Source: Gautieria morchelliformis
Lineage: Eukaryota; Basidiomycota; Agaricomycetes; Gomphales; Gomphaceae
Length of the DNA: 64,000 nt
Assembly (NCBI GenBank): GCA_015179125.1
Contig: WHVA01000479.1
Location: 1-64,000, forward strand
Reading direction: 5' to 3'
A model generated the notes under the pieces. It searched no databases. It had not been told where the DNA came from and was given only the letters and a program-made list of their open reading frames with translations. Within the stretch, counting starts at the first letter, position 1, and each line of letters opens with the position of its first letter. Made by a program: the position numbers and the translations under genes. This document shows, one piece after another, positions 1 to 64,000 of the stretch.

Positions 1-37
1 AGTGTGATCTCCACAACTAGCCAGGGTTGCCCTTACA
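1..37 (+). repeat. 3' tail of the 5' LTR of the first gypsy element
   Basis: The first 37 bases match the last bases of the 3' LTR (ending at 6926) almost exactly, both ending in CCCTTACA. The rest of this LTR lies before the window, so its target-site duplication cannot be checked here. Confidence 0.85.
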
Positions 38-221
38 GCAGAAAAGTCTCTCCCTAGAGGACCGGCGGTCGTACTGCGCGTTGCATTTGCCATAGGTGCA
101 TTCGGAATCGGAGACAGTGACTCGGAGATCGCAACCTCTTCTGCGCACACGGCATACGACAGCCCCTCTTCTTACGTCAAGCTCCTAAACCGGAGTCCCG
201 CCCCATATTTCTCCTTCTGAC

Positions 222-1394
222 ATGGATCCGGATGATCATCTTCGGAATATGGAGGAGGAATTGATGCGGAACCGGATGAAGACTGATGCAATTGAAACAG
301 CCTTACAAACAATTTTGGCTAAGTTAGACATTCCACAAAGTGGTGGAAATGCAATGTTGGATGAGCCGGATTTCAGAAAAGTGGAAGTAGCGGAAGAGAG
401 GATGTCCGCAAAGTTGGCAAAGGTCAAACCCACAACTCCGGTGGACTTTGACGGAGATCGGGAGAAGGGACACGCATTCTTCAACACATGCAGCATCTAC
501 TTCGCAATTGTCGGAGACATCTTTCCAAACAACCAGCCTCGGATTCACTGGGCATTGTCCTTTTTCAAGTCGGACCGCACAGCCTGTTTTGCAAACAAGG
601 TGATCTGACATGAAGCAAAGGGAAAGGGGAACTACTTCCGAGACTGGGACGCCTTCGAGAAAACATTTTCCAACCAGTTCTGCCCGAAAAATGAGCAGCT
701 CACAGCCCTTACGAAGCTCGAGGGGACCAGCTGGTACCAGGCCAAGGATCCAGTCGATGACTACATCGATCGCTTCCAGGAGCTCATTGACCTTGCGGAG
801 TATGACGACGACAAGACAATCATCATCAAATTCCGATGAGGACTTGATCTGACACTCCAGAACTAAGTCGCACTGCTTGGGGATGGAGCTCCGGATTTCG
901 ATGACCCAGAAGGGTGGTACCAAGCTGCACAGAGGGTGTCCTGAAACAGGGAGGCAAATGAGGCCTTCGTGGAGACAAATCGGAACATGACACGCAGTTC
1001 CGCTCATCCTACTCCACCTGCGCCAAAACCCGGAAGTGCATTTACTCCCACACAAAAATATTTCCGATGGTTGCTCCGTCTGCTCCTATTAGGAACCCTA
1101 GCCCCCTCCTCGAAGAGTGGCCCTGCCCCGATGGAGGTTGACCGCATGCGCGAAAAAGGCAACGGAACCATCACCTGCTTCCGATGCCGACAACCAGGCC
1201 ACTATGCCCACGAGTGCCCCCAAGCCTTTGACATCCAGCTTATGACCACAGAGGAGAAACTAGAGCTCCTTCAAGAGTTCCTTGCACTCACAGACATCAG
1301 CAGAGTGCCCACTGCGGAAGAAATTCCCGAAAATGCGGAACATGGCACGTCGGAAGTGGAAGATGGGTCGGATTTTGTGACCCGCAGCAGGTGA
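222..1394 (+). pseudogene. gag region of the first gypsy element (fossil)
   Basis: This is the gag part of the broken element. It starts with a coiled-coil-like N-terminal stretch and holds retrotransposon gag-type sequence. Towards the end it has one CCHC zinc knuckle (about 1174-1215, CFRCRQPGHYAHEC), the nucleic-acid-binding motif of nucleocapsids. It is not an open gene in this copy. Confidence 0.8.
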
Positions 1395-1599
1395 GATGTG
1401 TGCCCCTGCTGCCTGTACATAACCAGTTTTCCTGTCTTGAAGTAGAGAATGAAAAGCTCCCGCTCCCCTCACTTCACACAGAGCCACCGGATAGAGTCAC
1501 ACAAAAACCGAATACGACACCCCGTCCATCCCGCCTCCGCCCTTGGGAGAGATGCCTCCCGAAGCGCTATGTTGTTGCTGCCACCCCTGGCCCCAAGTC

Positions 1600-3998
1600 A
1601 CTAGTCATTAAGGTGGAGATCCAGACGACCGATACGGCAGAAGTCAAATCCGGACCCGCCCTTGTCGATTGCCGGGCCACTGGTCAGTTTATGGACCGGG
1701 ACCATGTAGAACAGAACCGACTGACCACACGGAAGTTGCAACGTGCAATCCCAGTGTTCAATGTGGATGGAAGCCCCAATGAGGCAGGGTCCATCACAGA
1801 GATAGTAGATACGATTCTCCGCTACGATGGATACACGGAACGCACTTCTTTTGCAGTCACCAGCCTGGGGAAGCAAGACATCATCCTCGGATTTACCTGG
1901 CTGCAGTAGCACACCCGGAGATCGACTGGCAGACTCGGAAGGTACTGATGAGTCGATGCCCAGCCAAGTGTTACATGTGCCGTTCGGAAGTGTGGAAGGA
2001 GTGCCAGGAGCAGCGGAAGGCCGAACAGCTCATACAGACATGTCGTTCTGGCCCCCATCCACTGCTTACAGAAGAAGACTTGGGAGCGGAATTTGAACCA
2101 GCTCCCATTTCCGATTCCGTTTCCAATTTGGATGCCATCCGACTCGGCCCGGAAGACACTCTGGAGGAGGGGGAGCGCTTGCTGTACGTAAACCTTCCAC
2201 CAGAAGCTGAACTCATCCGCGCCACCAGAAACATTTCACAATGCCTCGCTGAAGCTTCCAGGAAGCATGATAGGGTAGAGGTGGAGATTCCGGAGTACTT
2301 GCAGGAGTTCAAGGATGTCTTTGCCAAGGAGTTGTTTGATGCCCTGCCTCCACGGAAGCTGTGGGACCATGCCATCAAGTTGGAGCCTGGGTCAAAACCC
2401 ACCAACTGCAAGGTCTACCCACTGTCACCCAGGGAGCAGGTAAAGCTCGATGCATTCCTTGCGGAAAACCTCCGTACAGGGAGGATCCGCCCCTCCAAGT
2501 CACCCATGGCATCTCCGGTGTTCTTCATCAAGAAGAAGGACGGCTCACTCAGACTTGTGCAGGATTACCGGGCCTTGAATGCGATCACGATCAAGAACCG
2601 GTACCCCATTCCGCTCATTTCCTAACTGATCACACAACTCCGCGGGGCAAGGTACTTCACTAAGCTGGATGTCCGCTGGGGCTTCAATAATGTTCAGATC
2701 CACAAGGGAGACGAGTGGAAGGCCGCATTCCGCACCAACCGAGGGCTCTTTGAGCCACAGGTCAAGTTCTTTGGCCTCACCAACAGTCCTGCCACGTTCC
2801 AGACGATGATGAATGACATCTTCCGTGACATGATAGCAGAAGGGGTTGTCTGTGTCTACCTCGATGACATCCTCATATTCACGAAGACAATGTTGGAACA
2901 TCAGGAGGTCGTGCGGAGAGTGCTGGAACAGCTCCGGGAGTACAACCTGTGTCTCAGGCCGGAAAAGTGCGAATTTGAGCGGACCCGGATAGAGTATCTG
3001 GGGGTGATCGTGTCAGAAGGAAAGGTGGAAATGGACCCAGTCAAAGTTTCCGGTGTGTTGGAATGGCCTGTGCTGTGGAACAAGAAGGAGGTCCAGTCCT
3101 TCGTTGGGTTTGTCAATTTCTACCGGCGGTTCATCAAGGACTCTCCTGCCATGCCCATGCACTCTTCAACCTTACCAAGAAGGATGTTGGATGGCGGTGG
3201 GGGGAGCCGGAACAGGCCTCCTTTGACAAACTCAAGGAGCTGATCACTTCTGCCCCAGTCCTGATCTTTCCCAACGACTCTCACCCTTATCGAGTCGAGG
3301 CGATTCTTCCAACACAGCCATGGCAGCAGTCTTGTCACAGAAGTCATGGGAAGATGGTGGGGGGTGGCATCCGATTGCCTTCTTCTCTAAAAGCCTTAGT
3401 CCGGTCAAGCGGAACTACAAGATCCACGACAAGGAAATGCTGGCAATCATCCGAGCACTGGAGGAGTGGCAACACTTCCTCAAGGGTGCTCTATGCCCGT
3501 TTGAGATCTGGACAGACCACAAGAACCTTGAGTACTTCCGCACATCTAAGAAGTTGAACCAACGACAAGCACAGTGGTCCCTACACCTGTCCCAGTTCGA
3601 CTTCATGCTCCACCACCGCCCCGGCCGCACCATGGGCAAGTCCGATGCCCTATCCCGCCACGCGGATCATGGAAGTGGAAGCGGCAACAATGCTGACATG
3701 ATGTTGCTCCGCCCAAGTCTCTTTGCAATCCGCGCCCTCGAAGGAGTGACTGCAGTTGGGGCGGAAGCGGAAATGCTCCGGGACATCCGGAGGCAGTACT
3801 GGACTGGAGAGAAGGAGGAACCGGTGGTGAAGGCGGTGGAGGAACTGCGGAAAGGGCACTCATGGTCAGTACAGGCAGCGGAGTGGTCGGAACGTGATGG
3901 GTTGCTTCACTTCAGGGGCAAGATCTACGTTCCGGATGGGGCGGACCTCCGCTGCCGCATCGTGTCCCAAAACCATGACACCCGTGTCGCAGGGCATG
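1600..3998 (+). pseudogene. protease, reverse transcriptase and RNase H region (fossil)
   Basis: This is the front half of pol in the broken element. A retropepsin-like stretch lies near 1600-1900. Reverse transcriptase lies near 2280-3150, with its substrate-binding block and the YLDD catalytic box near 2860. RNase H lies near 3390-3660. The order PR-RT-RH ahead of integrase is that of Ty3/gypsy elements. The region ends where the solo LTR at 3999 was inserted. Confidence 0.85.
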
Positions 3999-5235
3999 TG
4001 TCAAGATTGGTTTTTAGGCGTTAATATCGTGTATTAGTGAACACAGCGAATGCCCGAATAACTTGTGCGAATAAGTATGCCGTTCGGCGAATAGATGAAC
4101 CAATGAATGTTCACAAGGTAAGAGGGTTGCCCAAACGGGGCTCACCCTATCTACAGTCGTAGCGAAATGGCCCGTGACACTTGATGATATAACATGCAAG
4201 GTCTCACGGAAGGGCTGTCTAAGTCTCGACAATCCCTCCGCCGGCGAAGGTGCTCCTTCAGAGCCCTTCGCCAACAGCACAGGAAATAGTTCGAAGGCTA
4301 AGGTAACGAGGATGAAGTATGAGAACTCACCAGTGATGCCTAAGTGCTCTGCTGGTCGAAGATAGAAATCTCCAAGAGAAGGCTTAAGACGAGGATCACA
4401 GCGAGGTCAAATTTGCACAAGACGAACGACGTATGATAATTGAACTGGGGAATATACATGCGAATGTAAACTACTTATATTGAATGCTCGTAAGGTATTA
4501 GTGAATAGGAAAGAGGCCGTCACGAGTCAGGGTTGGATAGGGGTGCACAGTCATGATACAACATAGATGAAATAAACATACAATAGAATGAGAGAAGAGG
4601 GAGAACATGAAACGACGGGGAGTAAAGGTGGCGAAGGCACTTATGGACAAAACCATGTCTTGTGACCCGCATACATGCTACCCTGCACGGACTCTTGGTC
4701 TACTGGGTTGATTATGCACGACCTATGGAAGGGATGTCCTGCGAACACACTCTGACCATACGAACACCCAATGGGGTTGGATTAAGAAGACGATGGGGTT
4801 AATGATGAACCATCGTGCCGGGTAAATGGTATTGATCTGCAGTGAATGGCCGTTCGGCGAAATGCAAGGAAGGGCAAGCAGAGGTGACATAGAGGAGGAG
4901 AGGTCGAGGTGGAGGGTGAAGCCGAGCGAACACTGAGGGGGAATAGCGAAAGGGGAAATGGGGATACCAAGGTGCAGGAAATACACAGGTCATGACAATC
5001 CAATTATCAGAACACCATTGGAAGAGGGTCGAGCAGAGGAGGCGGTAGACCCAGTGATGTACCAAGCCAGTCCAAAGACGTTGATCGTACGTTTGATGGC
5101 GTGGCAATGGTAATTGGCGCGAACAGCGAGCATCGGTTGCCGAATCATGACAATAGCGATCGGAACGAACACGGAAATGGGGTGAGAAATGGCAGGACAG
5201 AGCACTTGAGTATGAGGAATAAACGCGTCATGACA
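3999..5235 (-). mobile_element. solo LTR, family X, inserted into the gypsy element
   Basis: This 1237 bp block lacks protein-coding content and sits inside the gypsy pol region. On the minus strand it begins TGTCATGAC and ends CTTGACA, the TG...CA form of an LTR. It is flanked by a perfect 5 bp target-site duplication, GCATG (3994-3998 and 5236-5240). The same sequence recurs in opposite orientation at 8062-9525. I read it as a solo LTR left by recombination of an otherwise absent LTR retrotransposon. Confidence 0.85.
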
Positions 5236-5240
5236 GCATG

Positions 5241-6538
5241 CTGGCAGGTGGAAGACGCTGGAGTTAGTGGCTTGGAACTACTGGTGGCCTCAGATGTCCC
5301 GCTACATTGGACAGTACGTGAAGACATGCGACCTTTGCCTCCGGACCAAAGCACAGAGACATCCACCCATCGGAGAGCTTGTTCCACTCCCAATTCCAGA
5401 ATCACACTGGGACACCATCAGTGTCGACTTCATCATTGAACTCCCAGAGTCTCATGGCTACGATGCAATCATGAACGTCATGGACTCGGTAAGCAAGGTG
5501 TCCCACTTCATTCCGACGCACACGACGATCACAGCCCTCGGAGCGGCCCGCCTGTTCCTTGCACATGTCTGGAAGTTGCATGGACTCCCGAAGCAAGTCA
5601 TTTCCGACCGAGGTCCGCAGTTCGTCGCGGAACTGACTCGGGAGCTCTACCGCCTGCTCAGCATAAAGCTGGCTACCACAACAGCATACCATCCGCAGGG
5701 TGACGGACAGACAGAACGGGTCAATCAGGAGCTGGAGCAATACCTCTGCCTCTTTGTCAATGAGAGGCAGGATGACTGGGACGAGTTACTTCCACTGGCA
5801 GAATTTACAACCATGTACATTCCGCCACACAACAGACTCCCTTCATGCTCAACTCCGGACAACACCCGCGGATGGGCTTCGAGCCATGCCAGGCAGAGTC
5901 CCAACTTGAGACAGTCAATGAGTTCCGAGACCACATGGACTCCACCCTTTCAGAAACCAAGTCTGCCCTTGCGAAGGCCAAGGACGACATGGCAAGGTAC
6001 TACAACCAACACCGGGTTCCTGCCCCAGAGTACCAAGTTGGAGACAAGGTGTATCTAGATGCGAGTGACATCCGCACCACACGCCCTTCGCAGAAGCTTT
6101 CCCACCACTACCTTGGGCCCTTCACAGTGATGTGGAGGGTCGGACAGAACGCGTACCGCCTCTGACTTCCGAACTCCATGTCCCACCTACACCCCGTCTT
6201 CAATGTAGTGAAGTTGCTCCCTGTGCTTGAGGACCCAATTCCAGGTCGGAAGGCTCGTCCGCCACCTCCACCGGAAATTGTAGATGGGGAAGAGCACTAT
6301 GTGGTGGAACGGATCCTGGACAGCCGGTTTGTGCGAGGACGACTCCAATTCCTCGTGAAATGGGAAGGGTATGGGTATGAGGAGAATTCGTGGGTCCCGG
6401 AGCAAGATGTTTCCGCTCTGGACAAACTCCGCGAGTTCTACAGGACACACCCTGGTGCCCCTCGCCGAATCCGCTCACTGGCCTTTCAATCCCTCCTGTC
6501 CCATGCTTCGAGGACACAGCACACTAAAGGGGGGGTGA
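5241..6538 (+). pseudogene. integrase and chromodomain region (fossil)
   Basis: This is the back half of pol, resuming after the inserted solo LTR. It shows the integrase zinc-binding and core regions (about 5267-5900), the GPF-type C-terminal stretch near 6110, and a chromodomain near 6290-6430. The chromodomain carries the usual aromatic and LVKWEGY-type residues. In chromoviruses this domain steers integration to methylated histone H3. It is followed directly by the 3' LTR. Confidence 0.85.
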
Positions 6539-6926
6539 TGTCAGGGGACACCCTGTTTTCCATTTCCAGTTCTGACTCCACATCCAGTTCCGATTCCATC
6601 TCCGACTCCGCTTTTGGAAATGATTCCGCTCCTGGCAGAACTTCCACCAGTTCCGTTCGCTTTACCAATTCCACTCCAATTTCCGACTTCCACCCTCAGA
6701 ACATTATCGGAAGTCAAGCGACTCGCGTAGTAGGTGGCATCAAGGGTCAATCAAGGGTCAGGGGAATGCACGGTAGATGGCGGGTGCCAAGTGTTGACCC
6801 TGGCTGCGCAGCATAGTATAATACGGGCTCACTGACATTGGGGGTCCTTAGACTTTTCTCTTCAGATTTCCCCTTGTCAGTTGTGTGGTAGTGTGATCTC
6901 CACAACCAGCCAGGGTTGCCCTTACA
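6539..6926 (+). repeat. 3' LTR of the first gypsy element
   Basis: This 388 bp LTR begins TGTCAGGGGACACC just after a G-rich polypurine-like run (near 6527-6535) and ends CCCTTACA. It contains a TATA-like GTATAATACGGG near 6816. Related copies lie at 8409-8880 (solo) and 7847-9667 (interrupted). Confidence 0.88.
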
Positions 6927-7153
6927 GGGAGGGGGTTCCCCTGACAAACCCTGACCTCCATGGTGATCACCTAATGCATACAACCCTGCACATGACTCTG
7001 ACACCACTCTGGGATGGAAGCGGAGGCCAAGGGCATGGGATCTCAGCTTTGGGACCAAGACAGACATGGGGAAGGCTCAGGGGCTCACGATGTACTCAGA
7101 CCCAGACCGGGGCCAAGCTCGGAAACAGCTTGGGAAGGGGGTTCCCCTGACAT
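6927..7153. other. unassigned spacer with 19 bp direct repeats
   Basis: This stretch between the two gypsy elements has no recognisable coding potential. Near-identical 19 bp blocks (GGGTTCCCCTGAC core) lie at its two ends, around 6927-6944 and 7135-7153. They may mark an insertion or a local duplication at the left edge of the second element. I recognise nothing else in it. Confidence 0.4.
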
Positions 7154-7298
7154 GAAGGCTCATCTGCCACCTCCGCTGAAAGCTGTGGATGGGGAAGAGC
7201 ATTATGTGATGGAACAAATCCTGGACAGTTGGTTCATGCATGGCCAAGTCCAGTTCCTCATAAAACGGGAATGGTATGGGTATGAGGAGAACTCATGG

Positions 7299-7697
7299 CA
7301 CTGCAGGCATAGAAAAGTTTTCTTGTCTGAAAAACTATTCAAAAAACTGTAAAGATTTTCCAAATATTTTTAGTGTTTTTTATATAAAAAAACTATAATA
7401 AAATTTTGTGTTTTTATTAGAATTTGTTGAGCAAGAAAATTGTATAAAAATTCAAAGTTTTTTGCAGGTTTTTTTATGGGTTTCTTTGTGAAAACACAAA
7501 GAAACTTATAAAAACACATAAAAAACCCTGAAAAAAAAACTTTAACTTTTTTACAATTTTCTTGCTCGACAAATTCTAACAGTAACACAAAATTTTGTTA
7601 AAGTTTTTTTACATTAAAAACACTAAAAAAAATTGGAATATCTTTACAGTTTTTTGAACAGTTTCTCAGACCAGAATATTTTTACATGCCTCCAGTG
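7299..7697. mobile_element. CACTA-type foldback MITE (399 bp)
   Basis: This AT-rich element is almost entirely one imperfect palindrome. Its left arm starts CACTGCAGGCAT and its right arm ends ATGCCTCCAGTG; the arms run for more than 170 bp to a centre near 7497. It is flanked by a 3 bp duplication, TGG (7296-7298 and 7698-7700). The sister gypsy copy near 6390 shows the empty site with a single TGG, so the ends are confirmed inside this window. CACTG termini with 3 bp target duplications are typical of CACTA/EnSpm (CMC) transposons. It has no coding capacity and would depend on a transposase elsewhere. Confidence 0.85.
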
Positions 7698-8061
7698 TGG
7701 GTCCTGGAGCAAGACATCACTACTCCAGACAAACTCTGCAAGTCCTATAGGACACACCCCAATGCCCCATGTCGGGTTTGTTTATTGGCCTTCCAATCAC
7801 TTGTGTCCCCTGCTTCAACAATGCAGCACACTAGAAGGGGGGGTGATGTCAGGGGACACCCCCTTTTCCAGTTCCAACACCACCCCAAGTTCCACTTCCA
7901 GAAGCACTTCCACCAGTTTTGCTCGCTTCTCCACCTCCACTCCACTTCCCCACTTCCACTTTCAGAACATTCTGGGAAGTCACTTGCATATAATGCAGTA
8001 TCCAGGGTTGGTTAGGGGTCAGGCAGGCCAGGGGAGGGGCAGGGCCACGAGTAGGTACCAG

Positions 8062-9525
8062 TGTCATGACCCGTTTATTATTGTATCAAGTTACCCCCCA
8101 TTTTCCCTTCCATCCTCCATCTTTATGTTCGCTCCGTTCACCACTCACTGGAGTCACCGAATGACCATTCGCTACTTGCATCATTTGCCAGTAGTCATGC
8201 CATCAAACACAATGGACATCCTCTAACCGGTATGATGGTTCATCACTGGCCCCATCACCTTCCTGATTCAAGCCCCTTTGGGTGTTCCTATGGCCAGCAT
8301 GCATTCACGGGATGTCATACCCATAGATTGTGCAGGATTGACCTGTTAGACCAAGAGTCTGTGCAGGGTAAGATATATGCAGGCCTCAAGGTGTGTTTTC
8401 TTACCTAGTGTCAGGGGACACCCTGTTTTCCATTTCCAGTTCCGACTCCATTTCCGACTCCACTTCCAGTTCCGATTCCATCTCCGCCTCCGCTTTCGGA
8501 AATGATTCCGCTTCTGGGAGAACTTCCACCAGTTCTGTTCGCCTTGCCAGTTCCACTCCAATTTCCGACTTCCACTCTCGGAACAGTGTCGGAAATCAAG
8601 CGACTCACGTAATAGGTGGCATCAAGGGTCGATCAAGGGTCAGGGTGGTCAAGGAGATGCAGGGTTGATGGCGGGTGCCAAGTGTTGTCCCTGGCTGTGC
8701 AGCGTAGTATAATACGGGCTCGCTGACATTGGGGGTCCTTAGACTTTTCTCTTTGGATTTCCCCTTGTCAGGTGAGAATCCCCTCTCTTGTATACTCCGT
8801 TCATTTATACATACTTTGGATTTCCCCTTGTCAGTTGTGTGGTAGTGTGATCTCCACAACCAGCCAGGGTTGCCCTTACACCTAGGTACCTTTGTCCGCT
8901 TTCCTCCCCATTGTTTCATGTTTGCACTTCTGCTCAGTTCTATGGTATATGTGTTTCATCTATTTGTATCCTGACTGCCCAACCCCTATCCAACCCTGAC
9001 TCACAATGGCCTCTTTCCCATTCACTGGTAGCATATGAGCATTCGGTATAAGTAGTTTACATTCTCATGTATATTCTGCAGTTCAATTATCATATGTCTA
9101 TCTTGTGCAAAACCCGACTACACTGTGACCATCATCTTAAGCCCTCTTCTCTAGACTACTACCTTTAACCAGAGTAGAGCTTAGGCACCACTGGTGAGTT
9201 TCTATATCTCACCTTCACCACTTTAGTCTTTGAACCCTTGTCTGTGCTGTTGGTGAAGGGCTCTGAAGGAGTCCCTTCACTGGCAAAAGGATTGTTACTG
9301 CTAGACGACCTTTCCATGAAACCTTGCACATTACATCGTCAAGTGTCACAAGCTATTTCACTTCAACTGTAGATCAGGGCCAACTCCATTCAAGTAGCCC
9401 TTTTACTCCGTAATCTTTACTGGCTTTACATTATTCACTGAACTACATATCCTATCGCACAAGCTGTTCAGGCATTGGCCGTGTTCACTAATACACAATA
9501 TTAACACCCAAATCCAATCCTGACA
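8062..9525 (+). mobile_element. solo LTR, family X, second copy, inserted in a gypsy LTR
   Basis: This starts TGTCATGACCCG and ends AATCCTGACA. It matches the reverse complement of 3999-5235 along its length, with clear divergence. Its own interior is interrupted by a gypsy-family solo LTR (8409-8880); without that insert it is about 990 bp. The flanks (ACCAG before, ACAGG after) match only partly as a target duplication. It is richer in TpG and CpA than the first copy, which suggests methylation-linked decay and greater age. Confidence 0.8.
8409..8880 (+). mobile_element. solo LTR of the first gypsy family, nested in family X
   Basis: This 472 bp LTR begins TGTCAGGGGACACC and ends CCCTTACA. 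It is flanked by a perfect 5 bp target duplication, CCTAG (8404-8408 and 8881-8885). It matches the 3' LTR at 6539-6926 but is longer, partly because a segment near 8750-8830 is duplicated around GGATTTCCCCTTGTCAG. It is the innermost and so the youngest layer of this nest. Confidence 0.9.
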
Positions 9526-9947
9526 ACAGGTGATGGCCCTGACTGCAGTCAAGTGTAGTATATTATGGGCTCACCGGCAGTGGGGCATCCTTAGACTTTT
9601 CTCTTTGGATTTACCCTCTGTCAGTTGTGTGATTGTGTCTCAATGACCAGTGAGGGTTGCCCTTACAGCCATCCCTTCCTTTATATTTACTGGAAGTAGC
9701 TTCCCTTCAAGTTGAGAGACTCTAAGAAGTCAGAGCGCTGTCCTTCCAAAAGATAGGTTTTGTTCGATAAAACGCTAGCTAGCTACTAGCCTACACGTTA
9801 AAACGATTCTGAGCAGTTGTAAGCGATTTCACTGGTCAAGGGGTATCCAACACGCCTGCAAGCTAGCTCGCAAGCCTGTGCTATGCAAATAGTTTACAGA
9901 TTCCAGGATGAATCCTATAATAGATGTCCACGTCCTCCAGCATCGCC

Positions 9948-11552
9948 TTACACAGCATCGACGGTCCTCTTCCGCCACCAGGTCATCGCTCCAATACTAA
10001 AAAGTGCATTCGCGAGTCCGAACGCAGCGTTCCCAAGCCCAAGCATTACGAAGATACACCAAAACAAGCCTAGAATACGGCCAAGGCCTTTTCCGATGTA
10101 TCGCTTCATAAACCCATATGGGTCGGGTGCATACTGCGGCGTATGGGAGAGAAGGGGATGGTGGTAGTTGCGATGCTCGGGGCAGCAGGCATGCGCGAGA
10201 TCGGGGGTGAAGGAAGAACAAGAACAGCAACAATTGGCTTGTGATCTGAAGTGGTATATGAGGGGACGGATGTATAGAGCAGTGGAGTCACTCTCGATCG
10301 GTCGGGCGAATCGACATGCGACGCGTATAGAATTCGATCTGTCCAGGAGGGCACCCGTTTTTCACTGGTTCACGATGAGTAGGGTCGTTCCTGATTAGCT
10401 GTGGCCGGAGGAGCGAGAGAGCGAAGCACACACCTATATTGGTCTACCTGACCAGTCTTAAATTTATAAGTGCATTTAAATCGCCAGAACTCCGGCTCCC
10501 ATAAACCCGGAAATACCGTGCCTTTTCTTCGCTCGATTAACAGTTGATCAAATTCCTTCAACTCTTCTCTGCCACGCTCAGTGTCGAGAAGTGCGCTTAT
10601 TCGAGGAATGAAATCAGGAAGTGTACGAAGGGGATGAGCAGGGGGAACATCAAGACGAAAGTTGAGGTCGCCAAGGAAAAACAGATGCGACGTGTTGTAA
10701 ATAGTGGTATTGACCACTTTCCCTGGGCTGTGAGACAGGGAAGGAAATACAAGGGTGCGAACAATGTGCTTCCAATCAGCCACGCGTTGAGCGATGTTCC
10801 GGGCATGCGCTGTTAGATGGGCATTGACGAATCTGGTCCCATATGGGCAATCGGTTGGATATATCAAGTGGTGGTGCTTGGTGCTCACGTAAACACCTCT
10901 CCAGAACCTCCATCTTGACCTCTTACTCGGAACCGGACGCCAACAGCACCTTTGTTTCCCTGATATGGTTCCAAGAACGAACGAACGCACGAATAACGGC
11001 ACTCACAAGCCAGGCCGGTCCACAACCTGTCCAAATTGTCTGCACATCACACACTCGCCTCCCAATGCCGCTGTCTTGGGCATAAACGAGGAGTGCAACA
11101 CCGACGAAGACCTCTCGCGCGACGAGAGTATAACGCTCCTTGTTGGGTGCGTGCGCCTCAATTTGCGATCGAATTAAAGCATCTCTGGATCTGATTACAG
11201 ACCTGGATAGGCCAGAGACTCCAGATAAAATTCATAAGAATACCCAAGCGAGTCAGAACTGTTTAACATACAACCGAGATGCAGTGGTAGCAGCTCCTGG
11301 AAACCGACGGCCACAATGTCTGGTGCATTTGGAGCACGAGTGAGAAAATTTGACACTGTCAGTGTAGGGCTCAACCAATCGACGAGGTCCTGGGGCACGC
11401 CCAAATCGCCTGTACAAGAATAAAAACCTTAGTGTTGCCACAAGCGAGCTCAGTATTGGGTTATAGTCACCTTGAAGATTAGTATTATACGATGCAATTT
11501 GTACCACCGTTCCCTTTTGTGGCAGTGAGCCAGACGAACCAGACGTTGACAT
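9948..11552 (-). CDS. inositol polyphosphate 5-phosphatase (IPPc domain) with C-terminal membrane segment
   Basis: It likely removes the 5-phosphate from inositol lipids or inositol polyphosphates. From the ATG at 11552, the exons give an N-terminal VQIASYNTN block, then VGFQELLPLHLG, GNKGAVGVRFR, VNAHLTAHARN, FFLGDLNFRL, PSWTDRILYASH and SDHKPI, the signature blocks of the IPPc fold with its metal-binding and catalytic residues. Introns are short; one lies at 11411-11470. A hydrophobic C-terminal helix (about 9970-10060) followed by WWRKR suggests membrane anchoring. This tail is in a different frame from SDHKPI: either a weak 56 bp intron or a frameshift lies in the linker near 10180-10235. 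The start codon lies 181 bp from that of the divergent monooxygenase gene. Rearranged pieces of this gene recur at 46254-46636. Confidence 0.85.
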
Positions 11553-11733
11553 TTTGGCAGGGTTCAACTCGGTGAAGAAGCTGGCTGGCTTCCGTGCACT
11601 AATGCTTACCGAATGTATGTCATTAATACTTATTTGGGCGTGAAGCGGATCACGTTATATGACGCCCGGACCAGTTATTTCCCATGGCCTACATCGCATA
11701 TGAATTGCTTCGAGGACCTCCACCTCTACTGCG

Positions 11734-14021
11734 ATGGATTCTAAACCTGTCAAAGTGGTAATTATTGGTGCTGGGTCAGTCCCTCCGTGCGAGTTAGTCA
11801 TTGTATTTATAACACTTGTTTGCTTTCAGAGTTGGTGGTATAACTATGGCCATCAACTTGAAGCGCAAGTTGGATTTCACCAATTTCACTGTGCGCGAAC
11901 AAGGGTGCAAGCTGTCTCTCTGCCGCTAAACAAGCTCTTACTCAGATTTACGAGAAAGCCTCGGACATCGGGGGAACATGGCGCGATAACACGTATCCGG
12001 GCTGCGCCTGCGACATTCCCGGTCATTGGTACAGTCTGTCCTCTGAACTGAACTCAGAGTGGACTCACTACTACCCCGAACAACCTGAAATACTTAAATA
12101 TTGGCAAGAACTCACCGTGAAACACGAGTTATACCCCAGAATCGTATTTAACACTTGCGTTCTCTCCCTGACCTGGGACGCGGACGCACAGGCTTGGAAT
12201 GTCGAGATTGAAACGGCCAATCCTCAAGATGGGACAAAGAAACGCGAGACAATCTCGGCCCAGCTCGTCGTATCTGCAGCTGGAGGGCTAGTCACACCTG
12301 GGTATTCAAACCTGGAAGGGACGACTGTGTTTCAGGGACCAATGTTCCATTCTTCAAGGTGGCAGCATAGTGTAGACCTCAGAGGAAAGCGCGTTGGCGT
12401 GATTGGAAACGGGTGCTCTGCGTGAGTCGTGTTTATAATATCCTACTGATTGATGCGAGGGACACAAGGCTTTCCTAGTGCACAATTTATTCCAAAAATC
12501 TCAGAGGACCCTTCCGTACATGTAATAAATTTTTGCCGCACCCCCAGTTGGTTTATTCCGAAGGCAGGTTTGACTGGTCTCACACCAATGGTACCCTAAT
12601 CGGTTCCCGCGCGTCAGGGTCAATTCCAATATTGGACCATTGCCAAGTGGTCATTTCGGCACATACCATTCGCAGCGAGAGCCTACCGTATCATAACTGC
12701 AGCTGCGGTACTCACTATACTACTCCTGTCCGAGCTTGACGCTCACGTTGCTTCCCAGATTGACTGGGCATATGTGATTTGGCCCAAGGGAAATACGAGG
12801 ACTCGTGGTGTATTCGAGAAGGTTGGTCTTTGTTTTTCAAACGGAATATTTCTTGACGAAGCCTGTATAAACAGCGAGTATTGCGTTATATGCGCACGAA
12901 AGCGCCTGAAAAATACCACCAAGCTTTGACTCCCGATTACCGTACGCTCTTCGCCTGATAAGGACTAAATGCTGATTTCTGATTTCCCGTGGGGCGGGGT
13001 GATAGCTATTGGGTGCAAAAGGATCATCGTTGACCCTGGTTATTATGATTGTCTGCATCGTCCAAACGTACAGCTAGTATGGGGAGGCGTGAAGACGATA
13101 GTCGAAGACGGGTTGATAACTAATGACGGTACGTAGTCTCCAGACATCACTTGCGAGCAATGTTACACATTAAAGAACTGTCAGGGCAAAAACATGAGCT
13201 AGACGTGATAATATATGGCACTGGTTTCATGTTTGTGAGTTGGGATACACTAAAGACGACGTTTCGGTACGAAATCGATGTCGTAACAGATAGACCCCAA
13301 TGGTTTGCGCGTTGTAGGGAAAGGCGGGCAGTCTCTTGCCGGGTATTTTGACTCGCGTGGTGGTCCCGAAGCATACCTTGGCACAACGATCCCTGGATTT
13401 CCAAACCTTTTTACTATCTTGGGTATGTATGCAAGTGATTACCAACGTTGAAGACTGACGGCCGTCTATCCTAGGTCCCAACGTAGCCTCAGGCCACGCA
13501 TCAGTTATCTTCAGCGAGGAGCAGCAGGTGAGTCCAGTCATTATATATATATATACCTATATATATACCTACTACTCTTCTGCTTGCTAACACTTCTTTA
13601 GATTGAATATGCCTTGCAGCTGATGCGCCCTGTTATTGAAGGCAAAGCACGGTCATTTGAAGTTCGTACAGAAGTATCCCATGCGTTCAACGACGACCTC
13701 CAGCGTCGTCTTGGCGAAACGACGTGGTCCACCTGTCAGTCATATTACCGTATGGGTACTGACAATATGGGCAAGATCATCGCCACATTTCCTGGGCCTA
13801 TCGTGAAGCTGTGGTACATCACTCGTAAAGTTCGGTGGGCGGACTATGCGGGGATAGGTGCGGAGAAGTGGGAAAGTGAGAGGAAGAAGGAGAAAAGATT
13901 GTGGGTTATATTTGCTGTCTTATTTGTGGCTGCGTTGGTGGGGATAAGGGGGTATGGTGGAATCAGCGATGTGCTTAGAAGTATTTTTGCTCTGAAGGGT
14001 CGTCTAATGTTTTTAACGTAG
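11734..14021 (+). CDS. Baeyer-Villiger-type flavin monooxygenase
   Basis: This is a predicted FAD/NADPH monooxygenase that inserts oxygen into ketones or oxidises other soft nucleophiles. The N-terminus reads VVIIGAG, spliced to VGGITMAINL, the FAD-binding glycine motif. Exon 3 has the Baeyer-Villiger fingerprint FxGxxxHxxxW (FQGPMFHSSRW) followed by the NADPH motif GVIGNGCSA. Later blocks CKRIIVDPGYY, ELDVIIYGTGF and ILGPNVASGHAS are also family-typical. The C-terminus has a hydrophobic helix (about 13905-13950). About ten exons are joined by 50-60 bp introns, for example 11775-11829 and 12422-12478; one intron near 12553 may use a GC donor. All exons read open. It shares a short divergent promoter with the 5-phosphatase. 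A copy of one late exon with its acceptor lies at 35423-35626. Confidence 0.88.
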
Positions 14022-15320
14022 TGAATATCTCTGGATGATTCAAGTCCAATTGTTTGTTATTCATTTGACGCAGTCATGTTCTGAAGTTGCTGAAAGTCTC
14101 TCGATCGACAAGACACTGGAGATTAAAAATTAAAGTTTTAAGCCAGCTTTATACATAAGGGTTATACTCACCATATATGTACTGATTCCCGAGAATCGAG
14201 TGCTGGTCGCGTATATTCGGCATGCCTCCAGCCAACAAGCTTCAAGCTTCAAGCTTCATATTCCCCAATTAAAAAGAACGCTGACGTCTAGATCTCATCT
14301 GGTAAATGAACGTTCACAACGAGACCCAAAACCATCATTCCACTAGCTTAGAGACAAAATAATACCTCGTTTGAAGCTATTACCCCGGTCGTAGCACTCG
14401 TGCTCGTCATGAATCTTCTTCGATGGGAAACCCCAGTTGAAATGACAGACGACGGCGAAATCAAGTGTGTCCCCTTTGGCCATGGCCTCTGTATACATAT
14501 ATATGCCGTCCCGCCCGCGACCGAGTTTCCTCCTTTTTATTCTTGCAGGCAACGGTAAGTATCAGCTTGTCAGGCGTGTATCCGGCCACCTTTCAAGCAC
14601 CGCGTCGCTTGCCACTAGTGTCGAGAAAAGACACGGCGATACCTTGCTGGATCTAGCCTAGGGATCCGAACCTGAAGGCGTTGCACCATAACCAGTCCGT
14701 GTAACTGGCCAGCCGATGATCGAATTAGGGACGGCAGAGCCATGAAAATATGCCACAGGACCACAGCATTACTGTACAGAGATGCAGTCCTCGATATCAA
14801 TCGACAAACCTAGTTTTACTATGTACGGGCGGCGCCGTAGAGTGTAGTTCTGTGTAGAGCTTGGCTGCGGTCCGGAGTAATTAACTTCCACTAATCGAAC
14901 AACAGTATGGAAAAATCGGCAAAGGCTTGTGGGGCTTAGCTAATCCTGTCACGGGGGTGTGACCGTTCTTGGCCTCGAGGTAGGTTGGTTTGTTCCCCAT
15001 CGTTCCTCCCGTCTCTTCTCGTCGCCTCAGGCGTCTCGGGAACACGCCTCTTCCACGTCTGCACCGCCACCCACCAAGCCCTCATACCTCAGTATCCTGG
15101 AAATAACGAGCAGCCGTCTCAAGTATATCACACACGTCCACGTAAAACAATCCTGCCCTCGTTCCACTCACTGATTCTAATTCTCTCTCTTACTTCTCTC
15201 GCCGTCACTACCATACCCTCACTATATCGTACTTCCCCATAATAACATCCTTCGCTGTATCCATACTCGCACGGCGCGCAGCAACGACCCGGTTCATATT
15301 TACTCATCTAACCTCAATCA
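14022..15320. other. intergenic, no gene recognised
   Basis: No reading frame resembles a protein family. A triple CAAGCTT repeat lies near 14235-14256. The last 300 bases are pyrimidine-rich and probably hold the promoter and 5' UTR of the casein kinase gene. Confidence 0.5.
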
Positions 15321-17251
15321 ATGGCTGACACTCAAAATCGCTCTGTCGTCGGTGTCCATTATAGAGTCGGGCGCAAGATTGGCGAGGGGTCTTTTGGTGT
15401 CATTTTTGAAGGTGTGTATCCTTTCCGCCGTCCCGCGTCAACACGGTTCGATCGCAGGTACAGGGACCAATCTCCTCAACTCCCAAACTGTCGCTATCAA
15501 ATTTGTGAGTATGCGTTGTTAATTTCCACCAATGCTCTTGACACAGTTCTTGTCCAGGAACCCAGGAAATCTGACGCACCCCAGCTTCGAGATGAATGCC
15601 GATCTTACAGGATTCTAGCAGGATGTCGTCTGTGCTCCCTCCTTCCTCTACGTGAAGCCTGGGCTCACGTTCTCTTACCACAGCTGGTATACCACAGATC
15701 TATCACTTTGGACAGGAAGGTCTCCACAACATCCTTGTCATCGATCTCCTCGGTCCAAGTCTGGAAGATCTATTCGACATGTGCGGGAGAAAATTCAGTA
15801 TTAAATCAACATGCATGGTGGCCAAGCAGATGGTTCGTCCGTTTCCTGCCTCCCTTTGCGCCCTCAGTCAAGATAAGATACTAAGCCTTATCTTGTGACA
15901 ACCAGTTGTCACGAGTAGAAACGATCCATATGAAGAACCTTATATACCGCGACATCAAGCCAGATAACTTTCTCATTGGCAGACCAGGCAGCAAGGCCGC
16001 CAACACCGTCCATGGTAACATGCAATCTTTTGGCCTTGCTTTCCGTGAAGGCTGACATTCATATGTACATAGTGGTCGATTTCGGCATGGCAAAGCAGTA
16101 TCGAGATCCAAAGACAAAGCAGCATATCCCGTATCGCGAGCGGAAGAGCCTTAGTGGTACGGCGCGATATATGAGTATTAATACACATCTAGGTCGTGGT
16201 ACGGCATTTTTAGATCCACTGTACGTCATACTCACCGTGCATTCAACGGCAGAGCAATCGCGACGCGATGACCTGGAAGCGCTGGGACATGTCTTCATGT
16301 ACTTTCTGCGCGGTGGCCTACCTTGGCAAGGCCTCAAAGCAGCTACGAACAAACAGAAATACGAAAAAATAGGAGAAAAAAAGCAGACTACCCCGATCAA
16401 GGAACTATGCGAAGGCTTTCCAGGTGAGGTTCACCGCTCGAGATACTGCACCAAGATATTCACCCTGTATCAGAGGAATTCGGCATCTATCTAAATTACG
16501 TTCGAAAACTTGGTTTCGAGGAGACGCCCGATTATGAGTTTCTGCGGGAGTTGTTCACGAAAGTAATCAAGAACTCGGCCGAAATAGAGGATGGCGTGTA
16601 TGATTGGATGATGCTTAATGGAGGCAAAGGCTGGGAGTCAGGGGCGACAAGCGTGAGTCGGAACACACTTGCTAATATATTCATTCCGCTAATATACTTA
16701 CCACTCAGACATCATCCGCGAATCTTTTGGCGGCGTCCAACCAGCAAGCATCCCGCTCGCAAGCGCGCGCCGCACACCGCGTCTCCCAACAACCTCCAGG
16801 CGCCGGTCTCACATCGCCTTCGCCAGCGCTAGTACGACAAGGGTCGAAACAACGCAAAGTACCAAACGCACTCACACCTGGGGCCGGGATCGGGACTCCC
16901 AACTCTGCGGCGGCACACATGGGCGTGCCTGCACCGACAGCGGCGGCACGCCGTCTGAGCGCACAGCAGGGTCATCCCTATGCGAACAGTACGGCTGCCG
17001 TGCTCTCGCCGTCGGATTATGGACATGCGCGGGGCGTGACGGCGGAGGAGTCGTACTCTGCCATAGCCCCGGCGTACGGCCGGAGTTCGCCTATGGTGTC
17101 CAGTGTCGGGGCTGCAACGCCGCCTGCGTTGAGCAATGTACGCGCGCGGGGAGGCGAGATCGGCGTGGCTACAGGGGAGTACGATGCTCAACAGGAGGGA
17201 GATGCTCCGCGGTCGTCAATCTGGCGAATCCTGACATGTCGGTGTGGATGA
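15321..17251 (+). CDS. casein kinase I, Yck/CK1-gamma-like
   Basis: This serine/threonine kinase is predicted to act at membranes. The ATG at 15321 starts an N-terminus leading to the glycine loop ([13 protein letters not shown]). The catalytic Lys block (TVAIKF), [10 protein letters not shown] catalytic loop, [12 protein letters not shown] (DFG) and the CK1 hallmark [24 protein letters not shown] follow. The usual APE is replaced by the CK1-type [15 protein letters not shown] stretch, spliced across an intron near 16202. A Ser/Ala/Gln-rich tail follows the kinase, and the protein ends in TCRCG. C-terminal cysteines in yeast Yck1/2 are palmitoylated for plasma-membrane targeting, so the same is likely here. 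Around eight short introns interrupt the gene and all exons are open. Confidence 0.9.
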
Positions 17252-19744
17252 AGACAATTACGCGAGTGAGGAAAATTACGCAAGTTGCCGTTTTGTGGAA
17301 ATTTTGGTCATGTCCCGCACCAAAGTTTCGTTGGATATCCCATCGCTGTCTATTGCATTGCTTCAAAGCTCCTGCTTTGCTGCCTTGTTTTTTTGGTCTA
17401 CGTGTTAGATAGCCCTTAATTTTCTCTTTCATGTCAATGAAATAAATTTGTGGACGCGCGATGTCTGGCATGGATGTATAGTATTCTAGTAATATAAGTA
17501 TGTAAATCTAAATCTTATGCCCAATCAAGTCTGTTGCTTAGACTCTATTCGTTTAGGTCGAATGACGATGCCATGGCAGTACACTTTATGGTGTCTCAGT
17601 TCGACAGTGTTGTCCAGTCGACACAATTTCCTCTTCTTTACGCTTGACATATGAGAAGTCTTTGCTTCAGACAGTCAGCGGCTCATACGGCTTCCATGCA
17701 TGCAAGTGCGCTAGGACTTCATTGCGTTAACCCGCTTATGAACGACACCATACCTAATAATGTGGCGCAGTCTGTCGATCCTTACCTCTGAAAGTATTAA
17801 TCACGTCATCCAGTACGGATAGGACCAGACGCCGATTGCAAATTTGATTTCGAGTGCACAGAAACCGACTTTCACGAGACATTATCCTACCAAACAAGCT
17901 TAGTAGGATTTGGCCCAAATAACTTCATTGGCTGCATGGGGTTATCTGTGTTTATAAGTCGGACCCTTGAAAATCCTACATGTATCAATTCGGTGCTTAC
18001 AGCGTAGGACATGCTGTTCCTGTTTCCCTAGGGATTGTTTCAAGCAGAGAGTGAGCTTGCCCACCAGCTCGGGTAATTCCTGCTAAAGATTTGATCATAA
18101 ATGAGCGGCTTGCCCATCAGCTCATGTAATTCCTGCTAAAGATTTGATCATAAATTGAGCGGCTTCCCAACGCAGGAGATCAACAGATGCCGGGGGCTGT
18201 GGTATCGTACCTATTATATTAACAGAATACTTCGTAAAATATTGACCGGGTCCTTCGAATGTTTTCTAATCAGATAGGACGCATTGGGAATCATCATAGC
18301 ATGTGGCAACACTTGTGAGTCCACATCTCGTGTTGGTCCAAGTCTGGGCAACAGTTGCATTTTGACGATCTGTCGTTGTCGGGTATATTAACCTTCACAT
18401 TTCGCCTCGCAGACAAAGTGCCATGGCGGTAACGGGTAAGCTTCCTTGACTGCGTGATGAACATCCTACAAGAAACAGGGAAGGAGAGGATCCCCGATTC
18501 CGATTGTGCGAGAATCGTGGCAATACTTCGCTGAATGGTATCCGAAATGCATAAACTTTATCAGAAGGTGCACAGGATACCATAAGACTTGAGAAGCGCA
18601 CTGATGTCTCGGTCCGTACCATTTGCTCAGGAAGCAATGCCCTTCGAAAAGCCAAGATTCCAAGGCGATGGAATGACGTGACCGCACCTAGCAACGGCCA
18701 ACTGCTCAAGAATAAGACGCTTGCCAGAGCCAGCCACTGGAATTAGCTTTGACGCTTGTGCTAACGCCTACTGCGTTGATGCCTGGTGACGCCTGTGATT
18801 CGTGCATAGTGAATTACCTGTGTAACCTGAGCATCACGACATACCACACAAAGGTCGCTTTTGAGAGACGCCCACGGCGCTCCAGCTGTTTGATCGGGGC
18901 GGAGATAGTGGAGAGACCAGCTTAGTTACCCAGAAAGAGGAGACGATGGTGAGCCGCAAGCAAAGATTGTGTTGGCATAAGGCCTATGCTCCTCGTAGGC
19001 TTGCTTTCCCGTCCCGGCCTTCACTATCACCTTCCGAACCGTTGTGTCATTGCTGTGCAAGCCAGCAGCTGAAAAGATAGGGCGATCCTTCTGGAACTTT
19101 TGATGGGAGTTCAAATCTCAGGTCGTGTGAGTGGCCTCAAAGTGCGGCTATACCGTGCGCTTCATGGGCGAGGGATAGCGCTTTGCAGCATGAATGGTGG
19201 CAGTGACGGCTATGTCGCCTTACTGGGGGGCGAACGGCGCGAATCAGTAGTTCTGCATGGTCCTGAGCAAACCCTAGCTGTCAGTGCGTTCGAAACAAGC
19301 CATGGATCACCATCGGATCAGAGAACGGGGCCTACCCATTTGTGTTTGATCCCCCCTTGGAGAGCTAAGACGCCAGCGAGATGCCGCAGAAGTAGAGGTT
19401 CAGCGAGCGCCAGGAAATGAACGCCCAGTTTTAGCCAGACCGCTAGAGAAGAACAAGGGAAAGGAGGAGGAAAGCGAGTTATGGCACAGTAGAAACTCTC
19501 GCGCTCCAGGAGAAGATTGATAAGTGGGGCTGATTTGCGGCATCACCTTCTCTATGCTGTGAAGATCTCCTCCTTCAACTAGGACCGCGGCTTACCTGAA
19601 GCATAGCCTTGGAAGGAATGTACAAGAGCGTCTGTCTGAGTACTGGTGGGAAGCGAGAACACGTGAGAGGATAGGCTGTTTGGAGCACCGACATCCTTGT
19701 TTCTGACTTCCATCTTGCCCGTTTTTCAAGCGAAACCCACAAAC
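17252..19744. other. long intergenic region, no gene recognised
   Basis: About 2.5 kb with only short overlapping frames on both strands, none like a known family. It contains one diverged tandem duplication (18052-18156). The sequence just before 19745 should hold the GID4 promoter. Nothing else is supported. Confidence 0.45.
18052..18156. repeat. tandem duplication, about 52 bp unit, two copies
   Basis: Two adjacent copies share TAATTCCTGCTAAAGATTTG and a TGAGC...TTGCCCA start, with a few differences. It is a simple local duplication with no coding role that I can see. Confidence 0.75.
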
Positions 19745-21125
19745 ATGCCTTCTGAGCAGTGTATCCTTCAGGACATAGCCCACGTTGAGCAGACGCAGCC
19801 GCAAACCCAGGTCAAGCTCTGCTCGTCGTGTCATTGTCAACTCTCCCCCGAGTCGAGCAGCCTGCTGCACACCGAGGCCGCCATCGTCTGTACCACATGT
19901 CGAGAACGTATATGCGCTCGCCGGAGCCTTGTCGAACACCTTGAACGTCCGAAAGATGAAGAGTTACTGCAGGTTGAAGACTTTGGTTTGCCAGTCGTAG
20001 ACCATGATGTTCCCATGACCTTCCGGGCACCTACGCCGCCGCCTGCGGTCCCCTTATTTCCCCATTCCCTTGTGTCGCCTTCATCTCCAATACCCATTCC
20101 TCACCACCGGCAGCAGTGTTCACCCCCAACAACTCCAACCGCTTCACCAGATAGTCACAGTAACCCCGCTCATCTTTGCCCGTCCCCATCTCTAGCAGAT
20201 CCTCACGCCGACATCACACGCCTTCGTGTCCGCTCTCACAGCCAAGATTGTCTGTTTCCCGGAGCACAATTTTCGGGAACCCAGAAGAGTGGCAGGAGCA
20301 GCTATGAAGTCTCGGTCACAATCGTCGTAAGTTCTCAACGGCGGTACCTTGCCATCGGCTGAAAATATCTGTTCAGGACGTCGATTTCACATCCTCCTTC
20401 CTTTGTGGCTACCTCCGTATCCGTGGACTCACTGACGATTGGCCTGAGCTTACTACCTACTTCGATGCCCAAATAATCGGTTCACGCTACGGCTTCCTTA
20501 CCGGTGAATGGGGTGCCAGTGAGCAAGAGGACATGACTCATTGGGCCCGTTTCCCTGCCTTCCAGAAGATCAAACAAGAAATCCGTGGTCCGCGCCACAC
20601 CATCAGAGATCGAGACCGTGATTGTGTTTTTATGCGGTGGAAAGAACGTTTCCTAGTACCTGACCATAGAGTGAGAGATATCAATGGAGCGAGCTTTGCC
20701 GGTGCATACCCTTCTTCTGTTATTTTTGTTATATGGATGCTGATATCTTCTTTCAAGGCTTTTACTACGTCTGTGTAGAGTTTAATCCACAGGGCGGATC
20801 AAATGTAACGACTCCGCATACGCAAGATGAGCTACCACCAACGACTAACGAAACACTGTCCTCAAAACCTGATACTACCTCTCCACAACCCCCACAACCC
20901 GTTTCCAATTTGCCAGACTCATACACTGAATGGACCGACGGAGCTTCGGAAGACGATTCCCGGCATCAGACGGCAAGTATGAGTGGCTTCTATTTCCATC
21001 AAAACTCCGAGCCGTGAGTGCTCATCCCATCCTATGAAGTCAATGGTTAACATTATTTTAGGTATCAGCAGCTTTCATTGCGTCATGTCCCTCAAGAATC
21101 CAGGGGATCATTCGAGTTCCGTTAA
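19745..21125 (+). CDS. GID4: GID4/Vid24 substrate receptor of the CTLH (GID) ubiquitin ligase
   Basis: GID4 recognises Pro/N-degrons and delivers gluconeogenic enzymes to the GID/CTLH E3 ligase for destruction. Four exons (19745-20326, 20377-20701, 20758-21013, 21062-21125) give 408 aa. Residues 1-170 are low-complexity and Pro-rich, with a Cys-pair cluster near residue 28 (CSSCHC...CTTC) that is not part of the Vid24 fold. The beta-barrel then runs through LFPGAQFSGTQ, VDFTSSFLCGYLRIRGL, ITGEWGASEQEDMTHW-like and FYYVCVEF. It ends YQQLSLRHVP...FEFR, the conserved family terminus. About 80 disordered residues are inserted between FYYVCVEF and this end. The start is the only ATG in frame ahead of the domain. 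Confidence 0.9.
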
Positions 21126-23504
21126 GCCTGTATTTTCCTTGCAAAATATCTTCCGCACTTTGTCGTTGTTGTATGTTAGCACTCCTCTTCATTGACTGAC
21201 CCCAACTCTACGCTACTACTTGTCTCGCCACTTCCCGTGTCTGTTTGGACCTGTTGTGTGTATAACCGTACAATAGTGTGATATAACACCATAGTCCCTG
21301 TTATCATCAGACCCCTTACTTCGTCTCGTACCTGTATTGATGCCCGCCGTGCATGGCTAGTGCGGACATATTCCAGGCATTTGTAGAAGTACTTGAAATC
21401 AATCTCACCACAAGTCTCATCATTTCTTCCTTGGCGCTCAGTGCCAAGTATGTTCAGCTTTCTATTTGTGATCGATCTAATCATTCGTAGTACTCCTGAG
21501 TCGGCTCACTCGAGATCCTAGTATCTGGACACGCCCCAGAAACCGATCCATTTCAAATGATGTGCCGTCCGCTTAGGACCTCCCAACGTGGGAGGAAAGA
21601 AGTTTTCGGGAGCCTACGACTGCTGGCGTGGCGCCGGTACAGTTAGGGCGCGCTCGCATGAAGACCGGGTCGCAAATCTGGAGTTGCCGAAGTTAATTCT
21701 GGCAAGGAATTGCCTAATGATGTGATGATGTGAAGTCTTTTACCTGGAGAACTAGCAGCAGCAAATGTTCTTTTAATTCAACTTGGCAGAGGTAACGTAT
21801 CGCAACTGGCCTAGCCACCGGCGGGAGACGGGCTCTGTGAAGAAGCTCTCTTGGGAATGCAAAGACAAGGGCAGAAGCGTGAAACTCTTGCCGGTGTGAC
21901 AGAAGATTTGGGCCATTCCTGTGCCTGCCATGACGATGACGAGATGATGTACACGTGGCCCCGATGATTGTGATTTGACATATCCGGTCTTTCAGGCATT
22001 ACCTCCGGTCCCGATTAAGGTTTTCTGCCTTGTCCCCAAGCTTCGTCCCCTATGTGAATCGGCGAAAGAACAGCTGCCGTTTACCACATGATTACGTTAG
22101 TAAAAATGAAGCATTTGAAGGTTGCCACTCGCTATATTAATGCATGTTGTGTGGACCCGCCTTGCAAAGCTACAGAAAGGTCGTTGCCGCAAAGAGTGAG
22201 AGGCAAAGAAAGGCTCTCGAAGACCATGCCTGTGGGTTAACCCCAACGACGTTGAAACATGCGAATATTTTCAGAACAGCGAGATGTTCCCCGTCAAGTT
22301 TGGCCAGAGACAGGGCTTCCGAATGGGCACGAAGATACTGATATTAGACCTCCACAAATAAAGTTTGCGAGATCAGACCGGTGACGCACTCCTATGGCCA
22401 GGATCCTCTAAGGATAAGGTTAAGACACAGGTAAAAGTGTAGAAGTCCGCATAAACCGATCGGCATGGGCCTGGAAATTTGCTATCTTGGAATATGGAAG
22501 TAACCTTTGCCTAGCCTGAGGATGCCCATAATATGTGTTGTTCAAAATAGCTAATTAGAAGATCAAATTTGAATGAGCTCTCAGCCGCCCGCAGGCAAGA
22601 GATTAAACGTCAACGTATGCCTGTGCCGACGAGAGAAAACCCTGCACATGCAAATGATAGAAATGTGAAATGTGAAGTAGAATACAATTGTCGATCGAAC
22701 GTACATGTTCCTTGACAATATCATCAGGCTGGACTTAATTTGAATGAGCTCTCAGCCGCCCGCAGGCAAGAGATTAAACGTCAACGTATGCCTGTGCCGA
22801 CGAGAGAAAACCCTGCACATGCAAATGATAGAAATGTGAAATGTGAAGTAGAATACAATTGTCGATCGAACGTACATGTTCCTTGACAATATCATCAGGC
22901 TGGACTTATAGGGACGGGAGTTCTCCACTGCTCGTAGCAAACTTGAGCATCCCTTAATTGTGGGTAGACGACCAGAGCCATGCTCGGCCTTGTGGGATAC
23001 GAAGTCGAGTGGGTATTAATTCTCGGTAACCATCAGTCTGGCACCGCCCACCGAGTACGCATACATTGCTCAGAGACTAAAGGAGGACATACCTATGTTC
23101 CAGAAGCTCATGTTAGCCCAACAAGCCTCTTGATATTAACCAGCAATATAACAGTGGTGATATGACTGAGGCAGAAACGTGATGGGTGGGGAGACGAATG
23201 TGGTTTAACTAGGCCCAGGGCCATCGTGAGCCATTTGCTACACTTCTCAGTTCGGAATCCAAGTGCCCGTTACGCGTGATAACTATATAGAAGGTAAGAG
23301 AATGATAGAGCCTCGTGCAACTCGCTAGTTAGATCAATGGATACCAATGCTCGAAATACGGGCAAACCACGAATGCTTACTTTCTTGGCGACGAGTTGCT
23401 CCTACTATGTGGTATGACCAAAAACCACCATTTTCGAAACCATCAATACGAGACTCCGAACAACGTAAAAGTGACCGCTTACATAAGCTCGGTTTTGTTT
23501 CAAC
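21126..23504. other. long intergenic region, no gene recognised
   Basis: About 2.4 kb between GID4 and LEO1. It holds only short frames without recognisable motifs. Its one striking element is an exact 171 bp tandem duplication at 22566-22907. Confidence 0.45.
22566..22907. repeat. perfect 171 bp tandem duplication
   Basis: Two adjacent 171 bp copies (22566-22736 and 22737-22907) appear identical by eye. Such identity in non-coding DNA implies a very recent duplication, or an assembly artefact. Confidence 0.9.
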
Positions 23505-25252
23505 ATGTCGCTCGCCGATGCACTTGCGTTTCCCCCACCACGCCCCAAGTTACCGATCATAGACCCAGCTCTTCTGGGCGATTCACAAGATGTAGAATTG
23601 CCGGAAGCCGAGGATTCGCAAGAGGAAATGGAGCCGAAGGAAGAACCTGAGGACCATGACATGGGTGATTTGTTCGGTGATGATGCGTATGTTGTCGTCG
23701 TACACGCTTCATTCCAGCCGATATCTGAAACGCCTGCTTGAATAGTGTTGGGACGCCTCAGCCAGGCGAGGCAGTGGATGATGGTCTGACCTCGCCTGAA
23801 CGACGGCAACGGAAAGCAATGGAGTATGAGGAAGACGACCAGGAAGAGCCGCCAGAATTGCAGCTACGAGATGCGTCAGTCCAAATACCTAATATACCTG
23901 TTCCCAAGAGCTCGGACGATAATGTGAGTGCAAAGCAGTTATTACTCTGTCCAAGTATTGATCGTCTGTGGCACAGTATTGGGTTATTCGCATGCCCAAC
24001 TTCGTGAAGCTTGATGCGAAACCATTTCACCCAGAAACGTACGTCGGTCCCGAGCAGGAAGAAGATGATGCTACACAGCAACATATGGACGTGCTTAAAG
24101 AGCGCAGCTTAAGCATAAAGCTGGAGGTCGAGAATACTGTACGATGGAGATGGATAAAGGGAGAGAACGGGGAGGACGTAAGTTACTCCCTCGGTGCTAA
24201 TGATCTGCAACCTGACAGTCCTCTAGCGAAAACAATCCAACAGTCGGATTATTCGATGGTCGGACGGCTCACTCAGTCTCCAGCTGGGCAAAGAATTGTT
24301 TGACGTCAACCACAACATCGATACGTCTGCCAACGTCTCACGTTCCGCACTTGGAGGATCTAGTTCTCAATCCCAATCCCAATCCCAATCTCAATCTCAA
24401 TCCCAGTCCCAATCTCTGAGCCAGTCCCTCATGCCCCCTCCAGCCCAAACCCATCCACTACGTTCCCATGGTCTCACGTACCTTGTAGCCCAGCACAAAC
24501 GCGCTGAGGTCTTGCAAGCCGAGAAGCTTATTACAGGACATCTCACGCTTCGGCCGACAGGTATGCAGTCTGAGACACATCGCAAACTCGTCCGCGCCGT
24601 AGGACAAAAACACAACAAGGTTGCGCGACTCAGGATGGCGCCAAGCGATCTTGTTAAGAGGGACCCGGACAAGGAACTCGCCGAATTGGCAAAGAATGCA
24701 GCTCGTAAACCGCGGAAACCAAGCAGGAAGGCAGAGGATGGATTGGGCTCAGCGAGGAAAAGGAGAGCTGGTGGTGGGAAAAAATCCCGCGAGCAGGTAT
24801 GGAGCGATGAGGATGGAGAGGCTTTTATGGGGAGCGAGGACGAGTCGGAGGATGGACTTGATGGAAGGAGAAAGATCAAAAAGAAATCTGCCCCAGATGA
24901 GCTGAAGAAGGGACCTGGAGAATACCAGACAGATGATTTCGTTGTTTCGGACGAGGAAGACGACGATGTAGACGGCATGAAGGGAAGCAAGAAGCAAGCT
25001 AACGACGAAGAAGCAGAGAAGGACTCCTTGGATGAGGCTGAAGCCAAGATCGCGAAGCGGGAGTCCAAAAGGCGCAAAAAGGTACATGTAAAGGAGGAGG
25101 ACGTCGTCGTGCGGAAAGAAGAGCCGGAGGAAGACACGGACGATAAAATGGAGGTTGAATCGGAAGAAGACGACCAGGAAGTCGGCATTCGTAGGCCCCC
25201 AACCGGAGGACGTCGGAGACGAGTTGCAGTTGAGGAGGAGGATGAGGAGTAG
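23505..25252 (+). CDS. LEO1: Leo1, subunit of the RNA polymerase II Paf1 complex
   Basis: Leo1 helps the Paf1 complex promote transcription elongation and histone H2B ubiquitination in the nucleus. Four exons (23505-23686, 23746-23923, 23977-24177, 24227-25252) give 528 aa. An acidic N-terminus leads to the Leo1 core: YWVIRMPNFVKLDAKPFHPETY, then LKLEVENTVRWRW-like sequence, RIIRWSDGSLSLQLGKELFDV, and LTYLVAQHKRAEVLQ. Exon 4 begins after CTCTAG, which restores the RKQSNSRIIRWSDG frame. A Ser-Gln repeat (near 24366-24420) interrupts the core. The last 180 residues are highly charged with K/R-rich and acidic runs, as in other Leo1 proteins. The long antisense frame over the tail is a codon-bias shadow. 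Confidence 0.92.
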
Positions 25253-26552
25253 GAGATGTGATCCACCACCAGATGCAATGAACTCAGATCAATGACAGGT
25301 GTGCCTGTCCTCTGAATTGTTGCTGCAATGTATTTTCGCCTACTGAGCCTCGTGCAGTTGCGTGGTGTAAAAATTCAGATGACCAGTGTATGTGAAGTGA
25401 AAATATATATCAGTCCTTGGAATAGACGTATCGGGCGAACACCTTACGGCCTGTTCAACCCTTCCGTTCCGTTGAGTAAGCGTTGTGCGGGCCTGTGAAT
25501 GAACCGAACCACCTCGGATTTGGGGACTTACTACGCCTCGCCTGAAACAAATTGTAGGTTGCCGTTAGACAAATCATCTGACCTAGTGAGAGTAATAATA
25601 TTGGCTCCAACAATTGATGGTGGTGGGTGAGCGGTGAGTGATTTATCGGGTGTCCCTCAAATGATTCCCAACGTTACCTGAGAGTCATGCACAGGTGTGC
25701 GAAGATTGTCGCAGCAATGGGGTTGGGGAGGAGGGGGGGGTTGGTGTTGTTGAGGTATCAGGCTTCCATCAGGCCTCCCTCTGACTTAGTGAGAGTAATG
25801 ACGTTGTGCTATAAGCAGTGCTCCGGCCGCGCATAATGAGCCTGGGTGCTCGACTGATTTAGAGGTTAACCCCACAACGCTCGCACAAGATAAACTGTGA
25901 TCGAGGGACGTAACCAGGAGTATGGATTCAAAGCATTCCCTTTACTAATAAACATAGAGCGAGCTGAGCGGTAAGTTTTTCTCCTTACAAAAGCCGTTGA
26001 AAGAGTCACGGATAGTAACCCAACAGAAATCCAGTAATTTGAACATTCTGCAGATGTCTGATGTCTTGGTTAGCGATCGACCTCCTCACTCGTCCTTCCC
26101 GAGGCAAAGAAATAAGAACGGACTCCCCGTACCCGACGCGAGCGACTTGCGGAGGACCGTGTCATCAGGTACTGTAAGACGACGCCATAGATCTTAAAAC
26201 TCTCCAAGTCAAAGTCAAAGTCAGCGTCAGCCAACGCATCACACCGGCGGCATAAACGAGCTGGGTCTTCATGTTCTGTATTGCTGCGAGTATACGACAT
26301 CTGGATGTGAGGCGGGCTGAGTACAGTCCGAGGCAAAGCTTCGCGGGGGTCGTCCACGTCGCTGACTGCGACGACGGAGCGGTATAGACTTCTACTTACA
26401 GTATTGCAGGAGTGATGAGTTGTATTTTGTTGGTGGTCGGTCGACGTCTCGGCAGCCGAAGCGCCGCCTCAACCTCGGCTCACGTATAGGCGCCATGATG
26501 GTGCGCAGCGCACCGCAACCAGACTCTCGAGGCTCACCCACGACCAGCAGAC
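25253..26552. other. intergenic, no gene recognised
   Basis: About 1.3 kb. A short block (TAGTGAGAGTAAT) occurs twice, near 25585 and 25788. A G-run lies at 25720-25740 and a small degenerate AAGTCA repeat near 26207. No coding region is recognised. Confidence 0.45.
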
Positions 26553-27807
26553 ATGTCATACGACCCGTTCGCTGCCACGAATGCCCAACGCCACCAGCAC
26601 CAGCCGTCCTACGACGACAGCACAGGCTATGACCCTTACGGCCAGTCCGCGCCCCAGCCACATCCGTCATACGACCTTCACCCTGCACCATACAAGGACG
26701 AGGACCCAGTCCCATCTCGCGCAATGGGCGCACCCGTGGAAGACAAGGAATTCAATCCATTTGATCCCCCACCAAAGTGAGCATCGATCCTTGTAGCGAT
26801 TGTGGCAATCCATACTCACCGTACCTGGTGCTAGGTCCACAGGCGACTTGCGCATGTGGAGACATGACCGCCAGGGCAACCTATGGACAAAGGTAAATTC
26901 GTATTCTCACTGGTATTCGTTGGCCGTTGACGCCGTGCTAGGGTGGACGGGGTCGGTGCATTGGAAGATTCTGCTGTTGCACCATCATGATTGTCATTCT
27001 TCTCTTCGTCAGCATTGTCCTTACCCTCGCCGTCGTAGGTTCAATCTGCTTGTTTTATGGAGACATGTTCAATGCCTTTGCAGTTCTTACGCCCGCCTGA
27101 CATCGAGTTCAGCGGGGTAAAGGCCTCAACAACGGACAGCGCCGTGCGTATGCTGGAAGCAAGATGTACTGTATCTCATCTCTTGTAATAGGTTGTAGCT
27201 ACTTCATCCGACCTCCAAGTCAACCTTGGCATCGGAATATCGTACGTTTGCTTCTTGGTCCATGTCGTCTTGCCCCTTATACCGTTCTCAAGTGTGCGGA
27301 ACCCCAACTTCTTCTCGGTTGCATTCAAGTCCATTACTGCCAACGTCACGTACCCTATCAACAACACCCAGATTGGAGGTGGTGTTCAGAACAATGTCGT
27401 TTTCAAGAGCAACTCCAAGACATCGTTCGACTTCCCTTTCACATTGCATTACTCACAGGCGGCGGACCCGGATAGTAAGATCATAACCGACATTGTGACC
27501 AAATGCGGCTTTATCCCCGGATCGGCGAAGCAGAAATTGTCCATAGGCTACACCTTAAAAGTATGTTCTTGCTCTACGGAATGACGGTCAAGTGACGTTT
27601 CTTGCTCCAGCTTTCGATACAAGTTCTAGCCGTGACTATTGCGCCTCCCATCAGCGGTACTGCCAGCTTTGACTGTCCGTTCACGTTGAGCGAGATTGAG
27701 GTGTTATCATTGCTCCTGGCTTGGCATTCAAAGCTGATTTTTTTTTCTAGCCACTTATCGGAAGCATTCCAGGCCTCAGCTCTATCCTAGGAGGGATTAG
27801 TGGTTGA
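26553..27807 (+). CDS. single-pass membrane protein with LEA14/NDR1-like domain
   Basis: Function is not established. Eight exons with phase-compatible short introns read from ATG 26553 to TGA 27805-27807, about 310 aa. A disordered, Pro/Tyr-rich cytosolic N-terminus ends in STGDLRMWRHDRQGNLWTK. A Gly/Arg/Cys-rich stretch then leads to one strong transmembrane helix (TIMIVILLFVSIVLTLAV). The outer part begins FLRPPDIEFSGV and continues VNLGIGIS, VRNPNFFSVAFKSITANVTYP and SFDFPFTLHYS, the pattern of the LEA_2/NDR1-like beta-sandwich. That domain in plants and fungi sits at membranes and is linked to stress or wall contact. The end is Gly/Ile-rich (PLIGSIPGLSSILGGISG). Confidence 0.8.
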
Positions 27808-27947
27808 TTTATTGGATGGTTACAGTAGCTTAATGGACTGAGGACTTTTTAGTACTACACCCTATTATTATTGCGAAACAGGCGCTACAAGTACTTGGCA
27901 GCGCTTAGTAGTATTCTAATGCGTAGCAGCTGGTCTGAACGCTGTCA

Positions 27948-29596
27948 ATGGGGATTCTCAGTCTCCCTGACGAGGTCCTCGAACTGACGTTAAGGACGCT
28001 CCTGCCTCCCTTTCGCTCACAGTCGTTGGCAGAAACCTTTGTCATCACAGTTGCCGTCGACCTGCTTGTCGCCAGGCTTGTCTCACGTCGCCTGCACCGT
28101 ATTGCAACGCCTCTGGCATGGCGTCGTACCCAGCTCCAGATTGCCCACCCCTCCACAATGAGATACGGCAACTACGGTCTCGAGGACACCGACTCAACCG
28201 CTACCATCGCAGCGACAAAGACCTCTATCCGTTCCCTCGTGCGGTGCCGTTTCTTCCATGAGCACCCAGAACTGGCAGCCCACGTCCGCATCCTCCTCCT
28301 CACACTCGTATGGGATGCAGAGAACCCTGACCTAGCACGGGATGCGTTGCGGGCGGCTACGAGTGCCATGTCCAATCTTCGCACCGTACTCGTCTGGGAC
28401 AGCGATTTGCTCTGTTTCAAAGACATCCGTCACCTCCTGCAGAAGCCCCTTCTTCGCGCCATCTGCCTCATGGACGTAGATGGCTCTGCCTTCCCTGCCC
28501 AGCGAGACTTGAGCGCCAGTCTCAAGATGCTGCACATAGCCAACTCCATGTGCCCCGCGGCACTTGTTGCGGGCACCTCCCTCGAATGCGTGAGCATTGA
28601 GATGGCAGGTCCGTGCTATCGTGCTCCCAAGCCTGTGTTGACGTTGCGCGAGATGCCATGGAAGACACTGAGAGAAGTCGCGCTTGTGGACTGTTGCAAC
28701 TTGAACGAGATGGAATGGTTCTGCTTTTTAGACGGTTTCAAAGTGAGTGTTGTCTTCGTTATAGACACCGGCGAAAGGACGTGTCTGGACGCTTTTTTGC
28801 TGAATTTTGGGCACACGTGTTCTACTCTGCCTTCCCACACAAAGTCGAGGCCCATAGATCGTACTTTGGTCCATGGGTGGGGCGAGTACAACAGTATGTC
28901 TTGGTTCATCAACAAGTGAAGGACTCGACGCCCGACACTGTATTCGCGCTTCTCTGTCTCTTTTCCTTCTCAACGGAAGACGTCATCTGACAATATTTAC
29001 AGCGACATAGAAGCCTGGGTCTCCACGCGGCGCTCACCGAGCTTATGATCGGTGATCTTGCATGCCTTCACTCCCTCCGCGTTAACCAGCTCCTGAATAC
29101 GTTCGCCGGACAACCCCTTACACGGCTAACACTTTATCACGTATTAACGCTTGACCCACCCACATTGGCTCGCATCGTCGAAGCATTCCCTGCCCTGCGC
29201 CATCTCACCCTCCTCACCGAAGGCGAACTCGCACCATGGCCTGGTGCACTTGACGCGTACGCACAGACACTCGCTGGTCTGCCTCTCTTGGAGAGTCTCG
29301 CCTGGAACAACTTCTATTTGCTCCCCACAGTGGATGTGTCGTTCCTCAGCAACGACGCTCTCGGGGGCTTGTATGCCGAAAACGTGCACACGCTCGTGCG
29401 GCATGTGGGACATCTGCAATATATTAAATTCGTGAGTGCTACGGATCGCATCGTAGACACCGTATACGTCAGGCGAACGAACTCAAGGCGTAGAAGCAAG
29501 AGCAGGGACACGAGCCCAGTCGAGGTGAGGAGGGTGACGAAGGCTGCGCTCCATACGTCTTCCTGGAGCACCTCGGATTCTTTTCAGGATATTTAG
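27948..29596 (+). CDS. F-box/LRR-like protein
   Basis: Two exons (27948-28742 and 29003-29596) give 462 aa. The first residues, MGILSLPDEVLELTLRTLLP, fit the start of an F-box, which binds Skp1 in SCF ubiquitin ligases. The remainder has irregular leucine-rich segments (for example LTRLTLYHVLTLDPPTL and FPALRHLTLLTEGEL), as in the large, variable F-box family of basidiomycetes. The 260 bp intron is unusually long for this window and could be longer or shorter if another donor is used, since exon 1 stays open to 28919. The C-terminus is basic and Ser-rich. No substrate can be predicted. Confidence 0.7.
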
Positions 29597-29758
29597 CGCA
29601 CGCCATTTCCTCTCTTATTTTGGGTTTTGGGGTTTTTTTTTTCTTGGGAATTGTGTTAAACGTTAAAGGGTTATAGGGTTAGAGAGTAGTTTATTCGGCA
29701 CAATACAATGCTAATATATCGTTGCCGAAATGAGGTCGCGGGAGCAAATTGACTCTTC

Positions 29759-31233
<1,475 letters not shown>

Positions 31234-31589
31234 GTATAATTATTCTGCTATATGGATGTTACCACGATATCAGCATGTTTGGGGCTTTTGTGGCAGTGAA
31301 ACCTGGGTCACGGTTGTAGACTAACGGGCTGTATTTGATAGTCGCCTACGCTTGCGAACAGAGGCTCTTCCAGGGGTTCACGGTGTACGCAATGAGACCT
31401 CATGATCGTAACATTCTAATACGGTCGTAATCCCATTCTAATACAACAAACATTGCGTACAGCACATGAACAGAGAATGCCAATGCGTGCCTAGCTATAT
31501 GTAGGAATCATGAGTCCATCCCTTGATACAAACCATAAGCAGGAGGAGAATCAGAATCATCATGAACGTTGCGGGTGACCGCCGTGGGT
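31234..31589. other. convergent 3' intergenic region
   Basis: About 356 bp between the ends of the WDR5 gene (plus) and MFS gene (minus). It should hold both 3' UTRs. A duplicated GTAATCCCATTCTAATAC-like block lies near 31409-31443. No gene is seen. Confidence 0.5.
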
Positions 31590-34573
31590 CTACTTATCCA
31601 CGCGGTCATTATCGGAAGCCTTTTTCTTCTTCTCATCCATGTCTTCAGAGCTCATCGCCTGCTCTCCTCCGCCCTCGACAGTCACCTCGTCGGTGTCGTC
31701 GGCATCAGGCGGCGTCGTCGCGCCTTTCTCGAGGTCGGCCTCGGGGGCCGCCCCTGTGGGCTTCTCACTGCGCACCACGTTCCGTTTCAGCGTGTACCTC
31801 AGGATGAAGAGAGCTGAGTGCGGTGAGGCGACGCGTCAATGCTGGGGCCACCGGAGGCGGAGGCGAAGCAGCGAGACGTACACATTAAAAAGCCGACGCC
31901 GATGAGGGGGGTATCTACTATCCAGATCGTAGCAATGCTTTTCGAGTAGGCGTGCAGTACCTGCTGGCGCAGTGCTGGGGGCTACAAAAGGACGTTCGTT
32001 GTGTGAGATAAAACCAGGCTACTTGAAGCCCAGGAAAACATTATAGTAGTACACGAACCGTGATGTTTTTCAATTGCGTTACGCTCTGCGTTAGGGCACC
32101 TGCAGACGTATCAGGACGATAATTAGGGATATTTACGATCCGCTTCCGGACTTCCTGCAAACGCAAACGCAAACCAAGCCGCCAGTTTGGCGCGAGCAAT
32201 GGTTCATTGCTGCAAAGCGACTCACCGACGACCAGATCGCCTGTCCCACGGAGATGCCGACGGTCCCACCCAATGTTCTGTGGCACGTAAATTGCCCACG
32301 TGAGCAAGCCAGCCCGTCTGAAGACATGCCTGGACTCACCGGAGCAAGACAAATGTGGCCGTACTTGTGGCCATGTCCTTTAGGGGCATGGCTGCTTGCA
32401 GACCGATGAGCGGTGTCTGGAACAAACCGCCTGTGCCGAGAGCAGCAATCAATGGGAAGATGGCCTTTAGGGCACTAGGTGTCGTGTGAGACAAGTCCGT
32501 AGAGCGAAGCGGAGAACGCCTACGTTGAGGTGGTATCGTCGAGCATGATCATTAACCCATATCCAAGACACATCATAGACTGAACATCAAGCGTGCAGTG
32601 AGGGAGATCCAAAGAGGGATGCACAGCGCAGTGCTCACCCACGAGAACCAAGTGACATATAGGTAGTCGCCCAGCTTGCTTATTATAATACCGGTGAAAG
32701 CGGATATGAAAGCAGCGCCGAGCGAGAATGGGAGCATCCTGCCATACGCGTGAGTGGGCATCTGTTCGCGGAGCGGTCTCGGGGGCCATACCTGATTCCA
32801 GAGTCGGTGGCCGACGCACCGAGGACTTGGAAGTATAAGGGCAGATAGTATGTGCCTGGTAGAGTGAGTGAGCGGTAACGGAGCGAACATCGCAAACGGA
32901 GAACAGTACCGGCAAAGAAGGCGAAGGCGTGGATGAAGACATTGACGAGGATGATGCCTGTCGTGCGGGTCTGGGGGAATGGGCGTGTGAGCATTGGGCT
33001 CCCTGCTTATCTTAGGGGACCCACCTTGAACAGTCGTGGGGGGACAATAGCTGATCGTTTGGTGTACACCTCGTTCACTCCAGCGACCACTAGGAGCGCC
33101 ACCCCGACCACAAGCAGCGCGATGGTGGCAGGGGCACTCCCTGCACGAAATCATGGTCGCAGATGATTAAACAAATGACAGGACAAGGCAGATCATCCAC
33201 GCACAACTGGTTTCGCTGTTGTTGAACCCGATGAGCACACAAACCACGCCGGCGATGATAAGGAAGAGCCCGACGAAGTCAAACTCATTCACGTGCTCGG
33301 AAAAGCTCTTTCCACGGCGGGGGTTAAGGTTAAGGAAGAAGAACAAGATTGCCGCGGCGAAGCCTCCGGTAGGTCTAGAGAAGAACGGTCAATGGGTGGC
33401 CGGCGCTGACCAAATATAGCGCACAAGTTAATCCAGAAACACCTGTCGGTTATGTTAAAAGGTTAAATAACCCGGAGGAATTACAACTCACCATCGCCAA
33501 GTGACGTGATCAGTGAGAGCCTGAAGGAACCCGATTAAATCAAGTTTAAATATTTACAGTTAACAGTAGGCTCACGCCGCCTAGTAAAGGCCCAACGACC
33601 CTGTTGCGCATAGATAACATGAACTTCGGAACAAAAAATACTGTAGGAAATAACATACGAGGCGATTCCCCATGTAGCGCCGACGAACCCACCGTATTTG
33701 CCTCGCCTGGTGAAGCGGTGAGGCTAATCTGAGGGGCAGTCTGACTTATCTGCTTACTCTTCCAGGGTAACAATATCACCAATGGTGATTTGCACCATTT
33801 GGATGATCCCTACGATATAGTGAGTTTTCACATGTATCATAAACAGTGGATAAGATGCTCACCACCGCCACCGATACCTTGGACGGCTCGGCAGATAATG
33901 AGCCAGGTCATGGTCTGGGCTGCGCCGCATAACGCAGAGCCGATCTATAGAATATGCATAAATTGCCTCATACAGTAACACGCTTCTAATGTGCGCACGA
34001 GAAAGACGATTATGCAACCAAACAGTATGGGCTTCCGTCCGATGATGTCGGAGCCCTTCCCATACAATGGCGATAACGCTGAGGCGGCCAATAAGTATGC
34101 GCTAGTAAATACTGCATGTCAGTGACGGACAGATTATATTTGGTGTCTCTCAAATACCTGCCGACCCACGAGTAGTCATTTCCATCGCCCAGTTGTGCCA
34201 CAATCGTGGGGAGGGCGGTGGACACGCTACGAGCAAGCCATACGTAACCAGATAACGGATTCTAGGTTAAATATGCGTACATGGTCTGATCGAGCGCTGC
34301 CTGAAGGGGGTGTGACTACTCCAAGAAGTCAAATACAGCAATGGAAGCTCGTACCAGAAAGGTCGTCATCATGAGGCCAAAGAATACCAAGGGCATATTG
34401 TTGTGAGGGACGACATGTTGTTCTGCGTCTCCAATGTAAATCAACAGGGGGGTGCTGCTGGGTTGCATACCATTCGCTTTCCAGGCAGCACGCTCCTTCT
34501 TGGGGTGAGCCGCTGGCGCCTGGTGCTCGGAGACGTCGGGGGCTGGCTGGGGCTGGTCCTTGACTGGTGGCAT
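31590..34573 (-). CDS. MFS multidrug transporter, DHA2 family (14 TM)
   Basis: This is a predicted plasma-membrane proton antiporter that exports drugs or other small molecules. From the ATG at 34573, a Pro/Ala-rich cytosolic N-terminus leads to NNMPLVFFGLMMTTFL, AALDQTIVSTALPTIV and GNDYSWVG. CRAVQGIGGGG and VVGPLLGGV (motif C type, spliced across an intron near 33650) are DHA2 signatures. Later blocks include FKTRTTGIILVNVFIHAFAF, TYYLPLYFQVLGASATDSGI, LGGTVGISVGQAIWSS and IPNYRPDTSAGALTQSV. Many very short exons (more than ten) are separated by roughly 50 bp introns, and the tested junctions keep frame. A charged, disordered tail ends in a lysine-rich run. I see no break, so it is probably functional. 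Confidence 0.85.
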
Positions 34574-35422
34574 AACCTAGGGAGCGTCGGGAACGAGAGA
34601 GAAAGACTAAAGCAGATCGCTCCCTATTAATCGCCTTTTTACTCATGTCAATGGTGCAGTCATGCCGACGCAGGCCCTCGGCCCGTCCATGATTCTCGGC
34701 GCGACCCTCCCTCGGCATTACTGTCGATCATGAGTAATTCTTCGGCGCGGACCCTGCCGGAAGGATCCTGACTCATCACCTTACTATCTTTGTGCACGGG
34801 CCGAAGAAGTGCCTGGTGGCAGTGCCCGTGGCTAGCTGGTTCTGCACCGGCAGAATCAGGACACAGGGTTTGTGCGGCACCGCAGTCTCTTTCCGGCAAG
34901 CGGAATCTTCGCAATCCGTATACCGGCCCAGCGAAAACTCCCGGTACCACCGGGTGTTTTACTTATTCATTGCTTTCTGGTAAGCAGGTCTCTCACACAG
35001 TCTTGTGAGAAGCGAGTTGTTAGCCTCCTGTAATAATAGGGCATCTGTCTTTAGACTTTCACATTGTGGCCACTGTGCAGAAGCCTTTGCAGCCAGCGTG
35101 GGTAGTGCGTTCGAAGGTGAGCCGCCGTTTCATTGAGATGCCGGTGTGACGTATGGCGTAATGTACTGTAGTCAATTATCCGTTCTCCGGTGATGACGCT
35201 GGCAGCAGGACGCTCATCACAAGAGCAAGGACGAAATTAAATCCTCATAAAAGTATGTTCCAAATTGATCTCAATCCTGTTCGTTCCATTTTGGAGGCTT
35301 TTCATACTTCTGCTGGGTGGCTCATGGTCTCTCTACGAGTGCTCGCGGCACTTTCTACTACACTGCCTTTGTAGGTGGATAGTTGCGAAGTGTAACCGAC
35401 GGCTTCAACCTCCAACGAGAAT
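34574..35422. other. intergenic, no gene recognised
   Basis: About 850 bp upstream of the MFS gene, reaching a duplicated monooxygenase fragment. Short frames exist on both strands but none looks like a protein family. The promoter of the MFS gene should lie in the first few hundred bases. Confidence 0.45.
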
Positions 35423-35626
35423 GCGATGATCTTGCCCATATTGTCAGTACCCACACGGTAATATGGACAGGTGGACCACGTTGTTTCGCCAAGACGACGC
35501 TGGAGGTCGTCGTTGAATGCATGCGATACTTCTGTACGAACTTCAAATGACGGTGCTTTGCCTTCAATAACAGGGTGCATCTGCTGCAAGGCATATTCGA
35601 CCTAAAGAAGTGTTAGCAAGCAGAAG
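35423..35626 (-). pseudogene. duplicated exon fragment of the flavin monooxygenase gene
   Basis: About 204 bp match 13582-13787 in inverted orientation, at about 95% identity by eye. The copy includes the end of an intron (TTGCTAACACTTCTTTAG) and the following coding stretch (ALQ.MHPVIEGKAPSFEVRT). It is therefore a DNA-level duplication, not a retrocopy. It has no start, no FAD or NADPH motif and no downstream exon. An open frame over it is incidental. The source gene lies 22 kb away. Confidence 0.88.
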
Positions 35627-36317
35627 ATAACTGATGCGTGTGCAGAACTGACCGTTTCTCTTCAGATTCAAGGCGATCATCAAGGAAACGGTGCGTGCCT
35701 TATGATGCGTTCTTGGTATATATTTAACTCTCGGGAGATAGCCTCGTTGGCGGCACGCCTCACGCGAGCATATGCTCGCTTTTTGTACGTACAGCTTAGC
35801 TTGAGGTCATCGTAGAATTTACCCAATGACTGACGCCTGACACCTCAATGGAAACGGGGCATGCCAGCGGCTTTAACTGTCGTCCACATCCGTTTCCATG
35901 CAAATATTCTCCCCAGATCTCATCATGTACGAGAGGTATGTGTGGGCGAGGAAAAGGAACCGCTTGAGGTCCTCCGGATGTACGAGGACAATTATGGCTA
36001 GGTGCATGTTAAATAGTGCCGTGGGTTGTTTAAGAGCAGGAACTGGTAAGCACGGTTATACAGCCTTTAAAGAAAGAACATGTTAACACGATGGAACTAA
36101 TCGTGCGTAGGGAATGCATATATGAGACCGCCCATACAAGATTGTCGTGCAGCAGAGCTCCATATATATTCCAGATACGTGTTGACCATATATTCGACAG
36201 CGCCTCATTTATTGCATCACCTTTGTTCCCAAGCTACCCGCCCTACCGTTCTGTAACGAAGTCATGATTTATCAAACTCAGATTTAGGGGACCTGTAGCA
36301 TACAAGATGAAAAGCTA
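35627..36317. other. intergenic, no gene recognised
   Basis: About 690 bp with no recognised reading frame on either strand. Confidence 0.4.
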
Positions 36318-37545
36318 CTACCACAGCGACTCCCTATGCTGAACAGGACAAAGGGTGTCCGTGACAAAGCGTAACCCCCCTCGCTCATCAATAGCTGCGA
36401 AGCACATCCCTATAAGTGCTCTGTGTACCGATGGATCTTCATCGAAGTTGTGGATTTCCGATAATGTCAGCTCGTTCTGGCCGGTTCTAGCAAAGATCAC
36501 AATCTTTCGGCCGTTTGTGCAAGCTCCCCAATGAGCTTGAAAGAAGTGTAGTTCACCCCATAGCTGTTCAAAGAAAGAGAAGCGAAACGTGAGTTTAATT
36601 GTATACTTCACCATGTCAGATGTATACCTGTTTAAGCAAAGTAGCTGGCCGTTTGTCATCTGACCAATCAAAGACTCCCGAGCCCCTGTGAGCTGCGGTA
36701 GTACTGAAAATGCTGGCAAAGACATTATCTGAATAAGCCCACCACGTCTTGACTTCCATGATAGCCGCATGTTTGCTTTGATGTGGACCCAAATAGAGAA
36801 GGAAGTCGGGAAATCCTGCATTCTTCTGGTTACCTGGATTGCGATGAGCTTTAGGGCAACTTCGACCCCACTGAGGATAAAAGTGGGTCTGTGGAGGTTG
36901 ACCAGCAGTGTTTGCATAGCGTGTCTGACAATGAGCATCAGTCCATGCTATTCTCCTTGCAAAACACAGAATAAATACCTCTAGGAGCATGTTGAGGGGC
37001 TCGATAATCTGAGCATGAACTTCATCCTGAACTGATGGCTCAGACGTCATGGCGACAGGCTTCCTCCGGTTATGTGCAACAAACCAGGGGAAAAGTCTGT
37101 CAAGAGCCTCGGCTTGCTGCCTCACCCCTGGGAAAGGTGCTGAATGACCAAAACCCTGACCAGTATGAATGGTTAGTGGTTGTGCAGGTGCACCAGCTGG
37201 CCTTGCAACACCAGGGCCATTTGGCAAAGAGTAGACCACCAGGTTTTGCCACAAGTGCCTGCATCGGCGGACACGCTGGAGTTGGTCTGCAAAAGGCATA
37301 TTCTCGACTTGGTCTGCAGTTTTGGTGACCCCATGCTCTGTTTTGATAACTGCTGGTTCCAAGCGTTTGCAAACTAAGCGCAACTGAGCTCCCCCAAATG
37401 GTGCTGGAAAGCCCAATGGTGCTGGAAAGGGAAACTGATGCCACTGCTGTTGAGGGAGAGGAGCATCTTGCCATTGAAGGGCATGTGGCAGACCAACGAC
37501 TATCAAGTCGGGCATGTATAGCAAATGTTGACCTGGCTGACCCAT
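36318..37545 (-). CDS. PD-(D/E)XK nuclease-like protein, fungal accessory family
   Basis: Two exons (36628-37545 and 36318-36563) give 387 aa. The first third is Pro/Gln-rich. The conserved part contains FPDFLLY then about 15 residues later IMEVKTWW. A PD followed by ExK is the active-site pattern of PD-(D/E)XK nucleases, with EVK supplying the Glu and Lys. After it, LLKQLWGELHFFQAHW...GRKIVIFAR resembles the Q-x-W...strand pattern seen C-terminal to this motif in fungal REase-like domains, including those linked to FunK1-type kinases and Crinkler-like proteins. Nuclease activity is inference. It lies head-to-head with the kinase gene, 149 bp between the two start codons. The start is a true ATG. 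Confidence 0.6.
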
Positions 37546-37694
37546 AATGGTTTAGAGGAAGAGTGGGGCTTCCGTACTTAAAACTCGTACTCTATATGGA
37601 TATATGGACTTCGCACAGTCCTCGCACACCGCGAGGACCCCGGAATGGGCATGTTCGTCTTACATAAACCACTGACCATCTCAGTATACTAACC
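37546..37694. promoter_or_regulatory. shared divergent promoter of the nuclease-like and kinase-like genes
   Basis: Only 149 bp separate the ATG of the minus-strand nuclease-like gene from the ATG of the plus-strand kinase-like gene. So small a gap must hold both promoters, which suggests co-regulation. I do not recognise a specific transcription-factor site. Confidence 0.5.
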
Positions 37695-38896
37695 ATGCAG
37701 GCGGGGCCGTTCGTCGTAAGCTGCTCATTATTTAGAGAAACTTGGCATTGAGCTGCTTCTCTACAGCCATCGAATGCTTTCTCGTCGCTCATCATCGGCG
37801 GCATTATCAAAATCAACGGTGTCCAGGTTCCATTGACGCTATCTAGAACCATCTCAAACCCTGCAAAACCAATTCTAACCAGGGTGGAAGACAACGCCAC
37901 TGTCGGCGGCTTACCACCTGTTCGTCCACCCTCCAAACTCCCGCCTCCAGATAACCTCTGTCTCCATGTTTCATTAGAACCGGAACGACTCGGCTATGGC
38001 AGAGTGGGTTCAGTGTACCCGCTCAGAATTGACGACACCAATCAGTGCGCTCTTCCGTCCCTTGTAATAAAAGTCGCTGCTCGCCGCCGTTCTGATGACC
38101 TGGCTCGTGAGGCCTGGTTTTACGAAGAGATGGAGGATATTCAGGGAGTAGCCATCGCACGCTGCTATGGTTTCTTTACTGCGGAGATTGATCCGAATAG
38201 CGAGGTATTGGATTGGGCAGAGTCTGATGCGGATTATGACGAGGAGGAAGTAGACGTTACGGACGAGGACAGCCAAAGTGAGGATGACGGCGACTATACA
38301 TGGAGCCCCAATGCATGGCCACATTCCAATACTCTGGTGATGGAAGAATTCAGCTGGGAAGCGGTATTTAAGTACGATGATGAAAGGGAGAAGTTAAGGG
38401 AGAAGTTGAGACAAGAACGTCGAGATAAACGAGACCGAATCATCAAACCAACTCGTGCCGAACCGGCCTCAGTGCGCAATGGCAGCAACAAGACCTTTCT
38501 TTCAGTCTTGGTGTTAGAAAGACTCGGGGACGTGATACCTATAGATGTTCCGCTGGAAGCGCTCAAGTTCGTCTGGCCAGGTCTCCTATGTATGCTTCAT
38601 GCTTCTGAACTTCCTATTCATACAGGCCCGATGTTCATGAAATATACAGTGACATGGGTCGATTCGGTATCGAACACATGGACATCCGATGGAGAAATAT
38701 CCTGGCGGCACCCGCAGCACAACAGAGTATTATCTGCCCTTATCACGGACACACGCATCAATGGCGTGTGGTTGACTTCGATCGCTCGAGAAAGTCAAAC
38801 TATTCACATTCTCATATTGAATCCTCTTCGGGCTCATGGCTCGAGCCCCTACTGGATGGATTGGAACAAGGATACGTCGTCGAGCCTTGGGACTAA
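37695..38896 (+). CDS. divergent fungal protein kinase-like protein
   Basis: Three exons (37695-37715, 37767-38566, 38626-38896) give 363 aa; the lengths sum to a whole number of codons. Kinase signs in order are GYGRVGSVYP (glycine loop), LVIKVAARR (catalytic Lys), AREAWFYEEM (C-helix Glu), VLVLERLGD (hinge side), HMDIRWRNIL (HxDxxxxN catalytic loop) and RVVDFDRS (DFG position, here DFD). An acidic insert (DWAESDADYDEEE...) sits in the N-lobe. The layout fits the FunK1-like and related atypical kinases expanded in Agaricomycetes. Substrate unknown. The last exon is short; no APE is evident, so activity is uncertain. Confidence 0.7.
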
Positions 38897-39920
38897 ATGC
38901 ATTCTTGGTCTCTCAACGCGAAATGCATCGGAAGGATTGTCTTCACTTCTCACGAGAACTAGATCATTTCCTGGCAACTTGGTATATTCATCGTAGATAA
39001 CCCCCGCCTTTGGGATGTCACAAGAGTCAAAATATGCATGTGCCGCCTGCCACATCGTGATGTTACGGACATCCCGACTTTTATCCTCGAGCTACTGGCC
39101 CTCCCGATGTGGGCTGATTACTCATCATGGACTTGTGAGCGGCACCTATCATGATATCTATATACCGACATCACAGACTGTGATGCTTCCTGTCTACTCA
39201 TATTGTCCTTTATTCACAGCCGCAGAAATGTCACCTTCTCGTATGTATGCATGAGATCGGCGGCCAACTGTCATAGTACAGTACAGGTCAGGTAGTACTC
39301 ATGGGCATCTTTCCGGCCTACGTCTCGACTGGCTAGGTTACGTTGTTACCCCACATGGATGAGGACTAAGGTCTCTGCAGGCTTCAACTTAATTCAGGCC
39401 CGCTGCCACGTCCTCTTCGAACATGAGATTATTTTACCTGGGCATATTCCCGTGAATGCCAAGTAGAATTTCTATACTGAAATGATCCACGGCATGCTAG
39501 ATACGGGTTTGCCCGTGTTCTTACATCACACCACGGTCCAGACAGGATCCTGTGCGGATTCCTGCCAGGTTCGCAACAAGGTCTGGGACTGAGTTTGGCT
39601 TTCTTTGGCTTCTGTGGCCTCATCCACAATGTGCCTCATCAGGTCATTGGTGAATGAGGAGTATCTATCGCATCAAGCCTGAGGATGAGAAGAGCAATAC
39701 CTTTATGACTGCTTGCTGTGTTTAATTAGCAATCACACGCTATAAGAAGTGCCCGAATACTTCGGATTGTCCTCGATGTCGAGTCTCCCAGAGGTTGGAG
39801 CCTTGGGTCTGGCCATTTTTGAAAACCGAATTGCTTCGGTAGGTACGCCGAGTGCTGAAGCTTTCTGCACTGACCACAATGCTCTAGAGCTTCGCCTATA
39901 CGTCGAACCTAGTCCCGTCC
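38897..39920. other. intergenic, no gene recognised
   Basis: About 1 kb without a supported gene. It separates the kinase from a glutamine synthetase fragment. Confidence 0.4.
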
Positions 39921-40290
39921 TCACGAGCCTTTAAATTGAAAGTACTGGGGCACTGTCAGCCAAGACCAAGCTACACACCAGTTGAACGCATAAAAGCCAT
40001 GACCCACTTCGTAGTACTCGGCGCCAGCCATACATTGCCAACCATTCTGATCAGCGTCGGCCATCACTTTTGCCAAAGTCCCTCTCGGGCAGACAGACAA
40101 AGACTCCTTTGTTACCGGGTCAAAGAAAGAGACCGGGAAAGGGGGAACATTGAATTCCCATGGAATACGCCGATAAGTCACGGTGGTTAGATCGACTCTG
40201 GCGAGGAGGTCACGATAGCCATTGCTCCTGTTGGATACCAAGAGTTCCCTGGAGTACAGTTGATCGTGGATGTCCCAACCGAATATCACG
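39921..40290 (-). pseudogene. glutamine synthetase N-terminal fragment
   Basis: On the minus strand, an exon from about 40290 encodes VIFGWDIHDQLYSRELL..., FDPVTKESLSVCPRGTLAKV and GWQCMAGAEYYE. A 60 bp intron and YFQFKG follow. These are the first third of a class of fungal glutamine synthetase-like proteins; the GAEYEYFQFK block carries metal-binding glutamates. No start exon is visible upstream and no catalytic C-terminal half follows. It is a truncated fragment, not a working enzyme. Confidence 0.75.
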
Positions 40291-40664
40291 CTGCAGAAAC
40301 CAAAACCATCGGATTCGGTTGCTGCCCTAATAAATTTCTCTTTGGACTATAACCAACGTCGGACTAATGCCTGGAGACAAGGGAGCATGATTACCATAAA
40401 TTTCCCTCGAAGGACTCCGTCAACTATATATATATAGTCTGAGATGGAAAACGGGCTTTAGGACTAGTATCTTACCATCTATGCCTGTTCGTTTGAGTGT
40501 TATCAGTGACGATGATTCATGACCTGATTTCTAAAATTACTTTCCTGCTACCTTCACTTTATTGTCGTTCTTCAAGAGGACATTTACGTCTTGCAAACTT
40601 CGCGGTGCGTCCAGAGTTGCCATGCATATCGAGCTAAGTCTTGACCAAACGCGGCTACCCTTCA

Positions 40665-42024
40665 GGCTCCTGTCACGGCTGTTGCTTTTGGTCATTCTGG
40701 GCAACTCGGTGTAGCGACGGAAGATGGGACGTTGAGGATATATGAACCGCCGTCTAGCAAGGTGTGGAAGGCGATGAGAAACCTAGGTTCTGGATCTGAG
40801 CTCTCCTCTCCGGTCTTTGAGGGCTCTGCGGAAACCCGTCTTGTATGGGTCGCCTGCGGTCAGCATGTCACTATATCTACAGCTCCACTATCTGTCGGTT
40901 GTCCCCATGATATTACACAGGTGTTGCGCTTCAATCTTGATGTCTCTGAGGTAATTCTTACACGAAAGGATGCCACTTTAGAGATGCGGTTGACTGACCA
41001 AAGTGAAGACGTGTTAAACGAGGCGCGGGCTTCGTTTTTCCTTAGTATGTCTACCCTTACCTACCAACCAGATAATTATAAATGGCTCGCACTTGGGATA
41101 CACCTTGGACTCTGGCACAGTAGGTGTCGTCGACTTGAAAACTCAGCAGACAAGTACGATGAGAGCCTCTCACGCTAATGTGTGTATCAAGCATTCATAG
41201 ACCACTAATGGAAACATCAAGGCGGTGATCTTTTAGCTCTGTACCAACGTATCATTTATTCCGGATAGGCCACGCGAACGTCGGTGATTCTAATCACTTA
41301 TGATAATGTCCCGCCTGACGGCTTTTACAGTTGTGTCGGGTGTTATGATTCCGCTCTCTTGCATTTCGATTTCTACCTTGGCTCGCTGCTCTCTTCGCTT
41401 CAAATCGGTTTGTATGCTGCGGTGTTTGTCCTCCTGTGTCATTGGTGAATCGCTACTCTAGTAGGACCGTCCGAGCAGTCGTCTCAAATATCTCTATCCC
41501 CACCGTTCATTTTGAGCATTTCTGTTGCTCAGACTGGGTTGATGGCGTGTGGACACGCTAATGGTTGTATATGGCATGGTTCCGGCAGAGAGAAGGCATT
41601 GTCTAGAGAGGCAAACTCTCATGCTCGACAAAAGAAACGTTGTAAATGGGAGGGTCTCTGTGCCGATGATGGGTGTTACTTCAAAACTGCCGAGGGACCT
41701 GTCGTGGCGCTGTAAATTTTAATGATTCTCCCCAAACCACGCAATACTTACAACATTTATACCTAGCGGATTTTCTTCCTCTCGCCGACTGTTCAGCTTG
41801 ACATGGCTAGGCGAACTGGCACTTCACGAGGTTGAAGTGGGACATATCCAGAGGACAATCTGTACGACCGAATCGCCTGGACTAGTTAAGGCGAACGCAC
41901 TGGCTGTTCATGGATCCCAAGTAGTGGTCGGAGGCATCGGTCCTGAAAACGCGGGCACATTCATACTCAAGTCGTTCGCAAGCTGCGAGGAACCCGAGAG
42001 TGCCCATTTTATCGACGCGGATTA
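40665..42024 (+). pseudogene. decayed WD40 repeat protein gene (WDR53-like)
   Basis: Recognisable pieces in order are PVTAVAFGHSGQLGVATEDGTLRI, VLRFNLDVSEVILTRKD, SGTVGVVDLKTQQTSTMRASHANVC, FIPDRPRE, YDSALLHFDFYLGSLLSSLQ, KCKWEGLCADDG and LVKANALAVHGSQVVVGGIG. The order fits a WDR53-type beta-propeller. The pieces fall in different frames without splice sites that rejoin them. Breaks are visible near 41105 (frame change before SGTVGVV), after FIPDRPRE near 41290 (stop) and before YDSALLH near 41340. No start codon exon is seen. I read it as a pseudogene; the WDR53 label is tentative. Confidence 0.65.
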
Positions 42025-42605
42025 GCTTCGTATAAGTAATATACATGTCGCCAGGGAGAGTTTCCAAAGCCAGTTCAAAAATTATTGAAGAAGCATGATA
42101 ATTACTCCCAATATGGGAGGGGGAAACCAACTCATATGCTACAAAACCTGTCCGCATCATCTTGGACGACGACAGAGGACTTGGACAGGTTCATAATCTG
42201 ATTGGAGAGAGCTTCTCAACAAATCTACCAGTATACGGGCACCCTCATGTATGTCCTCACCGTACATGTGAAGGGGGTTGAAAGACGCACACTTAGACTT
42301 GGCCTCTATTAGAGTCTTCATACTGTACGAATAGACGGGAGGCGCGCTGGTAGCAAGCGCGCGACATGCCGAGACGAACGAAGCTGCCCGGACCAGGAAG
42401 ATGGCGGGACCCGGGAGCGTGGCAACAGTCGATCACGTTTATATCATGCACAGACGACAAATCCCTGCAAGAATAACTTCATGGTCAATAATAGAAATTC
42501 AGACCATTGTCTGGCCTCGCCTTCGATGTTGTGTAGAGGCAAATAGAGCGGCTGGCTGTTGTCAGCCGCCCTACCTGCCACTGCACAGTATAAGAAGGGG
42601 CCGTC
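42025..42605. promoter_or_regulatory. upstream region of the tandem-exon gene, with hairpin and TATA-like site
   Basis: About 580 bp between the WD40 relic and the tandem-exon gene. Near its end a perfect inverted repeat, GCGGCTG...CAGCCGC (42548-42569), is followed by TATAAGAAG (42590-42598). The TATA-like box is 46 bp before the second in-frame ATG (42636), a more usual distance than for the first ATG (42606). These may be core promoter parts. Confidence 0.4.
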
Positions 42606-45600
42606 ATGCAAAGGCCTCAGTCGCTACACTTGAACATGAACCTCCATCACGTATACGTCTTTTTGCAGAGCTGTATCGGCCTGTATATAATCGCGGTGAC
42701 CGTCCCTTCGGTCTCGCTTGATATCTTCCAGTACGCCTCCCCCGCTGCCCCGCCCCACTGGAATAACCTCAATGGAGATCTTCAAGTGGTTGCCCCCGCT
42801 TCCCCGCCCCACTCGAATAACATCAATAGCGATAAACCGACGCCGAAACTTCAAGTGGTTGCCCCCGCTTCCCCGCCTCACTCGAATAACCTCAATAACG
42901 ATAAACCGACGCCGATACTTCAAGTGGTTGTGGTGCAGGCTGAACCATCGCAATCAGCCACGAATCACTCCGTATCCATTGCTTCCGATGTTCCCTCGGA
43001 CGTCCTCTGTAGGCCTAGTGGTTCGGTCACGATCGGTCATAGCGTGTTCTGGCTTGCGTTGGGTATTGCATTGGGTATTGCGTTGGGTATTGCGTTGGGT
43101 AGCCTCCTGGGAACGGCTGGCACTTGCGGACACTCCCACAAGGCTCGCCGCGGAGATGAGAAAGCCGATAGTGCATGGTCTCCTCAAGATTTCTCTTCGT
43201 CAACGGCAGTGATAGATGACCGTGTCAGCGATCTCGAGGCGGCAGCCCAGTGTTCCGGATCGTGCACCGAGTCACCATTCGAGTTCACCGAGGCTCACAT
43301 ACCCGAGTTGACCGATTTTTTTATATCTGATCCGTTAGACATTCAAGGGGAATCAACGCTCGCATGGCCAGAGTCTCCAAGGAAGAGCACGAAGAACTCG
43401 CAGCCGTGAGTACTTTGCCGTCTTCTGGTTTCCAAAGTTTTGCGTGTACTGATTACTATGCAGGGACGATTCCTTCATATTCGATGCTGGAGAGATCCAG
43501 CGTGAATCCACGGCACAACAGTTTGCACGGCGCTCCGCCTCCAGGAAAACGTTTCCTCCGGAATTTATCAGAGGGGAAGACATAACAAAGAAGCATGTTT
43601 CAACCAGTCCCCCCCAGTTATCACCCCCGCCGTGGTTGGTTTAGTTCTATGTGTTTTAATGAAAGCGTGCTTTACTAACCGCCTTGTGTAGCGATCAGCA
43701 AGTGTCGAGAGATATGATTAATACCTTGGGTTCAAAATCTGTAGGGAGGCGCACGGATCAGTCGCAGCTGTGAGTATTTTGCGGTCTTCTAGTTTCCAAA
43801 TTTTCGCGTGTACTGATGAATTACTATGCAGAGACCATTCCTTCATATTCGATGCTGGAGAGATCCAGCGTGAATCCACGATACAACAGTTTGCACGGCG
43901 CTCCGCCTCCAGGAAAACGTTTCCTCTGGAATTTATCAGAGGGGAAGACATAACAAAGAAGCATGTTTCAACCAGTCCCCCCCAGTTATCACCCCCGCCG
44001 TGGTTCGTTTAGTTCTATGTGTTTTAATGAAAGCGTGCTTTACTAACCGCCTTGTGTAGCGATCAGCAAGTGTCGAGAGATATGATTAATACCTTGGGTT
44101 CAAAATCTGTAGGGAGGCGCACGGATCAGTCGCAGCTGTGAGTATTTTGCGGTCTTCTAGTTTCCAAATTTTCGCGTGTACTGATGAATTACTATGCAGG
44201 GACGATTCCTTCATAATCGATCCTGGAGAGATTCAGCGCGAATCGACGATACGAAAGTTCGCACGGGGCGCCGCCCCCAGGAAAACGTTTCCTCTGGAAT
44301 TTATCAGAGGGGAAGACATACAAACGAAGCATGTTTCAACCAGTCCCCCCCAGTTGTCACCCCCGCCGTGGTTGGTTTAGTTCTATGTGTTTTAATGAAA
44401 GCGTGCTTTACTAACCGGCCTTGTGTAGCGATCAGCAAGTGTGGAGAGATATGATTAATACCTCGGGTTCAAAATCTGTGGGGAGGCGCACGGATCAGTC
44501 GCAGCTGTGAGTATTTTGCGGTCTTCTGGTTTCCAAAGTTTTGCGTGTACTGATGAATTACTATGCAGGGACGATTCCTTCATATTCGATGCTGGAGAGA
44601 TCCAACGCGAATCGACGATACGAAAGTTCGCACGGGGCGCCGCCCCCAGGAAAACGTTTCCTCTGGAATTTATCAGAGGGGAAGACATACAAACGAAGCA
44701 TGTTTCAACCAGTCCCCCCCAGTTATCACCCCCGCCGTGGTTGGTTTAGTTCTATGTGTTTTAATGAAAGCGTGCTTTACTAACCGCCTTGTGTAGCGAT
44801 CAGCAAGTGTGGAGAGATATGATTAATACCTCGGGTTCAAAATCTGTAGGGAGGCGCACGGGTCAGTCGCAGCTGTGAGTATTTTGCGGTCTTCTGGTTT
44901 CCAAAGTTTCGCGTGTACTGATGAATCACTACGCAGGGACGATTCCTTCATATTCGATGCTGGAGAGATCCAGCGCGAATCGACGATACGAAAGTTCGCA
45001 CGGGGCGCCGCCCCCAGGAAAACGTTTCCTCTGGAATTTATCAGAGGGGAAGACATACAAACGAAGCATGTTTCAACCAGTCCCCCCCAGTTATCACCCC
45101 CGCCGTGGTTGGTTTAGTTCTATGCGTTTTAATGAAAGCGTGCTTTGCTAACCGCCTTGTGTAGCGATCAGCAAGTGTGGAGAGATATGATTAATACCTC
45201 GGGTTCAAAATCTGTAGGGAGGCGCACGGATGAGTCGCAGCCGTGAGTATTTTGCTTGTCTCCAATGTTTTGCGTGAGCTGATGGATTATTACACAGGGA
45301 AACTGTCGACACTCTTCCGCGGAGAACCATGTTCGATCCGCTAGCGATTGAGCGGCAGTCGAACCTCGCACGGCGCGTTCTAAGGTTCGTCAGGACGAGC
45401 ACACATTCATCGCAGCCGTGAGTATTTTGCTTGTCTCCAATGTTTTGCGTGAGCTGATGAATTAGTACACAGGGAAACTGTCGACACTCTTCCGGGGAGA
45501 TCCATATATGATCCGCTAGCGATTGAGCGGCAGTCGAACCTCGTACGGCGCGTTCTAAGGTTGGTCAGGACGAGCACAAACTCATCGCAGCCGTGAGTGT

Positions 45601-45927
45601 TTTGCTGGTTTCCAATGTTTTGCGTGAACTGATTACTTACTACGCAGGGACCATTTTGATCCCCCGCGCTGCGCACGACACAAAGATTATTCGATGGAGT
45701 TTGTCGCACAGAAGGACGTGCCCCCAATCCCCGTCGAACAATCTTTAACCGATGTATTTGGTCCCAAGATATTCTGTGCGGACATTCTGCCTCAGCCGCA
45801 GAACAAAGGGGACGCAGCAGTGTTTGATCCCAGGTTTATTGGGTATTGCCCACCCTTCAAACGTGCGGACATACAGGCACAGTCCTCCGTGCGCAATCTA
45901 GTTGACCTTGCTCGATGTTCTCGTTAG
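42606..45927 (+). CDS. unrecognised membrane protein with five tandem in-frame exon-pair repeats
   Basis: I do not recognise this protein. Fourteen exons join without a stop: 42606-43405, then five pairs (43464-43634/43692-43769; 43832-44002/44060-44137; 44200-44370/44429-44506; 44569-44739/44797-44874; 44937-45107/45165-45242), then 45298-45417, 45473-45592 and 45648-45927. The sum is 2565 nt, 854 aa. Exon 1 has a signal-peptide-like start (or from M at 42636), a Pro-rich 23-residue repeat (LQVVAPASPPHSNN...) and one transmembrane helix made of LGIA repeats (about residues 145-172). Each repeat unit adds 83 residues, with DDSFIFDAGEIQRESTIRKF. The next two exons are duplicates of each other (DPLAIERQSNL). 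Every internal intron is phase 2, so units can be added or skipped in frame. The last exon is unique and ends at TAG. Confidence 0.7.
42780..42945 (+). repeat. 69 bp minisatellite inside exon 1
   Basis: Starts of CTTCAAGTGGTTG occur at 42780, 42849 and 42918, an exact 69 bp period. Two full units and the start of a third are visible, with a diverged partial copy before them from about 42727. In frame it encodes LQVVAPASPPHSNNxNxDKPTP, a Pro/Asn-rich spacer. Confidence 0.9.
43056..43106 (+). repeat. 12 bp tandem repeat encoding LGIA in a transmembrane helix
   Basis: TTGGGTATTGCG is repeated about four times. It encodes the Leu-Gly-Ile-Ala repeats that form the only predicted transmembrane helix of the tandem-exon protein. 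Changes in copy number would alter helix length by four residues each. Confidence 0.85.
43406..45242 (+). repeat. tandem array, five 368 bp exon-intron units
   Basis: Matching points recur at 43464, 43832, 44200, 44569 and 44937, a 368-369 bp period. Each unit holds a 171 nt exon, an intron with a CTAAC branch motif, a 78 nt exon and a second intron. Copies are nearly identical by eye, introns included; the first unit, and in part the second (AQQFARRSASR versus RKFARGAAPR), differ most. Exon lengths are 249 nt per unit, exactly 83 codons. Confidence 0.92.
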
Positions 45928-46155
45928 TTTCCCCTGCTTTTTAATTCTCGTTCTTTCTGTAATGTATTGCTAGTAATACTTGATATTATATTATCTCAAT
46001 TTATTCTAAGAAACTAAGCAACCACAGTAATCTTCCTAACTATACTTATACGTCCCATGTGTATTGTAGAATTTGCTACTCTTCGCAGTGGGGGGTCACA
46101 ATTTCGCCGCGCAGGGGGGAAATTTGCAGTTTGCTCATGTGAGATCAGAGGGCGA
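45600..46155 (+). repeat. segmental duplication, copy A (3' end of tandem-exon gene plus flank)
   Basis: The last intron and exon and about 230 bp of downstream flank match 47390-47960. Shared flank blocks include AACCACAGTAATCTTC, ACGTCCCATGTGTATTGTA-like sequence, and GGAAATTTGCAGTTTGCTC. Copy A reads open; copy B is decayed. Confidence 0.85.
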
Positions 46156-46253
46156 GTAAGTACTAGTAGGACGCGGCTGAGCGCTCCAGTGGATGTTAGT
46201 TACCTCTTCCGCTGATTACGAGCTTCAAGCTTGATGCCCTGTCTTGGCGACTG

Positions 46254-46636
46254 ACGGCACTCACAAGCCAGAGGTCCACTCGGCGAGGATGAACACGGAC
46301 GAAGACTTCTCGCGCGACGAGAGTAATATAACGCTTCTTGTTGGGTGCGTGCGCCTCCAAATTAAGGCGTCTCTGGCTCTGATTTACAGACCTGGATCGT
46401 GAACCAGTGAAAAATGGGTGCCCTCTTGGACAGATCGGATTCTATACGTACGCGTCGCATCATGTCGATTCGCCCGAGCGATCGAGAGTGGCCCCACTGC
46501 TCTATACATCCGTCCCCTCATATACCACTTTCTTCTCGTTCTGCCTTCACCCTGACGATCTCGCGCATGCCTGCTACCCCGAGCATCAGCTACCACCATT
46601 CAAAGTACGCCGCAGTATGCACCCGACCCACATGAT
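46254..46636. pseudogene. chimeric scrap of the 5-phosphatase gene with one half inverted
   Basis: 46254-46396 matches the plus strand of 10993-11207 (antisense to that gene), with an internal deletion. At about 46397 it switches to the reverse complement of about 10117-10376, now reading the gene's sense strand from GAACCAGTGAAAAA through WTDRI, ending near THMIH. The two halves are opposite in orientation and joined at CCTGGATCGTGAACC. There is no start, and frames are broken. It is a rearranged DNA copy, not a retrocopy. Confidence 0.85.
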
Positions 46637-47093
46637 ACATAGGCCTTGGGGGTCAGTAATCTAGCGTTAGCTACGCATTCTTGTATAATCACTGGTTTGA
46701 GTATTCGGCACAGGTGAAAGTCTGAATACCCCAGACCGAACCAGAATCCGACGGAACGTCGGTACTTGGGCCAGTGGATCGCATCAAGAACTCCCCACGA
46801 GGACAGTCATCTAATTATGTCTCAGTACTAATTAGCCTACGCCTGCGACATATAGAACAAGGTTTTAATAAGCTACGTTACGGTAAGTAATTCTCCAATC
46901 CTTTTGGATCCTGACCTTATAAAGTACACTAGTTCTTCCTCTCTCACCACCACCACCACGCCCTGTGTGGGCCAGTAGCACTGGCAGCGTGGGGGAGGGC
47001 GCGGGTGCGTGCACGGGCAGTGGCAGCTGTGCGGGGACAGGCGCGTGCATCTCTCCTGCGTCTGCATCTGCATATGCGTGTGCGGGTTGGGGC

Positions 47094-47700
47094 CTGCGAA
47101 CTTGCGGATGGTCGATTGCCGCTGTATCTCTAAATCCTTAGAGATTCAACGGGAATCAACCATCCGCAAATTCACATGGCGCTCCGCCCCCGGAAAATCG
47201 TTAACACTGAGGGGACACAGACTCCAGGTTTGTTGGGTATGGCCGCCGCCCTGAATGTCTGCATGGTTTAGGTATGCGAGGCAAGGACAAACTCACGGCT
47301 GCAACTGATTCGTGCTCCTCCTTACATACAGTAAGGAAGAGCACAAATGTGTCGCAGCCGTGAGTATTTTCAAAATACTCACGGCTTGCTGTCTTCTTGT
47401 TTGCAATATTTTGCATGAACTGACGAATTACTACGCAGGGACCATGCCTTTATATTTGATCCCCCGCGCTACTAGTAGTGCCCGACACAAAAATTATTCT
47501 ATGGAATTTCTACAACAGAACTGACGTGCCAACGACTCCCCTCGAACGATCCTTAATCGACGTGTTCGGCCCGAGCATTATATTATGTGTGCGGATACTC
47601 TCCCGAAGAAGAAAGGGCGCAGCAAATTTTGACTCCAGGTTTGTCTGGTATTGCCTGCCCTTCAACCGTGCAGACATCCAGGCACGGTCTTGAGTCGTCC
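47094..47700 (+). pseudogene. decayed second copy of the 3' part of the tandem-exon gene, with inverted repeats
   Basis: It contains an IQRESTIRKF-type coding block (47144-47200), the shared intron start (GTGAGTATTTT) and the last exon (47440-47695, matching 45650-45927). The last exon has an early stop after LQQN (about 47522). Three inverted repeats sit inside it: 47098-47173, 47292-47364 and 47356-47386. No signal peptide, membrane helix or full repeat unit is present. It is a pseudogene, perhaps shaped by foldback rearrangement. Confidence 0.8.
47292..47386. repeat. overlapping perfect and near-perfect palindromes over a splice donor
   Basis: 47292-47364 pairs CTCACGGCTGC...CCTTAC with GTAAGGAAGAGC...GCCGTGAG. 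47356-47386 is a 31 bp palindrome with one central base (AGCCGTGAGTATTTT and its complement). A third inverted repeat at 47098-47173 has arms of about 36 bp. A transcript would fold into strong hairpins. Confidence 0.88.
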
Positions 47701-47960
47701 GGAATCTTGCCAACCCCGCTCGTCACTCCTAGTTACACTCTCCTACTTTTTTTAACTCTTAAGTATTCTTTCTGTATTGCTATTTGAAATTATTATATTA
47801 GGTTAATCTCTAAGAAACTAAGAAACCACAGTAATCTTCATAACTACTTATCCGTCCCATGCGTATTGTAAGAATTTGCTGCTCTTCGCAGTGGGGGCTC
47901 ACAATCTCGCCGCGCACGGGAAATTTGCAGTTTGCTCCTATGGGAGATCAGAGGGCGAGC

Positions 47961-48501
47961 TAAAATCTGTAGGGAAGAATGTGCCGATGAGCGATCGTTT
48001 TACAGTGGTCATCGCCATGTTGTATTCGAGCCACCGATCTGCCAAAGACTGCTGGTGCACATCGATAACAAGCGTTAACAAGCGTTTACTCCAACCATAC
48101 ATGAGCTATTTGGAGAGACAAAATGACTCAATTGCACGAGGTCTCCGCATGTCCATCTGTTACAGTGCTGTCGATGGATCGATATAGCTGGCTCGAGTCA
48201 GTTTGACTCAGATAGGTAACTCGCCATGGAGCAATGGGCCAGTCCAAATGATTTCGTCACTAGAGAGCACCGACTCGACTCATCCAGACCATGATATGTA
48301 TAATCGTGGAGGCGATGGCCGAGAGATATCAGCGGCTCCAAGCACCTAAGTACTTACTATGATTCGGTAGATTCGGTACTAGCGGCTCAGGCTGAACTCT
48401 AAAAACTTGAACGCCCGCGAGCTTGACCGCCTCAACTTAGCGCAGCTCTCATCCATACACTTTGCTCTTTATATTTCTACTTCTCATCTGTTCTAGACGT
48501 C
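47961..48501. other. intergenic, Ran promoter side
   Basis: About 540 bp with no supported gene. It should hold the promoter and 5' UTR of the Ran gene; TTTATATTTC at 48470-48479 is a weak TATA-like site 23-32 bp before the ATG. Confidence 0.4.
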
Positions 48502-49614
48502 ATGACCACCGAAATCCCTACCTTCAAGCTCGTTCTCGGTACGTGTGTTCAGGCGTCCGCGTCGCGCGTGTGTAACTTGGCTGACTGATAAACCAATGGT
48601 CTCGCTGTGTCACTCGTGAAAACCTCGTCTTTCTATTCATCGACATGTCTCCTTCCTCTCATTTATCGCGTTTTGGATACAGTTGGTGATGGTGGAACGG
48701 GTAAAACAACATTCGTCAAGGTTTGTCATTTTTTCCCCTACCATGTGTCACTCCCTGCGATTGTGTCTGCATCTAACCCACATCACTCTAATAGCGTCAC
48801 CTGACCGGAGAGTTTGAAAAAAAATACATCGGTACGTCGCGATCCGCCGCAGACCAGCGCGTTTTTTACAATCAGGAGACTCATGCCACACGCGTTTGTT
48901 GTTGACTAGCCACCCTCGGCGTGGAAGTCCATCCGCTCTCCTTCACCACCAACTATGGCACCATATGTTTCAATGTATGGGACACGGCAGGACAGGAGAA
49001 GTTTGGTGGCCTTCGTGATGGATATTATATCCAAGGCCAATCTGGCATCATTATGTTTGATGTCACTTCGAGGATTACGTACAAGAACGTACCCAACTGG
49101 CACCGTGACCTTGAACGTGTATGCGAGAACATCCCCATCGTGTTGTGCGGTAACAAGGTCGACGTCAAGGTTCGTTGCCACTTTGTGGTTTGATGAGTGT
49201 GCAAGAAGCCCTGACGACATTTAATATTCAGGAGCGTAAAGTGAAGACTGGGGCTGTGACTTTCCACCGGAAAAAAAATCTCCAATATTTTGAGATCTCC
49301 GCCAAGTCAAACTACAATTTCGAAAAACCCTTCCTCTGGCTCGCGAGGAAACTAGTCGGGTGCGTAGCAATTGCACAACGCCTTAATAACATTCTGATTA
49401 TTCTTCTTTTATTTCTCTAGCAATACAACATTGGAATTCGTCGCCGCGCCCGCACTTGCTCCTCCCGAAGTCCAGGTTGATGCTAGCCTGATGGAGCAAT
49501 ACAACAAGGAGTTGCAAGATGTGCGTTCACCCCCGTTTGACCGAACCACAATACTAAGTTGTTTTCTTACAGGCTGCTCATATGCCTCTGCCGGAGGAAG
49601 ACGAAGACCTCTAA
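48502..49614 (+). CDS. GSP1: Ran GTPase (Gsp1/Spi1)
   Basis: Ran drives nuclear import and export and spindle assembly by cycling between GTP and GDP. Seven exons read [25 protein letters not shown] (P-loop), [22 protein letters not shown] (switch I), [20 protein letters not shown] (switch II, catalytic Gln present), [24 protein letters not shown] (NKVD) and [22 protein letters not shown]. The acidic C-terminus [10 protein letters not shown] is the Ran hallmark, and there is no CaaX box. Length of about 213 aa equals the family norm. The first intron, right after LVL, is about 140 bp, longer than the others. All exons are open. Confidence 0.96.
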
Positions 49615-50515
49615 ATATTTCCCTTAACCTTTCCATCTCCGCCACCTTACGCCACCACACGTTACATACTTACATGAACATCTGTCGCACCTTCTTTACT
49701 TCAGCTCACCCATTTCCGCTGTCCCGGTTCCTGTAACGCCCTCTCGCTTCGATTCGCCTCGTTCATACTGCATAAATGAGACCTTTTCGATTTGCTTTGG
49801 ATAGGCGATGCTGGGTTTCGGTAATTGAATCCGTACGCTGGATTGTAATGCACCATAAGTGTGGCTGCAGCCTATAAACTGAATCCCATCCGAGTGATAA
49901 TACGATGTTTCAGAGGACATGTTGAGATAAGTATGGAATGATGACAGCTTCGCTTTCATGATTGTCAGAACCATGGTAATCCGGTCTTCTGCGATGCACG
50001 TGACCAGTGATTGGAAACACTAAAATGAATAATGTCACTTCATAATTGGAAACTCAAGGAAGCCTTCGGCAAAGAGTACTGTACTGATGAGACTAGAAGT
50101 TTATACACACGAAACACCGAAAATGGACACCTTCACGTCGGTAGACTCGTATAACATTCTGCCGGCACTGGCTCAGTTTCAATGCCAGGTAGATGAACTC
50201 TTACTTAACGTACCCACTGTTGTTGTTATCGTTAACACACTGAGCCTATTAATTGAACTTGTTCTGTTACCTACAGGATGGCGGCCAAGCTAGACTGCCA
50301 TTCATCCACCGGCCTGTCAACCGGCAACGTCTAACGTGCACCGCCTCCTGGTCCTATGTCCTAATTGTCATTGGATCGTTGTTTTGCATTCACACCGTGC
50401 TGTACATGCCAGACACAAAACCATCTCCGCACATCTGGTACAAGCTTTCTGGCAACCTCCCAACACACAGTTCCACTCTGTAGTTGGCACTAGGCCGTTA
50501 TGGAAAAAAATATGT
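49615..50515. other. intergenic, no gene recognised
   Basis: About 900 bp between Ran and the Rac-like gene. Only short frames are present, none like a known family. Confidence 0.4.
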
Positions 50516-51551
50516 ATCAAATGTACGTGTTCACGTTTTCCTGCGTCTGTGGTGACCGGAGTGCCCTTCGACGTGCTTCATAGGTGTCGTAGTTGGTGAT
50601 AGCGCGTAGTTGGTGATAGCGTCGGCAAGGTGTGTAGCCTGGCTTGGAGGTGCAGTCGGCAGTGGCACTAATCAAAGTTATCGTCATCTGCAGACGTGTC
50701 TTCTTTTCTCACATACCACAAATGCATTTCCCGTAAGCTCCATTTCTCTGTCGACCTCCTGACTTGACTGTCCCAACGCTAGGAATACGTCCCTCCATGT
50801 ATGCAGTATCTCCGTTGGTATCTCCGTTGGTGTATTGCCTTGTTGATCTTCCGCTGCTCACCAGCATTCGACGGGTATGCGGCTGACGTCCTGGTAGACG
50901 GCAAGACCTTCGGTCTCGGTCTGTGGGATACGAGTCCAAAGGAAGAATACGACCGACTCCGCCCGCTATGTTACCCCCAAACAGATGTCTTCATTATCTG
51001 TTTCTCACTCGTCAGCCCGCCCAGTTATGAGAGCGTCAAGACGAAAGTATACTCCCAAGAATATTCTTTAAAAGATGCGCAGCCAACCTTTGCATTACTG
51101 ACTTCGCTTTTCCACTGTAGTGGCTCCCCGAAGTATCTCACCATACACCGTCGGCTTCCATCGTCCTTGTTGGCACTAAACTTGACCTACGTCAGGATCC
51201 GTCAACGATTGAGAACTTACGAGCGCGGTGCGTCACATCCCACGCGCCTGATAATCTCTCTGGCTCAGTTGGGCCATTCTGAACACAGAAACATGGCACC
51301 CATTACGCACGCACAGGGTGTGAGTATGCAGAAGGATATCGGTGCTGCCAAGTACCTTGAGTGCTCGGCATTGACGCAGGAAGGGGTGAGGAACGTGTTT
51401 GACGACGCAGTCCGGGTTGCAGGTGAGTGAGATACGAATGGGACGATACGTCTTGCTGCATGATGTCTAACATCCTTTTTCAGCATCCAGGCCGCCTCCC
51501 AAGTTGACTTCAAAGTCGCCTCGAAAGACATGCGTCTGCATCGTCGCGTAG
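50516..51551 (+). pseudogene. Rac/Rho-type small GTPase, degenerate or atypical
   Basis: Exons from 50690 onward read open to a TAG at 51549-51551: [96 protein letters not shown] and a CaaX-like end CIVA. This is clearly Rac-like. The 5' end is damaged: IKCVVVGDS near 50516/50590 is followed by a 17 bp direct duplication (GTAGTTGGTGATAGCG) that stops the frame, and no ATG fits. A second acceptor could skip it, giving GDSVGKT, one residue short of the normal P-loop. Switch I has PPSFD where PTVFD is usual, and switch II has DTSPKEEYD where DTAGQEEYD is usual, losing the catalytic Gln. GTP binding and hydrolysis are doubtful. Confidence 0.7.
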
Positions 51552-51866
51552 TGCTCGCCGTACCAAGTGAATGTCCGGGTAAGGTAAGCTTCACACATCT
51601 TTCCATCTCCAATTACCCACCACCTTCCTTGCCTTCGTCCCCAAGCTTGTCAAGACCTCCGTGGCAGCTTACGACATTCGATGGTGGAGGTCGTGCATCA
51701 TTGGACACAAGAGAGCAGGACACAGGGCGCGACAGTGCTAGAGGGAATACCCGTCCTGTGAGATTATGGTACTACATGTCAATGTTACAGTGATATCTAT
51801 AAAACCCATCACGTAGGTCACCGGTCATCGTGAGAGATACTGCAGCGTACAATTATTACTCTTCTA
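51552..51866. other. intergenic, pyrimidine-rich
   Basis: About 315 bp between the Rac-like gene and the Helitron-like terminus. No gene is seen. Confidence 0.4.
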
Positions 51867-51911
51867 CTAGACCCGTGCGAAGCACGGGCGTAGGTCAGCG
51901 CATCAGGGTAA

Positions 51912-52034
51912 GCATTGCAAAACAAAGTAGGATAAGTAAAACAAATTGGGATAAGTAAAACAAGTTATGATAAGTAAAACAAATTAGGATAAGTAAAACA
52001 AATTAAGTAGAGCAAATTAGGGTAAGTAAAACAT
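51912..52034. repeat. minisatellite of about 19-20 bp, GGATAAGTAAAACAAATTA
   Basis: About six or seven imperfect copies of ATAAGTAAAACAAATT lie in a row, some with shortened units. Such AT-rich minisatellites are common near Helitron 3' ends. Confidence 0.85.
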
Positions 52035-52239
52035 CTCATCACAATTGAAAATAGATCAGTGACGGTGATCGCAGACCGGCCGCCGCCCCCCCTCCCCCCG
52101 CCCGTGCTCGTGCTATGCAGCCCGTCAGAGGTGGAAGCCTCGCCATGTCCGTGCCCACCCTCGATGCCTCCGCCGCCAACACTACTGACCCTCACCCCCC
52201 GCCCCCGCCGCGAGATACTACAAGCCTTCGTCTACGCAG

Positions 52240-52545
52240 CCATCTACGACACCTCACCCTGCCCTTACAAGATCAACCCGCCCCCTACGGGGATGGTCGT
52301 CGGTCTTGCCCCATCTCTGTCATACCGTTCACTAACCTCACATTGTCGATCTCCCCTCCCCTCACCCCACAGGCGTATACGATCTCTTCCACTACGGGTG
52401 ACACTCCTCCTTTTCGAGCCGTTGCACTCGTAGCTGACCTACTCACGCCTTGCTCCCCCAAGCCAAGCTCTCCGCTCCCTCCGTCTACCTCATCGTTGGT
52501 GTCTGCTCCGACGAGCTCGTGCACGCCCACGTACCAAAGCCCGCT
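52240..52545 (+). pseudogene. captured fragment of a phosphocholine cytidylyltransferase gene
   Basis: YKINPPP (about 52265), then GDG split by an intron, VYDLFHYG (52374-52398), and VYLIVGVCSDELVH (52483-52524) match the start of the CCT (Pct1) catalytic domain. A GT-AG intron (about 52299-52371) is retained, so genomic DNA was copied, not mRNA. FHYG is followed by TGA, and the strand before VYLIVG is out of frame. There is no nucleotide-binding RTEGISTS end. It is a dead gene fragment lying beside the Helitron-like terminus. Confidence 0.7.
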
Positions 52546-52650
52546 GTAAGGTCACCCCCGGTACGTAGCTATATAATGCTGTTATAATCGAGCCATATCT
52601 TTGCTTCCCGTATTCTTGACAGAATAGGTGTGGGTGTGGTGGTTCTCTTA

Positions 52651-53187
52651 CCAAAGTATCTGAATAATAATCCGTTTTATCTTCCGGCTGGACCCAGTTA
52701 CCATACGCAGGCGTGGCTTCGACAAAATTCCGGTGTACTATTGAAATCGAGTATTAACGAACGTGCCGAAGTCCTTCAGGTACCCCTGAGTCGCCCCTCC
52801 TCCTTCAAGAGTCCTTTATCCTCAGGAATATGTCCATTATAATCTAGACCGTCAAAATCAATGAGCCTGGTGCGCTCAGTCAGAAGCATGGTAGCACTAG
52901 TGGAACTCCCAGTTGAGGTCCCAAAATGTTCAACTCATAACCGTACACCAATCGAGGAGTGCACATTATTCATTAGTACAACGAAGACAAGCAAAGAACG
53001 GGTCTCCATGATACAACAATACAGCAGCTACTAGAGCTCTCTTGATCAAGAACCAAAGAAATACAGGTGACCTTATGCCGCAGCAAGCAGCCAATTGATT
53101 ACCCATTGGAGAAGCCGATAACCCTAGGAAGCCAGCGAAAACCCGAAAGCGAAGTCAAAGCTAAGATAACTTGAAAACCCTGCCCCG
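52651..53187. other. intergenic, no gene recognised
   Basis: About 540 bp downstream of both the Helitron-like block and the convergent RING gene. No gene is supported. Confidence 0.4.
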
Positions 53188-54961
53188 TCAACCAGCTCCA
53201 GGCACGAAGGGGGTACGGGTAGAGTTTCCTCCGCCATTCGCAGTCGAGTAGCTGACCCTTGGCGTTGCTGTACTTCGAGGCGGGAAGAAGCGATTCGATG
53301 GTGTGGAAGGTACGATGAACCGGCGCTCTGTGGGAACCGTGCCTGAGTTTCCGTGTGTGTCTGGGGGCCTTTGTGAGACTAGCCGTGACTCAGTTGGTGT
53401 TGGGACGGACATAGGGAACGGCCGCGGTTGGTGGGCGTGCTGCGGACGAGATTGGCGCGGTGTGGCGGCGGAAGGGTTTGCAGCGGGAGACTGTGCCTGC
53501 ATCTGCAACTGTGTACGTTGTGCTAGAAAACGTGTGTGAATGCGTGTTTCTTGTTTGGTGATTTGGGAAAGTGGGGTAGTTTCGACGGCGTACCGCTTTG
53601 CGGCGGAATCTGACCCGCTGGTCGGAATGGCTTGCGGCCATTGATACTTGCTTTAGTACGAGAGGAAGTTGGAGGTGGTGGCATCCGCTGTTGCTGCTGT
53701 TGCTGCTGCTGCCTGTGCTGGTGATGATCCTGTGCTGCTGCTATATCTTGCTGCTGTCGCCCTTCTTCCTCCTGCTGTATTCGTCCATGTCCGTGTGGCT
53801 GTTGCTGATGTCGTAGGGGCTGAGTACGGAAGGTTGTGGCAGGTGGCTGATACGTATATTGCCTTGCCACGTCGCGATTGTAACGCATATATATGTCTAT
53901 AGCCCAGTTGAGAACTCACCCGAACCGACTCGACCCTGGTGGATCCCCATTCTCCTCATGTTGATGACGCCCGGTGTTCATTCCGCTGGGAAAGACTGGT
54001 TGTTGATGATCCGGAGGCAGGGTGAGCCGCGAGGGAGCTATGGGGGTAACGATTGTGCGTGGTGACGACGTTCTTGGTAGGGAGTGGCGACCCGTCAGGG
54101 TGAAGTAAGTCACACGTGGAATATCAAACGCCGGGCGTACCGGTTTGGGTGGGCGTCGGTGAGTGGCCGCTTACCGTTGATATTCCGAGTCTGACCTGGT
54201 TGATAAGAGAGCGCCTGGTCTACAGCGTCGTGCCGTTTAGGCCCGTAGGATCTCTGGTCGAAGTGCTGGTTTGATGTTTCACCAGCACTCATCCGAAGCT
54301 GCGCAACTTCTTGTCGAAGCTGCTCAATCTGGCTATTGAAAATAATATGATGGAGGGATCCGCAGGGTACAACAATACTGTGATAAAGAGCATTTTTACC
54401 TGCAAAACGCACGTACCTTCGTAACGCCTCGTTCTCTGATGCGACATCCTTGGTCTTGTTGATCGTAGCGCGTTGTTGGTTGCACTTGTGTTTGTAAAAA
54501 CGAATGAGAGATGCCATCGTCTCCTGCTGAGACTTGGCGGCGCTGGCGATTGCATCGAGACTATGCGGTACGGAACGAAACCAGTCGCACATCGGGGGCA
54601 TCATCTTCCCTCAGGTGAGGCGATCATACATGCACACAGCTTGATGGACTTACGTCTCGCTGCAAAGGAACGAGCTGTATCGCCCCCGCGCCACATGCTG
54701 CACAGCTCTGATCCGCATCTGAATCAACGATGCCACCCATCACTCTTTCCTCCCTGTGAGCGCTCATACACAGTCACTCACGGAGATGATTATTGCACAA
54801 GGTATGCCCGCATTCGGTGAGCCAGAATGGCACGCTCGGAGGCGCTGTGGGAGCGTTGTCGGGGTCCGCGATGAAGGGGAGGAAACATATTGCGCAGTAG
54901 ACGAACTCCCAGTAGTCAAAATCACGAACAAGGGGGGATTCCTTCCAGATACGGTGGACAT
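53188..54961 (-). CDS. RING-finger protein of the RNF212/HEI10/Zip3 type
   Basis: Members of this family are SUMO or ubiquitin ligases that mark meiotic crossover sites. The N-terminus holds a RING: FVYCAICFLPF, a 20-residue loop, FWLTECGHTLCNNHL, then across an intron ADQSCAACGAGAI. After it come LVPLQRDMMPPMCDWFRSVPHSLDAI, a coiled coil (QQETMASLIRFYKHKCNQQRATI to IEQLRQEVAQLRM), and a long disordered Pro/Gln/Ser-rich tail with a polyQ run (about 53680-53710). RING, coiled coil, then disordered tail is the HEI10/RNF212/Zip3 layout. The start is taken at ATG 54961 with a 47 bp first intron; an upstream exon is possible. The family role in meiosis is inference. Confidence 0.75.
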
Positions 54962-56483
54962 TCAGCAGGCTACAGACAGTGCTTGGTAGACGTGACAACG
55001 CGTAACGAGTGACGCCGGGGCTGACCTTTGCCTAGCCCCACAGTATCGAGAGTATCGAGTCACACAATGGACTTCCTTCGTATAGGTATCACCAGGGGGG
55101 TGATGTTGGTGGTAAGCATCTGACATTCTTGCATGCACCGTCGATCCGCACACCGGATTATTTCTGCCTGGTATAATTTTAGCAGCCGTGGTCACTGTAA
55201 TTAGCTACGAGCTCTCCTTTGAGTCCTTTCGCGACGATCGTATACAGTAGGACGACAACGTTTTAACTGTCATCGGTTTGGATCAATTGTACGCTGTGTC
55301 GAGTTGTTGGGACCGCTCTGGAATGGAACGTCGCCAATCCTTATTGTTTGTTCTAGGCTGTTCGTCCCTTCTACATGTTCTATCTTTATTAAACTTATCT
55401 CCAGGCGGTGTCTTGTAACTAAACACAGTATACGGGTCTCACATGTCTCTGTCCTCTTGTGACCCCGTGGATTCCGCCAGCACTGGTACTGTTTACTTCA
55501 ACCTCGATTGGAATTTGACATGCACACCTGAATGTGGCGATACCCACCGCCATTATCTATTTGGGGCAATCATTGTGATTGCATCGTGTTGGCCACAGAA
55601 GGATTACGGTACTGCGGTGCGGACGATGTTCCGCGCTCTGCCACGGCTCACCCAGGAGTCTTTACACAATCAAGCCTATGGTAGCAACCTCCGACACATG
55701 TGGTCGATCAGCGACGGCCGACATGATGAGTCCAAGCCGCAGTTGCAGACTTCCGCTTGACAACCTCCACTCTTTCCCACAAGACCCGGAACTGCCTTGT
55801 GTTTTGCTTCCACCCACGGAAAATACAATTGGGCCTGATGTCACATGACTCACATGCCAGAATACCTGCACGACTGACATCTCCTTGATTAGGGCGGGCC
55901 TGGTCATGTTTCCTGGCGATATCAGCGGATGCTGTCCCTTCGCGCTCGCTTAGGGAAATGAAGGGCTCTTCAGCTAGAGTAGGAGAGTAGGAGGGATCCG
56001 GCCGACTCTCAGGGCGATACGACTTGCCCGAAATAGGTGAAGCGCTTTGAACTCCTACCAAATTATATCTCCGCGCCTCCCGAACGAGTGCACGAGGGCT
56101 CGGTGCTTCTTGTGATATAGTTTTAGTTTGGCACTGATCCCATGGTCACTGGATCCAATCATCCAATTTGAGGGCAGCATGAGCACTGGTTTTCAGATAC
56201 GTCTGACAATGCTGAGGGCTTGGAAAAAATACTACTCTCAGGCAGTATAGATATTTAATGTAAACAACGCTGGAGCCGCTTGGAGCTCGAAGATCATACC
56301 GCTTTTGTAGCTTTCGAATCCACGGAAATTACGTAACTCCGATGAATTCTTGCCATGATGCCTGGTTTGGACTGCCTTACATGCGGCATACTACAAGGGT
56401 AGGGTGATGATGATATCTGCCAGTATTTCACCTATAAAAGTCTCTCAGTGCGACGCCCCCTCTTCTGCCCAACATATGCTAAT
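54962..56483. other. intergenic, no gene recognised
   Basis: About 1.5 kb between divergent genes (RING protein, minus; JmjC protein, plus). Short frames occur but none resembles a family. Core promoter elements for the JmjC gene lie at its right end. Confidence 0.45.
56433..56440 (+). promoter_or_regulatory. TATA box of the JmjC gene
   Basis: TATAAAAG stands 44-51 bp ahead of the start ATG at 56484, a typical place for a TATA box. Confidence 0.6.
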
Positions 56484-59400
56484 ATGCCGTTCGAGGACAG
56501 GCGTAGGGCTCTCATGGAGCAATCCCTCCCTCGTCAGCGTACGATGAGCGCCACGTCTGCACCGCCTCCACCACCACCACCACCACCAGCTACCTCGATG
56601 GTGCACATTGATGAAACCGCCTCAGCCACCTCGACTACCCTGCCGACTAATGTGAGTCCACCACCCGGCAATTGGGACGTAGACAGTCTCGTTAAGAGCG
56701 GCCCCCGCTTCAACCCTGTCCCCCGTGTATCAGCTTCTCTGCCTCGAGAGGTCTTACTCTCCGAGGTCCTTAAGTCCGAAGAGACAGGCACCCCGCTCAT
56801 CATCGAAGGCTGGCACAAACGCCCAGAGTGGAACCATACTCTGTTCAGCATGCAAGGCTTTGTGACAGACGGAAGTCAGCGTGAGTTTCGATACCTCAGT
56901 ACTCATTTGCTTGTCGATCGCCCTTCGCCATGTAACTTTCCCAAAATCAACCTACTGATCGTCCGGCTGCCATCACAGTCGTCGATGTTCGTGATGTTCG
57001 CAGTTCGAAAGATACCAAAATGCCTCTGAGTGAGCTGGCGCTCCATTATGAGACACAGTTAAAGGGCGATCAGCGGAATAGTGAGCCGTGGTATCTCCTT
57101 TGAACGAATGCAAGGCTGATTTTTACAGCATCAGAGGGCCCCGTTCACTACGGGAAGGATATCCGTTGCCCCGAGAAATGGGAAGAATGGCTCAGATCCC
57201 ATTTGCCAACCCATTTCCACCCCTTTGGAGATAACGACATGATCTCCTGCCTACCTCCTAAGGTTGGTTCTATCCGACTATCCGCAGTTTATACTAATAA
57301 TGAATATAGCACCGAGCTGAAACTCTAATGTGCTATATGGGTATTGAAGGCACATTCACGTCAGCGCACAAGGATCTGTGCGGCTCCTTCGGACACAACT
57401 TGATGTGTCATGCAACAGCTGGAGGATCGGCATTCTGGTTCATGTCGAGGACAGGTCCGCTCCAGAATGACCAGCCTGCGGCCTATTTCCACAATGAACT
57501 TGGTGTGGAACTGGATCATGAGACCCATGAGGCCACTGTCGGACAGTTCCGCGCGGCACCATTTGATGTGTATGTGGCAGAACAAACCTTAGGTGACCTG
57601 GTCCTCGTGCCGCCACGCAGTTGTCATCAAGTTGTCAACAAAGGCGGCATCACCATCAAAATGAGCTGGAGCAGAATGGGCCTAAAGAGCCTTGAGTACT
57701 CGCTACACGCTGAACTAGCGTTATACCACAGGTACGCGCATTATTGGTAACGTCGTGCTTATGTTAACGGATCTGTAAGGGTGTGTCGTATGGAGATATA
57801 TCGGGTGAAGCTGACTGTCTTCGCCGCCGTCCAAGAGTATACTCGGCGCTTTATAGACATGGCCCGGTCCCCCAGCTCTTCCGCCTCTACACCCCCACTT
57901 CATATCCCCCTGATTCTCGTCTTCCGGTCTCGTCGTGTCGTGACCCATCTCCGCCCGTCCAGTCGATGGCCGTTGCACCTTCGGCAGAGGCCGTCCGCGG
58001 TGTGGGGGCCACCCTCGAGAGTCTTCTCTCGCTTCTGAAAGAGATTCTCATTGAAGAATGGTGCCCTGACCATCGGAAACTCACGGATGATAGCCCCGCT
58101 ACCGAGTGCCAGGAATTACACTCATGTGATTTCTGTGGCGCCGACATTTTTCAGTCGTTCTTCGCCTGCTCTGAATGCTCTGGTGGCGACGAAGCCTCTG
58201 AGTTCATATGTTGTCCGAGCTGTTACGTTGAGGGTCGTTCCTGTAACTGTGGCTCGGAGCGCATGAAGCCCCGCCAGAGCAGGCCATTCAGTGACCTCCT
58301 TCATGAGCTGAATAAGGGCGTGGACGCATTAAACAAGTATCAAATCCCTAGCAAGCAAATTCCAAAGGTCAATGACAGTACAATCGCATCATCCAAGCAC
58401 CTGCAGACGTTTCATGCCGCATGTATGCTGCGGGATAAATTCTTGCGGGCCACTAGTGTTTGTCTTTTTGTAGTCTCTTCTTTGGACGGTTGTACTAAAT
58501 ATTGCACCGACAGAACCGTAGGGGAAGTACCCGATGTGCGACACGCTCTGAGCACCCATCGCACGACACAGCGTCGTCAGCCCACGTTCTGCAATGTCAG
58601 GCGTGCAACTCTGGCATGTGCTTCTCGCACATTCTTAAATCGTGCGATGTGCACGTCGCGGAGGCGCTGCTCATATCTGTACCTGACCCCAGTAATGCTA
58701 CGTGGCACAAGAGACATGGCTCAAAACCAGGGAAGCGTAGGATCCCCTTAAGTGAACACCATGGCCGTGAGCGGGGCGACATGCAAACTCTTGCGAAGCG
58801 CATGGCGTGGGCAGCTGCGAAGTTCAGTAGGTGCCGTCCTGTGGACCAACGTGCCAAGATGGGGTTTTACGATCAGCTTGATTATCCGAAGCCAGCCGTG
58901 AACTTAGAGGTCGTCGGTTTGCCGCAGGTGAGAACATTATTAATTTGTATGCCTTAGCTTGATTTTTCTCATATATTCAGACTTCGTCCCATCCCGAGAC
59001 TTCGCCTAGCCTAGCGACAGCGGCGATTCTCTATGGAAGTCCTCTCACAGTAAGCGGCTTGTACAATAATGATTCTAATACAATTAACATCTACTCAGCA
59101 ATTATCTGATCTTGCATCCGAGAAACCTGTGGAGGACTCTAGTGATGATACTGATGACGGCTCGGACGAGACGTTCTCACCCCAACCTCGTAGGCCAACG
59201 AAGCGCGCTGCAGAACTTGCCGTTAAGTCAAGAGCCCCCGTCGAGCCCATGCAATGCACGTCCAGCACATCCACCGTCGAGCCGGTGGTTGAAGTAGCTC
59301 TCGTTCAACCTCGTAGGCCAATGTTATCAACGAAGCGCGCTGCAGAACCTGCCGTTAAGTCAAGAGCCCCCGTCGAGCCCATGCAACGCACGTCCAGCAT

Positions 59401-61688
59401 ATCCACCATCGAGCCAGTGGTTGAAGTAGCTCTGGTTCCCGGCATCCGCCCTACTTCACTAATAGCCCCGTATGTGCTCCTAACGCCTCTTGGCAGAGGC
59501 AAGAAACGAATTTTGGACCCCGACCCGAATGGCCCGCCCATGCCCAGAAAGAAAGCGAAAACTAACCCATCTGGTCCCCCAGGCCATACATCGCCCGAGG
59601 TCTTGGTGAAAACTACCTCATCTGGACGTCCAGCACAGAGACCTCCCTCATCACCAGAGGTCCCCGACCCGAATAGCTCGCCCGTGCCCAGAAAGAAAGC
59701 GAAAACTACCTTATCTGGTCCCCCAGAGCTAAGACGCCACACATTGCCCGAGGCCTTGGTGAAAACTACCTCATCTGGACGTCCACCACAGAGACCTCCC
59801 TCGTCACCAGACTCTGTGGCTGATGCCCTTAATGCATGTTCAGCTGCAGCGTTGAGCAACGGTCCAACGCCAGCTGCCTTTCCGGCCCGTGGCAGGACAG
59901 TTGTGCCCGTTGGCTCGTCACAAAAATCTAAAGCTGTGACGGGCCATGATCCGAGGCGAGCGCCCCCTGTTCCACCTCGACAACTTGTGTCATCCCGATA
60001 CGGAAAACCCCATCACTCTGCGAAGCGCAAGATTGTCTCATCAAGCCGCGAGTCTAGTGTTTCCAGGCCCGTCCCACCTCCTGCGCCACCAACTCAGGCT
60101 GCAGGGCCTTCGATTGTTCTAGATCAGACAAGTATTGTGGCAACGCTATCAAGCGTTCTGAAGGCCGAACAGGCGAAAACTACAGCGCTAGACAAATCAC
60201 TGGAAAACGCTCGAGCTGAGATTACGGCGCTCAACATAACAGTCTCCCGTCTGAAGGAGGAGAACAGTGGCAGATACGTAGGCGAGTTGCGTAGGGAGAT
60301 GGCACAGCTCAACAACGAGCTTGTAGAAGCAAAGGCGAAGAACGGGACATTTCTACACAGAATATCTTCTCTGACCGATGACCATGCCAAGATTACCGAC
60401 TCGCTTGAAGGCTATAAGCATCAGATCGTTGGTCTGGAGGAACAATTACGACACAGCCAGGCCGCTGTCGCAGAAAAAGAGCGATCTTTGGCTGGATTCG
60501 CCAACATCGCTGGTCTCATCGGGTCAAGCATTCAAATGGCGCAGAACCCTGCGTCATCTTCGCATAGACAGTTGCAGCGCGTGGTACCTTCGTGTGGTGT
60601 ACCATCGGACGTGCCTACAGGTCCGGCATCACAAAGGCCATTCCAACCGCAGTCATGGGTAACTTTATATTTGTCTTAGAATGTATGGCACATACTTACG
60701 CTTTCCCTAGCAGAGACCCTATGTACCTAGAGGACGAGGATTTGGTCCACGTCGTGGCATAGGACGATCAGGGCCAGGATTTAGCGAACGGGGACGTGAA
60801 TATGGCTCGTCTCAACAGTTTCCTCATAAGCACGGTCACGTTTCCCACCAACCCTCTGAGCTTAACCATCGCGATGACGGGATGTCAGCAAAGAATCCCA
60901 TGTATGACGATAAGAAAGAACATGACGAATCTGACGCATTTGGACGTGGACGGTATCGCGAACGTGAACACCTTGATTATGCGACTGGGGGCGGATCAGG
61001 CGACCCGCGACGTCAAGGATATCAGCATCCCCCACCACGGCGAGATCGACGTGTCACTGAGAGCAAAAGGCGCGACAGTTCCCGGCATGAACGATATGTC
61101 ACTGACAGTGAACGAAGCGAAGACCACCGGCGTGACCGGTTTGAGGGTGACGAGGTTTCTGGAGATGAACGGCGTGAGCGGCGATTCTCCTGTAAGCCCG
61201 TGCATTCTGTGCAATGTTCTTGGATTCACATTTTCTGCATCACTAGCTGTACCTGCCCGACCGTACGACAATGTCGGTGACGGAGGATGGGCGTCGGTTC
61301 GTCAGGATGCTCTGGATTATCGTGAAGATGATAGGGCGTCATGGTATGGTCCAGATACTAGCCCTCGCCGGTTCGAATCCGAAGGTATGCCGACTCAACT
61401 CTGCATTTATAGATCAGAGCTAATGTTTGTTTAGTCTCATCCTCGCCACATCAGCGCGGCATGAGAGACCATCGAGACCTTTCTAGACGTAGCAGCCCGG
61501 ACTTAGGGTCCCCGTCAGAGTACCGCTATAGGGATGAACCAATGGATAACGAACTCATAGAGTACCAGGATGAGGAGATCGCCGACGAACCCGGCAGGGA
61601 AGAGCGTCAAGAAAGAGAGCCGTCTCTTGAAGAGCGGCTTGATCGAAGTACTACACCACCGTCGCAGGTCAACCCATGGGCAGAATGA
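56484..61688 (+). CDS. large JmjC-domain protein with C-terminal Cys-rich zinc region and coiled coil
   Basis: It is a predicted Fe(II)/2-oxoglutarate oxygenase, probably acting on chromatin. A polyproline N-terminus leads to the JmjC fold: VTDGS...VVDVRDVRSS, GTFTSAHKDLCGSFGHNLM (iron ligands in HxD, here HKD) and DLVLVPPRSCHQVVNKGG (distal His). Next comes a Cys-rich region, CDFCGADIFQSFFACSECSGG...CCPSCY...CNC, plus CQACNSGMCFSH. Then follow a long Pro/Ser/Lys-rich part with internal duplications, a coiled coil (about 60120-60500) and an Arg/Asp/Glu-rich tail ending VNPWAE. About 15 exons make roughly 1,450 aa. Histone demethylation is likely from the fold but the target residue cannot be read. 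The exon path near 57780-58500 and 61190-61260 is approximate. Confidence 0.8.
59187..59810 (+). repeat. two in-frame internal duplications in the JmjC gene
   Basis: First, QPRRP...TKRAAE.AVKSRAPVEPMQ...EPVVEVALV occurs twice (about 59187-59304 and 59307-59433). Second, PDPN..P.PRKKAKT..SGPP...VKTTSSGRP.QRPPSSP occurs twice (about 59519-59660 and 59666-59810). Both lie in the disordered, lysine-rich middle and keep frame. Confidence 0.85.
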
Positions 61689-62136
61689 CCGCTCATCTAC
61701 GATATACCATATTTTTTTCTTGGGTCTTTTGTTGTTTTCACAGCATTTTCCTGTATTCTGCGTCCTCCTTTCTCTCTCTCTCTCTCTCAGTCAGCATGAT
61801 GTAAAGCTTTGCATCCTCGATGATCCTATATAAAGGCTTCCGTGTCACCCTGCCTATATTCTCAAGAATACATAAGTATCTGATAAAAAAAAACTCGAAA
61901 AAATAGTGAATTTCATGGAAAAACCATGCGCTTGTCATTATAAGTTCACGACAAAAACATCAAAAACACTTTCAACAAAATCCAATTTGTCGAATTTTGT
62001 AATAGATATATACTTACTGTACTGAGCTTGAGAATGCCATTTCGCGATGTATGCCGCGGAATTACATCGCGCAGCTTGAGCGTCTGCTACGGTACTCAAC
62101 CACTACATAGCAAAGACTAAGTACTGGCGGCACACT
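61689..62136. other. intergenic with CT microsatellite
   Basis: About 450 bp between tandem genes. It contains a (CT)n run near 61772-61789 and AT-rich sequence. The V-ATPase promoter should lie here. Confidence 0.45.
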
Positions 62137-63067
62137 ATGTCAGGGGCGCGTGAAACCCCATTCCCGACGAGGATGGCGTTGACCACCACCAAATTACGAC
62201 TTAAGGGTGCACAGACAGGTCATTCCTTATTGGCAAAAAAGCGAGACGCACTCACGACAAGGTTTCGCGCGATCCTGCGCAAAGTCGATGAGGTGCCGTA
62301 TGCTCATCTGCGACTGGGTGAGTTACTGGCTAATATATCCGACTTCTTGTCAGGCGAAACGAAAGATGGGGAGGGTAATGCAACTGGCGTCTTTCTCACT
62401 AGCAGAAGTGACGTATGCGACGGGAGATATTTCGTACTTAGTGCAAGAGCAGGCCAAGACCGCTACCTTCAAAGTCAGGGCTAAGCAAGACAACGTATCC
62501 GGCGTTATTATCCCCGCGTTTGAGGCGGATCGGATCGCTGGCAATGGTGAGTCGCCAGTAGGAATCTGAACCATTTGCTTAATTTTGATTCTATAGATTT
62601 CAATTTGACCGGTCTTGGACGTGGCGGGCAGCAAGTGTTACGTTCCAAGGAGGTGTACGCGAAGGCTGTGGAGACACTTGTGGAGTTGGCTTCGCTACAA
62701 ACGGCATTTACGATTTTAGATGAAGTTATCCGTGCAACCAACCGACGAGTCAACGCCATTGAGCATGTGGTCATCCCCAAACTCGACAACACGATCAAGT
62801 ACATTATCTCGGAGCTAGATGAAATGGACAGGGAAGAGTTCTTTAGGTGAGCAGTCTGTTGGGTCGTGACTGTGGCGATCAATATTTGTGCGCGTCTTCA
62901 GATTAAAAAAGGTGCAAGGGAAAAAGAAGCGAGATGCAGCAGTGGCGGAGGCGAAGCGAAACGCAGAACGAGAACCACAGGGAGAGCCGCCTGTAGCTTA
63001 TGAAATGGAGGAGGAAAGTGCAGCAGGCGACCTGCTAAGCAGTAAGGATGATGATATCATTTTCTAA
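62137..63067 (+). CDS. VMA8: V-type ATPase subunit D (Vma8)
   Basis: Subunit D is the central rotor stalk of the vacuolar proton pump and links ATP hydrolysis to proton transport. Four exons with clean phase-matched introns read [134 protein letters not shown] and [12 protein letters not shown]. All are diagnostic of the family. The two long helices of the coiled stalk are intact. Length is about 250 aa, as usual. It converges on the RPL26 gene, with 204 bp between the stops. Confidence 0.96.
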
Positions 63068-63271
63068 TATCTTGGGACGCATTTCCGACGCTTTGCCCGT
63101 TCACACCATGTATCTCCAGCTTATACTCTCTCGAATAGTATAATATCGATTAGCCGTTTGCTTTCGATGTGTATTGCATGTCTTATCATGTGCGTATGAG
63201 AGGAACGCATAGATACATGAATAGGTTTTGATCAACGAGTGGAAGAAGAGGCCCATGATAGCAGAAAACAG

Positions 63272-63845
63272 TTACTAAAGGTAAAAAGTTAGATGACCGG
63301 ATTAAGCACAGTAAGGAGACTTGGACATACGTCAACCATCTCAACATCTCCATCACCCCGTTTGGCAGACGGCTGCTTCTTGCGGTCTTTCCTCTCCAAG
63401 ATGGCACGCCTAAAGTTGACAAAGAGGTCAGTCCCACAGCAGCTAAGAGGCCTCGCGAAAGTACCTATCCTTGTCCAGTTTGAGCGTCGTGATAACAACA
63501 TTGCTGGGGTGAATACCAATAGGAGCAGTTGCGCCGTTGGATTTGTCGCGTTGTACTCTGTCAACGTGGATGACCCATTTCTTGCGGTACACTTGCGTGA
63601 CTTTGCCCTCCCGACCGGCATACTTGCCCCTCACAATTCGTACCTCGTCATCCTTGCGAACAGGAATCGATCGGCACTTGACGTGTGCATGTCAGACCCT
63701 ACTGATATACCATAAGAGAGGACGAGCCTAACGTTGTGCTTTCCACGGAGCTCTTTCGAGAGCGCAGAAGACATGATTTTGCGGCGGACAGAGGAGGGAG
63801 CATCGAAGTGGAGCTTCCGGCTCTTGCGCCGTGACGAGGCGAGGT
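63272..63845 (-). CDS. RPL26: ribosomal protein L26 (uL24), first exon outside the window
   Basis: This is a protein of the large cytosolic ribosomal subunit near the exit tunnel. On the minus strand: [40 protein letters not shown], then across an intron [60 protein letters not shown]-type sequence, and [26 protein letters not shown]. Exon 4 is a single TAA codon tail following the CCTTTAG acceptor. The KOW motif lies in the second exon shown. The first few residues (usually MKFN) are not found in the remaining 155 bp, so exon 1 probably lies past 64000. Confidence 0.93.
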
Positions 63846-64000
63846 CTAAGGACAAGAAAGCGAATCAGCATAAATACTACATAGTAAGAAGTGTCATCTG
63901 ATGAGTGGTAGCGGCATCCATCGATTTCCTGCAGACTCTTGCCAATCTTTCGGGAAAAGCCAACGGATAGCGACACGCTCAACAACACCATACGCAAAGC

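What the first reader, a model, noticed from the sequence alone, without database searches (positions are those of the whole stretch)
42606..45927. A 14-exon gene built on five in-frame tandem copies of a 368 bp exon-pair unit
Five near-identical units (matching points 43464, 43832, 44200, 44569, 44937) each hold a 171 nt and a 78 nt exon with phase-2 introns. Every unit therefore adds exactly 83 residues in frame. All 14 exons sum to 2565 nt, 855 codons, with no stop. Exon 1 gives a signal-peptide-like start and one transmembrane helix. The repeats are joined to two further duplicated 120 nt exons and a unique last exon. I know of no family with this layout. Phase-2 symmetry means unequal crossing-over or exon skipping would make proteins of different lengths, as in repeat-bearing surface proteins used for self or mate recognition or host contact. 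That last point is inference.
Basis: partly seen in the sequence, partly recalled or inferred. Interest (0 to 1): 0.85.

Follow-up and report, generated by a model that had tools for sequence, protein, structure and literature searches.

The report
Fungal gene family amplifying its exons
A probable fungal membrane-protein gene is built from repeated copies of one exon pair, and its relatives in the same genome carry different numbers or different kinds of repeated exon, so this looks like a fast-changing family that lengthens its proteins by copying whole exons without breaking the reading frame.

Summary
The window gene can be spliced as described: 14 exons, 2565 nt, 13 of 13 introns in phase 2, five units of 171+78 nt. 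The same genome holds a dispersed copy on C671 with seven units and one in-frame TAG, and a diverged paralog on C282 with 20 exons, 1522 codons, 19 of 19 introns phase 2, that amplifies a different exon of 153/156 nt. Some decayed relatives also carry exon-intron repeats.

The C-terminal domain is constrained (dN/dS 0.09, C536 against C282), the units weakly (0.65-0.84). Two C671 units are identical over 368 bp, so that array changed recently. The start codon is probably 42636, not 42606.

Best reading: a single-pass membrane protein with a repeat-built tail whose length drifts by unequal recombination while symmetric phase-2 exons keep it in frame. Splicing, expression and biochemical role are inferred. 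No Pfam family above cut-off, no convincing PDB match. Closest printed precedent found: Cryptococcus CNN00420. Verdict: a real new variant of a known kind. RNA and other species could not be tested.

The parts
42589..42594 (+). TATA-like box (TATAAG), the same in C671 and C282, TATATG in C643
   Evidence: alignment of four paralog 5' ends
42606..43405 (+). exon 1: signal-peptide-like start, Pro-rich stretch with 69-nt repeats (42780-42930), transmembrane stretch, first module-like end; probable true start codon at 42636
43464..43769 (+). unit 1 exons: 171 nt (43464-43634) + 78 nt (43692-43769)
43832..44137 (+). unit 2 exons: 171 nt (43832-44002) + 78 nt (44060-44137)
44200..44506 (+). unit 3 exons: 171 nt (44200-44370) + 78 nt (44429-44506); intron between is 58 nt, 57 in the other units
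44569..44874 (+). unit 4 exons: 171 nt (44569-44739) + 78 nt (44797-44874)
44937..45242 (+). unit 5 exons: 171 nt (44937-45107) + 78 nt (45165-45242)
45298..45417 (+). 120-nt exon, first copy (diverged FDPLAI module)
45473..45592 (+). 120-nt exon, second copy
45648..45927 (+). last exon: conserved C-terminal domain of about 85 aa and stop
47130..47740 (+). degenerate second family member just downstream (module remnant and last-exon remnant with stops)

Best explanation
The locus is an intact-looking member of a small, dispersed, fast-changing gene family. It encodes a single-pass membrane protein: signal-peptide-like start, short Pro-rich outer part, one transmembrane stretch, and a long tail built of copies of a module (FIFDAGEIQREST... 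in most window units, FIFDPLEIQREST... in C282) that ends in a conserved C-terminal domain. The modules are carried by exons flanked by phase-2 introns, so any whole-unit gain or loss keeps the frame. Unequal crossing-over or replication slippage between near-identical units changes unit number; the middle units appear to be replaced fastest. SHOWN from sequence: a consistent gene model, its frame and symmetry, copy-number difference between paralogs, amplification of different exons in different members, weak constraint on units and strong constraint on the C-terminal domain. INFERRED: splicing as modelled, expression, membrane topology, the recombination mechanism, and that the tail acts as a length-variable, multivalent spacer or docking tail that presents the conserved C-terminal domain.
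For:: 14 exons, 13 of 13 introns phase 2, open frame. C671 copy with seven units. C282, 20 exons, 1522 codons, 19 of 19 introns phase 2, internal exons of 132, 153, 156 and 393 nt (all multiples of 3), introns of 48 or 49 nt; last exon C536 against C282 dN/dS 0.087 (39 synonymous of 65 differences; binomial p 1e-9). C671 units 3 and 4 identical over 368 bp; first units (W1, W2, C1) and last units (W5, C7) group across loci (support 0.996 and 0.978), as expected for an array exchanging in its middle; single-copy coding exons differ at 13 of 1320 nt between C536 and C671, against 60 of 1013 aligned sites in the downstream flank; decayed or incomplete relatives C633, C643 and C260 also hold tandem exon-intron repeats.
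Against: No RNA, so splicing is a model. Units show pN/pS 0.65-0.84, not far from neutral. The C671 copy has one in-frame TAG in unit 7. Six of about nine gene-like loci are decayed or incomplete. The upstream flank (4 of 356 aligned sites differ) is as conserved as the exons, so low exon divergence between C536 and C671 alone does not prove coding constraint. The grouping of last units W5 and C7 may owe much to their last intron, which differs in kind from that of the other units. AlphaFold gave no confident fold for the C-terminal domain (mean pLDDT 55.2, 5 sequences) or the module (59.7, 11 sequences, one weak helix).
Confidence: 0.72

Rival explanations
1. The units are functionally neutral filler: a minisatellite with an intron that happened to sit in a tolerant stretch of tail. 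Unit number drifts without effect, and only the C-terminal domain and the membrane part matter.
For: Unit pN/pS 0.65-0.84; different exons amplified in different members; a stop in one unit of C671.
Against: No frame-breaking change in 10 of 10 window unit exons, nor in 18 of 18 C282 internal exons. The core (FIxD, then EIQREST) is kept in modules of C536, C671, C282 and one of the two on C2; that C2 module is followed by a stop and the other C2 module departs from the core.
Confidence: 0.3
2. An arms-race or selfish family (recognition receptor, or driver-like gene), where unit number and type set specificity, as WD repeats do in Podospora hnwd genes or 7-aa repeats in fission-yeast wtf genes.
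For: Dispersed copies, decayed members, repeat expansion, and a 5' block that looks exchanged between paralogs: synonymous differences 4 of about 35 sites in the N-terminal part against 39 of about 56 in the last exon (Fisher on rounded counts p 3e-8); 42520-42635 differs at 9 of 109 aligned sites from C282 against 65 of 231 in the last exon. The papers describe such patterns for hnwd (abstract) and wtf (passages).
Against: No Pfam match to any such protein; no phenotype, expression or population data; these patterns also fit ordinary young gene families. Conserved 5' DNA could be promoter constraint rather than exchange.
Confidence: 0.12
3. The unit arrays are an assembly artefact, or the gene is a pseudogene.
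For: Near-identical tandem units are hard to assemble; C671 has an in-frame stop.
Against: Units within an array differ at up to 21 (window) or 22 (C671) of 249 exon sites; two loci differ in number in the same register; the frame is open across 14 and 20 exons in two members; purifying selection on the last exon. Exact unit number remains uncertain.
Confidence: 0.06

Closest known systems
Cryptococcus gene CNN00420 (Sharpton et al. 2008, PMC2395259; the section on the gained intron read in full, other passages seen)
   Same: Basidiomycete gene with tandem repeats of about 107 nt that contain exon ends plus a full intron; introns identical or nearly so; repeat number differs between strains; introns supported by ESTs.
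   Different: One single-copy gene with six introns. Here a multi-locus family amplifies different whole symmetric exons, up to 18 internal exons, with a conserved C-terminal domain. Sequence homology to CNN00420 was not tested.
[quoted passage not shown]
   Same: Tandem arrays of fixed-length exons with a near-exclusive phase-2 bias; array length varies between paralogs, put down to ectopic recombination.
   Different: Exons there are exactly 90 bp and encode leucine-rich repeats, with thousands of genes; here 171/78/120/153/156 nt, no LRR match, about nine loci.
Aphid bicycle genes (PMC9168663, passages)
   Same: Many small internal exons, nearly all in phase 2; fast-evolving family hard to find by sequence similarity.
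   Different: Insect putative effector genes with many micro-exons; here near-identical tandem exon copies, a transmembrane stretch and a different organism.
Podospora hnwd genes (PMC2873952, abstract)
   Same: Fungal genes with tandem repeats that gain and lose units and evolve in concert across family members.
   Different: STAND proteins with WD repeats; here no such domain (Pfam).
Schizosaccharomyces wtf genes (PMC9562144, passages)
   Same: Fungal multi-copy family with in-gene repeat change and non-allelic gene conversion.
   Different: Five or six exons with 7-aa repeats inside an exon; here whole-exon repeats. Sequence relation was not tested directly.

Membership tests
[quoted passage not shown]
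   13 of 13 in the window gene, 19 of 19 in C282
[quoted passage not shown]
   171, 78, 120, 153 and 156 nt; no LRR match in Pfam
Intron-containing repeat expansion as in CNN00420 | Repeat unit contains a whole intron plus exon sequence | tested here: met
   368-bp unit = 171 + 57 + 78 + 62
Intron-containing repeat expansion as in CNN00420 | Unit number varies between closely related copies | tested here: met
   5 in C536, 7 in C671; these are paralogs, strains not tested
Intron-containing repeat expansion as in CNN00420 | Splicing shown by transcripts | not testable with these tools
   no RNA data
hnwd / STAND-WD genes | STAND NTPase with WD repeats | tested here: not met
   No Pfam family above its cut-off; sub-threshold UBA2_C (24.8 of 25 bits), LbH_EIF2B and NTS_2 for the whole protein, none for four single pieces
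wtf drivers | Sequence homology to wtf | not tested
   no wtf sequence was compared; Pfam gave no match above cut-off
wtf drivers | Dual poison and antidote transcripts | not testable with these tools
   no RNA data
Aphid bicycle genes | Small internal exons nearly all in phase 2 | tested here: met
   12 of 12 internal exons flanked by phase-2 introns, 78-171 nt
Aphid bicycle genes | Sequence homology to bicycle proteins | not tested
   no bicycle sequence was compared

The most novel reading that the evidence does not exclude
A fungal recognition or selfish gene family in which specificity is written in the number and kind of spliced exon modules. Each locus amplifies its own exon, exchanges its promoter and signal-peptide block with paralogs, and keeps one conserved C-terminal domain as the working end. 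In effect an exon-level counterpart of hnwd repeats.
Probability: 0.12. Interest if true: 0.85.

Novelty: new variant of a known kind. Interest (0 to 1): 0.5.

Why it matters
Arrays of same-phase exons are documented in ciliates, and intron-containing repeats that change number in one Cryptococcus gene. A multi-locus family in one genome where different members amplified different exons gives a natural series (5, 7 and 18 units or exons, and decayed cases) for testing how exon duplication, intron gain by duplication and frame symmetry shape a protein, and whether repeat number matters to fungal recognition.

Tried and rejected
Searches in print: (seven of ten allowed). They gave the analogues cited and, in the listings seen, no fungal family of this layout. 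The library lacks most subscription journals, so absence there is weak.

Pfam near-hit UBA2_C (24.8 bits, cut-off 25) was rejected: no single stretch passed and the single unit alone has no hit, so it looks like summed repeat signal. PDB by sequence, with unit 5 to the C-terminus: one chance-level match, E 1.4. Structure prediction of the C-terminal domain and of the module: low confidence; no fold search was made on such models. Rfam: nothing in the window at gathering score.

C671 as the other allele of the same locus: rejected as likely, because shared DNA stops near 42240 and fades near 46950 and two flanking stretches tested (48510-50000 and 27900-33200) have only one full copy in the assembly, other matches being short. 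A collapsed or rearranged haplotype is not fully excluded.

Other fungal genomes could not be searched: the held collections are prokaryotic, phage, viral or plasmid, the metagenome scans were capped at nought, and this genome offers only itself.

Full report
WHAT IS THERE. The window gene can be spliced into 14 exons of 800, five times 171+78, twice 120, and 280 nt. They sum to 2565 nt, with 13 of 13 introns in phase 2 and no internal stop. TRF finds the 368-bp array (5.1 copies) and the 175-bp array (2.4 copies) independently. In the window gene the exon copies do not change length, while the unit introns do (57/58 and 62/55 nt), which is what coding exons and free introns should show. The start is probably ATG 42636: it aligns in 4 of 4 paralog 5' ends compared, lies 47 nt after the start of a TATA-like box (TATAAG in three, TATATG in C643), and the frame of the upstream ATG is closed early in C643 and C282. 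C282 has a further ATG eight codons upstream that is open and that I used for its 1522-codon model; from the shared Met it would be 1514.

THE FAMILY. Searches of the window's own genome (122 Mb, 1113 contigs; only best candidates are scored, so counts are lower bounds) find the following. C671 (minus strand, 288-292 kb): the same gene with seven units, last exon identical in protein, exon 1 with 6 of 800 differences, and one in-frame TAG in unit 7. C282 (344.4-349.9 kb): 20 exons, 1522 codons, 19 of 19 introns phase 2; its 18 internal exons are fifteen of 153 or 156 nt, one of 132 and two of 393, with introns of 48 or 49 nt; all 21 matches to this amplified exon lie on C282. C633, C643, C260 and C1026, a remnant just downstream in the window (47130-47740) and one on C671 (286.7 kb) are decayed or incomplete (the broken frame of C633 was read by eye, that of C1026 from the frames of its pieces). 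C633, C643 and C260 nevertheless show two or so tandem exon-intron repeats of about 165-184 bp. Two lone modules lie on C2. So of about nine gene-like loci, two have fully open frames (C536, C282) and one is open but for a single stop (C671).

C671 IS A DISPERSED COPY. Similarity to C671 begins near 42240 and fades near 46950. The neighbouring gene at 48.5 kb (a Ran-like GTPase by its motifs, recalled) and 27.9-33.2 kb have only one full copy in the assembly.

SELECTION. Nei-Gojobori counts. Last exon, C536 against C282: dS 1.9, dN 0.17, ratio 0.087. Membrane part: ratio 0.35. N-terminal part: 4 synonymous and 16 nonsynonymous differences, ratio 1.39 on few synonymous changes. Units: pN/pS 0.82 within C536 (10 pairs), 0.84 within C671 (21 pairs), 0.75 between them (35 pairs), and 0.65 in C282 (105 pairs from 15 of 18 internal exons; the 132-nt and two 393-nt exons were left out). 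Pairs share history, so these ratios are not independent tests. Single-copy exons C536 against C671: 7 synonymous of 13 differences, p 0.023. Thus the C-terminal domain is the conserved part and the array is loosely held. Against this, the upstream flank differs at only 4 of 356 aligned sites, and unit introns differ by 1.7-3.7% between units, no more than the unit exons, so low exon divergence is not by itself proof of constraint.

ARRAY TURNOVER. Units 3 and 4 of C671 are identical over 368 bp and unit 5 differs from them by one base. First units W1, W2 and C1 group (0.996), and last units W5 and C7 group (0.978), the latter perhaps because their last intron is of another kind. Edge units that persist and middle units that are replaced are expected of unequal exchange. 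With single-copy exons of the two loci already about 1% apart, the C671 units that are identical were most likely copied after the loci parted.

MODULE AND EXCHANGE. The 171-nt exons, the C282 modules, a C2 module and the 120-nt exons align over a core with two invariant columns (D and I) and four nearly invariant ones in 11 rows, so I take the tail exons of the window gene as descendants of one ancestral exon; for the 120-nt exons, only 18% identical, this is inference. The 5' block is more alike between C536 and C282 (42520-42635: 9 of 109 sites differ; 42636-42766: 17 of 131) than the last exon (65 of 231), with synonymous differences uneven at p 3e-8 on rounded counts. Exchange between paralogs is my preferred reading; promoter constraint is the alternative. 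The acceptor-like stretch TTTCAAYCAGTC of the C282 introns also occurs, unspliced in the model, in five of five 171-nt exons of the window gene and inside two C282 exons. This suggests, without proving it, that duplication made an intron border out of exon sequence, in line with intron gain by repeat expansion in Cryptococcus.

FUNCTION. Hydropathy gives a signal-like and a transmembrane stretch in both intact members. The tail of the window protein is rich in S, R, P and D. No known family or fold was found. I commit to a membrane-anchored, length-variable docking or spacer tail presenting the C-terminal domain; that step is inference. That the organism is a basidiomycete is also inference, from short introns and general gene content; no call names it.

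VERDICT. A true and unusual gene structure, with its predicted copy-number change found inside the same genome. It is a new variant of a known kind, given CNN00420, the Tetrahymena exon arrays and hnwd repeats.

Noticed in passing
window 59069-60679: A 536-aa ORF holds two further tandem repeats with periods of 132 and 153 bp (both multiples of three), so another repeat-bearing reading frame may lie in the same window.
   Followed up: no
window 22566-22908: A 171-bp tandem duplication, 2.0 copies, 100% identical. Stops occur in all six frames of the stretch, so it looks noncoding or very recent.
   Followed up: partly
window 1391-6816: ORFs of an LTR-retroelement type; Integrase_H2C2 passes its Pfam cut-off and rve falls just short at 5267-6058. 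Pieces related to this region also lie near the C671 and C1026 family members.
   Followed up: partly
window 47130-47740: Decayed second member of the family directly downstream, and a similar remnant downstream of the C671 copy.
   Followed up: partly
L029 2589-2972 (C282 exon 1): The Pro-rich part of C282 exon 1 holds five 78-bp repeats; the window gene has 69-bp repeats at about the matching place, so a second length-variable stretch exists.
   Followed up: partly
window 48510-51430: Two Ras-superfamily genes close together: a Ran-like one (motifs recalled) and one matching Pfam Ras.
   Followed up: no
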